Source of the DNA: Agromyces albus
GTDB taxonomy: Bacteria > Actinomycetota > Actinomycetes > Actinomycetales > Microbacteriaceae
DNA length: 64,000 bases
Direction of reading: 5' to 3'
Assembly (NCBI RefSeq): GCF_030815405.1
Contig: NZ_JAUSWX010000001.1
Coordinates: forward strand, 186,001-250,000
The translations under genes and the position numbers were made by a program. This document shows, in pieces, positions 1 through 64,000 of this stretch (position 1 is its first letter; each line of letters opens with the position of its first letter). The notes under the pieces were generated by a model. It ran no database searches. It worked only from the letters and a program-made list of their open reading frames with translations, and was not told where the DNA came from.

Positions 1-2
1 AG

Positions 3-404
3 GAGACGGCGTTCACGCTCGTCACCGGGCTTGCCGGCCGGCTCTACCTGTCGGGATTCCTCGACACGCTGCGCGGCTCGCAGTTCGACCTCGTGCGCGA
101 CGCGATTCGCGTGTACAAGGAGTTGCGCGACGCGCTCGGAGACCTCGAGCCGTTCTGGCCGCTGGGCCTGCCCGGGTGGGACGACGCCGCGATCTGCTTC
201 GGTCTTCGCGGCCCCGACGCGAGCTACCTCATCGTGTGGGACCGCAGCGACGCCGCCGCCGCGATCACCGTGCCGGGAGTCGCGGGCCCGGTTCGCGAGG
301 TCTTCCCGCGCAGCCTCGCCGAGTGGAGCACCGCCCCCGAGGGCGACGGCCTCCGATTCGAGACGGTGCCCGGATTGACCGCTCGCGTGTTCGAAATCGG
401 CTGA
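3..404 (+). CDS. Alpha-galactosidase (GH36-like), C-terminal fragment
   Basis: The open frame runs in from the left edge, so only the last 133 residues are present and the start is outside the window. The fragment contains the segment WPLGLPGW around residues 52-59, followed by a beta-rich tail (YLIVWDRSD and so on). That resembles the C-terminal antiparallel beta-domain of GH36 alpha-galactosidases, where the Trp/Pro/Gly stretch and the aliphatic strands are typical. The enzyme would release terminal alpha-galactosyl units from oligosaccharides. It ends five bases before the next gene, a GH43 glycosidase, so the two probably form the end of a plant-polysaccharide operon. The catalytic Asp residues lie upstream of the window and cannot be checked; another clan GH-D glycosidase remains possible. 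Confidence 0.72.
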   Translation, partial: ETAFTLVTGLAGRLYLSGFLDTLRGSQFDLVRDAIRVYKELRDALGDLEPFWPLGLPGWDDAAICFGLRGPDASYLIVWDRSDAAAAITVPGVAGPVREVFPRSLAEWSTAPEGDGLRFETVPGLTARVFEIG

Positions 405-409
405 GGAGC

Positions 410-1996
410 ATGATGTCAGACGTGCCCGTCGCCAGGAACCCGATCCTCCGCGGGTTCAATCCCGACCCCTCGATCGTGCGGGTCGGCGACGAGTACTTCG
501 TCGCCACGAGCACCTTCGAGTGGTTCCCGGGCGTTCGCCTCCATCGGTCCCGCGACCTCGCGAACTGGGAGGTCGTCGGGCACGCTCTCGACGAGTCGAA
601 CGGCTTCGATCTCCGCGGGGTCCCCGACTCGGGCGGCGTGTGGGCCCCGAGCCTCACCGACGTCGACGGCGAGTTCTGGCTCGCGTACTCCGTCATCCGC
701 ACGATGGACGGCGACAACAAAGATCTCGACAACTACCTCGTGACGGCTCCGGATGTCTCGGGGCCGTGGAGCGAGCCGATCCATCTCGGTTCCCGGGGCT
801 TCGATTTCTCGTTCTTCCACGACACCGACGGCACGCACTGGATCGTCGGGGTGGCGTGGGACCAGCGCCCCGAGCACCCGAGCTTCAGCGGCATCGTGCT
901 CGAGCAGTACTTCCACGACCGGCAGCGCGTGTCTGGCGAGGCGGTGCAGATCTACAGCCAGCCGTCGCTCGTCGAGGGGCCGAACCTCTATCACTTCGAC
1001 GACGGCTACCACCTGCTGCTCGCCGAGGGCGGCACGGGCTGGAACCACGGCATCACGGTCGCGCGTTCGCACTCGCTCACGGGTCCGTACGTGCGCGATG
1101 CGGCGACCGCAGTGCTGACGAGTCGCGACGACCCCGGCACGCCACTGCAGAAGGCCGGCCATGGTGAGCTCGTGGCCCTTCCCGGCGGCGAATGGGCGCT
1201 CGTCCACCTCGCGAGCCGGCCCGCGCTCCGGCTCGGCGAGCGCTACTCCACGCTCGGCCGCGAGACGTGCATCCAGCGAGTCGTCTTCGATGACGAGGGG
1301 TGGCTCCGGCTCGAGGGCGGCGGGCACCACGGCCGCGTCGAGGTCCCGTTCCCCGAACTCGAGCCGGCGCCCGTGGCGAAACCGCCGCCGCGCGACGACT
1401 TCGACGGCGATGCGCTCGACCTCCGCCGATGGTCGACCCTGCGCTGGGCCGCGGATCCCGCCGTCTTCGATCTCGCCGGCAGGCCCGGATGGTTGCGGCT
1501 TCGCGGCGGGCACTCGGCGGGGAGCGTCTTCGAGCAGTCGATGATCGCGCAGCGCGTCGAGGAGCTCGATGCGACCATCGAGACCCTCGTCGATGCCGAG
1601 CCGACGTCCGTGCGCCAGGCGGCGGGCCTCCTCGCGTGGTACGACCGCTCGGCGTGGATCTGGCTCCAGCTCACGTGGGATGCCGAGAACGGACGGCACC
1701 TTCGGGTCGTCACCCGCGATCGGAGGACGACGAGATCCGAGCCCTACGCCGCGAGCCCCGGTCCGGTCGGCCTCCGGATATCGATCGTCGGCAGCGACCT
1801 CCGCTGCTCGGCGACCGGCGCCGATGGCGCGTGGCGTGACCTTCCCGGCGAGTATCCCGCGTACGCACTCTCCGACGACCACGGCGGCGGGCTGCGCTTC
1901 ACCGGGATGTTCGCGGGCGTGCGCGCTGACGACCTCGATCGACAGGGCTGGTTCGCCGACTTCGACTACGTCGACGCCGACTTCCGAGGTGCGTGA
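410..1996 (+). CDS. xynB: Glycoside hydrolase family 43 beta-xylosidase / arabinofuranosidase
   Basis: A 528-residue GH43 protein, the usual length for the beta-xylosidase subgroup. The N-terminal five-bladed propeller begins with NPDPS, whose Asp (residue 19) is the expected general base. A second acidic site lies near residue 142 in FSFFHDTDG, and the expected acid Glu (residue 189) is in LVEGPNLY. From about residue 330 a DDF-starting segment begins the C-terminal beta-sandwich that caps the active site in this subgroup. No signal peptide is visible, so the enzyme should act in the cytoplasm on imported xylo- or arabino-oligosaccharides. GAGGAG at 404-409 precedes two adjacent ATGs; the second (413) has better spacing, but I give the first. 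It directly follows the alpha-galactosidase fragment, which suggests co-transcription. Confidence 0.9.
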   Translation: MMSDVPVARNPILRGFNPDPSIVRVGDEYFVATSTFEWFPGVRLHRSRDLANWEVVGHALDESNGFDLRGVPDSGGVWAPSLTDVDGEFWLAYSVIRTMDGDNKDLDNYLVTAPDVSGPWSEPIHLGSRGFDFSFFHDTDGTHWIVGVAWDQRPEHPSFSGIVLEQYFHDRQRVSGEAVQIYSQPSLVEGPNLYHFDDGYHLLLAEGGTGWNHGITVARSHSLTGPYVRDAATAVLTSRDDPGTPLQKAGHGELVALPGGEWALVHLASRPALRLGERYSTLGRETCIQRVVFDDEGWLRLEGGGHHGRVEVPFPELEPAPVAKPPPRDDFDGDALDLRRWSTLRWAADPAVFDLAGRPGWLRLRGGHSAGSVFEQSMIAQRVEELDATIETLVDAEPTSVRQAAGLLAWYDRSAWIWLQLTWDAENGRHLRVVTRDRRTTRSEPYAASPGPVGLRISIVGSDLRCSATGADGAWRDLPGEYPAYALSDDHGGGLRFTGMFAGVRADDLDRQGWFADFDYVDADFRGA

Positions 1997-2071
1997 ATGG
2001 CGCTCGGCTGCCCCCTCCGCCTATCCTCGACCGGGGGTGGTACGACGGATTCGAGCTGAGAAGAGGTGAGC

Positions 2072-2626
2072 GTGCCGGAGATCGGCGAGGAATCGAGCAC
2101 CGGATCCATGCGCCCGCGAGGCCGCCATGCCGCGCCATCAGCCAGTCCGACCACCGCCGTGCACCCGCTCCGTGCTCGCGCCGCCGCGCTGATCGGCGCC
2201 GTGATCAAGTGGAGTTCCCCGCGAGCTTCCGCGATCGCCGCGTGGGTCATGCGGCATCCTCGGAGCTCCTTCGCCGGCGTCGTCGGGGTCACCGTGGTCG
2301 CGGCCCTCGGCGGCACCTTGGCCCTGCTGCAGTCGACGAGCCCCGTGCCGCCCGACGACAGCGCCTCTTCCCTCGTCTCCCTCGTCGATCAGCCGCGGCC
2401 GACATCGACCCAGGCTCCCACTCCCGCCCCCTTCGGACCGATCCTCCCCGCGCCGAAGCCGCCGTCGTCGTCACCGACTCCGACGCCCACTCCCGAGTCC
2501 GGCGAGGAGCTCCCGGTGGCGGGCGACGGCACCGCGGTGGAGCCGACGCCATCGCCCACCGATGAAGTGCATCCCTCCGACAAGGCGCCCGGCGCGAGCA
2601 AAAAGCCCGACAAGGGGAAGGACTGA
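2072..2626 (+). CDS. Hypothetical single-pass membrane protein with Pro/Ser/Thr-rich tail
   Basis: I do not recognise this 184-residue protein. It has a basic N-terminal segment with several Arg residues, one hydrophobic helix at about residues 66-86, then a tail of nearly 100 residues dominated by Pro, Ser, Thr and acidic residues, ending in a Lys-rich cluster. That layout fits a type II membrane protein with a flexible extracytoplasmic stretch. The GTG at 2072 is preferred because AAGAGG at 2061-2066 sits five bases upstream; an in-frame GTG at 2066 would leave no room for a ribosome-binding site. It lies between a glycosidase and an RNA helicase with no obvious link to either. Confidence 0.6.
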   Translation: MPEIGEESSTGSMRPRGRHAAPSASPTTAVHPLRARAAALIGAVIKWSSPRASAIAAWVMRHPRSSFAGVVGVTVVAALGGTLALLQSTSPVPPDDSASSLVSLVDQPRPTSTQAPTPAPFGPILPAPKPPSSSPTPTPTPESGEELPVAGDGTAVEPTPSPTDEVHPSDKAPGASKKPDKGKD

Positions 2627-2660
2627 CGCCACACCCGTGGGAGTCCGCCGCGCGACGGAC

Positions 2661-2675
2661 TACCGTGGGAGGATG
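2661..2675 (+). promoter_or_regulatory. Putative leaderless promoter of the DEAD-box helicase
   Basis: TACCGT (2661-2666) fits the actinobacterial -10 consensus TANNNT and is followed by six bases and the ATG. A transcript starting at or next to the A of the ATG would lack a leader. No convincing -35 hexamer is visible. Confidence 0.45.
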
Positions 2676-4487
2676 TCATCCCTCGATTCCACGGCGCAGA
2701 GCGAGGCGGCCGACGAGGCCCCCGTCACGCCGACATTCTCAGACCTCGGACTCTCGGAACCGGTGCTGAAGGCCCTGAAAGACATCGGCTACGAGACGCC
2801 GTCGGCCATTCAGGCCGCGACCATCCCCGCGTTGCTCGCGGGTCGCGATGTCGTCGGGCTCGCCCAGACCGGCACGGGCAAGACCGCGGCGTTCGCGCTG
2901 CCCATCCTCTCTCGCCTCGACGTCTCGCAGAAGACCCCGCAGGCGCTCGTGCTCGCGCCCACGCGTGAGCTGGCGCTCCAGGTCTGCGAGGCGTTCGAGA
3001 AGTACGCGGCGCACGTGCGCGGCGTTCACGTGCTGCCGGTGTACGGCGGGCAGGGCTACGGGGTGCAGCTCTCGGCGCTCCGCCGTGGCGTGCACGTCAT
3101 CGTCGGCACGCCGGGCCGCATCATGGACCACCTCGACAAGGGCACGCTCGACCTCACCGAGCTCAAGTACCTCGTGCTCGACGAGGCCGACGAGATGCTC
3201 AAGATGGGCTTCGCCGAAGACGTCGAGACGATCCTCGCCGACACTCCCGACGACAAGCAGGTCGCGCTCTTCTCGGCGACCATGCCCGCGCCGATCCGCC
3301 GGATCTCGAAGCAGTACCTGCACGACCCCGAAGAGATCACGGTCAAGAACAAGACGACCACGTCGGTCAACACGACGCAGCGCTACCTGATCGTGTCGTT
3401 CCAGCAGAAGATCGACGCCCTCACGCGCATCCTCGAGGTCGAGAACTTCGAGGGCATGATCGTCTTCGTGCGCACGAAGAACGTCACTGAAGAGCTCGCC
3501 GAGAAGCTCCGCGCCCGTGGATACTCCGCGGCCGCGATCAACGGCGACGTCGCACAGGTGCAGCGCGAGCGCACGGTCAACCAGTTGAAGGCCGGCAAGC
3601 TCGACATCCTGGTGGCCACGGATGTCGCGGCGCGCGGCCTCGACGTCGAGCGCATCAGCCACGTGGTCAACTTCGACATCCCCACCGACACGGAGTCCTA
3701 CGTGCACCGCATCGGACGCACGGGCCGTGCCGGGCGCAGCGGCGACGCGATCAGCTTCGTCACCCCGCGCGAGCGCTACCTGCTCGGCCAGATCGAGAAG
3801 GCCACCCGCCAGCCCCTCACGCAGATGCAGCTGCCGAGCGTCGACGATGTCAACGTCACGCGCCTGGCTCGCTTCGACGACCAGATCACTGCGGCCCTCG
3901 GCCAGGGCGAGCGCATCGAGCGGTTCCGCGACATCATCGGGCACTACGTCAAGGAGCACGACGTGCCCGAGGTCGACGTGGCCGCAGCGCTCGCCGTCGT
4001 CTCCCAGGGCGAGACGCCCCTGCTGCTCTCGCCCGAGGCCGACCGCCAGGCGCGCCAGGAGCGTGATCGCACCGAGCGTGCCGACCGCGCTGACCGCCCG
4101 GCACGCGGCGACCGGCCCGAGCGAGGCGACCGCGGCGACCGGCGCGGAGCGAGCGACCGGCCCGAGCGCCCCGAGCGACGCGCACGCCCGGGCGACACGC
4201 CGATGTCCACCTACCGCATCGCGGTCGGCAAGCGCCACAAGGTCGAGCCCCGCCAGATCGTGGGCGCGCTTGCGAACGAGGGTGGGCTCAGCCGCGGCGA
4301 TTTCGGCGCGATCCAGATCCGGCCCGACTTCTCGCTCGTCGAGCTGCCGGCCGATCTCGGCCCCGAGGTCTTCGAGAAGCTCGAGAGCACGCGCATCTCG
4401 GGCAGGCTTATCGAGCTGCGGCCCGACCGCGGCGGGCCCGCCAGGCGTTCAGACGACGAGAAGTCCTATCGGAAGCCCCGGCACTAG
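2673..4487 (+). CDS. DEAD/DEAH-box ATP-dependent RNA helicase with DbpA-type RNA-binding domain
   Basis: A 604-residue cold-shock/ribosome-assembly type helicase. Visible motifs in order are the Q motif (TPSAIQ, about residue 44), Walker A AQTGTGKT (about 63-70), PTRELA, DEAD in VLDEADEM (about 168), SAT (about 201), and HRIGRTGRAGR (about 345-355). Residues 450-505 are an Arg/Asp/Glu/Gly-rich linker with repeated GDR and ERADR units. The final 90 residues contain a DbpA-like RNA-binding fold (YRIAVGKRHKVEP). The combination resembles DeaD/CsdA proteins that remodel rRNA and mRNA duplexes. A TACCGT hexamer at 2661-2666 ends six bases before the ATG and the purine run GGGAGG directly abuts the start, which suggests leaderless initiation. 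Confidence 0.93.
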   Translation: MSSLDSTAQSEAADEAPVTPTFSDLGLSEPVLKALKDIGYETPSAIQAATIPALLAGRDVVGLAQTGTGKTAAFALPILSRLDVSQKTPQALVLAPTRELALQVCEAFEKYAAHVRGVHVLPVYGGQGYGVQLSALRRGVHVIVGTPGRIMDHLDKGTLDLTELKYLVLDEADEMLKMGFAEDVETILADTPDDKQVALFSATMPAPIRRISKQYLHDPEEITVKNKTTTSVNTTQRYLIVSFQQKIDALTRILEVENFEGMIVFVRTKNVTEELAEKLRARGYSAAAINGDVAQVQRERTVNQLKAGKLDILVATDVAARGLDVERISHVVNFDIPTDTESYVHRIGRTGRAGRSGDAISFVTPRERYLLGQIEKATRQPLTQMQLPSVDDVNVTRLARFDDQITAALGQGERIERFRDIIGHYVKEHDVPEVDVAAALAVVSQGETPLLLSPEADRQARQERDRTERADRADRPARGDRPERGDRGDRRGASDRPERPERRARPGDTPMSTYRIAVGKRHKVEPRQIVGALANEGGLSRGDFGAIQIRPDFSLVELPADLGPEVFEKLESTRISGRLIELRPDRGGPARRSDDEKSYRKPRH

Positions 4488-4493
4488 GGCAGG

Positions 4494-4515
4494 GCCGGGC
4501 GATCGATGGCCCGGC
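4494..4515. terminator. Possible bidirectional hairpin between convergent genes
   Basis: GCCGGGC and GCCCGGC form a 7-bp stem around an 8-base loop just after the helicase stop codon and 44 bases before the convergent hydrolase stop. There is no U tract, as is common for high-GC actinobacteria. The stem is short, so support is moderate. Confidence 0.35.
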
Positions 4516-4558
4516 GACCGTCGAGTCGGCGGCCGCGTCGCCCGGGCGACCCGCCGCG

Positions 4559-5626
4559 TCAGCCCGTGACGCGGCCCAGGAACTCGATCGTGGCGGTGAG
4601 CGCCTCCTGCGCCTCCCCGGAGTCAAGATGGAACTGGTACTCGTGCGGCAGTGCGGGCTCGTGGCTCGCGGGCCAGAACAGCGCCGTGACGTCCACCCCC
4701 TGCTGCTCGAGGGCGCTGCGCATCGGTACCGACTGGAGCCAGGTGAGCGCGTCACCGTTGCCGCCCGAGATGAAGGTCGTCGGGAAGTCCTCGGTCACGA
4801 AGTCCACCGTCGACATCAGTGCGCCTGACGGGCTCTGCGACCAGTCCTGCGTGCCCGTGTAGCCCCAGAGTGCGATCTTGAACCCCCACGCGCCGATGCC
4901 GGTGAGCTCCGACATCGCGTCGAGGTCGTAGACGCCGCAATTCAGGATGGTGCCCACCAGCTGGTCGGCATCGAGCGCGGGGTCGATGCCGACGAGGTCG
5001 GCGTAGTCGGGATTCGTCGACATCGCCGCGACCTGGCTCGCGAGCTGGGCGCCTGCGGAGTCGCCGGCGATCACGATGCGATCGGCGTCGATGCGATAGT
5101 CGGCCGCGTTCGCGTCGAGGAAGGCGAGGGCGTCGTTCAGCTGGTGCACGGCCGTGGGATAGGTCGCCTCGGGGCCGACCGTGTAGTTGAGACCGACGGT
5201 CGTGTATCCCTCGGCTGCGAGGATGCGCAGGTAGGGGTCGACATTCGTCGAGTTGCCCGAGATCCAGGCGCCGCCGTGGATCCAGATGACGGTCGGCAGG
5301 GGCTCGTCGCCGTCGGCCGGGGAGTACACGTCGAACGTGATGCCCGCGTCGTCGGCGTCGTCTCCGAACGGCACGGCGAGCTGCTCGGTGAGTGCCGTGT
5401 CGGGCACGTGCTTCTGCATCTCGGCGGCGGTCGCACGCCCGCCCTGCTCGAAGACGGCGCGGATCAGGAGCGCCGACGGCCACGACGTGAGCGTGAGGAT
5501 CCACGTGACGATGAAGCTGATGACGGCGATGCTCGCGATCGTGCCGACGAAGCGGCGCTGTCCCCGCTTGAGCCAGATCTCGTTGCCCCACGAGGGCAGC
5601 CCCGTGCGTGTTCTCCGTGACGACAA
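4559..5626 (-). CDS. Membrane-anchored alpha/beta hydrolase (HSL/esterase family IV type)
   Basis: About 355 residues if translation starts at the TTG at 5626, which follows a strong AGGGGAG sequence. An N-terminal hydrophobic helix (about residues 20-42) suggests a membrane anchor or signal anchor. The oxyanion motif HGGA (about residue 118) and nucleophile elbow GDSAG (about residue 185) are those of hormone-sensitive-lipase-like esterases, and the late PHEYQF segment probably carries the catalytic His. The substrate is likely a short-chain or peptidyl/steryl ester and cannot be read from sequence. A longer frame continues to 5761, but that extension is full of Cys/Arg and overlaps two palindromes, so I treat it as non-coding. 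It converges on the helicase. Confidence 0.82.
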   Translation of the reverse strand: MSSRRTRTGLPSWGNEIWLKRGQRRFVGTIASIAVISFIVTWILTLTSWPSALLIRAVFEQGGRATAAEMQKHVPDTALTEQLAVPFGDDADDAGITFDVYSPADGDEPLPTVIWIHGGAWISGNSTNVDPYLRILAAEGYTTVGLNYTVGPEATYPTAVHQLNDALAFLDANAADYRIDADRIVIAGDSAGAQLASQVAAMSTNPDYADLVGIDPALDADQLVGTILNCGVYDLDAMSELTGIGAWGFKIALWGYTGTQDWSQSPSGALMSTVDFVTEDFPTTFISGGNGDALTWLQSVPMRSALEQQGVDVTALFWPASHEPALPHEYQFHLDSGEAQEALTATIEFLGRVTG

Positions 5627-5642
5627 CAGCGTCTCCCCTCGA

Positions 5643-5686
5643 CGTCGTACCGCAACGACGTTCCCCCACGTCGCTCCGCAACGACA
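5643..5686. promoter_or_regulatory. Two tandem operator-like dyads upstream of the hydrolase
   Basis: CGTCGTACCGCAACGACG (5643-5660) is an inverted repeat with 6-bp arms CGTCGT/ACGACG. CGTCGCTCCGCAACGACA (5669-5686) repeats it 26 bases away with few changes. Both lie 17-60 bases upstream of the proposed hydrolase start, a normal place for repressor binding. No adjacent gene encodes an obvious dedicated regulator. Confidence 0.45.
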
Positions 5687-5860
5687 TCCTGTCCGAGATT
5701 CGGTCGCCCCGCGCCTCTGACGCACCGGTCGCGGCAAGACGCGTGCAGGCGACACAGGCATTCGGCTTCGTCACACCCCGCGTTCACGTCGCGTTCAGGT
5801 CGAGATGTTCGGCTAGTGTGCAAGCCAGATGCCCAGTGCTGCGCATCGACAACCGAATCG

Positions 5861-6814
5861 ATGGGACGAATCGTGACCACCCGTACGGCCGAGTACCCCC
5901 GGCCGGACCACTTCCTCCTCCACATCAGCGACACCCACCTGCTCGCCGGAGGTGGCCTCCTCTACGATCGCGTCACGAGCGAGCAGCACCTGCAATCGCT
6001 CTTCGACGAGTTCGAGGCATCCGGTGGCCGGCCCGAGGCGATCGTCTTCACGGGCGATCTCGCCGACAAGGGCGAGCCCGACGCCTACGACCGCATTCGC
6101 CGCATCGTCGACCCCGTCGCCGACCGGCTCGGCGCACAGGTCATCTGGGTGATGGGCAACCACGACGAGCGCAGCGCGTTCCGCCGGGGCCTGCTCGCCG
6201 AACGCGGCGGCTCACGCCCCGTCGACCGCGTCGACGACGTCAACGGCTTGCGGGTCATCACCCTCGACTCCACCGTGCCGGGCCATCATCACGGCGAGGT
6301 CACGCCGACGCAGCTCGACTGGCTTGCCGAAGAGCTCAGCATCTCGGCGCCCCACGGCACGATCCTCGCGATGCACCACCCGCCCGTGCCGAGCGTGCTC
6401 GACCTCGCGGCGAGTGTGGAGCTGCGCGACCAGGCGGGGCTCGCCGAGGTCGTCGAGGGCAGCGACATCCGCTCGATCATCGCCGGTCACCTGCATTACT
6501 CCTCGACGGCAACCTTCGCGGGCGTGCCGGTCTCGGTCGCATCGGCGAGCTGCTACACGCAAGACCTCAACGTGCCCGCCGGCGGCACGCGCGGACGCGA
6601 CGGTGCCCGGGCGTTCAACCTCGTGCACGTCTACCCCACGACGGTGCTGCACTCGGTCGTGCCACTCGGCTCGTTCCCGACGCTCGACTGGGTCGACGCC
6701 GACGAGAGCTCGCGCCGAATCCAGGCTTCGGGCGTCAGGATCGCGGATGCCACGACGCCGGCGCACACGCCCGAGCCGCCGTTCACCATGCCGATCCCGG
6801 TGTTCGCCGGCTGA
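5861..6814 (+). CDS. cpdA: Class III cyclic-nucleotide phosphodiesterase (CpdA-like metallophosphoesterase)
   Basis: A 317-residue calcineurin-like phosphoesterase. All metal-binding motifs are in place: HISDTHL near the N terminus, GDLADKG, GNHDER, MHHPP and GHLHYSS. Their spacing is that of the CpdA/Rv0805 class of dinuclear-metal enzymes, which hydrolyse 2',3'- or 3',5'-cyclic nucleotides. The C-terminal 40 residues are less conserved. There is no signal peptide, so it is probably cytoplasmic. ATG 5861 and GTG 5873 are both possible starts; the GTG has GGGACG a few bases upstream. It is transcribed away from the hydrolase across a gap of about 230 bases that holds the tandem dyads. Confidence 0.88.
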   Translation: MGRIVTTRTAEYPRPDHFLLHISDTHLLAGGGLLYDRVTSEQHLQSLFDEFEASGGRPEAIVFTGDLADKGEPDAYDRIRRIVDPVADRLGAQVIWVMGNHDERSAFRRGLLAERGGSRPVDRVDDVNGLRVITLDSTVPGHHHGEVTPTQLDWLAEELSISAPHGTILAMHHPPVPSVLDLAASVELRDQAGLAEVVEGSDIRSIIAGHLHYSSTATFAGVPVSVASASCYTQDLNVPAGGTRGRDGARAFNLVHVYPTTVLHSVVPLGSFPTLDWVDADESSRRIQASGVRIADATTPAHTPEPPFTMPIPVFAG

Positions 6815-6866
6815 GCTGCGCGACGGCTTCCATTGCAGGTCGGGTGGCGGTCGCTGCGCCTTCCGC

Positions 6867-6895
6867 TTGACGGCGTGCATTCCGGGGCGTAGACC
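6867..6895 (+). promoter_or_regulatory. Candidate promoter for the FAD-linked oxidase gene
   Basis: TTGACG (6867-6872) is followed by a 17-base spacer and TAGACC (6890-6895). The -35 match is strong and the -10 match partial. The predicted transcript would have a leader of roughly 85 bases before the ATG at 6989. Confidence 0.4.
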
Positions 6896-6988
6896 GGATT
6901 CGTACGACGCCTGAGTGTCGGACCACTGGACGTGCGACGGTGCTGACGAGCAGGGTGTCGGGTCGGCAACCCCGCAAAGGAGCGCACC

Positions 6989-8377
6989 ATGTCCACCATC
7001 GAACTCGGAGGGCTTCGCGAGAATGTGCGGGGACGCGTCATCGACCGCGAAGACCCCGACTACGACGACGCCCGATCGGTCTTCAACGGGATGATCGACC
7101 GGCGGCCGCTCGCCGTCGTGAAGGTGTCCCAGGTGACCGATGTCATCGCCACCGTCGGCTTCGCAAGGGACAACGGCCTCGACCTCGCCATCCGCGGCGG
7201 GGGTCACAGCGCTCCCGGTTTCGGCACCGTCGATGACGGGATCGTCATCGACTTCGCCGATCGGATCGGCGTGCATGTCGACCCCGAGGATCGAACGGCT
7301 CGTTCCGAGCCGGGGGCGACGTGGGCCGACTTCAACCATGCCACGCATGCATTCGGCCTCGCGACGACCGGCGGAATCATCGGCTCGACCGGCATCGCAG
7401 GTCTCACCCTCGGCGGCGGAATCGGATATCTGGCCCGGAAGTACGGCCTGTCTTGCGACAACCTCATCTCGGCGGATGTCGTGACTGCAGACGGGGGGTT
7501 CCTCACGGCCGATGAGAACCGGAATGCGGACCTGTTCTGGGCGCTGCGCGGTGGCGGCGGGAACTTCGGGGTCGTGACGTCGTTCCGCTACCGACTTCAT
7601 CCCGTCGACATCATCTATGGCGGGGTGATCATCTACTCCGCAGAAGACGGTGAAACGGTCGGAGAGTTTTACCGGGACTTCATCGCGGCAGCGCCGGAGG
7701 AGTTCGGCGCCTTCTATGGCTTCCACCAGGGCCCGCCCGTGCCATTCCTGCCGGAACAGTGGCACGGGACGCCCGTCTGCGTGATCGTGGGGGCATGGAC
7801 GGGACCCCTCGACGAGGGCGAGAAGGCGTGGCGGCCGCTCCTCGATGCTGCACCCGTGCTCGGCTCGTTCCTCGGGCCACTGCCCTATCCGGCTCTCAAC
7901 ACGCTCTTCGATCCGCTCCAGCCGAAGGGGATGCAGGCGTACTGGAAGGCGGACTTCCTCCGCACGCTGAGCGACGACGCACTCCGCGTCGCCGCCGACT
8001 TCGGCAGCCGGATTCCGAGCATGGAGTGCGCGAATCACTTCTACCCGATCGACGGCGCCGTCCAGCGGGTGGCGCCTGACGCGACCGCGTTCTCCTACCG
8101 GAATGTCGGCTTCGCGCCCGCCATCGCCGGCCAGTGGCACGATCCGGCCGACGATGCGGACAACATCCGGTGGGTGCGTGACTACTGGGAGGCTCTGCAT
8201 CCGTACGCGGAGGCCGGCGGATACATCAACTTCATGGATGCCGACGATCAGTCGCGCATCGCCGACAACTACCGCACGAACTACGCGCGCCTGGCCGACG
8301 TGAAGGCAACGTACGACCCGGGAAACCTCTTCCACGTCAACCAGAACATCGTACCGGCGGCATCGGTCGCCGGCTGA
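6989..8377 (+). CDS. FAD-binding oxidoreductase, PCMH/berberine-bridge-enzyme type
   Basis: A 462-residue flavoprotein oxidase. The PCMH-type FAD domain includes RGGGHSAPG (about residues 69-77), whose His is the usual site of 8-alpha-N1-histidyl FAD attachment. It continues with GGGIGYLARKYGLSCDN and the RGGGGNFGVVTSF segment. The last 45 residues carry the BBE signature region ending in YDPGNLFHVNQNI. The Cys that makes a second flavin bond in bicovalent members is normally before the GGG loop; here that position is not Cys, so single attachment is expected. Substrates in the family are sugars, oligosaccharides or aromatic alkaloid-like compounds, and I cannot choose among them. AAAGGAG is well placed upstream. 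Confidence 0.88.
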   Translation: MSTIELGGLRENVRGRVIDREDPDYDDARSVFNGMIDRRPLAVVKVSQVTDVIATVGFARDNGLDLAIRGGGHSAPGFGTVDDGIVIDFADRIGVHVDPEDRTARSEPGATWADFNHATHAFGLATTGGIIGSTGIAGLTLGGGIGYLARKYGLSCDNLISADVVTADGGFLTADENRNADLFWALRGGGGNFGVVTSFRYRLHPVDIIYGGVIIYSAEDGETVGEFYRDFIAAAPEEFGAFYGFHQGPPVPFLPEQWHGTPVCVIVGAWTGPLDEGEKAWRPLLDAAPVLGSFLGPLPYPALNTLFDPLQPKGMQAYWKADFLRTLSDDALRVAADFGSRIPSMECANHFYPIDGAVQRVAPDATAFSYRNVGFAPAIAGQWHDPADDADNIRWVRDYWEALHPYAEAGGYINFMDADDQSRIADNYRTNYARLADVKATYDPGNLFHVNQNIVPAASVAG

Positions 8378-8402
8378 TCCGTGCCGGGCGCCGCCCTTCG
8401 GC

Positions 8403-10115
8403 TCAGGCGGTGAGGTCGGATGACGCCACGTCGACGATCGCGTGCGTGCGAGCCGCGGCATCCGTCGCCTGCTTCTCCCACGGCGCAGCGAACGGGAAGT
8501 ACCCCTCGAGGAAGTCGATGACGGCGCTCGTTCGCTCTTCGACGTCGAGCTCGGGGAAGCTCCCGTCGTTCAGGCAGAACATGTCTTGGTTGCGGCGCTT
8601 CAGGAGCTGCTTCATCGCGGGCAGCGCCTGGCGCAGCGTCGTCTCGATGTACTTCACGCGCGCATCGGTCTGCACGACGGCATGCCCGGCGAGCAGCGCG
8701 TAGTAGTGGTAGAGCGAGTTCGTCACCGAGATGTCGGTGGCCGAGCGGAAGCGGCTCGCGGCCGTGCGCCGGAACTCTTCAGGGAACGCCTGCTCGAGCT
8801 CGGCCATGACGCTCTTGCGCAGCGGAGCCGCGCAGTGCTCGAGGTGGCGCGTGGTGACCTTGCCGAATTTGTCGCGCAAGAGGGCCCGGTTGACGCGCGC
8901 GGCGTTCTCGAAGCCGCTGCGCCCGGGGTGGGTGCCGCCGAGTCCGATGCGGGTCGACGCCTCGACGAACTTCGTGATGCCACCCGGCGAGAAGAACAGC
9001 GACGGGCTCACGGGCCGGCCGAAGAACATGTCGTCGTTCGAGTAGAGGAAGTGCTCGGCGAGGCCCTCGATGTGGTGCAGCTGGCTCTCGACGGCGTGCG
9101 AGTTGTGCGTCGGCAGCACGGAGGTGTCGGCGAACATCTCTTCACTGCGAACGAGCGTGACCTTCGGATGCTTCGCGAGCCAGCTCGGTGCGGGCGAGTC
9201 GGTGGCGATGAAGATGCGTCGCACCCAGGGTGCGAACAGGTGCACCGAGCGGAGCGCGTACTTCAGCTCGTCGATCTGGCGGTAGCGCGCCTCGGAGTCA
9301 TCGCCCTCTCCGACGACGTAGCTCTGCATGCGCTTCGCGCGCTCGCGCACGAACTCGTCGCTCGAGCCGTCGACCCAGGAGAAGACCATGTCGATCTCGA
9401 AGTCGACGTCGCTCGCAAGCGGCGCGAACATGTGCTCGAGGGTCGGCCACTCGCGGCCGTGCAGCTGCACGACGTCGTCGGTGGCCTCGGACCGGGGGAG
9501 CGTTCGGCGCATGAGCGCGTTCTCGACGGGCGCCTCGATGGTCTCGTCGCCGAAGCGCCAGAACTCGAGCTGCACCGCGGTCTCCTTGCCGTAGCGCAAG
9601 CGCCCGGCGGGTTCGACGCGGGGCCGGTGCACGCGCAACACGGTGGGCTTGCGGTGCGAGGAGAGGCGTCCGTCGGCGAGCAGCACGGGGTGCGAGTCGG
9701 CCGCCCGTTGGGGCTCGATGGTCGCCGCGTAGAACGGCTCGTTCACGAACGCCTCGGCGAACGCGCTGGCCACCGCCTTGCGCTCGGCGCGATCGACGGC
9801 GATCACGAGGCGATCGTCGTTGCCGCGCACGAGGAGGAACGGGATGCCGGCCGCGTCGAGGGCGTCGCCGACGGCGCGCAGGTCTTCGACCATCGACTCG
9901 TGCGGCGTCATGTGGCCGTTGCGCAGCGCGTACTGGCCCTTGCGGATGACGAGGTCGTCGCGATCGAACCGTGACAGGCGCGGGGCGGATGCCACGAGCA
10001 CGAGTTCCGACGCATCGCTCAGCCGCATCGGCGGGGCGGGAGAGGGTTCCCTCCTCGCGAACGCATGCCCATCGTGCGGCTGCCGGTCAGGTGTTCGATC
10101 GCGGGGTCTCGTCAC
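8403..10115 (-). CDS. Stealth-family capsular/teichoic polysaccharide phosphotransferase
   Basis: A 570-residue protein with the conserved Stealth regions in order: CR1 around IDMVFSWVDGSS (about residue 240), CR2 with the DELKYALRSVHLFAPWVRRIFIATD block, CR3 around HFLYSNDDMFFG, and CR4 near the C terminus. This fold transfers hexose-1-phosphate from a nucleotide sugar, building phosphodiester-linked surface glycans. The first 230 residues lack a recognisable domain and may bind the acceptor. The GTG at 10115 is chosen because GGAGG lies about ten bases upstream; a TACAAT hexamer on the minus strand (10169-10174) could be its -10. It stands alone and shares no operon with glycan genes here. 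Confidence 0.87.
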   Translation of the reverse strand: MTRPRDRTPDRQPHDGHAFARREPSPAPPMRLSDASELVLVASAPRLSRFDRDDLVIRKGQYALRNGHMTPHESMVEDLRAVGDALDAAGIPFLLVRGNDDRLVIAVDRAERKAVASAFAEAFVNEPFYAATIEPQRAADSHPVLLADGRLSSHRKPTVLRVHRPRVEPAGRLRYGKETAVQLEFWRFGDETIEAPVENALMRRTLPRSEATDDVVQLHGREWPTLEHMFAPLASDVDFEIDMVFSWVDGSSDEFVRERAKRMQSYVVGEGDDSEARYRQIDELKYALRSVHLFAPWVRRIFIATDSPAPSWLAKHPKVTLVRSEEMFADTSVLPTHNSHAVESQLHHIEGLAEHFLYSNDDMFFGRPVSPSLFFSPGGITKFVEASTRIGLGGTHPGRSGFENAARVNRALLRDKFGKVTTRHLEHCAAPLRKSVMAELEQAFPEEFRRTAASRFRSATDISVTNSLYHYYALLAGHAVVQTDARVKYIETTLRQALPAMKQLLKRRNQDMFCLNDGSFPELDVEERTSAVIDFLEGYFPFAAPWEKQATDAAARTHAIVDVASSDLTA

Positions 10116-10243
10116 GGAGCGGTTGCCTCCAGGGGTGGTGGTGTGGGCGCGAGATGCGCAGTGCTCTGATTGTACGGCCGCGAGGCGCCTTCACCACGCG
10201 GGATCGACAGGGTATCTGATCGGGCGCCGAATTGTGCGAGTTC

Positions 10244-10261
10244 TTGACAGCATCCTGTCAA
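10244..10261. promoter_or_regulatory. MarR-type operator, copy 1
   Basis: TTGACAGCATCCTGTCAA is a perfect inverted repeat with 7-bp arms TTGACAG/CTGTCAA and a 4-base centre. Its first six bases also read as an ideal -35 hexamer, so a bound repressor would block RNA polymerase. It precedes a DJ-1 + marR operon. Confidence 0.65.
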
Positions 10262-10270
10262 TGCGGGAGC

Positions 10271-10288
10271 ATGACAGCATGCTGACAA
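10271..10288. promoter_or_regulatory. MarR-type operator, copy 2, overlapping the start codon
   Basis: ATGACAGCATGCTGACAA matches copy 1 at 15 of 18 positions and contains the 10-bp palindrome CAGCATGCTG. Copy 1 starts 27 bases earlier. The ATG of the DJ-1 gene (10279) lies inside this copy. Confidence 0.6.
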
Positions 10289-10896
10289 ACATTGACGTGA
10301 ACACCAAGCTCGTCGTGCTCTACGCGACCGACACCATGGCCGATTGGGAGTACGGCTATGCCGTGGCCGGGCTCGGCATGAGCCCCGCGATCCGGCTCGT
10401 CGTGGCCGCCGAGTCCACCGACGAGGTCGTGACGATGGGCGGGCTGCGGTTACGCCCCGAGGTGAGCCTCGCCGAACTCGATCCCGAGCGCATCGGCCTG
10501 CTCATCATGCCGGGCGCCGACACGTGGGCCGAGGGCCACGACGAGGTGCTCGCGCTCGCCGCGCAGCTCGAGCGGCAGGGCACGCCCATCGCGGCGATCT
10601 GCGGCGCGACGCTCGGATTCGCTCGCGCCGGCCTCTTGAACAAGCGTCGCCACACGAGCAACGCGCCCGACTTCGTCGGCATGACCGAGTCGTACACCGG
10701 GGGGTCGCTCTACTCCGACGCCGCTGCCGTGACCGACGCGGGCGTCATCACCGCGGGGGCGACGGCGCCCATCGACTTCGCCAAGGCCATCTTCGAGGCG
10801 CTCGGGGCGCTGCCGCAGCCCGTCATCGACGCGTGGTACGGCCTGTACACGACCGGCGAGCGGAAGTACTACGACCAGCTCGTCGGGGCGGTATGA
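10279..10896 (+). CDS. DJ-1/PfpI family protein (class I glutamine amidotransferase-like)
   Basis: A 205-residue DJ-1/PfpI-fold protein. The nucleophile elbow AAICGATLG (Cys about residue 107) and the acidic motif in the first third are preserved, consistent with a glyoxalase/deglycase, protease-like or cysteine-sensing role. The MPGADTWAEG segment and the C-terminal region resemble the YdeA/YraA group of proteins encoded next to MarR-type regulators. GGGAG at 10264-10268 is about ten bases before the ATG; an in-frame ATG at 10261 would start inside operator 1 and is less likely. The stop overlaps the marR start (ATGA), so the two genes are translationally coupled. Confidence 0.85.
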   Translation: MLTNIDVNTKLVVLYATDTMADWEYGYAVAGLGMSPAIRLVVAAESTDEVVTMGGLRLRPEVSLAELDPERIGLLIMPGADTWAEGHDEVLALAAQLERQGTPIAAICGATLGFARAGLLNKRRHTSNAPDFVGMTESYTGGSLYSDAAAVTDAGVITAGATAPIDFAKAIFEALGALPQPVIDAWYGLYTTGERKYYDQLVGAV

Positions 10897-11360
10897 TGGC
10901 GCGCCGCTCAGCCGCGGGCGACGCGCTGACCGAGCTCGTGCTGCCCGTGTTCGAGCTCAACGGGGAGTTCCTCGAAGCCGCTCGCGAGATCGCCGAGCCG
11001 GCGGGCCTCACTCCCGCGCAATGGCAAGTGCTCGGCGCGACCCTCGACGAGGGCCTCCCGGTTGCCGAGATCGCGCGACGCGTCGGGCTCGGGCTCGCTC
11101 GGCAGAGCGTGCAGCGTACCGCCGACCTGCTCGTCGGGCGCGGCTGGGCGGAATACACCGAGAACCCCAGGCATCGCCGGGCGAAGCTCCTGCAGCCGAC
11201 GGCCGAGGGGCGCGCGGCAGTCGCCCGGCTCGGCGCCGCACAGCGCGCGTGGGCGGATGCGGTCGGCGGCATGATCGGCGCGGAGGAGCTGCGTGCAGCA
11301 CGGGCGATCCTGCTCAGCATCGTCGCCGCGTCTCGCGAGGTGCGCGGCGCCGACGCGTGA
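10893..11360 (+). CDS. MarR-family transcriptional regulator
   Basis: A 155-residue winged-helix protein. Residues 35-100 form the DNA-binding core: LTPAQWQVLGATLDEG, then the recognition helix around ARQSVQRTADLLV and the wing with ENPRHRRAKLLQPT. Long helices at both ends would form the dimer interface. It overlaps the DJ-1 gene by four bases, and two near-identical palindromes sit at the operon promoter, so autoregulation of this pair is the simplest reading. Ligands of MarR proteins are usually phenolic compounds, aldehydes or oxidants; a DJ-1 partner fits electrophile stress, but that is inference. Confidence 0.88.
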   Translation: MMARRSAAGDALTELVLPVFELNGEFLEAAREIAEPAGLTPAQWQVLGATLDEGLPVAEIARRVGLGLARQSVQRTADLLVGRGWAEYTENPRHRRAKLLQPTAEGRAAVARLGAAQRAWADAVGGMIGAEELRAARAILLSIVAASREVRGADA

Positions 11361-11425
11361 CGACGCGCCGTCGGCGTGGCGGAGTGGCGGAGTTTACAGC
11401 GCTGCTGTGAGTCAGCCAAGGCCTA

Positions 11426-11454
11426 TTCGCCGCCGAATACCACCGGCGTAGCCT
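11426..11454 (+). promoter_or_regulatory. Candidate promoter upstream of the desaturase
   Basis: TTCGCC (11426-11431), a 17-base spacer and TAGCCT (11449-11454). The hexamer ends six bases before an ATG at 11461, so the transcript would begin at that codon. Confidence 0.45.
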
Positions 11455-11460
11455 GAAAGC

Positions 11461-11541
11461 ATGTGGTCCCGCCATCGAGGTCGGAGTCCATCGCCCTGCC
11501 CGCCTGAGTCCGCGTGCCCAGACCCCGCGTGCGGCAGTTGA
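11461..11541 (+). CDS. Possible leaderless 26-codon upstream ORF with three Cys codons
   Basis: Starting six bases after TAGCCT, an ATG opens a 26-codon frame ending in TGA, 12 bases before the desaturase ATG. The peptide is Arg/Ser/Pro-rich with Cys at positions 13, 19 and 24. Its stop codon abuts the desaturase ribosome-binding site (GAGAGGAGG at 11540-11548), so translating it could influence desaturase initiation. Small leaderless Cys-bearing upstream ORFs that sense cysteine are known in mycobacteria; equivalence here is speculative and the frame could be chance. Confidence 0.3.
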   Translation: MWSRHRGRSPSPCPPESACPDPACGS

Positions 11542-11553
11542 GAGGAGGTCATC

Positions 11554-12666
11554 ATGACCCCCGAAACCGGCAATGTCCGCCACACGCGTGTTCGTCACAC
11601 ACGGCCCGCTCCAGACGGATCCAAGGCGTCGCCGACGAGCGACTTCACCGAGCTGGCACGCCGCATCAAGGATGCCGGGCTCATGCGCCGGCGCTACGGC
11701 TACTACTGGACGAAGCTCATCGGCGTTCCCCTCGCGGTGACCGGCGCCCTGGCGCTGTTCGTCTGGATCGGCGACAGCTGGTGGCAGATGCTCACCGCCG
11801 CAGGGTTCGCCGTGCTCTTCGCCCAGATCGCATTCCTCGGGCACGATGCCGCGCACCGCCAGATCTTCCGCTCGGGGCGATGGAACGACTGGGCGAGCCT
11901 GATCATCGGCGACCTCTTCGTCGGCATGAGCTACGGCTGGTGGCAGAACAAGCACACACGCCATCATGCGAACCCGAACCAGATCGACACGGATCCCGAC
12001 ATCGACCTGCCCGTCGTCGCGTTCACGCCCGAGCAGGCGGTGCGGCGGCGGCCGGCGCTCCTGCGCTGGCTCATCGCGCACCAGGGCGCCTTCTTCTTCC
12101 CGATCCTGCTGCTCGAGGGCCTCTCCCTGCACGCCTCGAGCGTGCACCGTGTCTTCGCGCGGGAGCACGTCGCCCGGCGCCCGGTCGAGATCGCGTTCCT
12201 CGCGATCCGCATCATCGGCTACCTCACGATCGTGTTCCTCGTGCTCTCTCCCGACAAGGCGGCCGTGTTCCTCGCGATCCAGCTCGGCCTGTTCGGCTTC
12301 TACATGGGAATGGCGTTCGCCCCGAACCACAAGGGCATGCCGCTCGTCCCGAAGGGAACGCGGCTCGACTTCCTCCGGAGGCAGGTGCTCATGAGCCGGA
12401 ACATCCGAGGCAACCGGGTGATGGACTTCGCCATGGGCGGCCTCAACTACCAGGTCGAGCACCACCTCTTCCCCTCGATGCCGCGCCCGCACCTCCGGCG
12501 CGCGGCCCCCATCATCCGGGAGTACTGCCGCGACCACGACGTGCCGTACACGCAGGTGACGCTCCTGGAGTCCTACGCGATCGTGTTCCGCTACATCAAC
12601 CGGGTCGGCCTCGGCGAGCGGGATCCGTTCGAATGCCCGCTCCTGGCGCAGCGCTCGAGCATCTGA
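11554..12666 (+). CDS. Membrane fatty-acid desaturase (acyl-lipid/acyl-CoA type)
   Basis: A 370-residue di-iron desaturase. The three histidine boxes are HDAAH (about residue 93), HTRHH (about residue 135) and QVEHH (about residue 305), which together bind the catalytic di-iron centre. Four to five hydrophobic segments lie between the boxes, as expected for a membrane-embedded enzyme. QVEHH, in place of HxxHH, as the third box is typical of front-end and several actinobacterial acyl-lipid desaturases. The N-terminal 35 residues are polar and variable. A strong ribosome-binding site precedes the ATG. The gene seems monocistronic; its product would introduce a double bond into membrane acyl chains, for instance during cold adaptation. 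Confidence 0.9.
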   Translation: MTPETGNVRHTRVRHTRPAPDGSKASPTSDFTELARRIKDAGLMRRRYGYYWTKLIGVPLAVTGALALFVWIGDSWWQMLTAAGFAVLFAQIAFLGHDAAHRQIFRSGRWNDWASLIIGDLFVGMSYGWWQNKHTRHHANPNQIDTDPDIDLPVVAFTPEQAVRRRPALLRWLIAHQGAFFFPILLLEGLSLHASSVHRVFAREHVARRPVEIAFLAIRIIGYLTIVFLVLSPDKAAVFLAIQLGLFGFYMGMAFAPNHKGMPLVPKGTRLDFLRRQVLMSRNIRGNRVMDFAMGGLNYQVEHHLFPSMPRPHLRRAAPIIREYCRDHDVPYTQVTLLESYAIVFRYINRVGLGERDPFECPLLAQRSSI

Positions 12667-12728
12667 GCGGTCGCCCGAGCGGTCGGTCGGTGCCGGCATC
12701 TCGCACGGCGACGTCGTATGGCGCCGGA

Positions 12729-12753
12729 TGACGCGCACTTACGTCGCGCGTCA
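12729..12753. promoter_or_regulatory. Inverted repeat upstream of the FMN reductase gene
   Basis: TGACGCGC and GCGCGTCA are perfect 8-bp arms separated by nine bases, centred about 45 bases upstream of the putative -10. The TGACG core recurs in the promoters of the following genes, which suggests a shared activator. Confidence 0.45.
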
Positions 12754-12783
12754 CGCCTCGTGGCGGCATCCGCTCGTCGTGCC

Positions 12784-12798
12784 TAGCGTCGGAGCATG
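12784..12798 (+). promoter_or_regulatory. Leaderless promoter of the FMN reductase gene
   Basis: TAGCGT (12784-12789) ends six bases before the ATG at 12796 and no ribosome-binding site fits otherwise. The stretch GCGGCATCCGCT upstream and CCTAGCGTCGG around the hexamer are shared almost exactly with the promoter at 13511-13540. Confidence 0.5.
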
Positions 12799-13386
12799 TC
12801 GCCCGTCGTCTCACTCGTCGCCGTCTCCGGCAGCCTGCACTCGCCGTCGAAGACCACCGTGCTCGTCTCCGAGATCCTCGACCAGTTCGCCGCGGCCCTC
12901 GGCGACCACGTCGAGGTCGAGACGCAGCTCATCGAGCTGGGAGAGATCGGGCGGGAGTTCTCGGGTGCGTTGCGCCGCGAGGAGTTGAGCCCCACGGCCG
13001 AGGCGGCAGTGCGCCGGATCGAGTCCGCAACGCTGCTCATTGTCGCGAGCCCGGTCTATCGGGCCTCGTTCACCGGACTGTTCAAGCATGTCTTCGACTT
13101 CGTGGGGCAGTACTCGCTCATCGACACGCCGGTGCTGCTCGCCGCCACCGGTGGCAGCGACCGGCACTCGCTCATCATCGACCACCAGTTCCGGCCCCTG
13201 TTCTCGTTCTTCCAGGCCATCACCCTGCCGATCGGCGTGTACGCGAGCGACGCCGACTTCGTCGACTATCGCATCGAGGCGCCGGCCCTGCGTGAGCGGA
13301 TCGGTCAAGCCGTGAGCCGGGGGCTGCCGGTGGTGCGCGCGGCGATCCTCCCCGACACCGTCTCGGAGTACGTCGCCATCTGGTGA
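12796..13386 (+). CDS. NAD(P)H-dependent FMN reductase, MsuE/SsuE family
   Basis: A 196-residue flavodoxin-fold reductase. The phosphate-binding loop SGSLHSPSKT (about residues 11-20) and SPVYRASFTGLFKHVFD (about residues 80-96) are signature elements of the MsuE/SsuE group, and ATGGSDRHSLIIDHQFRPL is characteristic of MsuE. It supplies reduced FMN to two-component flavin monooxygenases that cleave C-S bonds of sulfonates. It is directly followed by a class of monooxygenase that needs such a partner. This identification, with the neighbours, is the main reason to suspect organosulfur metabolism in this cluster. Confidence 0.9.
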   Translation: MSPVVSLVAVSGSLHSPSKTTVLVSEILDQFAAALGDHVEVETQLIELGEIGREFSGALRREELSPTAEAAVRRIESATLLIVASPVYRASFTGLFKHVFDFVGQYSLIDTPVLLAATGGSDRHSLIIDHQFRPLFSFFQAITLPIGVYASDADFVDYRIEAPALRERIGQAVSRGLPVVRAAILPDTVSEYVAIW

Positions 13387-13444
13387 GCGGATGCCGCTGC
13401 CCGACAGTGCGCCGGCGGGCCCACCGGGCGCTTCCGTGCGTCAG

Positions 13445-13503
13445 GCGTGACGGCAGATGACGCGCCGTTGAGGCGTGTGACGGCCGGTTCCCTCGTGTGA
13501 CGG
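13445..13503 (+). promoter_or_regulatory. Helically phased TGACG repeat array upstream of the LLM monooxygenase
   Basis: TGACG starts at 13448, 13458, 13478 and 13498, that is at multiples of ten bases. Two copies lie in the exact decamer CGTGTGACGG at 13474-13483 and 13494-13503. Copies on one face of the helix fit cooperative binding by a regulator. Confidence 0.5.
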
Positions 13504-13531
13504 GTGTCGTCGCGGCATCCGCTTGCCGTCC

Positions 13532-13537
13532 CTAGCG
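13532..13537 (+). promoter_or_regulatory. Putative -10 element of the LLM monooxygenase gene
   Basis: TAGCGT is embedded in CCTAGCGTCGG, identical to the element at the FMN reductase promoter. Here it is followed by a short leader carrying GGGAGG five bases before the ATG at 13558. Confidence 0.4.
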
Positions 13538-13557
13538 TCGGGTGCAGGGAGGTCGAC

Positions 13558-14982
13558 ATGTCACGACTCATCATCGGCGCAATGGTCCGCGCGATCGGCG
13601 CCTACCCGAGCGGCTGGCGGTATCCGGGGGCGCACCGCGATCCGCGCGGCGATGCCGCGGTGCTCCGACGGGCTGCCGAGGTCGCCGAGGCGGCGCGCCT
13701 CGACTACCTGTTCTTCGGCGACTGGCTCGCGACGGGCCACGACCTCGAGTTCCGCGACCCATACCTGGTCGCGCGCATCGACCCGATCAGCGCGATCACC
13801 TACCTCGCCGGCGTGACGCAGCGCATCGGTCTCATCGCCACCGCGAACACCACGTATGCCGACCCGTACTCGCTCGCCCGGTCGACCGCCTCGGCCGACC
13901 TCCTGAGCGGCGGCCGCGCGGGACTCAACCTCGTGACCGGTGCCGAACCGCGGGCGGCGGGCAACCACGGCCGCGACTTCCACGTGGCGAACGAGACACG
14001 CTACGACCGGGCCGTCGAGTTCGAACTCGTGCTGCGCCGGCTCTGGGACTCGTTCGACGACGACGCGATCGTCGCGGATGCCGCGAGCGGGGTCTACCTC
14101 GATCCCTCGCGCCTGCACGCCACCGATTTCCACGGCTCGCATCTCAGCGTGACGGGGCCGCTCAACGTCGCCCGCCCGGTACAGGGTCACCTGCCGATCG
14201 TGCACGCGGGCACCTCGCCCCGTTCCCGGCTCTTCGCCGCGCAGAGCGCCGACCTCGCACTCGTCGCCGTGTCGGGGATGGCGCAGGCCGCGGCGATCCG
14301 CGAGGAGCTGCGTGCGCTCGCATTCGAGTCGGGCCGCGACGACCGCACGTTGAAGGTGATTGCGCCGGTGCTGCCGATCGTCGGCGAGACCCGCGAGCAC
14401 GCGCAATCGATCGCCGACGAGCTCAGCGAACTCGTGCAGATCGCCGAGGACTGGCCCGACGGTCCGCCCGAGGCCTTCCCGGCGAATCGCTCGCTCGCGC
14501 AGCTCTCGACGCTCGTCGGCGTCGACCTCACGGGGCGCTCACCTGATCGCGCCGTGACGCCGTCGCTCATCGCGGGCTTCAGCGCCGCGGGGCAGGAGCT
14601 CGTCGAGATCGTCGGAGAGCGCACGGGGCGCACTCCCCTGGGGGAGCGCCCGCCGACCCTGCGGCACCTCGTCGTCGCGGCATCCGTCAATGCCTCGATG
14701 ATCGTCGGTACGGCCGTGGAGATCGCCGCGGAGTTCGAAGCGTGGGGCGACGCCGGTGCCGTCGACGGGTTCAACGTGCTGTCGGCCGTGCAACCCGCGC
14801 AGTTCGAGGCGTTCGCCCTCGGGGTCGTGCCCGAGTTGCAGCGACGGGGCGTGTTCCCGACCGAATACGAGGGCGAGACACTGCGTGATCACCTCGGTCT
14901 CGAGCGTTCGGCGAGCGTGCACGTGACGCCCGGTGACCCAGTATTTCCGAGCGTTTCGCGGCGTGACGGCGTCAGTCGTTGA
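13558..14982 (+). CDS. FMN-dependent luciferase-like monooxygenase, NtaA/SnaA/DmoA family
   Basis: A 474-residue bacterial-luciferase-fold enzyme, the longer form typical of NtaA, SnaA, DszA and DmoA, not of SsuD. Typical segments are the N-terminal strand with AIGAYPSGWRYPGA, the FFGDWLA region, the GLIATANTTYADPYSLARS stretch, and NLVTGAEPRAAGNHG, which shapes the FMN phosphate site. These enzymes use FMNH2 from a separate reductase and O2 to oxidise chelators, sulfides, sulfones or thiophenes. The preceding gene encodes just such a reductase. GGGAGG five bases upstream supports ATG 13558. Its last codons overlap the conserved upstream element of the ABC-importer promoter. Confidence 0.88.
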   Translation: MSRLIIGAMVRAIGAYPSGWRYPGAHRDPRGDAAVLRRAAEVAEAARLDYLFFGDWLATGHDLEFRDPYLVARIDPISAITYLAGVTQRIGLIATANTTYADPYSLARSTASADLLSGGRAGLNLVTGAEPRAAGNHGRDFHVANETRYDRAVEFELVLRRLWDSFDDDAIVADAASGVYLDPSRLHATDFHGSHLSVTGPLNVARPVQGHLPIVHAGTSPRSRLFAAQSADLALVAVSGMAQAAAIREELRALAFESGRDDRTLKVIAPVLPIVGETREHAQSIADELSELVQIAEDWPDGPPEAFPANRSLAQLSTLVGVDLTGRSPDRAVTPSLIAGFSAAGQELVEIVGERTGRTPLGERPPTLRHLVVAASVNASMIVGTAVEIAAEFEAWGDAGAVDGFNVLSAVQPAQFEAFALGVVPELQRRGVFPTEYEGETLRDHLGLERSASVHVTPGDPVFPSVSRRDGVSR

Positions 14983-15015
14983 TCGATTGAGACCGCGCGG
15001 CGGCGTCCGTAGCTT
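14958..15015 (+). promoter_or_regulatory. Promoter of the ABC importer / monooxygenase operon with conserved upstream element
   Basis: GCGGCGTGAC (14958-14967), 19 bases, TTGAGA (14987-14992), 17 bases, TAGCTT (15010-15015). The same three elements with the same spacings precede the SufS-like gene at 22563-22620, so both units are probably co-regulated. Confidence 0.6.
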
Positions 15016-15024
15016 CAATCGAAC

Positions 15025-15041
15025 CGCCCTCACCAAGGGCG
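15025..15041 (+). other. Small leader hairpin before the substrate-binding protein
   Basis: CGCCCT and AGGGCG form a 6-bp stem around CACCA in the predicted leader between the promoter and the ATG at 15078. It could stabilise the transcript; nothing links it to a known riboswitch. Confidence 0.25.
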
Positions 15042-15077
15042 TATCTGCTCCGTTCCCGACCGAAGGAATCCCAGCTC

Positions 15078-16718
15078 ATGCCAACGCAACGACCACGCCG
15101 TATCGCCGCCGCCGGCCTCGCGGCACTCGCCACCACCGCCCTGCTCGCCTCCTGCGCAGCGCAAGCCGGGAGCGCGGATGCCGCCGCCGCCGCCGGTGAG
15201 CCCGTCACCGGCGGCACCCTCACCTACCTCGAGCACCAGCCGCACACGACGCTGTACCCGCCGCAGGCCGGCTTCTACCCGAACGGCGGCATCGTGAACA
15301 ACATCACCTCCCGCCTCACGTGGCAGGACCCCGAGTCGCTCGAGATCGAGCCATGGGTCGCGGAGGAATGGACCGTGAACGCGGATGCCACGGAGTACAC
15401 CTTCGAGCTCCGAGACGACGTGACCTTCTCCGACGGCACGCCGCTCGACGCGGCCGCCGTGGCGAAGAACTTCGACACGTACGGGCTCGGCAACACCGAG
15501 CTCGGCCTCACGATCTCGGAAGCGATCAACAACTACGCCTCGAGCGAGGTCGTCGACGCCGACACCGTGACGTTCCGGTTCTCGGCACCCGCGCCCGGCT
15601 TCCTGCAGGCGACGTCGACCATCAACTCGGGCCTGCTCTCGCCGGCCACGCTCGACCGCAGGCTCGAGGACTTCGGTGCCGGCTCGTCGACCGAGATCGT
15701 CGGCTCAGGTCCCTTCGTCGTCACCGAGGAGGAGATCGGCACCTCGCTCCACCTCGAGGCGCGTGAGGACTACGACTGGGCTCCGCCGTCGTTCGAGCAC
15801 CAGGGTCGCGCGTACCTCGATGCGATCGACGTCGTCGTGACGCCCGAGGACAGTGTGCGCATCGGCTCGCTCCTCGCCGGCCAGGCGGATGCGATCCGCT
15901 ACGTGCAGGCCTTCGACGAGGCACAGGTGTCGGGCGCGGGCTTCGAGATCGTCGCGGCTCCCACGCGAGGCGTGAACAATTCGCTCGGGCTGCGGTTCAC
16001 GAACCCGCTGCTGAGCGACATCCGGGTGCGGCAGGCGCTCGTGCACGGCGTCGACGCCCAGGAGGTCGTCGACACGATCTTCACCGAGAACTACCCCGTT
16101 GCGACGTCGGAGCTCGCCTCGACGGCGAAGGGCTACACCGACGAGTCGGACGCGCTGGCCTACGACCCCTCGCTCTCCGAGGAACTGCTCGAGGAGGCCG
16201 GATGGACGGTCGGCGCCGGCGGCATCCGTGAGAAGGACGGCGAGCGCCTCTCGCTCACCGTCTACGAGGCGAAGCCGCAGCCGCTCTCGAAGCAGACCCT
16301 CGAGCTCGTGAGCCAGCAGCTCGCGAAGATCGGCGTCGAGCTCGAGGTGAAGGCGGCGGATGCCGGCAGCTACGCGACCGACATCCTCGACCCGCTCGCG
16401 ACCCCGCTCTACCACTCGATGGTCGGACGCGCCGACAACGACGTGATCAAGAGCCAGTACCACACGAGGAACCGCAACACGCTGCTCTCGAACGACGCCG
16501 AGCTCGACCGGCTGCTCGAGGTCGTGGCATCCGAGCCCGACCCCGCGAAGCGTGACGAGGCATCCGCCGCCGTGCAGGACTACCTGACCGAGCGGGCCTA
16601 CGTCATCCCGCTCTTCGAGGAGCCGCAGGTCTACGGAGCGGCGCCGTACGTGCACGGGTTCACGACCGAGGCCGTCGCCCGTCCGCAGTTCTACGACACC
16701 TGGCTCGACAAGCAGTAG
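15078..16718 (+). CDS. ABC transporter substrate-binding lipoprotein, family 5 (KPN_01854-like)
   Basis: A 546-residue extracytoplasmic solute receptor of the dipeptide/oligopeptide/nickel superfamily. A Tat/Sec-like basic start is followed by a hydrophobic stretch and a lipobox ending LLASC, so Cys 26 should be lipidated. The TLTYLEHQPHTTLYP segment and the family-5 pattern (FELRDDVTFSDGTPLDAAAV) are clear. From memory, the NCBIfam model for a KPN_01854-type receptor is defined by genes always next to the same monooxygenase and AhpD-fold proteins seen here. The ligand is unknown. The gene opens a seven-gene run with four-base overlaps at several junctions. Confidence 0.88.
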   Translation: MPTQRPRRIAAAGLAALATTALLASCAAQAGSADAAAAAGEPVTGGTLTYLEHQPHTTLYPPQAGFYPNGGIVNNITSRLTWQDPESLEIEPWVAEEWTVNADATEYTFELRDDVTFSDGTPLDAAAVAKNFDTYGLGNTELGLTISEAINNYASSEVVDADTVTFRFSAPAPGFLQATSTINSGLLSPATLDRRLEDFGAGSSTEIVGSGPFVVTEEEIGTSLHLEAREDYDWAPPSFEHQGRAYLDAIDVVVTPEDSVRIGSLLAGQADAIRYVQAFDEAQVSGAGFEIVAAPTRGVNNSLGLRFTNPLLSDIRVRQALVHGVDAQEVVDTIFTENYPVATSELASTAKGYTDESDALAYDPSLSEELLEEAGWTVGAGGIREKDGERLSLTVYEAKPQPLSKQTLELVSQQLAKIGVELEVKAADAGSYATDILDPLATPLYHSMVGRADNDVIKSQYHTRNRNTLLSNDAELDRLLEVVASEPDPAKRDEASAAVQDYLTERAYVIPLFEEPQVYGAAPYVHGFTTEAVARPQFYDTWLDKQ

Positions 16719-16816
16719 CCGGCACCCCGGTGCGGCGGATGCCGGGACACGACCCCGCGCATCCGCCGCGCCACCTCCCACCGCATCGACCCCACCATCG
16801 TCGGAAGGAGCTTCCC

Positions 16817-17755
16817 ATGGCCTACCTCGCACGCCGCACCGCGCAAGCACTCATCGTGCTCGCGATCGCGTTCACGGCGACGTTCGTGCTGCTGCAGGCG
16901 CTGCCGGGCGACGCGATCCTCATCAAGTTCGAGAGCCCCGAGCTGGGCCTCTCGCCCGAGCAGATCGCCGACATCCGGGCGAGTTACGGCGCAGACGTGC
17001 CGCCGCTGCAGCAGTTCCTGCACACGGTGGCGGGATTCCTGCAGGGCGACTTCGGGTACTCGGTGCAATACGGCACGCCGGTGCACGAGCTCATCGGCTC
17101 GGCCCTGCCCGACACGCTCGCACTCGCTGGGCTCGGGTTCCTCACCGCGGTGCTGCTCGCCGTCGCCCTCGCGTTCCTCTCCACGCTCGCGCCGTTCGGC
17201 TGGCTCCGGCGGGGGCTCCGGGCGCTGCCGGGCGTCTTCGTCTCCGTGCCGGTGTTCTGGCTCGGCATCGTGCTCATCCAGGTCTTCTCGTTCCAGCTCC
17301 GACTCGTGCCGGTGATCGGCGCCGACCCCGCGCAGGCGCTCATCCTCCCGGTGCTCACCCTCGCCATCCCGATCTCGGCTCCGCTCGCGCAGATCCTCGC
17401 CCGATCGATCGACGAGGTGCAGCTCTCGCCGTTCGTCGCGGTCGTGCGAGCGAAGGGAGCCGGCCCGGCACGCGTGCTCTGGGGAGACGTCGCCCGCAAC
17501 GCGCTGCTGCCCGCCGTCACGATCGCGGGCGTGCTCGTCGGCGAGCTCATCGGCGGCGCCGTCGTCACCGAGACGGTCTTCGGGCGGGCGGGCATCGGCC
17601 GGCTCACCGAGCAGGCCGTCGCCAACCAGGACGTGCCCGTGCTGCAGGCGATCGTGATCCTCGCCGCGCTCGTGTTCGTGCTCGTGAACCTCGTCGTGGA
17701 CCTCGTGTATCCGATCCTCGATCCCAGGCTGAAGCGGAAGGCGGTGGCGGCATGA
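16817..17755 (+). CDS. ABC transporter permease, DppB/OppB type
   Basis: A 312-residue inner-membrane component with six predicted helices. The N-terminal YLARRTAQALIVLAIAFTATFVLLQALPGD and the cytoplasmic EAA-like loop near residues 205-225 (ARSIDEVQLSPFVAVVRAKG) are the landmarks of DppB-type subunits. The loop contacts the ATPase. GGAAGGAG lies upstream. It overlaps the second permease by four bases and, with the lipoprotein and the fused ATPase, completes an importer. Confidence 0.9.
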   Translation: MAYLARRTAQALIVLAIAFTATFVLLQALPGDAILIKFESPELGLSPEQIADIRASYGADVPPLQQFLHTVAGFLQGDFGYSVQYGTPVHELIGSALPDTLALAGLGFLTAVLLAVALAFLSTLAPFGWLRRGLRALPGVFVSVPVFWLGIVLIQVFSFQLRLVPVIGADPAQALILPVLTLAIPISAPLAQILARSIDEVQLSPFVAVVRAKGAGPARVLWGDVARNALLPAVTIAGVLVGELIGGAVVTETVFGRAGIGRLTEQAVANQDVPVLQAIVILAALVFVLVNLVVDLVYPILDPRLKRKAVAA

Positions 17756-18549
17756 GCGCAGACATCCGCCCGGGCCTTGCGCTCGCGTGGCTCGTCATCG
17801 CGATCGCGATCGCCTGGGCGATCGTGCCCTGGCTCTTCACCGGACAGAACCCGATCAGCGGCGTGCCGGCGGAGAAGCTGCAGGGGCCGAGCCTCGCGCA
17901 CCTCTTCGGCACCGACGCGATCGGCCGTGACCTCTTCACTCGCGTGGTCCACGGCGCGGTGCACTCCCTGTCGGGCGCGTTCGTCGCGGTGACGGTGGGA
18001 CTCGTCGCGGGCACGCTGCTCGGCGTGCTGGCCGGGTCGCTCGGCGGCGTCGTCGACGCGGCGATCATGCGGCTCGTCGACGTGCTGCTCGCGATTCCGG
18101 GGCTGCTGCTCGCGCTCAGCATCATCATCCTGCTCGGCTTCGGAACCGTGAATGCCGCGATCGCGGTAGGTGTGGGCTCGATCGCGGCGTTCGCCCGGGT
18201 GTCCCGGTCGGAGGTCGTCCGGGTGCGGCAGAGCGAGTACGTCGAGGCCGCATTCGGCTCGGGCGCGAGACTGCACGCGGTACTCCTCCGGCACGTGCTG
18301 CCGAATTCGCTCACCGCCGTGGTCGGACTCGCCGCCCTGCAGTTCGGCACGGCGATCTTGGCGATCTCCACCCTCGGCTTCCTCGGCTACGGCGCTCCGC
18401 CGCCGACGCCCGAGTGGGGCCTGCTCATCGCCGAGGGCCGCAATTACGTCGCCACCTCCTGGTGGCTCACCGTGCTGCCCGGCCTCGTCGTCGTGGCCGT
18501 CGTGCTCTCGGCCAACCGCATCAGCCAATCCCTCGGGAGGTCCAGATGA
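17752..18549 (+). CDS. ABC transporter permease, DppC/OppC type
   Basis: A 265-residue partner permease. HLFGTDAIGRDLFTRVVHGA is the hallmark of DppC subunits, and the EAA loop is seen around VVRVRQSEYVEAAFGSGA. About six transmembrane segments are predicted. The start overlaps the previous stop (ATGA), and the stop overlaps the ATPase start in the same manner, so the transporter genes should be made in fixed ratio. Confidence 0.9.
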   Translation: MSADIRPGLALAWLVIAIAIAWAIVPWLFTGQNPISGVPAEKLQGPSLAHLFGTDAIGRDLFTRVVHGAVHSLSGAFVAVTVGLVAGTLLGVLAGSLGGVVDAAIMRLVDVLLAIPGLLLALSIIILLGFGTVNAAIAVGVGSIAAFARVSRSEVVRVRQSEYVEAAFGSGARLHAVLLRHVLPNSLTAVVGLAALQFGTAILAISTLGFLGYGAPPPTPEWGLLIAEGRNYVATSWWLTVLPGLVVVAVVLSANRISQSLGRSR

Positions 18550-20195
18550 ACGCGCTCCTCGAACTCGAGCACCTCGACATCGCCTATCGCAATTCGGCGG
18601 GGTCGCGGCGGGTCGTGCACGACGTCTCCTTCGAGGTGCACCCCGGCGAGGTCGTCGCGCTCGTCGGCGAGTCCGGGTCGGGCAAGACCACGACCTCGAG
18701 TGCCGTGCTCGGACTGCTGCCTTCCGGCGGCCGCATCGAGTCGGGCGCCGTGCGTCTCTCGGGCACCGACCTCGCGGGCTGGAGCGACCGACGGCTCGAG
18801 AGCGTGCGCGGTGCCCGCATCGGTTACATCCCGCAGGATCCGGTCTCGTCGCTGAACCCCGTGCGCCCGATCGGCGTGCAGCTCGCCGACACCTTCCGCA
18901 TCCACGGTCGCGGCGACCGGCGCTCGGTGCGCGGCCGCGTGCTCGAGCTGCTCGAGCGCGTCGGCCTCGACGACCCGGTGCTGCGCGCCCGCCAGTACCC
19001 GCACGAGCTCTCGGGCGGCATGCGGCAGCGCGTGCTCATCGCCAATGCGGTCGCCCTCTCGCCCGAGCTCGTCATCGCCGATGAACCCACGAGTGCGCTC
19101 GACGTCACGGTGCAACGGCGAATACTCGACCTCATCGACGAGCTTCGGCGAGAGCACGGCACCGCGGTGCTCCTCGTGACCCACGACCTCGGGGTCGCCG
19201 CCGAGCGGGCCGAGCGAATCGTCGTCATGCAGCATGGCCGCATCGTCGAACAGGGGCGCACCCAGTCGCTCCTCGACGCGCCCGCGGAGGCGTACACGCA
19301 ACGGTTGCTGGCGGATGCCCCAGGGCTCGCCGAGCACGCGTTCCGCCACCCGCGGCCACCCCTGTACCTGCGCGATGCCGGGGTCGCCGCTGCCGAGAAC
19401 CCGTTCGCGCTCGCGGCATCCGGGCTCACGAAGGCCTACCCCGTCGGACGTGGCCGGGAGCCGTTCCGCGCGGTCGACGAGGTCTCGTTCCGCGTGCTGC
19501 GCGGCACGACGCACGCGATCGTCGGCGAGTCGGGCTCGGGCAAGACCACCACGGCGCGCATCGTCTCCCGTTTCATCACCCCAGACGCCGGCTCGGTCGA
19601 GCTCGGCGGCACCGAGGTGACGACGCTGACGGGCGCGGCGAAGCGCGCATTCCGCCGCAGGGTGCAGCTCGTCTACCAGAATCCGTTCGCCTCGCTCGAC
19701 CCGCGGCAGACCGTCGCGGAGATCATCGCCGAGCCGCTGCGGAACTTCGGCGTCGGCGACCGGCGCTCGCGTGCGGATGCCGCGGCGCGCCTGATCGACC
19801 GCGTCGCCCTGCCGGCGCAGGTCGCGACCCATCGCCCGGCGGAACTCTCGGGCGGGCAGCGGCAGCGTGTTGCGATCGCGCGGGCCCTCGCGCTCGAGCC
19901 CGAGCTCGTCGTGCTCGACGAGGCCGTCTCCGCCCTCGACGTGACGGTGCAGGCCCGCATCCTCGAGCTCCTGGAGCACCTGCAGGGCGAACTCGGCCTC
20001 AGCTACCTCTTCATCTCGCACGACCTCGCGGTCGTCCAGCGCATCAGCCACTCGGTGTCGGTCATGCGCCACGGCCGCATCGTCGAGAGCGGGCCGACCG
20101 AGCAGGTCTTCCGCGCACCACAGCACGAGTACACCCGGGAACTGCTCGCCGCGGTTCCCCGACGGGCAGCGCCCACACGAGAGGCATTCGCATGA
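18546..20195 (+). CDS. ABC transporter ATP-binding protein, DppD-DppF fusion
   Basis: A 549-residue protein with two complete nucleotide-binding domains. Domain 1 has Walker A GESGSGKTT (about residue 41), signature LSGGMRQRV and Walker B LVIADEPTSALD. Domain 2 (from about residue 285) has GESGSGKTT, LSGGQRQRV and LVVLDEAVSALD. In the second Walker B the usual Pro-Thr is replaced by Ala-Val, a common tolerated variant. The fusion replaces separate DppD and DppF subunits and makes the importer self-sufficient. It overlaps both neighbours by four bases. Confidence 0.92.
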   Translation: MNALLELEHLDIAYRNSAGSRRVVHDVSFEVHPGEVVALVGESGSGKTTTSSAVLGLLPSGGRIESGAVRLSGTDLAGWSDRRLESVRGARIGYIPQDPVSSLNPVRPIGVQLADTFRIHGRGDRRSVRGRVLELLERVGLDDPVLRARQYPHELSGGMRQRVLIANAVALSPELVIADEPTSALDVTVQRRILDLIDELRREHGTAVLLVTHDLGVAAERAERIVVMQHGRIVEQGRTQSLLDAPAEAYTQRLLADAPGLAEHAFRHPRPPLYLRDAGVAAAENPFALAASGLTKAYPVGRGREPFRAVDEVSFRVLRGTTHAIVGESGSGKTTTARIVSRFITPDAGSVELGGTEVTTLTGAAKRAFRRRVQLVYQNPFASLDPRQTVAEIIAEPLRNFGVGDRRSRADAAARLIDRVALPAQVATHRPAELSGGQRQRVAIARALALEPELVVLDEAVSALDVTVQARILELLEHLQGELGLSYLFISHDLAVVQRISHSVSVMRHGRIVESGPTEQVFRAPQHEYTRELLAAVPRRAAPTREAFA

Positions 20196-21238
20196 CTCGC
20201 ATCGGTTTCTTCACCCGGCTCCTCGACGAGGCATCCGCCGCCGAGCGGTACCGCATCGCGACGGAGCAGATCGTCGCGGCCGAGCGCCACGGCTTCGACT
20301 CCGCGTGGGTCGCCCAGCACCACTTCCACGCGGCGGAGGGCGGGCTGCCCTCGCCGTTCGTGTTCCTCGCGCACGCGGCCGCGTCGACCAGTCGCATCCG
20401 GCTCGGCACGGGCGTCGTGACCCTGCCGCTCGAGGACCCGGTACGGGTCGCCGAGGATGCCGTGGTGCTCGACCTGCTCTCGGGAGGGCGCGTGGAGCTC
20501 GGCATCGGCTCGGGCTCGACGCCCGCGTCGTTCCGGGCGTTCGGCGAACGCTCCGAGGATCGCGGGCGCGTGTTCGCCGAGAAGCTCGATGCCCTCGTCG
20601 CCGCGCTCGCCGGCGGTGAGCTGGGCGACCCCGCGAACCACCTCCAACCGCCCGGCCGGGATCTCCTCGGGCGAGTCTGGCAGGCGACGTTCTCGGCATT
20701 CGGCGGCACGCGCGCGGGCCGGGCAGGGCACGGCCTCATGCTCTCGCGCACGCAACCGAGGCCAGCGGATGCCCCGCGCCGCACGCTCTCGGAGCTCCAG
20801 CTGCCCGTGATCGACGCCTACCGCGAGGCGTTGCCCGGCGGGGTGCCGCCGCGGATCCTCGCGTCCCGCACGCTCTTCGTCGCGGACTCCCGTGACGAGG
20901 CGCGGCGCTTCGCGGAGCGCGGACTCCGCCGCGCCGCCGCCGGATTCGCACGAGCCGGGCAGCCGCCGCTCGGCGACACCCTCGACGAACTCATCGCGAG
21001 CTACGACACCCACGTCGGCACGCCCGCGGAGGTCATCGAATCGCTCGCACGCGACTCGGCGGCCGCCGAGGCGACGGAGGTCGCGTTCCAGGTGCACTCG
21101 GTCGATCCGCCGCACGAGCTCGTGCTGCGCTCGATCGAGCTCATCGCGACCGAGGTCGCTCCGGCGCTCGGCTGGGGCACCGGGCTCGGCGACCGAAACG
21201 GCGCGCTCGCGGCATCCGCCACCGGATCGAATTCGTAG
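20192..21238 (+). CDS. Putative FMN-dependent luciferase-like monooxygenase (KPN_01858-like)
   Basis: A 348-residue LLM-fold protein of the shorter class. It opens with RIGFFTRLLDEASAAERYR, then WVAQHHFHAAEGGLPSPFVFLAHAA, a luciferase-family segment, and RIRLGTGVVTLPLEDP. It differs clearly from the NtaA-like enzyme upstream, so the cluster has two flavin oxygenases with presumably sequential or distinct substrates. I recall a dedicated NCBIfam family (KPN_01858 type) whose members always neighbour a peptide-type ABC importer; the reaction has not, to my knowledge, been shown. It overlaps the ATPase by four bases. Confidence 0.85.
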   Translation: MTRIGFFTRLLDEASAAERYRIATEQIVAAERHGFDSAWVAQHHFHAAEGGLPSPFVFLAHAAASTSRIRLGTGVVTLPLEDPVRVAEDAVVLDLLSGGRVELGIGSGSTPASFRAFGERSEDRGRVFAEKLDALVAALAGGELGDPANHLQPPGRDLLGRVWQATFSAFGGTRAGRAGHGLMLSRTQPRPADAPRRTLSELQLPVIDAYREALPGGVPPRILASRTLFVADSRDEARRFAERGLRRAAAGFARAGQPPLGDTLDELIASYDTHVGTPAEVIESLARDSAAAEATEVAFQVHSVDPPHELVLRSIELIATEVAPALGWGTGLGDRNGALAASATGSNS

Positions 21239-21301
21239 AAGCACGCCGTCGGCGGCGTCAGGAACCGAAGACATTCGCCCACTCAGAGAGAAGGAAGCAC
21301 C

Positions 21302-21898
21302 ATGACCGACATCATCGACCGGCTCGCCGGCGTGCGGCCGGGCGGGAGCGTCGACGCACTGCGCCGGCACCGCCCCGCGACCCGCGACAACGCCCAGGCG
21401 AGCTACGACGCCCTCTTCACCGTGATCGACGAGACCCACGCGAGCCTCGCGGAGCGTGCGGCCGTCGCCCAGTTCGTCGCCGCCCTGCACGCGGACCAGG
21501 TGGCGACCGCCCATTATGGGGTGCTCACCCGCGAGGCGGCGGGCGACCGGCTCGCCGACGGGATCGACCGGCTCGCGGGCGCCGCGCGCACGACAGGCCC
21601 GTATGGCGATTACCCGGCCGACGGCCCGCTCACCCGCGAGAGCGTGCCAGGGCCGCGGTTCGCGGTCGACGACGAGGTGCGCGCCGCACTCGGCGACCGC
21701 CTCAGCGCCGCCCTCGAGCACGCGCACCTGCTCGTGTTCCGCCCGCGCGAGTCCTCGGTCGCCGCGCTCGCCCGGCTCGCCGACGCGGGCTGGTCGACCG
21801 ACGGCATCGTCACCCTCTCCCAGCTCGTGTCGTTCCTCGCGTTCCAGCTGCGCGTGGCCGCGGGGCTCCGCTTGCTCACCACGGAGGACGCAGCATGA
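21302..21898 (+). CDS. Carboxymuconolactone-decarboxylase-domain protein (Avi_7170-like)
   Basis: A 198-residue all-helical protein of the AhpD/CMD fold but without the CxxC redox pair. The middle HADQVATAHYGVLTREAA segment and the C-terminal GWSTDGIVTLSQLVSFLAFQLRVAAGLR stretch match, from memory, the Avi_7170-type CMD family found only with the transporter and monooxygenase above. Lacking the two Cys, it is probably not a peroxidase on its own and may form a complex with the next gene product. GAAGGAAG precedes the ATG. Its stop overlaps the next start by four bases. Confidence 0.82.
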   Translation: MTDIIDRLAGVRPGGSVDALRRHRPATRDNAQASYDALFTVIDETHASLAERAAVAQFVAALHADQVATAHYGVLTREAAGDRLADGIDRLAGAARTTGPYGDYPADGPLTRESVPGPRFAVDDEVRAALGDRLSAALEHAHLLVFRPRESSVAALARLADAGWSTDGIVTLSQLVSFLAFQLRVAAGLRLLTTEDAA

Positions 21899-22551
21899 CC
21901 GAGCAGATCATCGACGAGGCGACGGATGCCGCGACCGGCACGCCCGCCCGCATCCTCGAGCACCCCGGCGCAGCCGTGCCCCGTGCCTTCACGCAAGCGG
22001 AGCTGGGCTGGCTGCCGTGGCTCGAGCCGGCCGACGAGGCGACGCTCACCGAGCGCCAGCATGCAGGGCTCGTCGACCGCTCGCGGGTGAAGAGCGACTA
22101 CTTCCGGCTGCTCGTGCGCGATCCCGACATCCTGAGGGCGCGCACGCTCACCGACAAGGACATCTTCTACAACGCGAGCGACGGTCTGCCGCGCGCCGAG
22201 CGCGAGCTCGCAGCGGCCGCGACGAGCCGCTTCAACGGCTGCATCTTCTGCGCTTCGGTGCACGCGCGATTCGCGACGCATCACTCGAAGCGCCACGACG
22301 ACGTGCAGCGGTTGCTCGACGAGGGGGTCGATGCGGCGCAGGATGCCGCGTGGCGTGCCGTGATCGACGCGGCCGTCGCGCTCGCCGCGACCCCGTCGAG
22401 GCTCGAGCCGGCGCACCTCGACGCCCTGCGGGACGCGGGGTTCGGCGAGCAGGCGATCTCCGACGTCATCCACTCGGCGGCGTTCTTCAATTGGGCGAAC
22501 CGGCTCATGCTCTCGCTCGGCGAACCTGAGGACGCACCGCCCCTTCCGTGA
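21895..22551 (+). CDS. Alkylhydroperoxidase AhpD-fold protein (Avi_7169-like)
   Basis: A 218-residue AhpD-fold protein that does carry the redox pair: FNGCIFCASVHARFA (Cys at about residues 117 and 120, His at 124) is the conserved CxxC-x3-H centre of AhpD peroxidases. It is longer than typical AhpD by about 60 residues, mainly at the N terminus. With the Cys-less partner encoded just before it, it could detoxify peroxide or reactive by-products of the two flavin oxygenases, or act as a thiol-dependent lyase. It closes the seven-gene overlapping operon. Confidence 0.85.
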   Translation: MTEQIIDEATDAATGTPARILEHPGAAVPRAFTQAELGWLPWLEPADEATLTERQHAGLVDRSRVKSDYFRLLVRDPDILRARTLTDKDIFYNASDGLPRAERELAAAATSRFNGCIFCASVHARFATHHSKRHDDVQRLLDEGVDAAQDAAWRAVIDAAVALAATPSRLEPAHLDALRDAGFGEQAISDVIHSAAFFNWANRLMLSLGEPEDAPPLP

Positions 22552-22562
22552 CCGAATGTTGC

Positions 22563-22620
22563 GCGGCGTGACACCGTGCGGCGTCTCACGGTTGAGGGGT
22601 TGCCGCGGCATCCGTAGCCT
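22563..22620 (+). promoter_or_regulatory. Promoter of the SufS-like gene with conserved upstream element
   Basis: GCGGCGTGAC (22563-22572), 19 bases, TTGAGG (22592-22597), 17 bases, TAGCCT (22615-22620). All three elements and both spacings match the importer promoter at 14958-15015, although the sequences between them differ. Confidence 0.6.
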
Positions 22621-22651
22621 CGTGCCACACGAGTTGCGAGGAGTGCGCACC

Positions 22652-24019
22652 ATGATCGGCATCGAGGAGCCAACGACGGCGATGCTGTCGGCGCCTCGAC
22701 GAGTGCTGACGGATGCCGCGCCCACTGCGGGGCCTGCGGCGCCTGCCACTCTCGGGCCGCTCGCCGTGCTCGCCGACGCCGGCCTCGAGGTGCCGGTGCT
22801 CGGCGGCGGATTCGTGCGCCACGTCAACCTCGACGTCGCCGCCTCAGCGCCCGCGCTCGAGGCCGTGAGCGCACACGTCGCACGAGTGCTGCCCTACTAC
22901 TCGAGCGTGCACCGCGGCGCGGGCTACCCGTCGCAGCTCTCGACGACGCTCGTCGAGGAGGCCCGCGGCACGGTCGCCCGCCACGTCGGTGCCCGCGACG
23001 ACGACCTCGTCGTCTTCACTCGAAACACGACCGACGCGCTCAACCTGCTCGCGAGCGCCGTGCCGGGCGACACCGTCGTCCTCGACCTCGAGCACCACGC
23101 GAACCTGCTGCCGTGGCGTGCCGATGCGCGGCGCGTCGTCGTCGCCCGCCGCACGATCGCCGAGACGCTCGACGCGCTCGACGCCGAGCTCGCCCGATGT
23201 CCGGCCGCGCTGCTCACGGTGACGGGCGCGTCGAACGTCACGGGCGAGGTGCTGCCCATCGCGAGGCTCGCCGAGCTCGCCCACGCGCGAGGCGCGCGAG
23301 TCGCGATCGACGCCGCGCAACTGCTGCCGCACCGCAGGGTCGACATCGCGGCATCCGGAGTCGACTACCTCGCCTTCTCCGGACACAAGGCGTACGCGCC
23401 GTTCGGCGCAGGTGCGCTCGTCGGGCGCGCCGACTGGCTCGACGCGGCGCCCGCGTACCTCGCCGGCGGGGGAGCGGTCGCCGCCGTGCGCGTCGACGGC
23501 GCCGACTGGAAGCGGGGCGCCGACCGCCACGAGGCGGGCACGCCGAACGTGATCGGCATCGCGGCGCTCGCTCGCGCACTCACCGAGCTCGAACGGCTCG
23601 GCGAGGCGGCGCGCGCGAGTCACGAGCAGGCCCTCACCGATCGCCTCCACGCGGGGCTCACCGCGCAACGCGGCATCCGGGTCATCCGCGGCTTCGACGA
23701 CGCCGACGACCGGCTCGGCATCGCGACCATCGAGCTCGAGCGCGGCTCGGTGGGGCGGCTCGCCGCGGCGCTCGCCGCCGAGCACGGCATCTCGGTGCGC
23801 GCGGGCCGGTTCTGCGCCCACCCTTTCTTCGACCGAGTCGCGACGAGGGCCAACGGGCTTCGCGCGAGCCTCGGCGCGGGCACGTCCGGCGACGACGTCG
23901 ACCGGTTCCTCGCCGCGCTGGCCACGCTCATCGCCGACGGCCCGGCCCACGCCTACGAGCGTTCGACGGCCGGCTGGTGCCCCGTCGACGACGATCGGCC
24001 CCGGCCGGCGTTCGACTGA
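22652..24019 (+). CDS. Class V aminotransferase / SufS-like cysteine desulfurase
   Basis: A 455-residue PLP enzyme. The N-terminal 50 residues are an Ala/Pro-rich extension; the fold begins near HVNLDVAASAPAL. Key features are the SSVHRGAGYPSQLST segment, LEHHANLLPW, DAAQLLPHRRVD and the lysine in AFSGHKAYAPFG that would hold PLP. Near the C terminus, VRAGRFCAHPF aligns with the active-site loop of class II (SufS/CsdA) cysteine desulfurases, in which the Cys takes up sulfur. It is not near suf genes; the shared promoter architecture ties it to the ABC/monooxygenase operon. It could mobilise sulfur or cleave a C-S or C-N bond of an intermediate. GAGGAG is eight bases before ATG 22652. Confidence 0.8.
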   Translation: MIGIEEPTTAMLSAPRRVLTDAAPTAGPAAPATLGPLAVLADAGLEVPVLGGGFVRHVNLDVAASAPALEAVSAHVARVLPYYSSVHRGAGYPSQLSTTLVEEARGTVARHVGARDDDLVVFTRNTTDALNLLASAVPGDTVVLDLEHHANLLPWRADARRVVVARRTIAETLDALDAELARCPAALLTVTGASNVTGEVLPIARLAELAHARGARVAIDAAQLLPHRRVDIAASGVDYLAFSGHKAYAPFGAGALVGRADWLDAAPAYLAGGGAVAAVRVDGADWKRGADRHEAGTPNVIGIAALARALTELERLGEAARASHEQALTDRLHAGLTAQRGIRVIRGFDDADDRLGIATIELERGSVGRLAAALAAEHGISVRAGRFCAHPFFDRVATRANGLRASLGAGTSGDDVDRFLAALATLIADGPAHAYERSTAGWCPVDDDRPRPAFD

Positions 24020-24094
24020 GGCACGGTCGGTTCCGCCGACCGTCGCGTATTCGGGGGCATTCCCACGGCGTCATCCATGCGCCACACTGAGCGC

Positions 24095-25015
24095 ATGGAC
24101 TCAGTGTTGACCTCCATCGGATTGCCCGTCGCCCTCGGCATCATCATGTTCGGCCTGGGCCTCTCGCTCACACCGGGCGACTTCTCGCGTGTCGCGAAGC
24201 ATCCGAAGGCCGTGGTCGTCGCCCTCCTCTGCCAGATCGTCGCGCTGCCCGCTGTCTGTCTCGCGCTCGTGCTGCTCTTCCGATTGCCGCCCGTGCTCGC
24301 TGTGGGCATGATGCTGCTCGCGGCATCGCCCGGCGGCACCACCGCGAACCTCTACAGTCACCTGTTCCGCGGCGATGTCGCCCTGAACATCTCACTCACC
24401 GCGATCAACTCGGTGCTCGCCGTCGTCACGCTGCCGCTCATCACGAACCTCGCGATCGGCTATTTCCTGCCCGGGAACGACGAGCTCGGCCTGCAGCTCG
24501 CGAAGAGCGTGGAGGTGTTCGCGATCGTGCTCATCCCCATCGTGCTCGGCATGCTCGTACGGTGGTGGCGGTCGGGCTTCGCCGACCGCATGGACAAGCC
24601 CGTGCGCATCGCATCCGTCGTCATCCTCGTGATCGTCATCGCCGGGGCGATCGTCGAGAACCGCGAGCTGCTCTTGGAGAACGCGGGCCGCCTCGCCGGC
24701 ATCACGATCGCCTTCTGCCTGCTGAGCCTCACCGTCGGCTACCTCGTGCCGCGACTGCTGCGCGTCAACTCGACGCAAGCGGTCGCGAGCTCGTTCGAGA
24801 TCGGCATCCACAACGCGACGCTCGCGATCGTGATCGCCCAGACGGTGATCGGGAGCGTCGAGATGAGCCTGCCCGCCGCGGTCTACGGCGTGCTCATGTT
24901 CTTCATCGCGCTCGCGTTCGGGTTCCTCATCCGCGAGAGAGGGAGTGCCGAGACGGATGCCGCCGCGATCGCCGTGCCCACGGTGCGGCGGGTCGCGCAA
25001 CCACCGGGGAGCTGA
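24095..25015 (+). CDS. Bile acid:sodium symporter (BASS/SBF) family transporter
   Basis: A 306-residue membrane protein with nine to ten predicted helices. The pattern MFGLGLSLTPGDFSRVAKHP at the N terminus, LLAASPGGTTANLYSHL (the conserved ASPGG crossover) and the second crossover near SFEIGIHNATLAIVI are diagnostic of the sodium-coupled BASS fold. Bacterial relatives move organic anions such as keto acids, pantoate or sulfonated compounds; its position beside the flavin oxygenase cluster hints at a related anion but proves nothing. An upstream ATG at 24077 is in frame. I prefer 24095, which lies six bases after CACACT in the leaderless spacing seen throughout this region. Confidence 0.88.
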   Translation: MDSVLTSIGLPVALGIIMFGLGLSLTPGDFSRVAKHPKAVVVALLCQIVALPAVCLALVLLFRLPPVLAVGMMLLAASPGGTTANLYSHLFRGDVALNISLTAINSVLAVVTLPLITNLAIGYFLPGNDELGLQLAKSVEVFAIVLIPIVLGMLVRWWRSGFADRMDKPVRIASVVILVIVIAGAIVENRELLLENAGRLAGITIAFCLLSLTVGYLVPRLLRVNSTQAVASSFEIGIHNATLAIVIAQTVIGSVEMSLPAAVYGVLMFFIALAFGFLIRERGSAETDAAAIAVPTVRRVAQPPGS

Positions 25016-25060
25016 ACCACCCGGCAGCGGGGCATCCGTCGCCGGCAACCAGGACGGGAG

Positions 25061-25786
25061 ATGGCAACCGAGGACGACCTGGAACGTCGCCGAGACGAGT
25101 TGCGGCGGATCGTCTACGGCGCGCCAGGCGAGCCGCCCGCTGCCGTCGCGGCCGAGCTCGCGGCCGTCGAGCGGGAGCTCGGGGCGCGCGAGGGCTCGGA
25201 CGGCCCGGGCCCCGAGGATCTCGGCCCGGGCCGCCGCGCCGAGGCTGCAGTGTCGGGGGCCGCGGCGGCGACGGCACCTGCAGCTTCGCCGCCGCGCCGC
25301 CGTCGGTTGTCGCGGGGATGGGCGTTCCTCGTCGCGGCCGCGGCTATCCTGCTCGTCGCCGTCGGACTGGCGGTGCTCGCCCCCGTGCGGGAGGCGCTCT
25401 CCCCGCCGCGCGGCCTCGAGGTGTTCGACCGGCCGCCGACCGCTGAGGAACGGGACCGCGCTCGCGAGGTGGTGGTGGGCGCTCACCTGGAGGCGAGGGG
25501 CGCCGTGGTGCTCCGCTCGCTCGGCCACGTCGTCGGCTACGAGTTCTGGGCCATGCTCGACGGCGACCAGGTGTGCCTGCTCTCGCGGCGGGAGTTCTTC
25601 TTCGATTGGTTCGCGACGTGCACCTCGCGAGAGCGGTTCGACACCTACGGGCTCACGAGGTGGATCTCGGTCGACGACATCCGCCACGGGGCGAGGCCGT
25701 CCCGGGCGCTGCCCGATGACATCGTCGTCGCGAGCTGGGGCCCGCGATCTTCGGAGGTCGAGTGGCGCGTCGCGCCCGGTTCGTAG
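25061..25786 (+). CDS. Hypothetical single-pass membrane protein
   Basis: A 241-residue protein I do not recognise. Residues 1-50 are charged and helical (a run rich in Glu and Arg), followed by an Ala/Pro/Gly-rich linker, an Arg cluster, one strong transmembrane helix at about residues 88-110, and a 130-residue outer domain with two Cys (about residues 172 and 187) that could pair. That arrangement resembles a stop-transfer sensor or anchor protein. GGGAG directly precedes the ATG. The downstream zinc-finger protein begins 28 bases after its stop. Confidence 0.6.
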   Translation: MATEDDLERRRDELRRIVYGAPGEPPAAVAAELAAVERELGAREGSDGPGPEDLGPGRRAEAAVSGAAAATAPAASPPRRRRLSRGWAFLVAAAAILLVAVGLAVLAPVREALSPPRGLEVFDRPPTAEERDRAREVVVGAHLEARGAVVLRSLGHVVGYEFWAMLDGDQVCLLSRREFFFDWFATCTSRERFDTYGLTRWISVDDIRHGARPSRALPDDIVVASWGPRSSEVEWRVAPGS

Positions 25787-25814
25787 ACTGGAAGCAGCGC
25801 ACGAGGGGAGATGC

Positions 25815-26312
25815 ATGCAGCCGCTGGTCGAGAGCGACATCCGCTCCGCGCTCGGGAATGCGAACGAAGCCGAGCTCGCCCAGTTGACGCTGCCGGTGCA
25901 CTTCTTCGTCGCCGAGTGGGCGCACCTCGACGCGTTCGGCTGGCGCGACCCGAGGATCGCAGTCCGCGGCTACCTCGTGACGGAGCTCGACGGTGCGCCG
26001 GCCGGCGTCGTGCTGCGCGCCGCCGAGCGGAGCGGCTCGCATCATCGGGCCGCCATCTGCAACCTCTGCCATACGCAGCAGCCCGGCGACCAGGTGGTGC
26101 TCTTCTCGGCGCGCCGCGCGGGTGCCGCCGGCGCGCGCGGCGACAGCGTCGGCACCTACATCTGCAGCGACCTGGCCTGCCAGGAGACCGTCCGTCTCGG
26201 CCGACCCGCCGCCCCGTCCGAGGTGCAGCCGAGCGCGATCGAGCTCGAGCGCATCGAGGGGCTCGCGAGACGTACGCGAGCGTTCGTCGCCGACGTGCTC
26301 GCGGTGCGCTGA
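25815..26312 (+). CDS. FBP-domain (EF-G-binding, FusB-like zinc finger) protein
   Basis: A 165-residue protein with an N-terminal helical part and a C-terminal four-Cys zinc finger (CNLCHTQ ... CSDLAC, about residues 80-83 and 117-122). This matches the FBP domain of FusB/FusC-like proteins, which bind elongation factor G and free stalled ribosomes. In actinobacteria such stand-alone proteins are common and are not proof of fusidic-acid resistance. GAGGGGAG lies about five bases upstream of ATG 25815; an ATG at 25811 is out of frame. Confidence 0.8.
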   Translation: MQPLVESDIRSALGNANEAELAQLTLPVHFFVAEWAHLDAFGWRDPRIAVRGYLVTELDGAPAGVVLRAAERSGSHHRAAICNLCHTQQPGDQVVLFSARRAGAAGARGDSVGTYICSDLACQETVRLGRPAAPSEVQPSAIELERIEGLARRTRAFVADVLAVR

Positions 26313-26321
26313 GCGGTCAGT

Positions 26322-26355
26322 GCCGAGCGGCGGATGTCGCAGCGCCGCGCTCGGC
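26322..26355. terminator. Bidirectional terminator hairpin between convergent genes
   Basis: GCCGAGCG and CGCTCGGC form an 8-bp stem, with a further GCG/CGC pairing inside the loop, between the FBP gene stop (26312) and the SGNH hydrolase stop (26365). Confidence 0.45.
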
Positions 26356-26364
26356 GCTCAGACC

Positions 26365-27135
26365 TCAGCGCGCGGCATCCGAAACCAACGGCTCGAGCGT
26401 CGGCCGCTTGGCGGTGCGCCCGTCGCCCGAGGAGCGACCGGTGAGGCGTCGCCCGATCCACGGCAGCACGAACTCGCGATAGTAGGCCGCGGTGTTGCGG
26501 CTGCGAGGCCCGGACGGCGCCGCGGCGACTTCGGCGACACCCCACTCCGCGGGCACCGGCACGTCGAGGGCGGTGAGCACGTTGCTCGCAACCCGGGCGT
26601 GACCGAGCGAATTGAGGTGCAGCTTGTCGGCCGACCAGTACCGGATGTCGCGAAGGCCCCGGTCGGAGAAGTTGTCGACGAACGTGACGCCGTCGAGCTC
26701 GGCGAGATCGAGGAGCGCCGCCGTGAGGCGCGCGCCGCGGGCGTCGAAGACGCGTCCGAGCGGCAGGTGCTCGGTGGGATTCGCCCCGCTCAGCATGAGC
26801 ACGTGGATGCCCTCGCCCCGGATGCGATGCACGGCCTGGCGGAATCGGTCGGCCACGGCCACCTCGGGCATCCGCGGTCGGAGCATGTCGTTGCCGCCGC
26901 CGTTGAAGCTGATCACCTCGGGCCGCAACGCGATCGCCGCCTCGAGCTGCTCCTCGATGATCGGGCCGAGCTTGCGGCCGCGGATCGCGAGGTTCGCGTA
27001 GCCGATCGGCTCGCGCGCCGCGGCGGCCATGCCCAGCGCGACGAAGTCGGCCCACCCCCGCACACCGCCCTCGGGCAGCTCGTCGCCGACGCCTTCGGTG
27101 AAGCTGTCGCCGATCGCGGCGTAGGAGTGGAACAT
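26365..27135 (-). CDS. SGNH/GDSL-family hydrolase (lipase/esterase)
   Basis: A 256-residue hydrolase. The four family blocks are present: block I IGDSFTEG with the Ser nucleophile (residue 11), block II Gly in NLAIRG, block III GGGND, and block V DKLHLNSLGH with the catalytic Asp-His pair. There is no signal peptide, so it is a cytoplasmic esterase or acyl-hydrolase of unknown substrate. The last 45 residues form a basic, probably disordered tail. A TAGCGT hexamer (minus strand, 27142-27147) ends six bases before the ATG, so the transcript is probably leaderless. It converges with the FBP gene. Confidence 0.88.
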   Translation of the reverse strand: MFHSYAAIGDSFTEGVGDELPEGGVRGWADFVALGMAAAAREPIGYANLAIRGRKLGPIIEEQLEAAIALRPEVISFNGGGNDMLRPRMPEVAVADRFRQAVHRIRGEGIHVLMLSGANPTEHLPLGRVFDARGARLTAALLDLAELDGVTFVDNFSDRGLRDIRYWSADKLHLNSLGHARVASNVLTALDVPVPAEWGVAEVAAAPSGPRSRNTAAYYREFVLPWIGRRLTGRSSGDGRTAKRPTLEPLVSDAAR

Positions 27136-27147
27136 GCGTCAACGCTA
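27133..27147 (-). promoter_or_regulatory. Leaderless promoter of the SGNH hydrolase
   Basis: On the minus strand TAGCGT is followed by TGACGC and the ATG. There is no purine-rich ribosome-binding site. Confidence 0.45.
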
Positions 27148-27226
27148 GCGTGACGGATGCCGCGGCATCTGTGCGCCTCCCGAACGTCCTGCGACCGCGC
27201 GGGGACCGGCATGCTGCGTGGAGTGC

Positions 27227-27421
27227 TCAGCGCTGCGTCTGCTGGTGCTCGAGCTCGCAGTCGGCGCCCGGGTAGAGGAGCGTCTCGTGACCGTCGTCGA
27301 AGCGCACGAAATAGGGCGGGCCGCCGTCTTCGCCGCGCACTTCGAGGATCTCGCCGTGGCGGTCGGCTTGGCCGACCAGCTTGCCATGGATGACGAGGCG
27401 TTCGCCGACGACAGCATGCAT
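27227..27421 (-). CDS. DUF1918 small protein
   Basis: A 64-residue protein matching the DUF1918 pattern: MHAVVGERLVIHG, then DRHGEILEVRG, PPYFVRFDDGHE and a final YPGADCE. Members are SH3-like small beta-barrels frequent in actinobacteria; their function is not established. GGGAGGGG is about six bases upstream of the ATG. It sits between the SGNH hydrolase and the PucR regulator, both also on the minus strand, with about 90 bases on either side, so it may be monocistronic. Confidence 0.85.
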   Translation of the reverse strand: MHAVVGERLVIHGKLVGQADRHGEILEVRGEDGGPPYFVRFDDGHETLLYPGADCELEHQQTQR

Positions 27422-27514
27422 CGCATTCCCCTCCCGCTCATTCCAGCGTACGCCCGGGCTTCGCGGCGCGGAAGGGTCGAACGGGCGGGGGAGCGGATGC
27501 CGCCGCGCCCCGGG

Positions 27515-29059
27515 TCAGCCGACGGCGAGGAGTGCCGCCCACAGGTCGGCGCGCGCGTGGAATCCCGAGAGGTCGCGGCCGAGGAGTCGCTCGGCGAGCG
27601 CGATGCGACTGCGCACGGTGTGGCGGTGCACGCCGAGCTGGCGCGCGGTGGCGTCGAACTGGCCGCCGTGCTCGAGCCACACACGGGTCGTCGCGACGAG
27701 ATCGGTGCCGTTCGCGGCGTCGTGCTCGGCGAGGGGAGCAAGGGTTGCGAGCGCGACCGCCCGAGCGTCGGTGCGGGCGAGGAAGGCGAGCACGCCCTGC
27801 CGGCTGATCTCGTCGAACGCGACCACCCCGGCTCCCGACTCGCGGGCGCGCTCCAGCGCTCGCATCGCCTGCTCGTGCGCGCGCGCGATGCCGTCGGCCG
27901 CGACCGGGTCGGACACGCCGACGGGCAGCTCGAACTCGGCGGCGAGCTCGTCGGCGATCGCGGCGTCGCCGGCCTCGAGCACGAGCACGACTCGGTCGTC
28001 GTCGCGTCCGAAGAAGAGCCGCCCGCCGCGCTCGTCGACGCGCAGCTCGAGCAGTTCGATGAGGCGATCGACGTGCTCGGCTGGGGCATCCGTCACCGCG
28101 ATGCGCAGTGGAGCAGCGGGCAGCGGCCCCCACATCTCGGCGGCGACGCGCTCGGCGAGTGCCGTGTCGCCCGCGAGGATGCCGCGCAGGAGCCCCGACC
28201 GCAAGTGACCCCGCGCGCGGTCGAGATCGCGGTTCTGCTCGAGCGCGAGCCCGGCGAGTGCGATGACCGACGTGACGACCTCGCGTCCGGCCTGGTCGAG
28301 CTCGGCCGAATCGCCGATGGCGAGCACGCCGCGGAGTGCCCCGCCGCCGCCGAGGGTCTGCAGCGTCATCCGATGCGGGTGGCCCGTGGACTCGCCGGCG
28401 ACGAGGGTGCGGCTCGCACGTTGCGCGCGGCGCAGCATCGACCGGGCCTCGCCCACGACCTCGCCGAGCGCCGGCTGGCCGAGCGCGCCCGCGGGCGCCT
28501 CGCGATCGAGCGCGCCGGTCGCGTCGATGAGCCCGACCCACGCGCCGATGCGGTTCGAGAGCTCGGCGAGCGTCGCCGAGAGGCCGTCGGGCCGCAGCGC
28601 CGCGAGCGAGATCGCACGCTGCGCCGCGAGGGCCCAGGTGTGCCGTGCGTAGGCGTCTTCGGCGAGCAGGTCGGCGACAGTGCGCACGATGGCGATGAAG
28701 GGAGTGGGATACGGCACCTCGAACAGCGGCAGTCCTTGCGCGTCGCAGGCCGCGACGAGTGCCTCGGGCGTCCCGGCCCGGATGACCTCGGTGCCGAAGC
28801 CGAGGGCGGCGATGCCCGTCTTGCGCAGCCGCCCGACGTAGGCGTCGGCGAACGTCGCGCCGGCGTCGGCCTCGAACTGGGTGCCGGTCGTGAGGAGCAC
28901 GTGCCCGGAGTCGAGGAACGGCGTCGGATCGGCGAGGTCGGAGCTGTGCGCCCACGTCACGGGTGCGGCGAGTGCCCCGGCCGCCAGCCGGTCAGCCGGC
29001 GTGAGCAGTGTGAGCGCGAGCTCGGGTCGGTCGAGCAGGGTCTGCACGGTCGGCTTCAT
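27515..29059 (-). CDS. PucR-family transcriptional regulator (probable GABA/polyamine catabolism regulator)
   Basis: A 514-residue PucR-type protein. The N-terminal domain (about residues 5-125, TVQTLLDRPEL ... GTQFEADAG ... TPFIAIVRTVADLL) is the purine-catabolism-regulator-like sensor, the middle is a GGDEF-like domain of the CdaR type, and the C-terminal HTH_30 has VWLEHGGQFDATARQLGVHRHTVRSRI. It is transcribed divergently from gabT across about 140 bases, the usual position of GabR/PucR activators of GABA operons. GGGAAGGGACGCG supports the ATG at 29059; the frame extends further upstream without a good start. A minus-strand TACACT (29113-29118) could be its -10. Confidence 0.88.
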   Translation of the reverse strand: MKPTVQTLLDRPELALTLLTPADRLAAGALAAPVTWAHSSDLADPTPFLDSGHVLLTTGTQFEADAGATFADAYVGRLRKTGIAALGFGTEVIRAGTPEALVAACDAQGLPLFEVPYPTPFIAIVRTVADLLAEDAYARHTWALAAQRAISLAALRPDGLSATLAELSNRIGAWVGLIDATGALDREAPAGALGQPALGEVVGEARSMLRRAQRASRTLVAGESTGHPHRMTLQTLGGGGALRGVLAIGDSAELDQAGREVVTSVIALAGLALEQNRDLDRARGHLRSGLLRGILAGDTALAERVAAEMWGPLPAAPLRIAVTDAPAEHVDRLIELLELRVDERGGRLFFGRDDDRVVLVLEAGDAAIADELAAEFELPVGVSDPVAADGIARAHEQAMRALERARESGAGVVAFDEISRQGVLAFLARTDARAVALATLAPLAEHDAANGTDLVATTRVWLEHGGQFDATARQLGVHRHTVRSRIALAERLLGRDLSGFHARADLWAALLAVG

Positions 29060-29082
29060 CGCGTCCCTTCCCGTCGTCGCCG

Positions 29083-29120
29083 TTGTACGCGGTGTCCAAC
29101 TACCTGCACCAGAGTGTACA
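29083..29120. promoter_or_regulatory. Candidate regulator-binding dyad between pucR-type gene and gabT
   Basis: TTGTAC-gc-GGTG and CACC-aga-GTGTACA form an imperfect inverted repeat; the TGTAC cores are 31 bases apart, near three helical turns. The right half covers the putative -10 of the regulator gene, compatible with autorepression and activation of gabT. Confidence 0.4.
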
Positions 29121-29201
29121 TGCGGGCGCTGCGGCATCCGTGAGCACCGACCTAGCATGAGCGGCATCCGTCACCGTCGTCATCTTGCATCGGAGCAGCC
29201 C

Positions 29202-30556
29202 ATGACTCTCGTCGACAGCCCCGCCACCATCATCGGCGGGCCCGCCCTCGCGCAGGAGCGCCGGCTCGTCACGGCCATTCCCGGCCCGCGCTCGCAAGAG
29301 CTCATGGCGCGCAAGGCGGCGGCCGTCGCGGCGGGCGTCGGCACCACGATTCCCATTTCCGTGGTCGCCGCGGGCGGCGGCGTCATCGTCGACGCCGACG
29401 GCAACTCGCTCATCGACCTCGGCTCGGGCATCGCCGTCACCGGCGTGGGCAACGCGAACCCCCGGGTCGTCGAGGCGGTCGCCGCGCAGCTCAACGCGTT
29501 CACGCACACGTGCTTCACCGTGGCGCCGTACGACTCGTACGTCGCCGTCGCCGAGGCGCTGAATCGCCTCACCCCCGGCGACCACATGAAGCGCTCGGCG
29601 CTCTTCAACTCGGGCGCAGAGGCCGTCGAGAACGCCGTGAAGATCGCCCGCCACTTCACGAAGAAGCAGGCCGTCGTCGCGTTCGACCACGCCTACCACG
29701 GCCGCACGAACCTCACGATGGGCCTCACGGCGAAGAACATCCCGTACAAGAGCGGGTTCGGCCCGTTCGCGTCCGAGGTGTACCGCGCGCCGCTCTCGTA
29801 CCCCTTCCGCGATGGCGGCCTCGACGGTCGGGAGGCGGCGGCACGCGCCATCACGCACATCGAGAAGCAGGTCGGCGCAGAGAACCTCGCGGCAATCATC
29901 ATCGAGCCGATCCAGGGCGAGGGCGGCTTCATCGTGCCCGCCCCCGGCTTCCTCCCGGCGCTCGCCGAGTGGTGCCGCACGAACGACGTGGTCTTCATCG
30001 CCGACGAGGTGCAGACCGGGTTCGGCCGCACCGGCGCCTGGTTCGCAAGCGAGCACGACGGCATCGTGCCCGATCTCGTCGTCACGGCGAAGGGCATCGC
30101 TGGCGGACTGCCGCTCTCGGCGGTCACCGGCCGTGCCGAGATCATGGACTCCGCGATGGCCGGCGGCCTCGGCGGCACCTACGGCGGCAACCCGCTCGCG
30201 TGCGTCGCCGCGCTCGCCGCGATCGAGTCGTACGAGAAGGACGGTCTCATCGAGCGCGCCCGTGAGATCGGCGCGGTGCTCCTCGGCCGCCTGAACGCCC
30301 TGCGCAGCGCCGACGCCCGCATCGGCGACGTTCGCGGCCGCGGCGCCATGGTCGCGATCGAGCTCGTCGACCCTGCGACGGGTGCACCCGATGCCGCGCT
30401 CACGACCGCCGTCGCCAAGCACGCCCACGCGAACGGGGTGCTCGTGCTCACATGCGGGACCTACGGCAACGTGATCCGCTTCCTGCCGCCGCTCACGATC
30501 TCCGACGAACTGCTCATCGACGGCCTCGGCGTCGTCGCGGAAGGGCTGAAGAGCGC

Positions 30557-30560
<4 letters not shown>
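29202..30560 (+). CDS. gabT: 4-aminobutyrate--2-oxoglutarate transaminase
   Basis: A 452-residue class III aminotransferase. It shows the fold's markers: LIDLGSGIAVTGVGNANPRV, FNSGAEAVENAVKIAR (phosphate and cofactor region), AYHGRTNLTMGLT, IIEPIQGEGGF, the Asp in FIADEVQTGFGRTG and the PLP lysine in TAKGIAGGLPL. These are closest to bacterial GabT, which converts GABA and 2-oxoglutarate to succinate semialdehyde and glutamate. It is the first gene after the divergent PucR-type regulator and overlaps glutamate dehydrogenase by four bases. A TAGCAT -10 candidate is at 29153-29158. Confidence 0.93.
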
Positions 30561-31990
<1,430 letters not shown>

Positions 31991-32077
31991 CCTCATCTCA
32001 ATCGCCCGATCGTGATCGCAGATCCTGACCGCATTCGGGCCCCGAGAAGACGAGACACCACCGAAACGGAGCGACTG

Positions 32078-33547
32078 ATGACCGACACCATGCAGGAGAC
32101 CACGATCCTCGACCGGGTCGCCGACGGACTCTTCATCGGCGGCGAATGGGTCGCCGCCGAGGGCGGCAAGACCCTCGCGGTCGTCGACCCTGCGACCGGC
32201 CAGACGATCAAGGAGATCGCGGATGCATCAATGGCCGACGGCATCCGCGCCCTCGACGCCGCCGTGGCCGCCCAGGATGCCTGGGCCGCCACGGCGCCCC
32301 GCGAACGCGGCGAGTTGCTGCGGCGCGCCTTCGACCTGCTGCAGGAGCGCAAGGAGGACTTCGCGCTCCTCATGACCCTCGAGATGGGCAAGCCGCTCGC
32401 CGAGGCGCGCGGTGAGGTGGTCTACGGCGGCGAGTTCCTCCGCTGGTTCAGCGAGGAGGCCGTGCGCATCACGGGCCGCTACGGCTTGAACCCCGAGGGT
32501 ACCGGCCGGATGATCGTCTCGCAGCGCCCCGTGGGCCCGTCGTTCTTCATCACGCCGTGGAACTTCCCGCTCGCCATGGCAACGCGCAAGATCGCCCCCG
32601 CGCTCGCCGCGGGCTGCACGGTCGTCATCAAGCCGCCGGCCCTCACCCCGCTCACGACGATCGCCTTCGTGCAGCTGCTCGAGGAGGTCGGCCTGCCCGC
32701 AGGCGTCGTCAACGTCATCGCGACGAGCACGTCGTCGAAGGTGTCGGGCCCGATCATCGCCGACCCGCGACTGCGCAAGCTCTCGTTCACGGGCTCCACC
32801 GAGGTCGGGCGCACGCTGTTGCAGCAGGCAGCCCAAGGCATCCTGCGCACGTCGATGGAACTCGGCGGCAACGCCCCGTTCGTCATCTTCGAGGACGCCG
32901 ACCTCGACAAGGCCGTCGACGGCGCGATGATCGCGAAGTTCCGCAACATCGGCCAGGCGTGTACCGCGGCGAACCGCTTCATCGTGCACGAGTCGGTCGC
33001 CGACGAGTTCGCGAAGCGAGTGGCCGAGCGCGTTCAGGCGATGAAGGTCGGGCGCGGCACCGAAGAGGGCGTGAACATCGGCCCCCTCATCGACGACAAG
33101 GCCGTCGACTCGACCGACGCGCTCGTGCAGGACGCCGTCTCGCGCGGCGCCACCGTGCTCACCGGCGGCAACCGCATCGACGGCGACGGCACGTTCTACG
33201 CGCCCACCGTGCTCGCTGGGGTCGCCGCCGGCAGCCGCATGCTGAAGGAGGAGATCTTCGGGCCCGTACTCGGCATCTCGACCTTCGCCGACGAAGACGA
33301 GGCGGTGCGCCTCGCCAACGCGACCGAGTACGGCCTCGTCTCCTACGTGTTCACGCAGGACCTCGCCCGAGGCCACCGCCTGATCGAGCGCCTCGCCACC
33401 GGGATGATGGGCCTGAACACGGGCCTCGTCTCGAACGCGGCCGCACCATTCGGCGGCGTCAAGCAGTCGGGCATCGGCCGCGAGGGCGGATTCGAGGGCA
33501 TCCACGAGTTCCTCGACACGAAGTACACGCTCATCCCGGTGAGCTGA
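32078..33547 (+). CDS. gabD: NAD(P)-dependent succinate-semialdehyde dehydrogenase
   Basis: A 489-residue aldehyde dehydrogenase of the GabD group. It has FITPWNFPLAMATRKIAPALAAGC for cofactor binding, the general base Glu in MELGGNAP, the catalytic Cys in NIGQACTAANRF, and EEIFGPVLGIS. GQACTAANRF is typical of succinate-semialdehyde dehydrogenases, as opposed to betaine-aldehyde enzymes. It would oxidise the GabT product to succinate and possibly also 4-aminobutanal from putrescine oxidase. GGAG lies about eight bases before the ATG. About 90 bases separate it from the dehydrogenase upstream, and a 13-bp hairpin follows its stop. Confidence 0.92.
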   Translation: MTDTMQETTILDRVADGLFIGGEWVAAEGGKTLAVVDPATGQTIKEIADASMADGIRALDAAVAAQDAWAATAPRERGELLRRAFDLLQERKEDFALLMTLEMGKPLAEARGEVVYGGEFLRWFSEEAVRITGRYGLNPEGTGRMIVSQRPVGPSFFITPWNFPLAMATRKIAPALAAGCTVVIKPPALTPLTTIAFVQLLEEVGLPAGVVNVIATSTSSKVSGPIIADPRLRKLSFTGSTEVGRTLLQQAAQGILRTSMELGGNAPFVIFEDADLDKAVDGAMIAKFRNIGQACTAANRFIVHESVADEFAKRVAERVQAMKVGRGTEEGVNIGPLIDDKAVDSTDALVQDAVSRGATVLTGGNRIDGDGTFYAPTVLAGVAAGSRMLKEEIFGPVLGISTFADEDEAVRLANATEYGLVSYVFTQDLARGHRLIERLATGMMGLNTGLVSNAAAPFGGVKQSGIGREGGFEGIHEFLDTKYTLIPVS

Positions 33548-33552
33548 CGGTC

Positions 33553-33590
33553 GAGCGGATGCCGCAGCCGCGCGCCCGCGGCATCCGCTC
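33553..33590 (+). terminator. Terminator-like hairpin after gabD, built from the genome octamer
   Basis: GAGCGGATGCCGC and GCGGCATCCGCTC form a perfect 13-bp stem around a 12-base GC-rich loop, five bases after the gabD stop. It contains CGGATGCC and its complement. No U tract follows. Confidence 0.55.
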
Positions 33591-33600
33591 GCCTCATTTC

Positions 33601-33769
33601 CACAATTCAGGAACACTTGCTGCTCCGCCGGCCGCTCAGGGCTCAGAATTCAGGAACGGCTGCGGCGAGGTGGGCGAGATGGCGCGGATTTCAGCTCTGA
33701 CCGAGCGGCATTGCCCGGCGGCTCCTGAATTCTGCACGAGGCACGACCCGGGTGCTCCTGAATTCTGCA
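33601..33769. repeat. Four copies of a CAGAATTCAGGA-type element upstream of putrescine oxidase
   Basis: The element occurs as CACAATTCAGGAAC (33601-33614) and CAGAATTCAGGAAC (33644-33657) in one orientation, and as GCTCCTGAATTCTGCA at 33721-33736 and 33754-33769 in the other. It is an AT-rich, nearly palindromic word (CWGAATTCWG) in a GC-rich genome. The last copy ends 22 bases before the ATG. I read it as an operator cluster for the putrescine oxidase/permease unit; a recombination-derived repeat is the alternative. Confidence 0.55.
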
Positions 33770-33791
33770 GAGACGAACGAACGGAAGAGAC

Positions 33792-35177
33792 ATGGAACGG
33801 ATCGACTGCGACGTCGTCATCGTGGGGGCCGGGGCATCCGGCCTCACCGCTGGCAGCCGTCTGAGGGACGCCGGCCGCACGGTCGTCGTGCTCGAGGCGC
33901 GCGACCGCGTCGGCGGGCGACTCTGGACCGACGACATCGACGGCGCGATGCTCGAGATCGGCGGCCAGTGGGTCTCGCCCGACCAGGACGCGCTCATCGA
34001 AACGCTCGAAGAGCTCGGCCTCGAGACCTACCCGCGCTATCGCGAGGGCGTGAACATCTACATCGGGCCCGACGGCGAGCTCAAGCGCTTCGACGGCGAG
34101 ATCTTCCCGGTGCCGCCGGCGACGGAGCAGGAGATCGTCTCGCTCATCGACAAGCTCGACGCGCTCGTCGCCGAGATCGACCCCGACCGTCCGTGGGAGC
34201 ATCCGCAGGCGAAGGACCTCGACGAGATCTCGTTCGCGCACTGGCTCGAGACGCAGACGGATGACGCCGAAGCACGCGAGAACATCGGGATGTTCATCGC
34301 CGGGGCGATGCTGACCAAGCCGGCGCACGCGTTCTCGGCGCTGCAGGCGTTGCTCATGGCGGCATCCGCCGGCTCGTTCTCGCACCTCGTCGACGCCGAC
34401 TTCATCCTCGACCGCCGCGTCGTGGGCGGGCTCCAGCAGGTGCCGCTGCTTCTCGCGCAGCGGCTCGGCGGCGCGGTCCGCGTCGGCCAGCCCGTGCGCA
34501 CGGTTCGCTGGGCGCTGCCTTCCGACGGTCGGACGGATGCCCTTGGCGCCGGCGTCGTCGCGGTGACCGACGACCTCGAGGTGCATGCGAAGTACGTCGT
34601 GCTGGCGGTCCCGCCGGTCCTCATCAGCCGCATCTCGTACGAGCCGCCGCTGCCGCGCCGACAGCAGCAGTTGCACCAGCATCTCTCGATGGGCCTCGTG
34701 ATCAAGGTGCACGCCGTCTACGAGACCCCGTTCTGGCGCGATGCGGGCCTCTCGGGCACGGCCTTCAGCCCCTACGAGCTCGTGCACGAGGCGTACGACA
34801 ACACGAACCACGAGGACCCGCGCGGCACGCTCGTGGGCTTCGTCGCCGACGAAGCGGCCGACGCCGTCTTCTCGCTGAACGCCGAGGAACGCAAGGAGCG
34901 GATCCTCGAATCGCTCTCGCACTACTACGGCGAGCAGGCGCTGCATCCGGTCGTGTACTACGAGAGCGACTGGGGCTCGGAGGAGTGGACCCGCGGCGCC
35001 TACGCCGCGAGCTTCGACATGGGCGGGCTCGCCCGCTACGGGCGCGACCTCCGCACCCCCGTCGGGCCCATCCACTTCTCGTGCAGCGACATGGCGGGCA
35101 AGGGCTACCAGCACGTCGACGGCGCCATCCGCGTCGGCCGCGACGTCGCCGACGAGATCCTCGGCGCGAGCTCGTAG
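33792..35177 (+). CDS. puo: Flavin-containing amine oxidase, probable putrescine oxidase
   Basis: A 461-residue monoamine-oxidase-fold flavoenzyme. The N-terminal dinucleotide motif GAGASGLTAGSRL with EARDRVGGR, the GGQWVSPDQ stretch and the C-terminal GAIRVGRDVADEIL signature are clear. Overall length and the RGAYAASFDMGG segment resemble actinobacterial putrescine oxidases (Kocuria, Rhodococcus). These oxidise putrescine to 4-aminobutanal with release of ammonia and hydrogen peroxide. Placement next to gabT, gabD and an APC permease supports a polyamine substrate. Other small amines remain possible. GGAAGAGAC precedes the ATG. Confidence 0.87.
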   Translation: MERIDCDVVIVGAGASGLTAGSRLRDAGRTVVVLEARDRVGGRLWTDDIDGAMLEIGGQWVSPDQDALIETLEELGLETYPRYREGVNIYIGPDGELKRFDGEIFPVPPATEQEIVSLIDKLDALVAEIDPDRPWEHPQAKDLDEISFAHWLETQTDDAEARENIGMFIAGAMLTKPAHAFSALQALLMAASAGSFSHLVDADFILDRRVVGGLQQVPLLLAQRLGGAVRVGQPVRTVRWALPSDGRTDALGAGVVAVTDDLEVHAKYVVLAVPPVLISRISYEPPLPRRQQQLHQHLSMGLVIKVHAVYETPFWRDAGLSGTAFSPYELVHEAYDNTNHEDPRGTLVGFVADEAADAVFSLNAEERKERILESLSHYYGEQALHPVVYYESDWGSEEWTRGAYAASFDMGGLARYGRDLRTPVGPIHFSCSDMAGKGYQHVDGAIRVGRDVADEILGASS

Positions 35178-35241
35178 CGCGCGACGAATCCCGGTGCCGC
35201 TCGTCGCGGCATCGCGCACCAACCACCTGAGAGAGGCTGCA

Positions 35242-36837
35242 ATGACGCACCAACCCGAGTCCGACGCCCCACTGGCCGCGGCGACCATCCCGGTCGAGCG
35301 CACCGAGTACCGAGAGCACGGCGAACACGCCGAGCCCGCGCAGGCCGAGCACGGCATCACGAAGAAGGGGCTCTCCGCCGGCTCGGTGGGACTCATCGGC
35401 GCGATCGTCATCGGCATCTCGTGCATCGCTCCCGCGTACACGCTCACGGCCGCGCTCGGTCCGACCGTGTCGGAAGTGGGCGTGCAGGTGCCCGCGATCA
35501 TCCTTGTCGGATTCATCCCGATGCTGCTCGTCGCCTTCGGCTATCGCGAGCTCAACCGTCGGATGCCCGATTCGGGCACGTCCTTCACGTGGGCGACACG
35601 CGCGTTCGGCCCGTGGATCGGCTGGCTCGCCGGCTGGGGACTCGTCGCGGCCACGATCCTCGTGCTCTCGAATCTCGCGGGTATCGCGGTCGATTTCCCG
35701 TTCCTCCTCATCTCGCAGGTCGCGGGCAATCCCGAGCTGGCGGGTCTCGCCGCGAACCCGCTCATCAACGTCGTGGTGTGCCTGCTGTTCATGCTCGGCG
35801 CGACGTGGATCTCGTACCGCGACATGCGGACGACGCAGCGGCTGCAGTACTGGCTCGTCGGCTTCCAGGTGGTCGTGCTCGTGATCTTCTCGGTCGCGGC
35901 GATCGCGGGGGTCGTGAACGGCAACGCGTTCGACGCCACGGCGATCGAGCTCTCGTGGTTCAACCCGTTCGCCGTCGAGTCGTTCTCCTCGTTCGCCGCC
36001 GGCCTCTCGCTCTCGATCTTCATCTTCTGGGGCTGGGACGTGACGCTCACGATGAACGAGGAGACGAAGGGCTCGGAGAAGACGCCCGGCCGCGCGGCGA
36101 CCATCACGGTCGTCACGATCGTCGTGCTGTACCTGCTCATCGCCATCTCGCTCATCGCCTATGCGGGCGTCGGCACCGGCGAGTTCGGACTCGGCAACCC
36201 CGACATCCAGGACAACGTGTTCTTCCACCTCGCGGGGCCGATCCTCGGACCGCTCGCGGCGCTCGTCTCGCTCGCCGTGCTGACGAGCTCGGCGTCGAGC
36301 CTGCAGTCCACGTTCGTCTCGCCGGCGCGCACGCTCCTCGCCATGGGGCACTACGGCGCCCTGCCCGAGAAGTTCGCCCGGGTCAGCCCGCGCTTCTTCA
36401 CGCCCGGGTACGCGACGATCGTGTCGGCCGTCGTGGCATCCGTCTTCTACGCCGTCATGCGCTTCCTCAGCGAGAACGTGCTCTGGGACACGATCACCGC
36501 CCTCGGCATGATGATCTGCTTCTACTACGGCATCACGGCGTTCGCGTGCGTGTGGTTCTTCCGCACGGTGTGGATGCGCTCGGTGCGGAACTTCTTCTTC
36601 ACCCTGCTCTTCCCGCTCGTCGGCGGCGTGATCCTCTCCGTGCTGTTCTTCACGACGCTCGTCGACAGCATGGACCCCGACTACGGTTCGGGCTCGTCGG
36701 TGTTCGGTGTGGGCCTCGTATTCGTGCTCGGCATGGTGGTACTGCTCTCGGGCGTCGTGATCATGCTCTGGCAGTGGCGCAAGCGCCCGGCGTTCTTCCG
36801 CGGCGAGACGCTCTCGCGGGCGGCCGCCGAGGACTGA
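35242..36837 (+). CDS. APC-superfamily amino acid/polyamine permease
   Basis: A 531-residue transporter with about twelve helices. The N-terminal 45 residues are polar and His/Glu-rich. The first helices, GLIGAIVIGISCIAPAYTLT and LVAFGYRELNRRMPDSGTSFTW, carry the consensus of APC permeases. The closest context is putrescine oxidase 64 bases upstream, so putrescine or GABA uptake is likely. GAGAGGC lies before the ATG. A strong 21-bp hairpin follows the stop and ends the unit. Confidence 0.88.
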   Translation: MTHQPESDAPLAAATIPVERTEYREHGEHAEPAQAEHGITKKGLSAGSVGLIGAIVIGISCIAPAYTLTAALGPTVSEVGVQVPAIILVGFIPMLLVAFGYRELNRRMPDSGTSFTWATRAFGPWIGWLAGWGLVAATILVLSNLAGIAVDFPFLLISQVAGNPELAGLAANPLINVVVCLLFMLGATWISYRDMRTTQRLQYWLVGFQVVVLVIFSVAAIAGVVNGNAFDATAIELSWFNPFAVESFSSFAAGLSLSIFIFWGWDVTLTMNEETKGSEKTPGRAATITVVTIVVLYLLIAISLIAYAGVGTGEFGLGNPDIQDNVFFHLAGPILGPLAALVSLAVLTSSASSLQSTFVSPARTLLAMGHYGALPEKFARVSPRFFTPGYATIVSAVVASVFYAVMRFLSENVLWDTITALGMMICFYYGITAFACVWFFRTVWMRSVRNFFFTLLFPLVGGVILSVLFFTTLVDSMDPDYGSGSSVFGVGLVFVLGMVVLLSGVVIMLWQWRKRPAFFRGETLSRAAAED

Positions 36838-36849
36838 GCGTTCATGAGA

Positions 36850-36895
36850 TGACGCGAATCGACCTTCCGACGCATCGGAAGGTCGATTCGCGTCA
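36850..36895 (+). terminator. Strong hairpin terminator after the permease
   Basis: A perfect 21-bp inverted repeat with a 4-base loop (CGCA at 36871-36874), beginning 13 bases after the permease stop. Its arms start TGACGCGAATCG and end CGATTCGCGTCA. It is the longest perfect hairpin I found in the window. Confidence 0.75.
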
Positions 36896-36956
36896 CTTCG
36901 CGTGCTCATGGCGACGAATGCCTCGACGACCCGCGGCCCGGGCCGGGGCGTCGCAA

Positions 36957-36971
36957 TAGACTGTCCGGGTG
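36957..36971 (+). promoter_or_regulatory. Leaderless promoter of the hadA-like gene
   Basis: TAGACT (36957-36962) ends six bases before the GTG at 36969, and the intervening GTCCGG is not a ribosome-binding site. Confidence 0.5.
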
Positions 36972-37415
36972 CCACTGAACCCCGAGTTGCAGGGGCGGGT
37001 CTTCCCGCCCACCGAGCCCTACCTCGTCGGCCGCGAGAAGGTGCGTGAGTTCTCGCGCGCCGTCTTCGCGACGAACCCGGTCCACTTCAACGTCGAGGCG
37101 GCCCGCGCCGCCGGCTACGACGACGTCGTGGCACCGCCGACGTTCGCCGTCGTCGTGCAGGAGCTCTCGCTCGCCCAACTGCTCGCCGACCCCGAGGCGG
37201 GCATCGACTTCTCCCGTGTCGTGCACGGCGACCAGCGCTTCACCTCGACGCGGCCCATCGTCGCGGGCGACGAGCTCACGGCGACCCTCACCGTCGCGAG
37301 CGTGAAGTCGCTCGGGCCGCACTCGATGGTCACGGCCCAGTCCGAGATCACGGATGCCGCGGGCGAGCACGTCGTCACGAGCATCTCCACCCTCGTCGTG
37401 CGAGGAGATGAATGA
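36969..37415 (+). CDS. FAS1-like/MaoC hotdog dehydratase subunit (HadA-like, UPF0336)
   Basis: A 148-residue single-hotdog protein beginning at a GTG. The pattern of LVGREKVREFSRAV, NPVHFN and APPTFAVVVQ is that of the N-terminal MaoC-like half found in mycobacterial HadA/HadC. It lacks the catalytic D-H-N set, which is supplied by the partner. In mycobacteria HadA-HadB form a 3-hydroxyacyl-ACP dehydratase; Microbacteriaceae lack mycolic acids, so here the substrate may be an ordinary fatty or other acyl chain. The next gene starts within its last codons. Confidence 0.85.
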   Translation: MPLNPELQGRVFPPTEPYLVGREKVREFSRAVFATNPVHFNVEAARAAGYDDVVAPPTFAVVVQELSLAQLLADPEAGIDFSRVVHGDQRFTSTRPIVAGDELTATLTVASVKSLGPHSMVTAQSEITDAAGEHVVTSISTLVVRGDE

Positions 37416-37849
37416 TGACCATCACCACCGCCCCCGACTTCCCGTCACTCGCCGTCGGCGACATCGTCGCGGAGCGCTCCTTCCCGCTCACCCGCGACTC
37501 GCTCGTGCGCTACGCGGGCGCCTCCGGCGACTTCAATCCCATCCACTACCGCGACGACATCGCGCACGCCGTCGGCCTGCCGGGCGTGCTCGCCCACGGC
37601 ATGCTCACGATGGGCCTCGCGGTGCAGGCGGTCGTCGACTGGTCGGGCGATCCCGGTCGCATCGTCGACTACCAGGTGCGGTTCACCCGCCCGGTCGTGG
37701 TCGACCCCGAGAGCGGTGCGGTCGTGGCGGTCATCGCCAAGGTGGGCCAGCTCGACGACGACGCTCGAGCCGCCCGCATCGACCTCACGGTGAAGGTCGG
37801 CGACGAGACGGTGCTCGGCAAGGCGCAAGTGCGCGTCATCCTCGGCTGA
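37412..37849 (+). CDS. MaoC-family hotdog dehydratase, catalytic subunit (HadB-like)
   Basis: A 145-residue hotdog protein with the hydratase-2 motif: YAGASGDFNPIHYRDDIAHAVGLPGVLAHGML, where Asp, Asn and His form the catalytic set. It would pair with the non-catalytic subunit encoded upstream, with which it overlaps by four bases. The murB start follows one base after its stop, so the three genes should be co-transcribed. Confidence 0.88.
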   Translation: MMTITTAPDFPSLAVGDIVAERSFPLTRDSLVRYAGASGDFNPIHYRDDIAHAVGLPGVLAHGMLTMGLAVQAVVDWSGDPGRIVDYQVRFTRPVVVDPESGAVVAVIAKVGQLDDDARAARIDLTVKVGDETVLGKAQVRVILG

Positions 37850-37850
37850 C

Positions 37851-39044
37851 ATGGTGAACGACGTCCGATTCGCCGAGCTCACGACCTTGCACGTCGGTGG
37901 GCCGATCGAGCGCCTCGTCACCGGCACCACGCAGCGCGATCTGGTCGACCTCGCCCGCGAGGCGTGGTCCTCGGGCGCGCCGTGGCTCGCGCTCGGCGGC
38001 GGCTCCAACCTGCTCGTCGGCGACAACGGGTTCCCCGGCACCGTGGTGCGTGTGGCCACGCGTGGCATCGAGGTGCTGCCCGACGGCGACGACGGGGCAT
38101 CCGTGCTCCTGCGGGTGCAAGCCGGTGAGTCGTGGGACGATCTCGTGGCCTTCACGGTCGAGCGCGGGTACTCGGGCATCGAGGCGCTCTCGGGGATCCC
38201 CGGCTCGGTCGGTGCCGCGCCCGTGCAGAACATCGGCGCCTACGGGCAGGAACTCGAGTCGACCCTCGTGGCGATCGAGTTCCTCGACGAGTTCGCCGAC
38301 GTGCCGCGCCGCATGACCGCCGCCGAGCTCGAGCTCGGCTACCGCACGTCGGTGCTGAAGCGCGGGCTGCCCGGCATCGTCGTCTCGGTCGAGCTGCGCC
38401 TGCACGACACGTCCGCCGAGCGTGCGGTGCTCGGCGAGGCCCTCGGCCAGCCAATCGCCTACGGCCAGCTCGCCGACGCCCTGCACGCGCAGCTCGGCGA
38501 CCGGGTGCCGATCGCGAGCGTTCGCGACAGTGTGCTCGCACTGCGCGCGGCGAAGGGCATGGTGCTCGACGACGCCGACCTCGACTCGGTGAGCGCCGGA
38601 TCGTTCTTCACGAATCCCATCGTCTCGGAACGCGTTTCGCGTACGCTGCCCGGCGCAGCTCCGCGCTGGTACCTCGAACCCGAGGAGCCCGACGAGGTGG
38701 TCCCGCTCGCGGGCGGCGGCCCGGCCGAGTCGCCGCTCGACGCGTTCCTCGCGCACACGGCTTCGTTCGAGGCATCCGACCCGGTGACGGATGCCGCAGA
38801 CGGCGAGCCGCTCGTGAAGCTCTCGGCCGCGTGGCTCATCGAGCAATCGGGCATCCACCGCGGCTTCACGCTGCCGGGTTCGCGCGCGGCGATCTCCTCG
38901 AAGCACACGCTCGCGCTCACCAATCGCGGCGGCGCGACCGCCGACGAGATCGTGCAGCTCGCCCGCTTCGTGCAGCACCGCGTGCAAGCCGAGTTCGGCA
39001 TCGTGCTGCATCCCGAGCCCGTGCTTGTGGGAATCGAGCTCTAG
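37851..39044 (+). CDS. murB: UDP-N-acetylmuramate dehydrogenase
   Basis: A 397-residue enzyme of cell-wall precursor synthesis that reduces UDP-GlcNAc-enolpyruvate to UDP-MurNAc. Markers are the TTLHVGGPIE start, the FAD-binding LGGGSNLLVGD, GIPGSVGAAPVQNIGAYGQE (substrate-binding Tyr) and the catalytic Ser in SAGSFFTNPIV. A late Glu (HPEPVLVG) completes the active site. Residues 270-310 form an acidic insert. MurB with upstream MaoC genes is a stable actinobacterial arrangement near secE-nusG. Translation starts one base after the HadB-like stop. Confidence 0.95.
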   Translation: MVNDVRFAELTTLHVGGPIERLVTGTTQRDLVDLAREAWSSGAPWLALGGGSNLLVGDNGFPGTVVRVATRGIEVLPDGDDGASVLLRVQAGESWDDLVAFTVERGYSGIEALSGIPGSVGAAPVQNIGAYGQELESTLVAIEFLDEFADVPRRMTAAELELGYRTSVLKRGLPGIVVSVELRLHDTSAERAVLGEALGQPIAYGQLADALHAQLGDRVPIASVRDSVLALRAAKGMVLDDADLDSVSAGSFFTNPIVSERVSRTLPGAAPRWYLEPEEPDEVVPLAGGGPAESPLDAFLAHTASFEASDPVTDAADGEPLVKLSAAWLIEQSGIHRGFTLPGSRAAISSKHTLALTNRGGATADEIVQLARFVQHRVQAEFGIVLHPEPVLVGIEL

Positions 39045-39088
39045 CAGCATCCACGAACCCGACCTCTGCTGCGGGCGAGGCCGCTCGA

Positions 39089-39104
39089 TAGGCTGGAATG
39101 CGTG
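39089..39104 (+). promoter_or_regulatory. Leaderless promoter of the 39102 gene
   Basis: TAGGCT (39089-39094), seven bases, GTG (39102). There is no ribosome-binding site in the short gap. Confidence 0.45.
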
Positions 39105-39509
39105 ATCAACGAGGATTGGCTGCCGCACCGGCGCGCCATCGACGGCGAGCTCGCCGGCTACCTCGTGCCTGCGGCGGGTGAGTCGGGGCGATTCGCGCCC
39201 GTGACGATCATCGGCACGATCATCGAGCCCGAGACGGGGCCGCTTCCCGAGCTGGAGGCGAGGGCGCTCGTGGAGGCCCGGGGCCTCGAGGAGCTCCACG
39301 GACACTGGTGGGCGGAGCTTCCGGCGCCGCTGCTGCCCGGAGTGCTCGATGCCTCCAATCCCGTCGCCGGGTGGGAGTGGCGCCTCGTCGTGATCGTCGA
39401 GGCCGACGACGAGCGGTGCGTCGTCCGTCCGCAGAACCCGGCCCGCGAGGAGCTCGAGTCGAGCGCTGTGCTGCCCGTTCCCGTCGGTGAGTTGCTGCGT
39501 CCAGAGTGA
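39102..39509 (+). CDS. Conserved hypothetical protein
   Basis: A 135-residue protein I cannot assign. It begins INEDWLPHRRAIDGELAGYLVPAAG and has alternating beta-like strands (VTIIGTIIEPE, WEWRLVVIVEAD) and a WWAELPAPLLPG loop. It has no membrane segment or signal peptide. The start at GTG 39102 is supported by a TAGGCT hexamer seven bases upstream. It ends ten bases before the convergent membrane-protein gene. Confidence 0.65.
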   Translation: MINEDWLPHRRAIDGELAGYLVPAAGESGRFAPVTIIGTIIEPETGPLPELEARALVEARGLEELHGHWWAELPAPLLPGVLDASNPVAGWEWRLVVIVEADDERCVVRPQNPAREELESSAVLPVPVGELLRPE

Positions 39510-39519
39510 AGCGCCCGGC

Positions 39520-39918
39520 TCAGCGGCGCGCGCGCTCGCCCCGCCGAATGAGGGCGACGAGCCCGAACACCACGACGAGCACGCCGAGCCCGAGCAGGGC
39601 GTAGAGCGCCGCCGCGAGCGGGCTGAGGTTCGCGAACGCCGCGCCGACGGCATCGCGACGGGCGGGTTCGACGATGACCCACAGCGTCGTCGCCGCGAGC
39701 GCACCGAAGAGGAGGCTCCAGACGAGGGCGCCCCAGCGCACCGTCGGTCGGGCGATCGCGGTCGACGGATCGGATGCCCCGGCGCCCGTCGAGCCGGCGT
39801 CGCCATCCGTGAGGGTCGCCGTGAAGGATGCCTGGTCGAAGCCGGAGGTCGCCGACGCCACCGACGTCACCGACGTGTTCGGACCCTCCGAGTCCGTTCG
39901 CGCGTTCCTCTCGCTCAT
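39520..39918 (-). CDS. Hypothetical membrane protein downstream of the PspC-like gene
   Basis: A 132-residue protein with a Ser/Thr/Ala-rich cytoplasmic start of about 60 residues and two transmembrane helices (about 63-82 and 101-122), ending in a basic cluster. Its ATG would overlap, in ATGA fashion, the stop codon of the neighbouring PspC-like gene if that gene is read in the shifted frame (see that entry), so the two were probably designed as one translational unit. No function is known. Confidence 0.65.
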   Translation of the reverse strand: MSERNARTDSEGPNTSVTSVASATSGFDQASFTATLTDGDAGSTGAGASDPSTAIARPTVRWGALVWSLLFGALAATTLWVIVEPARRDAVGAAFANLSPLAAALYALLGLGVLVVVFGLVALIRRGERARR

Positions 39919-39930
39919 CGTCCTGCCTCC

Positions 39931-41472
39931 TCATGGATGGTCACGTAGATCGTGCCCGATTGCTGCTGACGCACGGTGAGGGTCGCGTCGCTCGAGGTAC
40001 CGCGGTTCGCCGCCGACCGTGTAGACCCGGCCTCGACCGCTGAGCTGGGGCTCGTATGTCGCGACTCCGTCCTTCGAGTAGTCCACCACCTGCACTCGGC
40101 CCGCATCACGCGCGTCGAGGGTGACCCGGGTGCCGTCGAGGATCGTGAGATGCACGTCGCCGACGCCTTGCGTGAGCTCGATCTCGGGAGTGCCCGGCGC
40201 ACCCTGCACCTCCGCGAAGGCGGTCAAGTGCGCGTCGCCGATGGGTTGCACGAAGGTGCCCGACCTCACCAACGGGATTCCGAACGACGGCGGAATGATC
40301 GTCACGGCGGATGCCACGCTCGCACCGAGCATCACGACGGTGGTCGCGGTCGTGGCGAACGCCAGGAACCCGCTCCGACGGCGGCTCACGGCCGCCACGA
40401 ACATGCCGAGTGCGAGTGTGAGGGTCGCCACGGCGAGCGACACCGCGACGATGTGGCCGCCGAGATCGGCCGAGCCGACCGCCCAGATCGCCCCGACGGA
40501 CCCCGCGATGACGGCGAGGCCGAGCACGGTGAACACGTAGGCGGCACTCGCTCGCGGCCGCTCCGCCCGTCGCACCCGGCGGGCCTCGTCGGCCTGCGCG
40601 GCGAGGGCGACCGCCTTTGCCTTGTTCTCGGCGGCGGCCTGGGCGCGGGCGGCACGATCGGCGTCCTGCTGGGTGCGCTTCCACTCCTCGTGCGACGTGC
40701 GCCAGGCCTCGTGCTGGGCTCGCCACTCCGCGAGCGCCGCGGCGTCGGCGCCCTCGGCGGGCACGGGGGGCTCGAGGGTCGTGCCGGGAGTCGCGGAAGC
40801 CATTCGCGGCGCCGCACCGCCGCCCGGGGAGGTAGGAGAGGTAGGGGAGGCAGTGGAGACGGGCGCGGTCTGCGCGGCCCGGCGAATGAGCCAGACGACG
40901 AGCGCGATGGCGCCCGCGATGACGGCGAGCACCCAGAGCACGCGGAACGGGGTGAGCACGTCGACGCCGCCGAACCAGATCGACGGCCACTCGGGCCACC
41001 AGCGCCAGCCGAGCCACCCGTCTTGGGCGATCGGCAGCATCCCGATCACGCCCATCACGGCGATGCCGACGATCGCGGGATCGACGGTGCCGCGCAGCAG
41101 TCGCTCGAGGTGGATCTCGCCCTCGGCATCGGGCAGCAGCAGCCACGCGATCGCGTAGAGCAGCACGAGCGGGGCGCCGAACAGCGCGATCACCACGACG
41201 ATGCCGCGCACGATGAGCGGGTCGATGCCGAGGCGAGCGCCGATGCCGGCGCACACGCCGCCGAGCCACCCGGCGCGGCGCGGCAGGCCGAGTCGGCGAA
41301 GCCAGGCGTAGAACCCGGTGCCGGTGCCCGGCGCGGGTGTCGCCGCGCCGGGAGCACCGGAGGATGGAGCCGACCCGCCCGCCCCGTTGCCAGGCGGTCC
41401 GGCCGCCGCGGAGTCCCCGTTCACGTCGTCCGGCGCTGGGCCTGCCTCGGGGGCGGTGTGGTTCGTCTCCAT
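39931..41472 (-). CDS. PspC-domain membrane protein with apparent 3' frameshift
   Basis: As read, 513 residues. A Pro/Gly/Ala-rich N terminus precedes a PspC domain (about residues 55-115, WLGGVCAGIGARLGIDPLIVR). Then come several helices, an Ala/Glu/Arg-rich cytoplasmic coiled segment and more helices near residue 320-390. The C terminus (about 395-513) resembles the outer beta-domain of LiaF-like proteins. The last residues look wrong: they turn into an Arg/His-rich stretch. A one-base shift near 39990-40020 would read instead into ATLTVRQQQSGTIYVTIHE and stop at 39915-39917, overlapping the next ATG. It is probably an envelope-stress protein, divergent from a PspC-type kinase. Confidence 0.75.
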   Translation of the reverse strand: METNHTAPEAGPAPDDVNGDSAAAGPPGNGAGGSAPSSGAPGAATPAPGTGTGFYAWLRRLGLPRRAGWLGGVCAGIGARLGIDPLIVRGIVVVIALFGAPLVLLYAIAWLLLPDAEGEIHLERLLRGTVDPAIVGIAVMGVIGMLPIAQDGWLGWRWWPEWPSIWFGGVDVLTPFRVLWVLAVIAGAIALVVWLIRRAAQTAPVSTASPTSPTSPGGGAAPRMASATPGTTLEPPVPAEGADAAALAEWRAQHEAWRTSHEEWKRTQQDADRAARAQAAAENKAKAVALAAQADEARRVRRAERPRASAAYVFTVLGLAVIAGSVGAIWAVGSADLGGHIVAVSLAVATLTLALGMFVAAVSRRRSGFLAFATTATTVVMLGASVASAVTIIPPSFGIPLVRSGTFVQPIGDAHLTAFAEVQGAPGTPEIELTQGVGDVHLTILDGTRVTLDARDAGRVQVVDYSKDGVATYEPQLSGRGRVYTVGGEPRYLERRDPHRASAAIGHDLRDHP

Positions 41473-41587
41473 GCCTCGATGCTGGCAGTGGTGACGGATG
41501 CCGCGCCATGGGGTGGATCCCTGATTCGACCCTGACTCGGGCGGCCCCGCCCGAGCCATCGCGCGCGCGTCTGCTTGGATGGCTGGC

Positions 41588-42784
41588 ATGGAGTCGCCCG
41601 TGCCCCGCATGACGCGGCCGCGGTCGTGCGTGGCCACCGGGGTCGCGGCCGGGCTGGCGGAACACCTCGGCTGGCCGGTCGCGATCGTGCGCGCGGCATT
41701 CGTGGTGCTCTCGTTCGCGGGCGGCGCCGGCCTGCTCCTCTACTGCTGGCTCTGGGCGCTCACGCCGTGGGCGCCGGCCGGCGACGCAGAGCGGGCACGA
41801 CCCGTGCGGCGCGCGCCGGTCGCGTGGCTGCTCGTCGCGGCATCCGCCCTCTGCCTCGTGAGCGTGTGGGTCGCCGACACCAAGTGGCGCTTCGCCGACG
41901 CCGCGACGCCGACGTGGTGGTTCGGCCCGGCGATCGCGGGCATCGCGCTCGCCGTGGCGGCGGGCGCCTGGGCCACGTTCGTCGACCGGCCCGATCCCGA
42001 TCGCGGCCCACGCACCGAACTCGCGATCCGTCTCTCGGCGACGGTGCTGCTCGGCGTCACGGCGCTCCAGCTCGTCTTCAGCCCAGGGTCGGGCTGGGGG
42101 CGCGTGCCGACGTTCGGTGCGGCGCTGCTCGCCGTGCTCGGCATCGCGCTCGTGTTCGCGCCGACCCTCATCGCCCAGTGGCGCGACCTCACCGAGGAGC
42201 GCACGCGACGCATCCGCCAGGAGCAGCGCAGCGAGATCGCCGCGCACCTGCACGACTCGGTGCTGCAGACACTCGCGCTGATCCAGAACCGCGCCGGCGC
42301 CACGAGCGAGGTCGCGCGCATCGCGCGGGCGCAGGAGCGGGAGCTGCGCGATTGGCTCTACGCCGGTGACACGACCGGCGAGAGCGATCTCGGCACCGAC
42401 TTGCGTGACTTCGCCGCCGCGCTCGAGATCGACTATCCCGTGACCGTCGACGTCGTCGTCGTGGGTGAGTCCCGCGAGGGAGCGAGCGGCGACCTCGCGG
42501 CGGCCGCCCGCGAGGCGATGCTCAACGCGGCCAGGCACGCGGGCGGCGAGGTGTCGGTGTACGTCGAGTCGACCCCCGAGGCGGTGGAGGTGTTCGTGCG
42601 CGACCGAGGGGCGGGCTTCGCGCTCGCCGAGGTGCCGGGCGACCGGCTCGGCGTGCGCGAGTCGATCATCGGCCGGATGCGCCGCGCCGGCGGCTCCGCG
42701 AGCGTGCGTGGCGGCGCAGGCGGAGTCGGCACCGAGGTACGGTTGCGGTTCCCCGATGAGCGAGTGGAGGTGGCACGTGGATGA
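41588..42784 (+). CDS. PspC-domain sensor histidine kinase (NarL/DesK class)
   Basis: A 398-residue kinase. Residues 8-62 are a PspC domain (VATGVAAGLAEHLGWPVAIVRAAF), followed by four further helices to about residue 190. The HisKA_3 phosphoacceptor is in EIAAHLHDSVLQTLALIQ (His near residue 221) and the ATPase N-box in AAREAMLNAARHAGG. This matches actinobacterial LiaS/PspC kinases that respond to envelope stress. It overlaps the response-regulator gene by eight bases. ATG 41579 is also in frame; 41588 is favoured by TTGGAT seven bases upstream. It is divergent from the other PspC gene with 115 bases between. Confidence 0.87.
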   Translation: MESPVPRMTRPRSCVATGVAAGLAEHLGWPVAIVRAAFVVLSFAGGAGLLLYCWLWALTPWAPAGDAERARPVRRAPVAWLLVAASALCLVSVWVADTKWRFADAATPTWWFGPAIAGIALAVAAGAWATFVDRPDPDRGPRTELAIRLSATVLLGVTALQLVFSPGSGWGRVPTFGAALLAVLGIALVFAPTLIAQWRDLTEERTRRIRQEQRSEIAAHLHDSVLQTLALIQNRAGATSEVARIARAQERELRDWLYAGDTTGESDLGTDLRDFAAALEIDYPVTVDVVVVGESREGASGDLAAAAREAMLNAARHAGGEVSVYVESTPEAVEVFVRDRGAGFALAEVPGDRLGVRESIIGRMRRAGGSASVRGGAGGVGTEVRLRFPDERVEVARG

Positions 42785-43457
42785 CCCGGCCGAGACGCGC
42801 GTGCGGGTCGTCATCGTCGACGACCACTCGATCTTCCGCTCGGGCCTGAAGGCCGATCTCGATCCAGCGATCCTTGTCGTGGGCGAGGCGCACGACGTCG
42901 AGTCGGCGGTACTGGCGGTGACGGATGCCGCGCCCGACGTCGTACTCCTCGACGTGCACCTGCCCGGGGTGTCCGTGCCCGCCGGCGCATCGGGCGGCTC
43001 CGAGGTGATCCGTCGCGCTGCGCCGGCCGTGCCCGGCACCCGCTTCCTCGCGTTGAGCGTCTCCGACAAGGCCGAAGACGTCGTCGGCGTCATCCGTGCC
43101 GGTGCTCGCGGCTACATCACGAAGGGCTCGTCAGGCGGCGACGTCAGCCGTGCCGTGCACGCGGTCGCCGGAGGCGACGCGGTGTTCTCGCCGAAGCTCG
43201 CCGGCTTCGTGCTCGACGCGTTCGGCGCCGCGGTCGGCGAGACGGCATCGGCGAGCGACGAGCTCGACCGGCTCTCCGCGCGCGAACAGGAGGTCATGCG
43301 CCTCATCGCCCGCGGCTACTCCTACAAGGAGGTCGCCGCAGAGCTCTTCATCTCGACGAAGACCGTGGAGTCGCACGTGTCCGCCGTGTTGCGCAAGCTG
43401 CAGCTCTCCTCGCGGCACGAGCTCACGGCGTGGGCGAGCGCCCGGCGGTTGCTGTAG
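42777..43457 (+). CDS. LuxR/NarL-type response regulator, partner of the PspC kinase
   Basis: A 226-residue regulator. The receiver has the acidic pair in VIVDDHS, phospho-Asp in VVLLDVHLPG and Lys in YITKG. The linker leads to a LuxR HTH (LSAREQEVMRLIARGYSYKEVAAELFISTKTVESHVSAV). An insertion of about ten residues (SVPAGASGG) follows the phospho-Asp loop. The GTG at 42777 has GGAGG at six-base spacing; an upstream ATG at 42756 is also in frame. Its 3' end overlaps the convergent PAP2/kinase gene by about 35 bases. Confidence 0.9.
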   Translation: MDDPAETRVRVVIVDDHSIFRSGLKADLDPAILVVGEAHDVESAVLAVTDAAPDVVLLDVHLPGVSVPAGASGGSEVIRRAAPAVPGTRFLALSVSDKAEDVVGVIRAGARGYITKGSSGGDVSRAVHAVAGGDAVFSPKLAGFVLDAFGAAVGETASASDELDRLSAREQEVMRLIARGYSYKEVAAELFISTKTVESHVSAVLRKLQLSSRHELTAWASARRLL

Positions 43458-45030
43458 CCGACGCCGGGCGGTAGACGTCGAGGGCCGCGGGCACGATCCG
43501 CAGCGTCGTGCGGTAGCCCGGCACGGCGAGCTCAGCGGATGCCTCTTCGGTCGCCTCGAGCGAGACCTCGCCGTCGTGCGCGAATCCGGGCGGCTGCCCG
43601 TGACGGGGGCGCACGATGACCTCGAGCGAATCGGTCCGGAACGACTCGATGCGCTCGGGCAGCAGTCGCAGCTGTCGCAGCATCGCGCTCGTGCGCCGGC
43701 CGAACGCGAGCGAGGCGGCGGCCCGGGCGCGCGAGCCGGCGTGCAGCATGCGCACGTCGAGCACGCCGCCGTCGAGCTGCCTCCGTTGCAGGGGAGCCGG
43801 AGTGCCGGGGTCGTTGGCGCCGACGCCGACGAAGAGCGTCCACACGCGCGCGCGGCGGCCGTTCATCACGATCGTCACGGGCTCCGATCTCGTGAGCACC
43901 CGAATCGCGGAGACGAGCGCCGCGGGCCATCTTCCGAGGCGTCTCTCGAGGCGTTCGCGCTCGGCGACGAAGTCGGGGTAGACGCCCACCGAGGCCGTGT
44001 TCAGCACCGTGATGGGGGGTTCGTGGCCGAAGGCGAGCTCTGCGACATCCGCTCGCACGCCCTCACCTCGCTGCAGGGCATCGACGGCGAGTTCCACGGA
44101 TGCCGCACCCGCCGTGCGCGCGAAGTGGTTGAACGTGCCGCCCGGTACGACGAACAGCGGCAGTCCGGCCGCGCGCGCCTCATGGGCGACGGCCGCGACC
44201 GACCCGTCGCCGCCGCACACCCCGAGGATGCGCGGGGGATCGGGGCGTGCTAGGGCGCGGTGCACGGCCTCCGCGGCGGTCTCGTCGTGCAACTCGTGCA
44301 GTTCGGCGCGCGGGAGTCGTTCGACGAGCACCGCGGTGGGGTCGAAGCGCATGACGCTCGTGCCCGATGAGCGGTTCACGATGACGAACACGCCCTCGCC
44401 CTCGGGCGCGGCCGGCAACGGTCGATCCGCTCCGGTCGGCGGCGGGCCGGGAGCCACTCCGGGCTTCGGCGTCACGAGGAGTGCGCCGGCGCCCGCGACG
44501 GCTGCTCCGAGGGCGAGACCGCCGACCACGTCGGACATCCAGTGCGCGCCGGTGTGCAGCCGTGAATAGCCGACGCCGACCGCGACGGGTGCGATGACCG
44601 CGCCGAGCCGCGGGCTCTCGAGGGCGACGCCGGTGGCGAAGGCCGCACCGCTCGCGGAGTGCCCCGACGGGAACGACGGCGTGATGGGCGGCTTCGGCAG
44701 GTGCCGCCCGATCGGCACGTCGGCGAGGAGGGGCCGGTCGCCGCCGAACACCTTCTTGGCGATGACGTTCGTGAGCGCGCTCGCCACGAGCAGCGAGAGC
44801 AGGCCGCGGGCCGCGGTGCGCCGGCGTCTCGTTACGGCGAGCACCCCGGCGAGGGTCCACCACAGCACGCCCTTGTCGGCGAATCCCGAGACCTGGCCCC
44901 AGAATCGGTCGATCGCGGGATGCGCGTGCCGGCGGTTGATCGCACGCCCCACTGCGGCATCCGCCCGGCGAAGCCAGTGCGGCAGGATGCGCGTGCGTCG
45001 TACGGCGACTCTGAGGCTCGTGATGGCCAC
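43423..45030 (-). CDS. PAP2-family phosphatase fused to a diacylglycerol-kinase-like domain
   Basis: A 535-residue two-domain lipid enzyme. The N-terminal part has the PAP2 motifs: KVFGGDRP (motif C1), PSFPSGHSASGAAFATG (C2, catalytic His) and YSRLHTGAHWMSDVVGG (C3), inside about five helices. From about residue 225 a DAGK/LCBK catalytic domain follows: VFVIVNRSSGT, GVCGGDGSVAAVAHEA, PLFVVPGGTFNHFARTAG. Together they could dephosphorylate and rephosphorylate lipids such as undecaprenyl or diacylglycerol species. TACGCT on the minus strand ends six bases before the GTG at 45030, so it is leaderless. Its tail overlaps the response-regulator gene. Confidence 0.87.
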   Translation of the reverse strand: MAITSLRVAVRRTRILPHWLRRADAAVGRAINRRHAHPAIDRFWGQVSGFADKGVLWWTLAGVLAVTRRRRTAARGLLSLLVASALTNVIAKKVFGGDRPLLADVPIGRHLPKPPITPSFPSGHSASGAAFATGVALESPRLGAVIAPVAVGVGYSRLHTGAHWMSDVVGGLALGAAVAGAGALLVTPKPGVAPGPPPTGADRPLPAAPEGEGVFVIVNRSSGTSVMRFDPTAVLVERLPRAELHELHDETAAEAVHRALARPDPPRILGVCGGDGSVAAVAHEARAAGLPLFVVPGGTFNHFARTAGAASVELAVDALQRGEGVRADVAELAFGHEPPITVLNTASVGVYPDFVAERERLERRLGRWPAALVSAIRVLTRSEPVTIVMNGRRARVWTLFVGVGANDPGTPAPLQRRQLDGGVLDVRMLHAGSRARAAASLAFGRRTSAMLRQLRLLPERIESFRTDSLEVIVRPRHGQPPGFAHDGEVSLEATEEASAELAVPGYRTTLRIVPAALDVYRPASATATAGRSPTP

Positions 45031-45189
45031 GACGCCAGCGTAGGCGGCTCGGCAGTCGAGGTCGACGGGGTTGCGCATCCGCCGAAGATTCGGCGAATTA
45101 CTGAGATCTTCCAGCCTCCGCGGCTCTGCCCGCAATGGATCCCCGGATGAGGGGGCCCATCTCATCTGAGAGACGCTCACCAGTCCGGA

Positions 45190-45924
45190 TTATGACGTGC
45201 GCCCGGAATTCCGTCGGAGCGCCACGGCGAGGGAGGTCATCCACGCGACGAACAGCAGTGCCGAGAGGCTCGCGAGCGGGAAGAACGCCTGCACGATGAA
45301 CGTCGCGGTGCCGAGGATGCCGAGCCACGCGATGACGTAGCCCGAGATCCTCAGCACGCGGCCGGCGAGGCCCGCGCGTGCCAGCAGCACCGCGACGGCG
45401 ATGAGCAGCACGGCACGTGGGAAGCCGCTGAGCGCCACCGATAGCGGCATCACGCCGTCGAGCGCCTTGACGACCGCGCCGGCGGCCGCGCTCGTGTCGG
45501 CCGCGCCGATCGCCGGCGTCACCGCCGAGACGAGCGCGCCGATTGCCGGGATCAGGAAGCTGAGCACCCCGGCCGACATGGCGGCGGGAATCAGCGGTCC
45601 GTCTCCCACGCGGCGAAGGATCGCGTCGAGACCGCCGAGAAACAGCAGCGCGAACGGGAGGGGCAGCATCATGAGGAACGTCCCGACCGCGACCATGGTG
45701 CCGGCGTCCCGGAATCCGACGGCTGCCTCGACGGGCGTGGCATCGATCGCCGGATGGCTCGTCGCGAAGAAGACGAACGTGAACACGACCCCGATCAGGT
45801 AGGTCAGTCCGACGAGCACTCCGCAGAGCAGCATCCGTCGTTCATCCCGAGCCGCGGAGCCGGATGCTGCAGCTGCGCCGGAGAGGTGTGAAGTGGTCGT
45901 GGTGGTGGAAGGTGTCGTCGTCAT
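45190..45924 (-). CDS. DUF4386-like membrane protein
   Basis: A 244-residue membrane protein with a Thr/Ser-rich start and six predicted helices. The ARDERRMLLCGVLVGLTYLIGVVFTFVFF opening and the regularly spaced helices resemble DUF4386-family proteins, which have no assigned function. The ATG at 45924 is the first start after which the sequence looks coding. It is divergent from the second histidine kinase across about 110 bases. Confidence 0.7.
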   Translation of the reverse strand: MTTTPSTTTTTSHLSGAAAASGSAARDERRMLLCGVLVGLTYLIGVVFTFVFFATSHPAIDATPVEAAVGFRDAGTMVAVGTFLMMLPLPFALLFLGGLDAILRRVGDGPLIPAAMSAGVLSFLIPAIGALVSAVTPAIGAADTSAAAGAVVKALDGVMPLSVALSGFPRAVLLIAVAVLLARAGLAGRVLRISGYVIAWLGILGTATFIVQAFFPLASLSALLFVAWMTSLAVALRRNSGRTS

Positions 45925-46035
45925 GCCGACACTCTCGTGCGGAGCCGGTCCGCGGCGCATGAGCCCCAGGTCACGACGTGCATCGGGACATCGCGTCCCA
46001 TGACAGCGGGACGCCCTCTGCGGGAGGATGGCGGC

Positions 46036-47997
46036 GTGGGTTACATCATGGGAGTGCTGGCGGTCGGGTCCGGGCTGGTGGGCGCCGCGCTGCACGCGGT
46101 CAATGCCGCCGCCGACCGCGGCGTCGAGCCGTCGTTCTGGCTCCTCTCCGCCCTCGGGGCGTTCGCCTTCGGCATCACCGGGGCGGTCGTCTCCACGCGC
46201 TCGCAGGTTCGGCGGATTCCCCTGCTGCTCAGCGCGATCGGGCTCGGGCAGGGCCTGGCGCTGCTGTTCCGGGAGTACGCGCTCCTCGGTGAGGGGCCGC
46301 TCGACTGGCTCGCGCTCTGGCTCGGCTCCTGGCTGTGGGCGCCCTCGTACATCGCGTCGGCAGCCCTGCTTCCGCTGCTGCTCCCCGACGGATTCCTCCC
46401 GTCATCGAGATGGCGGCCTGCTCTCGTGCTCTCCATCGTCGCGCTCGCGGCGCAAGCGTCGAGCTGGGCGTTGACGCCGTACGACCTTCAGGACGTTCCC
46501 CTCGTGGTGCGGGACCTCGGGAATCCGGTGGGCGTCGCCGCCGCGGCGTCTCCCGTGGTGTTCGGTGTGGTCAGCGCGTTGACCCTGCTCGCGGTGGGGC
46601 TCGCGCTCGCCTCCGTCGCCGCGCGCTGGCGCGAGTCGACGGGGGAGCGGCGGCAGCAGTTGAAGTGGCTCCTCGTCGGCGGCGCTGCGACCGTCGTGAT
46701 CTTCGCGCTCGGCTTCCTCGTGCCGCAACCGGCGGGTGAAGTGGTCGCGGCGCTCGCGGCGATCCCGGTTCCCGCAGCGTGCGGCGTCGCCGCCTTGCGA
46801 CACCGACTCTGGGACGTGGACCTCGTCGTGTCCGTCGGCCTCCGCTATACCATCCTCTCCGCGGTGGTCATCGCCGTCTACGCCACGATCGTCGCCGTGC
46901 TGGGCGCTTCGACGGGAGCGCCGGTCGTCGCGACGGCCGTGGTGGCGCTCGTGCTGCTGCCCCTGCACTCCTGGCTCCAGCGCTGGACGAACCGGCTCGT
47001 GCACGGCGAGCCCGACGATCCCAGCACGGCCCTCGCACGACTCGGCGAGCAGTTGGAGGCCACGTCCGACCCCGCTGACGTCGCCGACCGGCTGCTGCCC
47101 CAGGTCGTGGCGCGAATCTCCGGTCTGCTGCAGTCGCCGTACACCGCGATCCGCCTGGCCGACGGTGGCGTCGTCGAGCACGGCATGAGGCCGGAAGACC
47201 TCGACCAGGTCCCGCTGCGGTACGGAGGGGCGGAGGTGGGAACCCTCGAGCTCGCGCACCGACCCCGCTCCCGCAGAGAGGCGGGCAGGCTCGACCTCCT
47301 CGCTCGGCAGGCCGCCGTCGCGGTGCACTCCGTGCTCCTCACCCGTGAGGCTCGACGCTCGAGGCAACTCGTCGTCGCGGCGCGCGAGGAGGAGCGGCGG
47401 CGGCTCCGCTGGGACCTCCACGACGGCGTCGGGCCCTCCATCGCCGCCTTGGCGCTGCAGGCGGAGACCGCGAGGGACCTGGTCGCCGAAGATCCGGCCG
47501 CCGCCACCGAGATCCTCGACCGCCTCGTGCCGCGCCTCAACGGCGCGGTCGCCGAGGTTCGGGCGATCGTGCACGAGCTGCGGCCGCCGACGCTCGACGA
47601 GCTCGGGCTCGCCGGTGCCGTCCGGGAGCTGGCGACCCGCTTCGCCGGTCGCGACCTCCAGGTCGAGGTCGACCTGTCCGACGTCGGCGAGCTGCCCGCC
47701 GCGGTCGACCTCGCCGCCTACCGGATCGTCTCGGAGGCGCTTGCGAACGCCGTGCGGCACTCCGGCGCCGCCACGGTGCGCGTCACGGCGAAGCGCGACG
47801 GCCCGTGGCTGAGCGTCGAGGTGGCCGACGACGGCCGTGGCATCGATGCGGATGGCCGGGTCGGGGTCGGGCTGGCGTCGATGCGCGCCCGCGCCGAGGA
47901 ACTGAACGGGCGGTGCGTCGTCGGCGCACCCGCCGACGGCACGGGCACCGTCGTGTCGGTCCTGCTGCCCCTGATTTTGGAGGAGGAGCCCCGATGA
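46036..47997 (+). CDS. Sensor histidine kinase with 7-9 TM segments and GAF-like linker
   Basis: A 653-residue NarL-class kinase. The first 330 residues hold about nine helices. A linker region near residues 360-440 (SGLLQSPYTAIRLADGG) looks like a GAF-type fold. The HisKA_3 box is RRRLRWDLHDGVGPSIAALALQ (His near residue 462), and the ATPase motifs are VSEALANAVRHSG and ADDGRGIDADGRVGVGLASM. GGGAGG is about eight bases before the GTG at 46036; other in-frame ATGs exist at 46000 and 46048. It overlaps the next regulator gene by four bases. Confidence 0.88.
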   Translation: MGYIMGVLAVGSGLVGAALHAVNAAADRGVEPSFWLLSALGAFAFGITGAVVSTRSQVRRIPLLLSAIGLGQGLALLFREYALLGEGPLDWLALWLGSWLWAPSYIASAALLPLLLPDGFLPSSRWRPALVLSIVALAAQASSWALTPYDLQDVPLVVRDLGNPVGVAAAASPVVFGVVSALTLLAVGLALASVAARWRESTGERRQQLKWLLVGGAATVVIFALGFLVPQPAGEVVAALAAIPVPAACGVAALRHRLWDVDLVVSVGLRYTILSAVVIAVYATIVAVLGASTGAPVVATAVVALVLLPLHSWLQRWTNRLVHGEPDDPSTALARLGEQLEATSDPADVADRLLPQVVARISGLLQSPYTAIRLADGGVVEHGMRPEDLDQVPLRYGGAEVGTLELAHRPRSRREAGRLDLLARQAAVAVHSVLLTREARRSRQLVVAAREEERRRLRWDLHDGVGPSIAALALQAETARDLVAEDPAAATEILDRLVPRLNGAVAEVRAIVHELRPPTLDELGLAGAVRELATRFAGRDLQVEVDLSDVGELPAAVDLAAYRIVSEALANAVRHSGAATVRVTAKRDGPWLSVEVADDGRGIDADGRVGVGLASMRARAEELNGRCVVGAPADGTGTVVSVLLPLILEEEPR

Positions 47998-48641
47998 GCC
48001 TTCGAGTTCTCGTGGTCGACGACCATCCGCTGTACCGCGACGGCCTGGTCACCGCGATCGCCGCCATGCCCGAGATCGAGGTGATCGGCGATGCCGCCGA
48101 CGGTGTCGCCGCCGTGCGCGCGGCGAAAGAGCTTGCGCCCGACGTCGTCGTCATGGACCTGCACATGCCCGAGCTGAACGGCATCGAGGCGACGCGCCAG
48201 ATCGTCGCGGAGCGGCCGGCCACGGCCGTGCTCGTGCTGACGATGCTCGACGGCGACGATTCCGTCTTCGCGGCGATGCGCGCCGGCGCGCGCGGCTACC
48301 TGCTGAAGGGCGCCGACCGGGCCGAGATCCGCCGGGCGCTCGAGGCGGTGGCCCACGGCGAGGTCGTCTTCAGCGCGGGCATCGCGTCGCGGGTGCTCTC
48401 GTTCTTCGCCGCCGGACCGGCCCGATCGGCACTGTCGCCCTTCCCGAGCCTGACCGAGCGCGAGCGGGAGATCCTCGACCTCGTGGCACGCGGCCTCACG
48501 AACGCGGCGATCGCGCAGCGATTGGTGCTCTCGAGCAAGACCGTGCGCAACCACGTGAGCAACGTCTTCACCAAGCTTCAGGTGGCCGGCCGCGCCGAGG
48601 CGGTGGCCCAGGCCCGCGACGCGGGACTCGGCGCACCCTGA
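47994..48641 (+). CDS. LuxR/NarL-type response regulator
   Basis: A 215-residue regulator with receiver (VLVVDDHPLYRDG; phospho-Asp in VVVMDLHMPELNG; Lys in YLLKG) and LuxR HTH (LTEREREILDLVARGLTNAAIAQRLVLSSKTVRNHVSNV). Its start lies within the kinase stop (ATGA), making a clear cognate pair. Four bases separate its stop from that of the convergent regulator that follows. Confidence 0.92.
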   Translation: MSLRVLVVDDHPLYRDGLVTAIAAMPEIEVIGDAADGVAAVRAAKELAPDVVVMDLHMPELNGIEATRQIVAERPATAVLVLTMLDGDDSVFAAMRAGARGYLLKGADRAEIRRALEAVAHGEVVFSAGIASRVLSFFAAGPARSALSPFPSLTEREREILDLVARGLTNAAIAQRLVLSSKTVRNHVSNVFTKLQVAGRAEAVAQARDAGLGAP

Positions 48642-48645
48642 GCAC

Positions 48646-49284
48646 TCAGAGCAGCCCGAGCTCCATCGCCCGCGTCACCGCGCGAGTGCGGTCGTTCACC
48701 TCGAGCTTCTCGAACGCGTGCAGCAGGTGGGTCTTCACGGTCGCCTCGCCGATGTAGAGCTCGCGGGCGATCTCGGGGTTCGAGCGGCCGGCGGCGACGA
48801 GGGCGAGCACCTCGAGCTCACGTGGCGAGAGGGCGGGCAGGTCGACGGATGCCGCAGCCGCCCGCACTCGCGAGACGAGCTTCGCGGCGATCGACGGGGC
48901 GAGCACCGTCTCACCCGCAGCGACCGCACGGATGCCCTCGAGGATCTCCGCTTGCGGCGCCGCCTTCAGGAGGTAGCCGCCCGCGCCCGCCTCGATCGCG
49001 GCGAGGATGTGGTCGTCGGTCTCGTACGTCGTGAGCACGAGCACTCGCGTGCCGGTGCCGGCCGCGACGATGCTCGCCGTCGCGCTCGCGCCGTCGACGC
49101 CCGGCATGCGCAGGTCCATGAGCACGAGGTCGGGGCGCTCGGCCTCGGCGAGGGCGACCGCCTCCACGCCGTCGGCGGCCTCGCCGACCACCTCGATGCC
49201 CGGCGCGGTCTCGAGCAGTCCCACGATGCCGGCGCGCACGATGGGGTGGTCGTCGGCGACGACGACGCGGATGGGCTCGGTCAT
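48646..49284 (-). CDS. LuxR/NarL-type response regulator of an ABC-exporter operon
   Basis: A 212-residue regulator: receiver VVVADDHPIVRAG, phospho-Asp in LVLMDLRMPGVDG, Lys in YLLKAA, and HTH LSPRELEVLALVAAGRSNPEIARELYIGEATVKTHLLHA. It overlaps the upstream kinase by four bases. The gene order ATPase, permease, kinase, regulator on one strand is that of DesKR/antibiotic-exporter modules, where the pair controls the transporter. Confidence 0.92.
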   Translation of the reverse strand: MTEPIRVVVADDHPIVRAGIVGLLETAPGIEVVGEAADGVEAVALAEAERPDLVLMDLRMPGVDGASATASIVAAGTGTRVLVLTTYETDDHILAAIEAGAGGYLLKAAPQAEILEGIRAVAAGETVLAPSIAAKLVSRVRAAAASVDLPALSPRELEVLALVAAGRSNPEIARELYIGEATVKTHLLHAFEKLEVNDRTRAVTRAMELGLL

Positions 49285-50534
49285 GCGGGGTTCTCCTCGG
49301 TGGCCGGTGTCGCTGTCGACGTGGGTGACGGCAGCGCGGGTGTCGGCGGCGTCGCGGTCGGCGCGGCGGCATCCGTTCGGGGCACGACCACGCGCAAGAC
49401 CGTGCCGCCCGACTCGCCCGGGCCGAACGCGAACTCGCCGCCGACGAGCGCGACGCGATCGCGCATGCCGGCGAGCCCGAATCCGCCCTCTCCGGGCACC
49501 GCGCCTGCCGGCCCGACGCCGTCATCGCGCACGACGAGCACCACCTCGGCAGGCCCCGCCGTGATCTCGATCGTCGCGTGCCCGGCGTGGGCGTGCTTGC
49601 GCACGTTCGCGAGCCCCTCTTGCGCGCACCGCAGCAGCACGACCTCGAGCTCGCGATCGAGCGCGTCGGCGTCGGCCGTCACCGAGACCCGCACTCCCGT
49701 CTCGCGTTCGAAGCTCGTCGCCAGCCGGCGCAGCGCATCGGCGAGCCCGGCCTCGGACTCGACGGGCGTGAGCGACGCGACGAGTCCGCGCGCCTCGGTG
49801 AGCGCCTCGCGGGCCATCTGCTCGATGAGCTCCACGTCGCCGCGAGCGGATGCCGCCGCCACGCCCTCGATCGGCTCGAGCCGGTTGCCCGCCCGCTGCG
49901 CGACCATCACGAGCCCGGTCAGGCTCTGCGCGATCGTGTCGTGGATCTCACGGGCGAGCCGCCCGCGCTCCTCGAGGACTCCCGAGTCGCGGTGCATCAC
50001 GGCGAGCTGCCCCTGTGCCGTCTGGAGCTCATCGAGCAGCCGACCGCGCTCGTCGCCATACTCGGCGATGCGGGTGATCCAGAGCCCGAGTGCGATGCTG
50101 AAGCCCACCGAGAACAGCGCAGTCGGCACACCGCTCAAGATATCCCCGGGCCCGTCGAGCAGGGCGTACCCGACGGCGAGCGCGAACGCGATGAGGAGGT
50201 TCGAGGCGATCGCGCTGCGGGTGCTCGGCGCGGTGAACCACAGGAACGGGTAGATGAAGGTCTGCATGATGGCGAACGCGGGTTCGAACGCGCATCCGAA
50301 ACCGATGATCGCCGCGAACACCATGGCGATCACGATGAAGTGGCCCATCGGGGCGCCCGGCCCCGAGCCGGGGATGAACCAGCGCGCGTACGCGGCGTAG
50401 AACACGAGGAACGCCCCCAGGACGATCCACGTGCCCCACTCCTCAGGCCCGTAGGGCGGCTGGCGAAGGTTGATCAGCGCGGTGACGGCCGTGACGGCCA
50501 CCGCCGCGAGATCCCACCATCTGAGCCTGCGCAT
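49281..50534 (-). CDS. Sensor histidine kinase (DesK-like) of the ABC-exporter operon
   Basis: A 417-residue kinase with five to six N-terminal helices (to about residue 155). The HisKA_3 box is ERGRLAREIHDTIAQSLTGLVMV (His near residue 193). The ATP-binding domain has RCAQEGLANVRKHAHA and RDDGVGP, then GGFGLAGMRDRV. The tail is a Pro/Thr-rich stretch of about 35 residues. Short helical sensors of this sort usually detect membrane perturbation. It overlaps the response regulator and is separated by 20 bases from the permease upstream. Confidence 0.9.
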   Translation of the reverse strand: MRRLRWWDLAAVAVTAVTALINLRQPPYGPEEWGTWIVLGAFLVFYAAYARWFIPGSGPGAPMGHFIVIAMVFAAIIGFGCAFEPAFAIMQTFIYPFLWFTAPSTRSAIASNLLIAFALAVGYALLDGPGDILSGVPTALFSVGFSIALGLWITRIAEYGDERGRLLDELQTAQGQLAVMHRDSGVLEERGRLAREIHDTIAQSLTGLVMVAQRAGNRLEPIEGVAAASARGDVELIEQMAREALTEARGLVASLTPVESEAGLADALRRLATSFERETGVRVSVTADADALDRELEVVLLRCAQEGLANVRKHAHAGHATIEITAGPAEVVLVVRDDGVGPAGAVPGEGGFGLAGMRDRVALVGGEFAFGPGESGGTVLRVVVPRTDAAAPTATPPTPALPSPTSTATPATEENPA

Positions 50535-50554
50535 GCTGCTACCTTCGCACGCGA

Positions 50555-51436
50555 CTAGGCGTCGCGTCGGATCCACCGGAACGTCAGCCGGCTGATGACG
50601 AGACCGATGACGAGCCAGGCGACGAGTGCGATCGCGACCCAGCCGAGATCCCATTCCTGGTTCTGTTCGAGCACCTTGAAGTCGTCGGGCAGGAACGCCG
50701 CTCGCATGCCCTGCGCCATCCATTTGAGGGGGAAGATGCTCGCGAGGTTCTGCATCCATTCGGGCAGGATGTTGAAGCGAAGGTAGACGCCCGAGATGAA
50801 CTGCAGCACGAGCACGATCGGGATGACGACCGCCGTCGCGCTCTTGCCCGAGCGCGGGAGCGCCGACAGCGCGATGCCGAGCAGCGCCGACGTCGCGACG
50901 CCGAGCACGAAGACCCACGCGAACGTGAGCCACGCGTCCGTGGTGGTCGGCAGCGCGATGCCGAACAGGGTCGCCGAGACGAGCAGCAACAGGCCCGCCT
51001 GCAGCACCGCGGTCACGAACACCTGGCCGATCTTGCCGAGGAAGTACGAGACCGGCGAGAGCGGCGTGCCGCCGAGGCGTTTCAGGGTGCCGTCGCCCTT
51101 CTCGGTGGCGATGTCGACGGCGAGGTTCTGCACGCCCGAGAGCAGCATGCCCGCGGCGAGCATGCCCGGCAGGTAGTAGGCGCCCACCGAGATCCCCTCG
51201 GCGCCCGGTCCGGTCTGGATGTCGCCTGCTGCGCTGAACGCCGCGGTGAAGATGCCGAGCATGATGATCGGGAAGAGGAAGGTGAAGAACACGGCATCCG
51301 GCGACCGGAAGTAGCCCTTGATCTCGTACCCGATTCGCGAGGCGCCGATCCGCAGCATGCCGGGCCGGGTCGCGCGCCCGTGGCTTCCGTGTGCCGCGTG
51401 GGCGGCGCCGGTCGTGGTGGTCGTCGTCTCGCTCAT
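50555..51436 (-). CDS. ABC-2 type exporter permease
   Basis: A 293-residue membrane subunit. A Thr/His/Gly-rich start precedes six helices. The amphipathic entry segment GYEIKGYFRSPDAVFFTFLFP and the GTLKRLGGTPLSPVSYFLGK loop are typical of the ABC-2 fold (drug, lipid or lantibiotic exporters). It overlaps the ATPase gene by four bases. Confidence 0.9.
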   Translation of the reverse strand: MSETTTTTTGAAHAAHGSHGRATRPGMLRIGASRIGYEIKGYFRSPDAVFFTFLFPIIMLGIFTAAFSAAGDIQTGPGAEGISVGAYYLPGMLAAGMLLSGVQNLAVDIATEKGDGTLKRLGGTPLSPVSYFLGKIGQVFVTAVLQAGLLLLVSATLFGIALPTTTDAWLTFAWVFVLGVATSALLGIALSALPRSGKSATAVVIPIVLVLQFISGVYLRFNILPEWMQNLASIFPLKWMAQGMRAAFLPDDFKVLEQNQEWDLGWVAIALVAWLVIGLVISRLTFRWIRRDA

Positions 51437-52347
51437 GCGAGCGCCTCCTCGTCGTCGCGCGTCTCGGCTTCCGCCGCGCGCACCAGCTGCAGGTAGATGT
51501 CCTCGAGGCTCGGCCTGATGACCTCGAGCCCCTCCGGCTCGCCGCCGAGTTCACGGGCGACGGATGCCACGAGCTCGGCCGGTGCCTCGGTGCGCTCCTC
51601 ACGCGTCACCCCCGAGCGATCCCGCCAGCGCACGATCGGTACGCGCGCGTCGGCCCCGCCGAGCTCGCCCACCTTCCCCACGTCGACGAGTCGTCCGCCG
51701 AGGATCACGCCCGCACGGTCGCCGAGCCGGGCGGCCTCGTCGAGGTAGTGCGTGGTGAGGAGGATCGTCGTGCCCTCCGCCTTGAGGCCCCGGATGAGCT
51801 TCCAGAACTCGCGCCGTGCCTCGGGGTCGAAGCCCGTCGTCGGCTCGTCGAGGAAGAGCAGCTCGGGGCGGCCGATGATGCCGAGTGCCACGTCGACGCG
51901 GCGGCGTTGGCCGCCCGAGAGCTTGGAGATGCGGATGCCGGCCTTCTCCTCCAGTCCGACGGCCGCGATCACCTCATCGACGTCGCGCGGGTCGGCGAAG
52001 AACTTCCCGAAATGAGTGAGCTGCTCGCGCACCGTGTAGACGCCCGATTCAGTCGCCGATTGCAGCACGATGCCGAGCCGCGCCTTCCAGTCGAGGTCGC
52101 CATGGGCCGGGTCGAGGCCGAGCACGCTCACCTCGCCGGCGGTGCGCAGACGATAGCCCTCGAGGATCTCGACGGTCGTCGACTTGCCGGCACCGTTGGG
52201 TCCGAGCAGGGCGAAGGTCTCGCCGCGGGCGATGTCGAGGTCGATCCCGTCGACGGCGGCGACCCCGCCGTACACCTTGCGAAGCCCGCGGATGCGGATC
52301 GCAGCATCCGTTGCGGTCGTGCCCGTTGCGGGCGCTGTGATGTCCAT
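51433..52347 (-). CDS. ABC-2 exporter ATP-binding protein (DrrA-like)
   Basis: A 304-residue ATPase: Walker A GPNGAGKST (about residues 49-57), Q-loop in LQSATES, signature KLSGGQRRRVDVAL, Walker B LLFLDEPTTGFD, and H-loop TTHYLDEA. The final 80 residues form the extra C-terminal domain seen in DrrA-type antibiotic exporters. A longer frame reaches 52407, but ATG 52347 has a GGAG sequence nearby. A perfect palindrome lies 57-78 bases upstream. Confidence 0.92.
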   Translation of the reverse strand: MDITAPATGTTATDAAIRIRGLRKVYGGVAAVDGIDLDIARGETFALLGPNGAGKSTTVEILEGYRLRTAGEVSVLGLDPAHGDLDWKARLGIVLQSATESGVYTVREQLTHFGKFFADPRDVDEVIAAVGLEEKAGIRISKLSGGQRRRVDVALGIIGRPELLFLDEPTTGFDPEARREFWKLIRGLKAEGTTILLTTHYLDEAARLGDRAGVILGGRLVDVGKVGELGGADARVPIVRWRDRSGVTREERTEAPAELVASVARELGGEPEGLEVIRPSLEDIYLQLVRAAEAETRDDEEALA

Positions 52348-52403
52348 GCTCCGAGCCTGCTCCTGCGGCGGGCGCGGCGACAGCCCCCGTGCGGTCGATT
52401 CGT

Positions 52404-52425
52404 GCATCCACCGATCGGTGGATGC
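52404..52425. promoter_or_regulatory. Perfect 22-bp palindrome between sigma factor and ABC-exporter genes
   Basis: GCATCCACC and GGTGGATGC are joined by GATC, so the whole 22 bases are self-complementary. It starts five bases after the sigma factor stop and lies upstream of the exporter ATPase. It could be an operator for the exporter operon or a terminator; no U tract favours either weakly. Confidence 0.45.
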
Positions 52426-52430
52426 CGCCG

Positions 52431-53744
52431 TCAGAGCGCGGCGACCTCGGCGAGCCGGCGCCGCAACTGCCGCTGCTCGGCCTCGGTCGGGGCGAGCGCG
52501 AGCGATTCGTGCAGGCGCGCGGCTGCGGCATCCGTTCGTCCGAGCCGCACGAGCAGCTCGGCTTGCGCTGCGGGCAGCAGGTGATAGCGATCGAGGGCGC
52601 CGGATGCCTCGAGCCGGTCGAGCTCGTCGAGCCCCGCTTGCGCGCGGCCCGCGAAGCCGTGCGCGAGCGCCCGGTTGAGCTCCACGACGGGTGAGGCGGT
52701 GAGCGCCGCGAGCTCGTCATAGCAGGACGCGATGCGCTCGAAGTCGGTGGCGGCAGGCGATTCCGCCGTGGCGTGGCACGCCGCGATCTCGGCCTGGAGC
52801 CGGTACGGCCCGCGGCTGCCGGCGCCGTCGAGCAGGGCGAGACCCTCCACGATCTCGGATCGATCCCAACGGCTCCGGTCCTGGTCTTCGAGGAGCACGA
52901 GCTCGCCGGCGTCGTCCACTCGCGCGTCGCGCCGCGAGTCCTGCAGGAGGAGGAGGGCGAGCAGCGCGCTCGCCTCGCCCTCATCGGGAAGCAGCTGCAC
53001 GACGAGTCGCGCGAGCCGGATCGCCTCGTCGGCGGGCGCCCGGCCTCGCGCGGCGTCGCCGCCGGGCGCCGAATAGCCCGCATTGAACACGAGGTAGAGC
53101 ACGGCGAGCACGCCGCCGAGCCGCTCGGGCAGCGCCGCGGCATCCGGCACCCGGTAGGGGATGCCCGCGTTGCGGATGCGGCGCTTCGCACGCACGAGCC
53201 GCTGCGCCATGGTGGCCTCTGGCACGAGGAACGCCCGCGCGATCTCCTCGGTCGTCAGCCCGCCGAGGGTTCGGAGCGTGAGGGCGACGCGCGCGTCGAG
53301 CGCGAGTGCCGGGTGGCAGCACGTGAACACGAGCCGCAGGCGGTCGTCGACCCCGTCGGCCGGCTCGTCGGCGTCGTCGAACCCCGGGAGTGCGGGCGAG
53401 TCCGGCATCGCCGGCAACCGCGCGCCGGCGCGTCGCCCGACGCTCCCGCCCCGCTCCACCTCGTGCATCTCGGCCGCCTCCCGCGCCTTCGTCGCTTCGT
53501 TCGCCCGTCGCCGCAACCGGTCGATCGCGAGATTCTTCGCGACCGTCGTGAGCCACGCGCCGGGATTCCGCGGCACGCCCTCGTCGGGCCATCGCTCGAC
53601 GGCGCGTGCGAAGGCGTCGGCCGCGCATTCCTCGGCGAGGGTCCAGTCGCCCGTCTGGCGAATGAGGGTCGCCGTCACCCGCGCCCACTCCTCGTGGTAG
53701 GCGCGGGTGACGGCGTCGCCGACGGTTGTCGCGGCTGCCGTCAT
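52431..53744 (-). CDS. ECF42-type RNA polymerase sigma factor with C-terminal extension
   Basis: A 437-residue protein, much longer than ordinary ECF sigmas. Region 2 is at residues 15-85 ([48 protein letters not shown]) and region 4 near 145-205 ([39 protein letters not shown]). The remaining 230 residues are a helical TPR-like domain ([10 protein letters not shown] ... [10 protein letters not shown]) known in this group. ECF42 factors are controlled by this extension, with no classical anti-sigma, and pair with DGPF/YCII proteins; such a gene overlaps it by four bases upstream. Confidence 0.9.
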
Positions 53745-54139
53745 CCGGCCGCCGTCGTCTCCTCGAGCAGCTCGCGCTCGTAGCGTTCCCGCGGCGACTC
53801 ATGCGCGTCGATCGGCCACGCGGGTCGCAATTCGATGTGGCCGAACCGGGCCATCGGATGCTTCGACGCGATCTCGATCGCCTCGTCGAGGCTCTCGCAC
53901 TCGATGATGTCGTAGCCGGCGATCCACTCCTTCGACTCGGCGAAGGGGCCGTCGGTCACGAGCACCTCGCCGGCCCGCCGCCGCACGGTCGTGGCATCGG
54001 CGGGCGGTCTCAGCCGCTCGCCGCGAATCCGCGCGCCACGCGCCTCGACCTCGTCGACCCAGTCGCCGATGTTGTCGTCTTCGGGCACGAAGGGCTCCCC
54101 ATCGGCGGGGTTCGACATGACGAGCATCAGGTATTCCAT
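53741..54139 (-). CDS. YCII-related DGPF-domain protein, ECF42 partner
   Basis: A 132-residue ferredoxin-like alpha/beta protein. MEYLMLVM at the start and [36 protein letters not shown] contain the DGPF motif that names the family. In the ECF42 group several DGPF genes are usually targets of the sigma factor and are encoded beside it. GGAGG is five bases before the ATG at 54139. The reading frame continues upstream without a start signal. Confidence 0.9.
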
Positions 54140-54294
54140 GGTGTCCTCCAGTTCACACGGTATGCACTCACGACGAACGGGGGAAGCATGATTCGACACT
54201 TCTCGCCGACACTGCGTGCCTCGGCGTCTTCGAGCGCGTCGATTCCCGTCATCGCGAGCGCTTCGCCCGCCCGATTGGTCGCAATGTGGCGCGA

Positions 54295-55032
54295 TCAGTG
54301 CGGAAGCACGAGCAGCACGCCGAGCGCGACCATGACCACGGCGATCAAGCCGTCGAGCACTCGCCACGCCCGCGGGGAACCGAGCACGCCGCCGAGCAGC
54401 CGCGCGCCGTACGCGAGGCCGAAGAACCAGATGATGCTCGCGATGCCGGCGCCGACCGCGAAGGCCCAGCGGCCGTCGTCGTGCGTGTTCGCGACCGATC
54501 CGAGCAGGAACACCGTGTCGAGGTACACGTGCGGGTTCAGCCACGTGAGCGCGAGGCACGTGAGCACGGCCGCCCGAAGGGTCGTGCGCGACACTTCCGA
54601 CGTTGCGACCACAGTGGGCGGTGCGGTCGCGACGGTCACGGATGCCGCGGGCGGGCGGCTGTCCCGGGCCGCCTCGCTCGCGGCATCCGTCACCGGCTCG
54701 ACCGCCGTGTCGGCCGACGTCGCCTCGGCGACGAGCGCCTCGCCGCTCGGACGCAGCGCGCGCCGCGCGGCGAGCACCCCGTACCCGACGAGGAAGGCCG
54801 CACCCGCCCACCGGATCACGTCGACGAGCCACGGCACCGCCGTGAGCACCGCGCCGACGCCCGAGACGCCGACGACGACGAGCGTGAGGTCGCTCAGCGC
54901 GCAGATCGCGGCGACCGCGAACACGTGCTCGCGGCGGATGCCCTGGCGCAGCACGAACAGGTTCTGCGCGCCGATGGCGATGATGAGCGAGAGGCCGAGG
55001 CCGAGCCCGGCAAGGGCGGAGGAGAGATGCAC
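54295..55032 (-). CDS. LysE/ArgO-family amino-acid exporter
   Basis: A 245-residue membrane protein with five to six helices: LGLSLIIAIGAQNLFVLRQGIRREHV is the LysE signature start, and LTWLNPHVYLDTVFLLGS the conserved second half. A 50-residue Ala/Thr/Ser-rich cytoplasmic insert separates the halves. The family exports lysine and arginine. The divergent LysG-type gene supports a basic amino-acid substrate. TAACGT on the minus strand ends seven bases before the GTG at 55032, so it is leaderless. Confidence 0.9.
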   Translation of the reverse strand: MHLSSALAGLGLGLSLIIAIGAQNLFVLRQGIRREHVFAVAAICALSDLTLVVVGVSGVGAVLTAVPWLVDVIRWAGAAFLVGYGVLAARRALRPSGEALVAEATSADTAVEPVTDAASEAARDSRPPAASVTVATAPPTVVATSEVSRTTLRAAVLTCLALTWLNPHVYLDTVFLLGSVANTHDDGRWAFAVGAGIASIIWFFGLAYGARLLGGVLGSPRAWRVLDGLIAVVMVALGVLLVLPH

Positions 55033-55104
55033 GACTTCGACGTTAGGCGGGCATAGCAGATCAATCCAGCTCATGATTCTTCAGTGGCATTAGCATTGCT
55101 ACAG
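55033..55104. promoter_or_regulatory. Divergent lysE/lysG promoter region
   Basis: The 72-base gap is markedly AT-richer than its surroundings. It holds TAACGT for the exporter (minus strand, 55040-55045) and TAGCAT (55091-55096) eight bases before the regulator ATG. LysG proteins bind such gaps to activate the exporter; I did not find a perfect T-N11-A dyad. Confidence 0.5.
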
Positions 55105-56049
55105 ATGGAGATTCCACTCGACCTCGCTCGCACCCTCGCTGTCGTCATCGACGAGGGCACCTTCGACGCGGCCGCGCGCCGGTTGCGGCTCACGCCGTCG
55201 GCGGTTTCGCAGCGCATCAAGGCGCTCGAGCAGCAGCTCGGGCGAGTGCTCGTCGTGCGGGCGAAGCCTGTGCGCGCCACCGACGCGGGGGCCGCCGTCG
55301 TACGACTCGCCCGCCAGCTCGCCCTGCTCGAGCACGACACGCTCGCGGACTTCGGGCTCGCCCCCGAGTCCACCGGCCCCGTCACGATTGCGCTCGCCGT
55401 GAACGCCGACTCGCTCGGCACGTGGTTCCTCCCGGCGCTCGCACGGGCGATGCAGCGGCATCCGGTGGTCTTCGACCTGCACCGCGACGACCAGGACTTC
55501 ACGGCCGGGCTGCTCGAGTCGGGCGCCGTCATGGGTGCGGTCACCTCCCAATCGGTGCCGGTGGCCGGATGCCTCGTGCGCCCGCTCGGCGTCATGCGCT
55601 ACGAGGCCGTGGCGACGCCTGCCTTCATGGCGCGGTGGCTCCCCGATGGTGCGACCGAGGCGGCCCTCGCGGCATCGCCGCTCGTCGACTTCGATCGCCG
55701 CGACGACCTGCAGCGCGACCATCTGCGCGCGATGGGCGTCGACCCCGAGGTGCCGCCGCGCCACTTCGTGCCCGCGTCGAACGACTTCGCCACTGCGGTG
55801 AAGCTCGGACTCGGCTGGGGGATGCTGCCGGGCTTCCAGTCCGAGACGGAACTCGCCGTCGGCGACCTCGTGCGCGTCGGTGGCGATCCGATCGACGTCG
55901 CCCTGTACTGGCAGCAGTGGAACCTGCGATCACCACTGCTCGATGCGATTGCGGCCGAGCTCGTCGACGAGGCACAACGCAGCCTGCGACCCGTGCAATC
56001 GGTGCGTCCAGACGGCACCAGCGGTGCGCCCAGCCCTAGCAATTCATGA
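55105..56049 (+). CDS. lysG: LysR-family regulator LysG/ArgP
   Basis: A 314-residue regulator. The N-terminal HTH (ARTLAVVIDEGTFDAAARRLRLTPSAVSQRIKALEQQLGRVLVVR) and the substrate domain with LAVNADSLGTWFLPAL and WGMLPG match ArgP/LysG proteins that sense intracellular lysine and arginine. Divergence from lysE confirms the pairing. An ATG-like start at 55084 is possible, but 55105 fits the family alignment better. Confidence 0.9.
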   Translation: MEIPLDLARTLAVVIDEGTFDAAARRLRLTPSAVSQRIKALEQQLGRVLVVRAKPVRATDAGAAVVRLARQLALLEHDTLADFGLAPESTGPVTIALAVNADSLGTWFLPALARAMQRHPVVFDLHRDDQDFTAGLLESGAVMGAVTSQSVPVAGCLVRPLGVMRYEAVATPAFMARWLPDGATEAALAASPLVDFDRRDDLQRDHLRAMGVDPEVPPRHFVPASNDFATAVKLGLGWGMLPGFQSETELAVGDLVRVGGDPIDVALYWQQWNLRSPLLDAIAAELVDEAQRSLRPVQSVRPDGTSGAPSPSNS

Positions 56050-56136
56050 CGGCGCGGGCAACCCCCTCCCGCTCTCGCGATCCTCGGCGTTCACTGGAGA
56101 GTGCAGCACACCGCTGTGACTCTGAAAGGAGCAGCC

Positions 56137-56322
56137 ATGAGCGCAGGCGACCGCATGGAGAACGCTGCCGAGAAGGTCGGCGGCAAGGCCAAGGAAGCCA
56201 TGGGCAAGATGACCGACGACGAGGGCAAGATCGTCGAAGGCAAGGCCCAGCAGGCCAAGGCTGATGTGAAGAACGCCGGCGAAGACGTCGAGGACGCCGC
56301 CAAGGACGCATTCGACAAGTAA
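56137..56322 (+). CDS. CsbD-family stress protein
   Basis: A 61-residue hydrophilic, helical protein. GDRMENAAEKVGGKAKEAMGK and the following Lys/Ala/Glu/Asp repeats are the CsbD pattern, a general-stress protein regulated in other bacteria by stress sigma factors. AGGAG is six bases before the ATG. A hairpin follows within 30 bases of the stop. Confidence 0.88.
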   Translation: MSAGDRMENAAEKVGGKAKEAMGKMTDDEGKIVEGKAQQAKADVKNAGEDVEDAAKDAFDK

Positions 56323-56349
56323 CCGTCGCCGGCGCCACTTCCGACGAGT

Positions 56350-56388
56350 GAACGGCCGCAACCTCCCACGGGGTGGTCGCGGCCGTTC
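56350..56388. terminator. Bidirectional terminator between csbD and the aminotransferase
   Basis: GAACGGCCGCAACC pairs with GGTCGCGGCCGTTC, a 14-bp stem with one mismatch and an 11-base loop, between two convergent genes. Confidence 0.65.
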
Positions 56389-56407
56389 CGCGTCGAGTGT
56401 TGCCTCG

Positions 56408-57625
56408 TCAGGCGAAGAGGCGCTGCAGGCGCTCGATGCCCTCGAGCAGCGGCGCGTCGCCGAGCGCGTAGCTGAAGCGCAGGTAGCCGCTCGGCCCGAA
56501 CGCCTCACCGGGCACCGCCGCGACATCCGCCTGCTCGAGCATGAGGTCGGCGAGCTCGAGTGAGGTGGTCGGCGTGGCGCCACCCCACGAGCGGCCGAGG
56601 AGCCCCGACACGTCGGGGTAGACGTAGAACGCGCCCTGCGGAACCGGCACGCTGATGCCCTCGATCTTCGAGAGCTCGGCGACGATCGTGCGGCGACGGC
56701 GGTCGAACGCGCGGCGCATCTCCTCGACGGCATCCTGAGGCCCCGTCAACGCTGCGATCGCGGCGCGCTGCGAGATGTTCGACACGTTCGATGACAAGTG
56801 CGACTGCAGGTTGGCCGCGCCCTTGATGACGTCGGCGGGGCCGACCATCCAGCCGAGGCGCCAGCCGGTCATCGCATACGTCTTCGCGACGCCGTTGACG
56901 AGGATCGTCTGGTCGGCGAGGCCCGGCACCGCCTCGACGATCGACACCGCGCGCGGCGGCGCCCCGTCGGGCTCGTCGGCGTAGGTCAGGTTCTGGTAGA
57001 TCTCGTCGGAGACGACCCAGATGCCGTGCTCGAGCGCCCATTCGCCGATCGCCTTCACCTGCTCGGGCGCGTAGACGGCGCCCGTCGGGTTCGACGGCGA
57101 GACGAAGAGCAGCACCTTCGTGCGGTCGGTACGGGCCGCCTCGAGCTGTTCGACGGTGACGAGGTAGCCCTGGTCGGCGCCCGCGAACACGTCGACCTGG
57201 CGGCCGCCTGCGAGCTTGATCGCCTCGGGGTAGGTGGTCCAGTACGGCGTCGGCACGAGCACTTCGTCGCCGTCGTCGAGCAGCACCTGGAAGGCCTGGT
57301 AGACGGCCTGCTTGCCGCCGTTCGTGACGACCACCTGGCCGGCGCCGACCTCGAGGCCGGAGTCGCGCAGCGTCTTCGCGGCGACCGCCTCGCGCAGCTC
57401 GGGCAGCCCGGCTGCGGGCGTGTATCGATAGTTCTTGGGGTCGCGCGTGGCCGCGAGCGCCGCCTCGACGATGTACTCGGGCGTCGCGAAGTCGGGTTCG
57501 CCGGCCGCGTACGAGATGACCGGCCGCCCCTCTGCCTGGAGGGCCTTCGCCTTCGCATCGACCTTGAGGGTCGCGGACTCGGCGATGGCGGCGATTCGGG
57601 CTGAGAGGCGCGCGTGTTCGGTCAC
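56408..57625 (-). CDS. aspC: Aspartate/aromatic aminotransferase, class I
   Basis: A 405-residue PLP enzyme of subgroup Ib. Landmarks are [47 protein letters not shown], the PLP lysine in [16 protein letters not shown] and a final [12 protein letters not shown] with the substrate Arg. It interconverts aspartate and oxaloacetate, and often prephenate. Its position immediately before tRNA-Trp/secE/nusG is characteristic of actinobacteria. The GTG at 57625 has TAGGCT (minus strand, 57633-57638) seven bases upstream and no ribosome-binding site. Confidence 0.92.
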
Positions 57626-57691
57626 GACGACCAGCCTACGGCGAGCGGATGCCGCGTGGGGCATCCACTTCGACGGTTCTCGCCCGCCTCC

Positions 57692-59209
57692 TCAGAGGTT
57701 CTGTCCGATGTCCCAGAGCCGGTCGGGGCGCCCGTCGATGGCCTCTGAGACCGCGAGCGCCTGGTCGTCGGAGAGCGAGGCGACGTAGTCGATCACCCCG
57801 CGGCCCACACCCAGGGACTGCAACTCGGCGGCCTCCGGGAGCGGGATGCCGTCGGGGCGCTCCTCACGGAGTTGCGCATAGCCCGTGGTCGCGATCTCGA
57901 CGAGCTCCTTCAGACGTTGCGGAACCCGGTCGCGGTCGTGCTCGTCGTGCACCCACGCGGTGAGGCCCTTCACGGCGCGAGTGAGCACGCGGCTGAGACC
58001 ACGCTGGTACAGGACGATGTCGGAGCGGTCGAGGATGAAGTGCCGGTGCACGAACTTCAGGATCTCCACCTCGTGCCACGCAGGACGGTCGAGGGTGACG
58101 AGCCCGGTACGGGCCTCATCCTGCGGCGCCGGCACGACCGAGGACTGCAGGTGGCTGATCCAGCGGTTCGTGAACGACGAGAGTGCGCGCTCCGACGCGA
58201 TCGAGCCGTCGAAGGAGATCGCGAGGAGGCCATCGACGAGGTCTTCGGCGACGACCCCGACCGCGTCGGCGAACGCGTCGTCGTCACTGATCCACGGATC
58301 GCTGCGGCGGAGCTTTCGCCGGAGTCCCTCGAGGGCGCTGCCGGGCGGGGAGCTGCGCGCCGCGAGCGCCTCGTCGTCGAGGTCGCGCAGCTGCGCGCCC
58401 GACCTGAGCCAGCCCCGGAACTCGCGTGCGACGGCGCCCTCGCTGAGCAGGCCGGCGCGGTAGAAGTCATCGACGTCGTGGATCGAGTACGCGATGTCGT
58501 CGGCGATGTCCATGATCGAGCACTCGATCGACTGCTGCGTGGGCGGGTGACCGCGGCGCGCCTGACGCAGGTCGACGGCGTCGATGCCGTAGGCCGAGAA
58601 CTTCAGCACCTCGAGGCCGCTCTCCGTGCGCCGCAGCCCGCGCGGCAGGGGGCCGTCGCCCACGGCATCGCCAGTGAGGTATCGAGTCCACGGGTACTTC
58701 GCGACCGCTGTGCGCACCGCTGCGGTGAGATTGAGCCCGCGCGGAGCGGCCTCGCTGACGTCGAGCGCCGTGACGATCCGGTAGGTCTGCGCGTTGCCCT
58801 CGAACCCGTCGGCGAGCCCGAGGCTCTCGCGCGCGAGTCGGTCGAGCACGCGCTCGCCGAGATGGCCGAACGGCGGATGCCCGAGGTCGTGGGCGCTCGC
58901 CGCGGCCTGCACCACCACGGCGTCGCAGCCGTGCTCGAGCGCGAACGCTCGGGTCGGCGACGCGGCATCCGTCAGCTTCACGGCGATCGCCCGTGCGACC
59001 GCGGTGACCTTGATCGAATGGGTGAGGCGGTTGTGGATGAGCGGGCCCGCGCCCGGTTGCGCGATCACCTGGGTGACGGCCGACAGCCGCGAGAAATACG
59101 GGGAGAACCTGATGCGCTCGAGGTCGAGCCGGAACTGCGAGTGCTCGCCCGTGACCTCGGCGCTGCTGCGCGGCTCTGGCACCTGGCGTGAGGCGCGGTC
59201 CATGGGCAT
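57692..59209 (-). CDS. dgt: Deoxyguanosinetriphosphate triphosphohydrolase-like protein
   Basis: A 505-residue HD-domain phosphohydrolase. The metal ligands are in NRLTHSIKV (His), AHDLGHPPFGH (His-Asp, then a further His) and the late Asp of IMDIADDIAYSIHDVDDF. The family removes triphosphate from dGTP or other dNTPs. Length matches the long Dgt form. TAGATT on the minus strand (59216-59221) ends six bases before the ATG: leaderless. It lies between the aminotransferase and tRNA-Trp, on the opposite strand from secE-nusG. Confidence 0.92.
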   Translation of the reverse strand: MPMDRASRQVPEPRSSAEVTGEHSQFRLDLERIRFSPYFSRLSAVTQVIAQPGAGPLIHNRLTHSIKVTAVARAIAVKLTDAASPTRAFALEHGCDAVVVQAAASAHDLGHPPFGHLGERVLDRLARESLGLADGFEGNAQTYRIVTALDVSEAAPRGLNLTAAVRTAVAKYPWTRYLTGDAVGDGPLPRGLRRTESGLEVLKFSAYGIDAVDLRQARRGHPPTQQSIECSIMDIADDIAYSIHDVDDFYRAGLLSEGAVAREFRGWLRSGAQLRDLDDEALAARSSPPGSALEGLRRKLRRSDPWISDDDAFADAVGVVAEDLVDGLLAISFDGSIASERALSSFTNRWISHLQSSVVPAPQDEARTGLVTLDRPAWHEVEILKFVHRHFILDRSDIVLYQRGLSRVLTRAVKGLTAWVHDEHDRDRVPQRLKELVEIATTGYAQLREERPDGIPLPEAAELQSLGVGRGVIDYVASLSDDQALAVSEAIDGRPDRLWDIGQNL

Positions 59210-59236
59210 ACGCCCAATCTATGCCCGCTACGAGAC

Positions 59237-59269
59237 GCGGATGCCGGGAGCCCGCGTGGCGGCATCCGC
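59237..59269. repeat. Hairpin made of the CGGATGCC octamer pair
   Basis: GCGGATGCCG and CGGCATCCGC form a 10-bp stem around a 13-base loop between divergent promoters of dgt and the tRNA-secE unit. Confidence 0.45.
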
Positions 59270-59274
59270 TCAGC

Positions 59275-59303
59275 TTTACTCTGCCTTCGAGGTCGCATAC
59301 ACT
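59275..59303 (+). promoter_or_regulatory. Candidate promoter for tRNA-Trp / secE
   Basis: TTTACT (59275-59280), exactly 17 bases, TACACT (59298-59303), within a locally AT-rich stretch. The next gene on this strand is tRNA-Trp at 59431. Confidence 0.5.
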
Positions 59304-59379
59304 TGCTGAGGTTGTTGAAGTCAGCCAAGCTTTTCTGCGCCTATTTTCGGCATGGATTCCCTAGATATCGTCGTGAAGC

Positions 59380-59409
59380 TTGTGCTGTCCAGACACCCGG
59401 TGGTAACCC
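59380..59409 (+). promoter_or_regulatory. Second candidate promoter close to tRNA-Trp
   Basis: TTGTGC (59380-59385), 18 bases, TAACCC (59404-59409). The predicted start lies about 15 bases before the tRNA. Confidence 0.35.
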
Positions 59410-59430
59410 TCGGTCAAACGGTGGTTCCAT

Positions 59431-59503
59431 AGGGCGGTGGCTCAATTGGTAGAGCAGCGGTCTCCAAAACCGCAGGTTGCAGGTTCGAGTCCTGTCCGCC
59501 CTG
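59431..59503 (+). tRNA. trpT: tRNA-Trp (anticodon CCA)
   Basis: A complete cloverleaf of 73 bases. The acceptor arms are AGGGCGG and CCGCCCT with discriminator G. The D-loop is GCTCAATTGGTAGAGC. The anticodon stem GCGGT/ACCGC encloses CTCCAAA with CCA at its centre, and the T-arm has GGTTCGAGTCC. CCA at the 3' end is not encoded. The tRNA-Trp to secE order is standard in actinobacteria. Confidence 0.97.
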
Positions 59504-59543
59504 CGAGCCGGCAGCGAACGCCGGCCCACGAAAGGTGTACGAG

Positions 59544-59819
59544 GTGGCCCGGAAAGTAATCGACGAACCCAGTGAGGACGTCGTTGCCAACGCGAAGCGC
59601 GATCGCGCAGCGCGTCGGAACCCCTTTTCCAGGTTGGCCCTGTTCATTCGACAGGTCATCGCCGAACTGAAGAAGGTCGTCACCCCCACCCGCAAGGAGC
59701 TCCTCAGCTTCACCGCAGTGGTGCTGGTGTTCGTCGTCATCATGATGGCGATCGTCTGGGGGCTCGACCAGCTGTTCGGATGGCTGGTGCTGTACGTCTT
59801 CGGAACGTCGGGAGCCTGA
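59544..59819 (+). CDS. secE: Preprotein translocase subunit SecE
   Basis: A 91-residue single-helix SecE. RLALFIRQVIAELKKVVTPTRKELLSFT is the conserved amphipathic clamp helix, and the transmembrane segment follows (VVLVFVVIMMAIVWGLDQLFGW). It stabilises SecY in the Sec translocon. AAAGG at 59531-59535 spaced eight bases supports the GTG at 59544; an in-frame GTG at 59535 overlaps that signal. It precedes nusG by 63 bases. Confidence 0.93.
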   Translation: MARKVIDEPSEDVVANAKRDRAARRNPFSRLALFIRQVIAELKKVVTPTRKELLSFTAVVLVFVVIMMAIVWGLDQLFGWLVLYVFGTSGA

Positions 59820-59882
59820 TCGGCCGCTCGGCTCGAAGGATCCGATGCGCCGCAGGCGGACGGAAGAAAAGGATTGAGAGAA

Positions 59883-60809
59883 GTGGCAAAGACTGAGCGC
59901 GACGACGTCGACTGGGCCACGGCTGCTGAGCAGTCGGCCGAAGACGACGAGGCCCAAGAGGGCAACACGCTCGAGCACGACGAGGAGTCGGTCGAGGCTG
60001 CAGAGCACCGCGCCGTCCACATCGTCGATGACGAGGGCAACGACATCGACCTCGACGCCGTGCTCGACGCGATGGCCGAATCGACCGATCCCGAGGCTGA
60101 CGCCGTCATCGACGACGCCCTCGAGATCGACTCCGTCGACGAGGCCGTGGCGGCCGAGGCGGCCGTGATCGAGGAAGACGAGGAAGCGGTCGACCCGTAC
60201 GCGGAGTTCCGCGCCGAGCTCCGGTTCCTCCCGGGCAAGTGGTACGTCATCCACTCCTACGCCGGCTTCGAGCGCCGCGTGAAGGCGAACATCGAGCAGC
60301 GACGCGAGTCGATGGCCATGGCCGATTACATCTACCAGGTCGAAGTTCCGATGGAAGATGTCGTCGAGATCAAGAACGGCCAGCGCAAGATGGTCACCCG
60401 CGTGCGCATTCCCGGCTACGTGCTCGTGCGCATGGACCTCAACGAGGAGAGCTGGTCGGTCATCCGCCACACTCCCGGCGTCACCGGCTTCGTCGGCAAC
60501 GCGCACAACCCGACCCCCCTCCGCTTCGAAGAGGCCTTCGGCATGCTGAAGAGCCTCGTCGAGATCAAGGAGGTCGCTCCCGTCAAGGGCGCGAAGGCCA
60601 CCGGCGGCGCCGGTGCGACCCGCGCGATCCCCGCCGAGGTCGACTTCGAGATCGGCGAGACCATCACGATCAAGGACGGCTCGTTCGCGGGCCTGCCCGG
60701 CACGATCAGCGAGATCAAGCCCGAGAGCGGCAAGCTCATCGTGCTCGTCTCGCTCTTCGAGCGCGAGACCCCGGTCGAGCTGAGCTTCGACCAGGTCACG
60801 AAGCTCTAA
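59883..60809 (+). CDS. nusG: Transcription termination/antitermination factor NusG
   Basis: A 308-residue NusG. The first 110 residues are a very acidic extension, usual in actinobacteria. The NGN domain starts at [22 protein letters not shown] and ends around [13 protein letters not shown]. The C-terminal KOW domain contains [17 protein letters not shown]. It couples RNA polymerase with Rho or the ribosome. The GTG at 59883 is the first plausible start after AAAGGATTGAGAG. Confidence 0.95.
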
Positions 60810-60832
60810 CCTTTCCAGACAGCGCGCAGCCA

Positions 60833-60853
60833 CCCTCCGGTATCATCGGAGGG
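60833..60853 (+). terminator. Hairpin between nusG and rplK
   Basis: CCCTCCG and CGGAGGG form a 7-bp stem with a 7-base loop, followed by TTGTGCTGTG. It could terminate the secE-nusG transcript or form part of the rplK leader. Confidence 0.45.
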
Positions 60854-60911
60854 TTGTGCTGTGTCAGGCACAGATCACCGCATCCCGGAACCGCCGGGCC
60901 TGCGGGAGAGT

Positions 60912-60928
60912 GCCCCGGCAACCGGGGC
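60912..60928 (+). other. Leader hairpin upstream of rplK
   Basis: GCCCCGG and CCGGGGC flank CAA about 24 bases before the rplK ATG. In many bacteria the L11-L1 leader carries an L1-binding site; I cannot confirm that consensus here. Confidence 0.3.
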
Positions 60929-60951
60929 GTTCGAACAGAAAGAAGGAAACA

Positions 60952-61380
60952 ATGGCACCGAAGAAGAAGGCAACCGGTCTGATCAAGCTTCAGATCAAGG
61001 CCGGCGCCGCGAACCCGGCCCCGCCCATCGGCCCGGCCCTGGGTCAGCACGGCGTGAACATCATGGAGTTCTGCAAGGCCTACAACGCGGCGACCGAAGC
61101 CCAGCGCGGCAACGTCATCCCCGTTGAGATCACCGTCTACGACGACCGCTCGTTCACGTTCATCCTGAAGACCCCGCCCGCTGCGGAGCTCATCAAGAAG
61201 GCCGCCGGCGTCGCCAAGGGCTCGGGTGTCCCGCACACCAACAAGGTGGGCCAGCTCACGCAGGCCCAGGTGCGCGAGATCGCCGAGGCGAAGATGGTCG
61301 ACCTCAACGCGAACGACCTCGACGCAGCGTCGAAGATCATCGCGGGCACCGCTCGTTCGATGGGCATCACGGTCGAATAG
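60952..61380 (+). CDS. rplK: 50S ribosomal protein L11
   Basis: A 142-residue L11. [36 protein letters not shown], with the Pro-rich loop that contacts the GTPase centre, and [14 protein letters not shown] in the RNA-binding C domain are diagnostic. GAAGGAAAC precedes the ATG. It is the first gene of the rplK-rplA pair. Confidence 0.97.
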
Positions 61381-61389
61381 GCCTCCTCC

Positions 61390-61436
61390 GGTGGTTGAGC
61401 AGCGCCCGGCGAAGCCCGACGCGTATCGAAACCACC
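61390..61436. repeat. REP-like hairpin in the rplK-rplA gap
   Basis: GGTGGTT and AACCACC (the latter after TATCGA) bracket a GC-rich inner hairpin (CGGGC/GCCCG-like). From memory, intergenic elements of the form GGTGGTTGAGCAGC ... CGTATCGAAACCACC recur in Microbacteriaceae genomes. Confidence 0.55.
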
Positions 61437-61439
61437 AAG

Positions 61440-61459
61440 CGGATGCCACGCGGCATCCG
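61440..61459. repeat. CGGATGCC/GGCATCCG hairpin
   Basis: CGGATGCC and GGCATCCG form an 8-bp stem around ACGC, three bases after the REP-like element and still between rplK and rplA. Confidence 0.5.
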
Positions 61460-61532
61460 TTCACCAGAACTCAGTAATCCGTGGCAGCGCCAGCCAGGCG
61501 CAGATGACCACACTCTCTCAAGGAGAAACAAC

Positions 61533-62222
61533 ATGGCACAGAAGTCCAAGGCCTACCGGGCCGCGGCCGAGAAGCTCGAGGCGGGCAAGTTCTACGCCCC
61601 GAACGAGGCCGTCACGCTCGTGAAGCAGACCGGCTCGGCGAGGTTCGACTCGACCGTCGAGGTCGCGCTGAAGCTCGGCGTCGACCCCCGCAAGGCAGAC
61701 CAGATGGTGCGCGGCACCGTCATCCTCCCGCACGGCACCGGCAAGACCGCCCGCGTCATCGTGTTCGCGACCGGCCCCGCGGCCGAGGCTGCGATCGCGG
61801 CGGGCGCCGACGAGGTCGGCGGCGCCGAGCTCATCGAGAAGGTCGCCGGCGGCTACACCTCGTTCGACTCGGCGGTCTCGACCCCCGAGCTCATGGGCCA
61901 GGTCGGCCGACTCGGCAAGGTGCTCGGCCCCCGTGGCCTCATGCCCAACCCGAAGACCGGCACCGTGACGCCCGACGTCGCGAAGGCCGTCTCCGACATC
62001 AAGGGCGGAAAGATCGAGTTCCGCGTCGACAAGCACTCCAACGTGCACTTCGTCGTGGGCAAGGCCTCGTTCACCGAGGAGCAGCTCAACGACAACCTGA
62101 ACACCGCCCTCGAAGAGGTCGTGCGTCTCAAGCCGTCGAGTTCCAAGGGCCGCTACATCCAGAAGGGCGCCGTGTCGACCACGTTCGGCCCGGGCATCCC
62201 GCTCGACGTCAACGCCATCTAG
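61533..62222 (+). CDS. rplA: 50S ribosomal protein L1
   Basis: A 229-residue L1. [60 protein letters not shown] and [16 protein letters not shown] are its invariant blocks. It binds 23S rRNA at the L1 stalk and, in many bacteria, represses its own mRNA. AAGGAG is nine bases upstream. A strong terminator follows. Confidence 0.97.
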
Positions 62223-62237
62223 TCTCCTCGCAGACGC

Positions 62238-62273
62238 ACGAAGGGCTCGCCGGTTCGCCGGCGGGCCCTTCGT
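62238..62273 (+). terminator. Intrinsic terminator after rplA
   Basis: ACGAAGGGC-T-CGCCGG, loop TTCG, then CCGGCG-G-GCCCTTCGT: a 15-bp stem with one T-G pair and a stable UUCG tetraloop, 16 bases after the rplA stop. Confidence 0.8.
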
Positions 62274-62295
62274 CATGCTGCGTGGCGAGTGCCGA

Positions 62296-62523
62296 TCAGC
62301 CGAGGCGATCCTCGTCGGGCTCGTCTCCGAGATCGACGTCCTCGTCGGCGAGGTCGTTCTCGGCGTACACCGGCTCCTGCTCATGGGCCGCTCCGCCGGT
62401 CGGGCCATCGTTGCCGTCGCCGGGTCCAGAGAGCAGCGTCTCGCCGGCGACGGCGTCGTTGACGACTGTCTCCTTCCACTGCTCCTCGTCTTCGATGAAC
62501 GTGTCATCGTCGCGGTCGCTCAT
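62296..62523 (-). CDS. Small acidic hypothetical protein
   Basis: A 75-residue, strongly acidic protein (many Asp and Glu, ending DVDLGDEPDEDRLG) without hydrophobic segments and probably unstructured. I do not recognise a family. GAGAGGAG about five bases before the ATG at 62523 supports translation. It lies 23 bases beyond the rplA terminator on the opposite strand. Confidence 0.7.
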   Translation of the reverse strand: MSDRDDDTFIEDEEQWKETVVNDAVAGETLLSGPGDGNDGPTGGAAHEQEPVYAENDLADEDVDLGDEPDEDRLG

Positions 62524-62617
62524 GGCGCTCCTCTCGTTCGGCCGCGTGCGCGGCATCACTCGACCGCCCAGTCAACGCCCGCATCGGAGTGAGTGGAAGG
62601 CATTGACATCGAGCGGG

Positions 62618-62902
62618 TCAGCCCGCGACGGGCCAGCCGATGATGCGGAACGCGTGCTCGCCGAGCGGCTCGCGCTCGGCGACATCCGTGCCGCTGACGA
62701 TCGCGCCGGGCGGGCCGGCCGTGAACCAGTCGATCAACTCGGTGACGGATGCCTCGTCGCCCTCGATCTCGGCCTCGACCGAGCCATCGGGCCGGTTGCG
62801 GACCCACCCCGCCACACCGAGTCGCTCGGCTTCGCGCCGTGCCGAGTAGCGGAATCCCACGCCCTGCACGTTGCCGTGCACGACGATGCTGCGGCGGATC
62901 AT
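62618..62902 (-). CDS. acyP: Acylphosphatase
   Basis: A 94-residue acylphosphatase. RSIVVHGNVQGVGFRYSARREAERLGVAGWVRNRPDGSVEAEIEG contains the catalytic Arg (in VGFRY) and Asn (in WVRNRPDGS). It hydrolyses the carboxyl-phosphate bond of acyl phosphates. TACGCT on the minus strand (62910-62915) ends seven bases before the ATG, so it is leaderless. It is divergent from the DUF1801 gene. Confidence 0.93.
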   Translation of the reverse strand: MIRRSIVVHGNVQGVGFRYSARREAERLGVAGWVRNRPDGSVEAEIEGDEASVTELIDWFTAGPPGAIVSGTDVAEREPLGEHAFRIIGWPVAG

Positions 62903-62978
62903 GCTCTCGAGCGTAACGCGATCGCGGGGCGGCTTCGAGGCCTCGATGCTGCCGGATGCCGCGAGCGGGCGCCGAGCG

Positions 62979-62993
62979 TACGATGACGCCATG
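62979..62993 (+). promoter_or_regulatory. Leaderless promoter of the DUF1801 gene
   Basis: TACGAT (62979-62984), GACGCC, ATG (62991). There is no ribosome-binding site. Confidence 0.5.
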
Positions 62994-63347
62994 GGGGCGA
63001 TGCAGGACTACATCGCGGGGCTCGACAGCGCTGATCGCGAGCTCGTCGAGCGGATCAGGGCACGTGCGCTCGAGCTCGTACCCGACGCGACCGAGGGGAT
63101 GAGCTACGGCATGCCGGCGCTGCGCTATCGCGACTCGCCGCTGCTGAGCGTGATGTCGGCGAAGGGCCACATCGGGCTCTATCCGTTCAGCCCAGCGGTC
63201 GTGTCGGCCGTCGAGGGTGAGCTCGAGGGGTACTCGTGGTCGAAGGGCACGATCCGATTCACGGCGGAGCATCCGCTGCCCGAAACCCTCGTCGATCGCA
63301 TCGTCGCGTTGCGGCGTGACGAGATCGACGCCGCGAAGCCGCGCTGA
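62991..63347 (+). CDS. DUF1801 (YdhG/YjbR-like) protein
   Basis: A 118-residue protein with the DUF1801 pattern: MQDYIAGLDSADRELVERIRARALELVPDATEGMSYGMPALRY, then HIGLYPFSP and KGTIRFTAEHPLP. Family members bind iron or act in stress in some firmicutes, but no reaction is established. It converges with the TetR gene 33 bases downstream. Confidence 0.88.
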   Translation: MGAMQDYIAGLDSADRELVERIRARALELVPDATEGMSYGMPALRYRDSPLLSVMSAKGHIGLYPFSPAVVSAVEGELEGYSWSKGTIRFTAEHPLPETLVDRIVALRRDEIDAAKPR

Positions 63348-63380
63348 GCCAGCGGAGTGCCCCAAGCGCGCCTACCCGGA

Positions 63381-63962
63381 TCAGGCCAGCCCGGAGGCGC
63401 CCATCCCGGCGCAGATCAACTCGGCGAGCGCCCGGAGATCGGGTGCCGCGTCGTCGGTGGCGATGCCCGCAGGATCGGCCGGCGGACGCAGGGTCAGGAT
63501 GGCCACCCACGCCACGGCGGCGGTGCGGAGTGTGCCCGCCGCGATGGGCCTCAGCACGCTCCCGCGCAGCACGCGCTCGACGACGGCCTGCACCTGCACG
63601 CGGTGTTCGCGGAGCTTCGCCCTCACCTCGGGGTGGGTGCGTTGCTCGCGCCAGATGATGACCCGCATCACGGGCGAGTCCGCCTGGATCTCGGAGAGCT
63701 TCCGCTCGAGATTCAGGAGGGCGCGCACCGGATCGCCCGGCTCGATGAGCACCGTAGCGTCGATTGGTCCGAGGTCGAGGCGCTCGCCCACGAGGGTGCA
63801 GAGCAGATCGGATTTCGTCGGGAAGTAGTAGAACAGCAGTCCTTTGGGCACCGCCGCCTGCTTCGCGATGCTCGACGTCGGTGTGGCATCGAAGCCGCGT
63901 TCGGCGAAGAGCCGCTCAGCCGCGTCGAGAATGCGCACGCGCGCCTCAGGAGTCTCCTTCAC
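63381..63962 (-). CDS. TetR-family transcriptional regulator
   Basis: A 193-residue regulator. The HTH is in ARVRILDAAERLFAERGFDATPTSSIAKQAAVPKGLLFYYFPTKSDLL (about residues 7-54), and the rest is the helical ligand and dimer domain. GGAG at spacing six favours GTG 63962; a TTG at 63974 would add four residues. Its promoter and targets lie near or beyond the right edge, so its ligand cannot be inferred. Confidence 0.85.
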   Translation of the reverse strand: MKETPEARVRILDAAERLFAERGFDATPTSSIAKQAAVPKGLLFYYFPTKSDLLCTLVGERLDLGPIDATVLIEPGDPVRALLNLERKLSEIQADSPVMRVIIWREQRTHPEVRAKLREHRVQVQAVVERVLRGSVLRPIAAGTLRTAAVAWVAILTLRPPADPAGIATDDAAPDLRALAELICAGMGASGLA

Positions 63963-64000
63963 GATCGACTCCAATGTCAGGCGGGGACGGCAGTCGGCTG

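Follow-up and report, generated by a model that had tools for sequence, protein, structure and literature searches.

A cysteine- and methionine-poor ten-gene cluster of Agromyces albus with a likely role in the import and cleavage of an organosulfur compound

Ten genes lie in a row on the + strand at positions 12796–24019 of the window (the whole 64,000-nucleotide stretch of Agromyces albus DNA that was analysed), as the first-pass annotation had described. The first (12796–13386) encodes an MsuE-type NAD(P)H:FMN reductase of 196 residues with no cysteine and no internal methionine, which scores 236.9 bits against the NCBIfam model TIGR03566 (cut-off 212.5). The second (13558–14982) encodes an NtaA/DmoA-family FMNH2-dependent monooxygenase of 474 residues, which scores 371 bits against TIGR03860 (cut-off 279.7). 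The next seven genes (15078–22551) form an operon, and the 4-base overlaps claimed for most of its junctions are found at four of six; the other two have gaps of 98 and 63 bases. The operon encodes a lipoprotein substrate-binding protein (SBP; 15078–16718; TIGR04028, SBP_KPN_01854; 790 bits, cut-off 468.5), with one internal methionine and cysteine in the lipobox only; two Dpp/Nik-type ABC permeases (16817–17755, with PF00528 and PF19300, and 17752–18549, with PF00528); the fused double ATPase of the importer (18546–20195; 549 residues, two ABC_tran stretches); a luciferase-like monooxygenase (LLM; 20192–21238; TIGR04027, LLM_KPN_01858; 528 bits, cut-off 412.9); a "CMD domain protein" with a cysteine-free AhpD fold (21302–21898; TIGR04029; 192.7 bits, cut-off 100.75); and an AhpD-type protein with CxxC (21895–22551; TIGR04030; 274 bits, cut-off 233). 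The earlier family calls for the MsuE, both flavin oxygenase, SBP, CMD and AhpD proteins are thus all above curated cut-offs. TIGR04027–04030, all four represented inside the operon, are families without an assigned function.

The last gene (22652–24019) encodes a SufS-like PLP enzyme with the cysteine desulfurase/lyase fold. It reaches none of the NCBIfam cut-offs shown (SufS model, 244 versus 475 bits), and its name therefore denotes similarity only. Start sites were corrected for the NtaA (13558), first permease (16817), ATPase (18546) and SufS-like (22652) genes, the last because the start at 22556 lies upstream of a promoter-like region at 22568–22622.

Promoter-like regions on the + strand share a common layout. 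The region before the MsuE gene (12729–12791) reads TGAC box ... GGCATCCG ... TAGCGTCG, is aligned in two Agromyces and matches the pattern in its own genome; the MsuE gene is probably leaderless behind it, and the function of its boxes is putative. The region before the NtaA gene (13478–13540) has repeated GTGACG boxes and is aligned in five Agromyces. The putative promoter of the operon (14963–15016; GTGAC, TTGAG, TAGCTT) overlaps the 3' end of the NtaA gene, and its boxes are partly conserved among four aligned Agromyces. The SufS-like gene has a separate region (22568–22622; GTGAC-N19-TTGAGG-N17-TAGCCT), in which GTGAC and TTGAGG are conserved in five Agromyces. A strict pattern has four matches at three sites in the whole genome, all inside the cluster (controls, 0 forward and 1 reverse). 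This pattern was derived from the cluster's own promoters, which makes its presence there circular, and therefore only its absence elsewhere is informative. The spaced pattern of the SufS-like promoter matches once in the 4.27-Mb genome, at 22568–22622. A looser pattern matches in the clusters of genomes G000 and G187 but not in that of G149. Six Agromyces genomes have 0–3 matches each outside the cluster; in three of them no LLM is above the cut-off. The promoter sequences suggest that the cluster is co-regulated. GGCATCCG by itself was not accepted as a regulatory motif; such octamers are probably common in these genomes. Promoters of enteric cassettes look somewhat like those of tauA and ssuE in E. 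coli, a likeness by eye that was dropped as too weak.

The cluster proteins are poor in sulfur. With the start residue excluded, the ten proteins contain 15 Cys and Met in 3505 residues (0.43%), or 17 in 3551 (0.48%) with corrected starts; the 40 other genes in the window that encode 150 residues or more have a mean of 1.73%. Positions 12796–24019 are the lowest ten-gene run in the window, and none of 100,000 random sets is as low. The edges are sharp at the first and last cluster genes, with 3.37% and 3.28% in the flanking genes. Single sulfur-free proteins exist outside the cluster as well, such as an ABC ATPase (51433–52347) with no Cys or Met.

The same depletion is found in relatives. In some high-GC loci, L052, L071, L076, L092, L093 and L096 among them, our own ORF calling partly took the wrong strand, and gene maps were therefore built on tblastn. 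Loci in which only one or none of SBP, LLM and AhpD is present were excluded from the depletion tests. In 101 of 104 loci the cassette, along with its permeases and ATPase, has less Cys and Met than its flanks. A test by genus-level groups, in which one further locus was dropped because it had insufficient flanking sequence and 103 of the 104 were kept, finds depletion in 26 of 27 groups, these comprising named loci and the window only and a few bearing order or family names; three of the 103 loci (L097, L052 and L074) are not below their flanks. Depletion persists when gene coordinates are taken from the annotation of six plasmid records, one of which, L090, has just one flank gene that could be used. 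The cassette permeases have 0.66 and 0.75%, whereas their distant paralogues (n = 9 and n = 8) have 2.39 and 2.70%; the cassette ATPase has 0.67% versus 2.93% in 18. Distant LLM paralogues (n = 6) are equally poor (0.24% versus 0.51% in the cassette LLM), and depletion is therefore no marker of the cassette for the LLM family alone.

Sulfur-acquisition proteins have been described as broadly lacking Cys and Met (PMC7661421), and the cluster proteins are Cys/Met-poor like those of a sulfur-starvation scavenging operon. In E. coli, our positive control, TauA, TauD, SsuE, SsuA and SsuD have 0.00, 0.35, 0.00, 0.94 and 1.05% Cys and Met; tauB, tauC, ssuB and ssuC, at 1.9–2.4%, are undepleted, so that depletion is not universal in such operons. 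The genome's second CMD/AhpD pair, on a Liv-type operon (0.48–3.32%), served as negative control and is not depleted as a unit, and loci with a Liv-type importer are only partially depleted. Depletion of neighbouring genes could offer a simple screen for the edges of other sulfur-starvation islands. We consider it likely that the cluster imports an amino-acid-like or peptide-like organosulfur compound during sulfur starvation and breaks its C–S bond by flavin-dependent oxidation. The organosulfur import and oxidation proposed by the first-pass annotation are well supported by the depletion, by the sulfur genes that adjoin the cassette in certain relatives and by the resemblance of the NtaA protein to YtnJ and DszA.

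The core cassette is conserved in many other soil and plant bacteria, and its families occur in Actinobacteria and in Alpha-, Beta- and Gammaproteobacteria. The co-occurrence that the first-pass annotation gives for the four families is real: among 198 genomes checked within the order, 27 have at least one of TIGR04027, TIGR04028, TIGR04029 and TIGR04030, and in 22 of these all four are above cut-off, in counts that ignore kinship. The importer is in constant order with LLM and AhpD in 69 + 20 of 92 complete-core loci. The NtaA enzyme adjoins 20 of the 92 and is an extra of certain lineages, not part of the core, so the earlier view of two obligatory flavin steps is not upheld. The sources searched hold no function on record for the core cassette, and the portions of open-access literature retrieved for the family names, and for sulfur with these proteins, contain nothing that links the cassette to sulfur. 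A paper on a Shewanella plasmid does no more than mention an LLM relative (PMC6429310).

Two features of the gene neighbourhoods count against the sulfur reading: sulfur genes of the mapped types are absent near most of the 92 loci, and in Paracoccus the LLM–CMD–AhpD trio lies among sarcosine oxidase genes. A rhodanese-type sulfurtransferase is near five complete-core loci and a cystathionine-beta-synthase-like gene near four, each below its NCBIfam cut-off; a cystathionine gamma-synthase beside these genes is above cut-off. Sulfonate and taurine binding proteins are encoded beside the cassette in Rhizobium tumorigenes, and a cysteine desulfurase of a family other than that of the Agromyces SufS-like enzyme is near one Acidovorax locus. 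In Pantoea dispersa and Agrobacterium vitis, S-alkylcysteine-type gene sets adjoin the cassette.

These gene sets bear on a special case of the sulfur reading, in which the cassette would salvage S-alkylated cysteines or their N-acetyl or peptidyl forms as a divergent ytn/scm (YtnJ, ScmK) pathway. Bacillus subtilis ytn/scm clusters are reported to break down S-alkylcysteines (PMC12757645); like them, the Agromyces cluster has an NtaA/YtnJ-type monooxygenase, and sulfur salvage would be in common. YtnJ is the best match of the NtaA protein, and an M20 amidohydrolase is encoded within the Pantoea agglomerans operon. However, neither the ten genes nor the core cassette include an acetyltransferase or an NAC deacetylase, and on the two plasmids that carry the S-alkylcysteine-type gene sets, the ytn-type genes stand apart as a unit with its own importer. 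The cassette also differs from the ytn/scm clusters in its importer and in containing an AhpD pair as well as the TIGR04027 enzyme. We regard this special case as unlikely.

Among solved structures, the NtaA protein is best matched by YtnJ/MoxC (7e-63) and DszA (1.3e-59), and next by 3sdo, labelled nitrilotriacetate monooxygenase (2e-55). Against the SsuD model TIGR03565 it scores 53.8 bits (cut-off 518), outside the SsuD type. DszA, the dibenzothiophene sulfone monooxygenase, is a sequence relative, but no DszB- or DszC-type gene is among the ten. In a rival account, a NikA/CntA-like receptor would import a metal–aminocarboxylate or opine chelate, whose chelator the flavin enzymes would break down in the manner of NTA and EDTA monooxygenases. 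Those monooxygenases belong to the NtaA family, and 3sdo is close behind DszA. The SBP resembles both NikA (E = 2e-31) and the CntA model, and the Pantoea agglomerans cassette is near siderophore receptor genes. KPN_01858 and TauC were both higher in one Klebsiella iron-limitation proteome (PMC7194016); the company of TauC speaks for the sulfur reading, but the rise of KPN_01858 in iron limitation could mean a metal role. An alignment of the SBP with solved receptors gives no clear ligand class. However, the receptor is far below the cut-offs (NikA, 150.6 versus 393 bits; CntA, 111.3 versus 800), the best NtaA matches are YtnJ and DszA, and metal starvation does not explain the depletion. A Fur-box scan upstream of 20 Enterobacterales cassettes also counts against chelate uptake: the best sites have 7–9 mismatches versus 5–10 in shuffles, none better. 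We judge chelate uptake very unlikely.

The LLM matches 8K74 with E = 1.5e-120 over 323 residues. This structure, that of Klebsiella PCX02514, belongs to the same LLM subfamily and is reported as a poly(acrylic acid) (PAA) oxygenase that shortens PAA chains (PMC11354265), which would make the LLM an enzyme of polymer or carboxylate oxidation for carbon. Its reported kcat is only 0.00214 per second, and it is active with NADPH and not with FMNH2, unlike bacterial luciferases (PMC11354265). As far as consulted, its description includes neither a gene context nor a link to sulfur. An enzyme behind a small-molecule importer would hardly meet a polymer, and polymer use would not account for the depletion; we find this role extremely improbable. 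For 8K74, the family member found with a solved structure, the cluster offers a physiological setting other than PAA breakdown.

The sulfur-starvation reading can be set out as follows. Under sulfur limitation, the lipoprotein receptor and the Dpp/Nik-type importer would take up the organosulfur compound, whose amino-acid-like or peptide-like class is suggested by the importer type. The MsuE reductase would supply FMNH2. Oxidation of the compound by the TIGR04027 monooxygenase, and in Agromyces and Microbacterium also by the NtaA/YtnJ-type enzyme, would break the C–S bond. By analogy with SsuD, MsuD, YtnJ and ScmK chemistry, this would leave an oxidised sulfur group and a product that is either an aldehyde or a keto compound. 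The sulfur may then pass to cysteine metabolism through the SufS-like enzyme in Agromyces or the rhodanese-type sulfurtransferase in some Microbacterium. SufS-like residues Lys208 (PLP) and Cys350, counted from an internal start at 22766, are aligned with a solved cysteine desulfurase and kept in five of five Agromyces. In the DNA searched, the gene is found in all five Agromyces loci and no other genus, and a general role of the enzyme is not supported.

The cluster resembles SsuEADCB, TauABCD and MsuED of E. coli and Pseudomonas in combining an ABC importer with an oxygenase, and E. coli Tau and Ssu in its Cys/Met-poor soluble proteins; its FMN reductase, of the MsuE type by TIGR03566, is as in Ssu and Msu. 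It differs from them in its Dpp/Nik-type importer with a fused double ATPase, in oxygenases of other subfamilies, in the AhpD pair and in the depletion of its permeases and ATPase. The Cys/Met signature and the sulfur neighbours make it directly testable which sulfur compound is handled by four NCBI families to which no function is assigned.

The pair of CxxC AhpD proteins in the first-pass annotation holds for one partner only: AhpD (21895–22551) has C116xxC119, and CMD (21302–21898) has no cysteine and no catalytic CxxC. E104, C116, C119 and H123 of AhpD, the CxxC with Glu and His of an AhpD peroxidase, are found in at least 95% of 108 relatives. Among the 120 CMD homologues listed, for which only candidates sharing most words were scored, none has CxxC and 119 have no cysteine. 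CMD has the AhpD fold by other comparisons; hhalign of CMD with only the AhpD profile is weak (E = 0.012, probability 3.5%). The two are fused in Enterobacterales, which suggests a heteromer, and CMD is probably the non-catalytic partner. As a guess, this heteromer may reduce the sulfenate, disulfide or peroxide formed. The conserved catalytic residues would also suit an antioxidant unit of the sulfur-starvation response, in which AhpD, CMD and, in some relatives, OsmC (beside four of the 92 loci and in variants L115 and L116) would serve to clear hydroperoxides, and the oxygenases would do no more than cause that stress or come after it. That account leaves the dedicated importer, in its constant order with LLM and AhpD, unexplained, and we think it quite unlikely.

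More tentatively, the cassette may represent a widespread, undescribed pathway of sulfur acquisition, in which one importer and one TIGR04027 oxygenase free sulfur from a natural amino-acid-like or peptide-like compound common around plants and in soil. An asymmetric AhpD/pseudo-AhpD heteromer, its cysteine-free half binding substrate or amino acid, would reduce an oxidised sulfur intermediate instead of peroxide, as a bacterial counterpart of the two-halved Sestrin. Sestrin2, an animal leucine sensor, has two AhpD-like halves. In Sestrins the CxxC half is the first; in the fusion it is the second, and the identity is 12% in a comparison whose model has a mean pLDDT of only 76.6. The modelled AhpD fold in common with Sestrin2 is no evidence of shared function.

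The cluster is composed of ten genes in a row, all on the forward strand (12796–24019), in a genome assembled as one contig of 4,268,800 bases, of which the window is bases 186001–250000. The refined starts are 12796 for the MsuE-like reductase, 13558 for NtaA, 15078 for the lipoprotein receptor (SBP; TIGR04028), 16817 and 17752 for the first and second permeases, 18546 for the ATPase, 20192 for the luciferase-like monooxygenase (LLM; TIGR04027), 21302 for CMD (TIGR04029), 21895 for AhpD (TIGR04030), and 22652 for the SufS-like enzyme. Seven of the genes form a single operon, with 4-base overlaps at four of its six junctions; MsuE, NtaA, and the SufS-like gene each seem to have a promoter of their own. 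The promoter regions of Agromyces MsuE, NtaA, SBP, and SufS-like genes share, with exceptions, TGAC-type boxes upstream of a TAG-type –10 element. Upstream of the cluster, a minus-strand gene (8403–10115) encodes a Stealth-family protein (Stealth_CR1–CR4), and the other minus-strand ORFs searched there gave no match. Downstream lie a bile-acid-symporter-family transporter gene (24077–25015; PF01758) and, at 27515–30560, a class III aminotransferase gene with a divergent PucR-type regulator gene.

In profile searches, MsuE, NtaA/DmoA, and all four TIGR04027–TIGR04030 proteins pass curated cut-offs. The importer is of the Dpp/Nik type, and its receptor scores far below the NikA, CntA, and GsiB cut-offs. 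The SufS-like protein scores below the SufS cut-off; its PLP lysine and active-site cysteine align with those of a solved cysteine desulfurase. The ten-gene outline in the first-pass annotation is retained with corrected gene starts, but its "CxxC AhpD pair" is not, as the CMD of the window lacks any cysteine.

The cluster proteins are depleted in cysteine and methionine. Excluding start residues, Cys and Met account for 15 of 3505 residues (0.43%) if the ORF caller's starts are used and for 17 of 3551 (0.48%) if the corrected ones are, compared with a mean of 1.73% for 40 window genes outside the cluster whose products have 150 aa or more. The interval 12796–24019 is the lowest ten-gene run of the window, none of 100,000 random sets is as poor, and the edges are sharp (3.37% before the cluster and 3.28% after). 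MsuE, CMD, and one permease contain neither residue. The membrane parts and ATPase of the cassette are depleted and their distant paralogues are not; the LLM family is the exception, its distant paralogues being as poor as the cassette LLM. Among the matches listed, 119 of 120 CMD and 104 of 120 LLM homologues are cysteine-free. E. coli TauA, TauD, and SsuE are similarly Cys/Met-poor, whereas tauB, tauC, ssuB, and ssuC, unlike the cluster, are not depleted. A Gordonia transcriptome study calls low Cys/Met content a broad feature of sulfur-acquisition proteins and reports it for induced oxygenases (PMC7661421). An ABC ATPase encoded outside the cluster (51433–52347, minus strand), adjoining an ABC-2 type membrane protein, has no cysteine or internal methionine, which limits the use of the test on single genes. 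The genome encodes another CMD/AhpD pair (48% and 56% identical), at 57103–63250 outside the window. This pair follows a Liv-type ABC importer and has a LysR-like gene beside it, and the stretch contains no LLM; as a unit it is not depleted, but its CMD is (0.48%).

Relatives were sampled as at least 80 loci from named genomes, six from plasmid records (of 123 matching), and 33 more from whole genomes. In 101 of 104 loci the cassette is poorer in Cys+Met than its flanks (for example 0.53% versus 3.71% in Rahnella and 0.49% versus 2.49% in Ensifer). The same holds for 26 of 27 genus-level groups of named loci, a few labels being order or family names. Annotated coordinates of the six plasmid records uphold the depletion, yet single permeases reach 1.92% and AhpD 2.01%. 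Across 198 genomes of the order, LLM, SBP, AhpD, and CMD exceed cut-offs in 24, 25, 23, and 24, respectively. Of the 27 genomes with at least one of the four, 22 have the full set (pairwise Fisher p < 1e-24, uncorrected for relatedness), bearing out the co-occurrence that the first-pass annotation proposed to check.

The order SBP–permease–permease–ATPase–LLM–CMD–AhpD is found in 69 of 92 complete-core loci, defined as having SBP, LLM, and AhpD. Another 20 show this order but lack a separate CMD match at the applied threshold, in line with the single CMD–AhpD ORF of 20 Enterobacterales loci. The remaining three have an extra ATPase match, CMD–AhpD ahead of LLM (L114), or an order obscured by a second cluster (L097). 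NtaA adjoins 20 of the 92, MsuE-like genes 16, and the SufS-like gene four, all Agromyces. On a tree of 110 LLMs, NtaA-bearing and CMD–AhpD-fused loci fall in few groups (two changes each versus about 15 when shuffled), indicating that both traits are lineage-bound. A model of the fusion (L036:11038–12126 and other Enterobacterales loci) aligns end to end with animal Sestrin2. In Agromyces lapidis (L007, 8622–12704), NtaA, LLM, and SufS-like genes are still adjacent, and no importer, CMD, or AhpD was detected at that locus. In five Alpha- and Betaproteobacteria loci (L046, L059, L066, L073, and L075), a Liv-type importer precedes LLM instead.

Depletion of the ten proteins and recurrence in relatives strongly favour the sulfur interpretation, in which the cluster would serve sulfur acquisition. 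Two adjacent PF01507 matches (the PAPS reductase family) indicate that sulfate assimilation is probably present in this genome, and the island would therefore be a supplement.

Rhodanese-type sulfurtransferase and cystathionine-beta-synthase-like genes adjoin five and four of the 92 loci. Four Microbacterium loci carry a sulfurtransferase gene, then NtaA, with transsulfuration genes after; L015 and L082 show the sulfurtransferase alone. In Pantoea dispersa and Agrobacterium vitis, the cassette adjoins S-alkylcysteine-kind LLM-class, GNAT, M20, and amino-acid importer genes, whose receptors are Cys/Met-free, and nearby genes in Rhizobium tumorigenes encode sulfonate, taurine, and methionine-type binding proteins. 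Glyoxalase-like (VOC) proteins recur (VOC9-type in 11 and VOC47-type in six of the 92), and in Actinobacteria further sulfur-poor VOC proteins adjoin the cassette, the four tested being PF13468. Counting against sulfur acquisition, the mapped sulfur gene types are absent from most of the 92 loci, and a Pantoea agglomerans copy lies near siderophore genes. A Paracoccus denitrificans plasmid locus (L086, 3545–19761) also counts against it: there LLM–CMD–AhpD lies among sarcosine oxidase, purU/formyl-tetrahydrofolate, and Rieske oxygenase genes, neighbours that could hint at a betaine-like substrate for this lineage.

The LLM subfamily includes Klebsiella PCX02514 (PDB 8K74), which is reported to shorten poly(acrylic acid) in the presence of NADPH, at a kcat of 0.00214 per second, and to be less active upon substitutions R10A, R125A, S186A, R187A, and H253A (PMC11354265). 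R9, S185, and R186 of the window LLM align with R10, S186, and R187 of 8K74 and are conserved in 95% or more of 111 relatives, indicating that these residues are family-wide. In our judgement, polymer oxidation is a side activity. TIGR04027 bears the name KPN_01858, and a Klebsiella proteome study lists both KPN_01858 and TauC as more abundant under iron limitation (PMC7194016), a hint of possible joint regulation with a taurine gene.

In Acidovorax (L061, 1053–2804), the gene for a cysteine desulfurase of the Family 2A encapsulin cargo type (NF041166, 909 bits) lies some 2 kb upstream of the cassette, from which OsmC and glyoxalase-like genes separate it. A variant island (L115 and L116) encodes a divergent LLM (30% identical) without cysteine or internal methionine, a TIGR04028-like receptor, OsmC, LysR, and a divergent CMD/AhpD ORF; L116 also holds an aldo/keto-reductase-like gene, and L115 a similar ORF.
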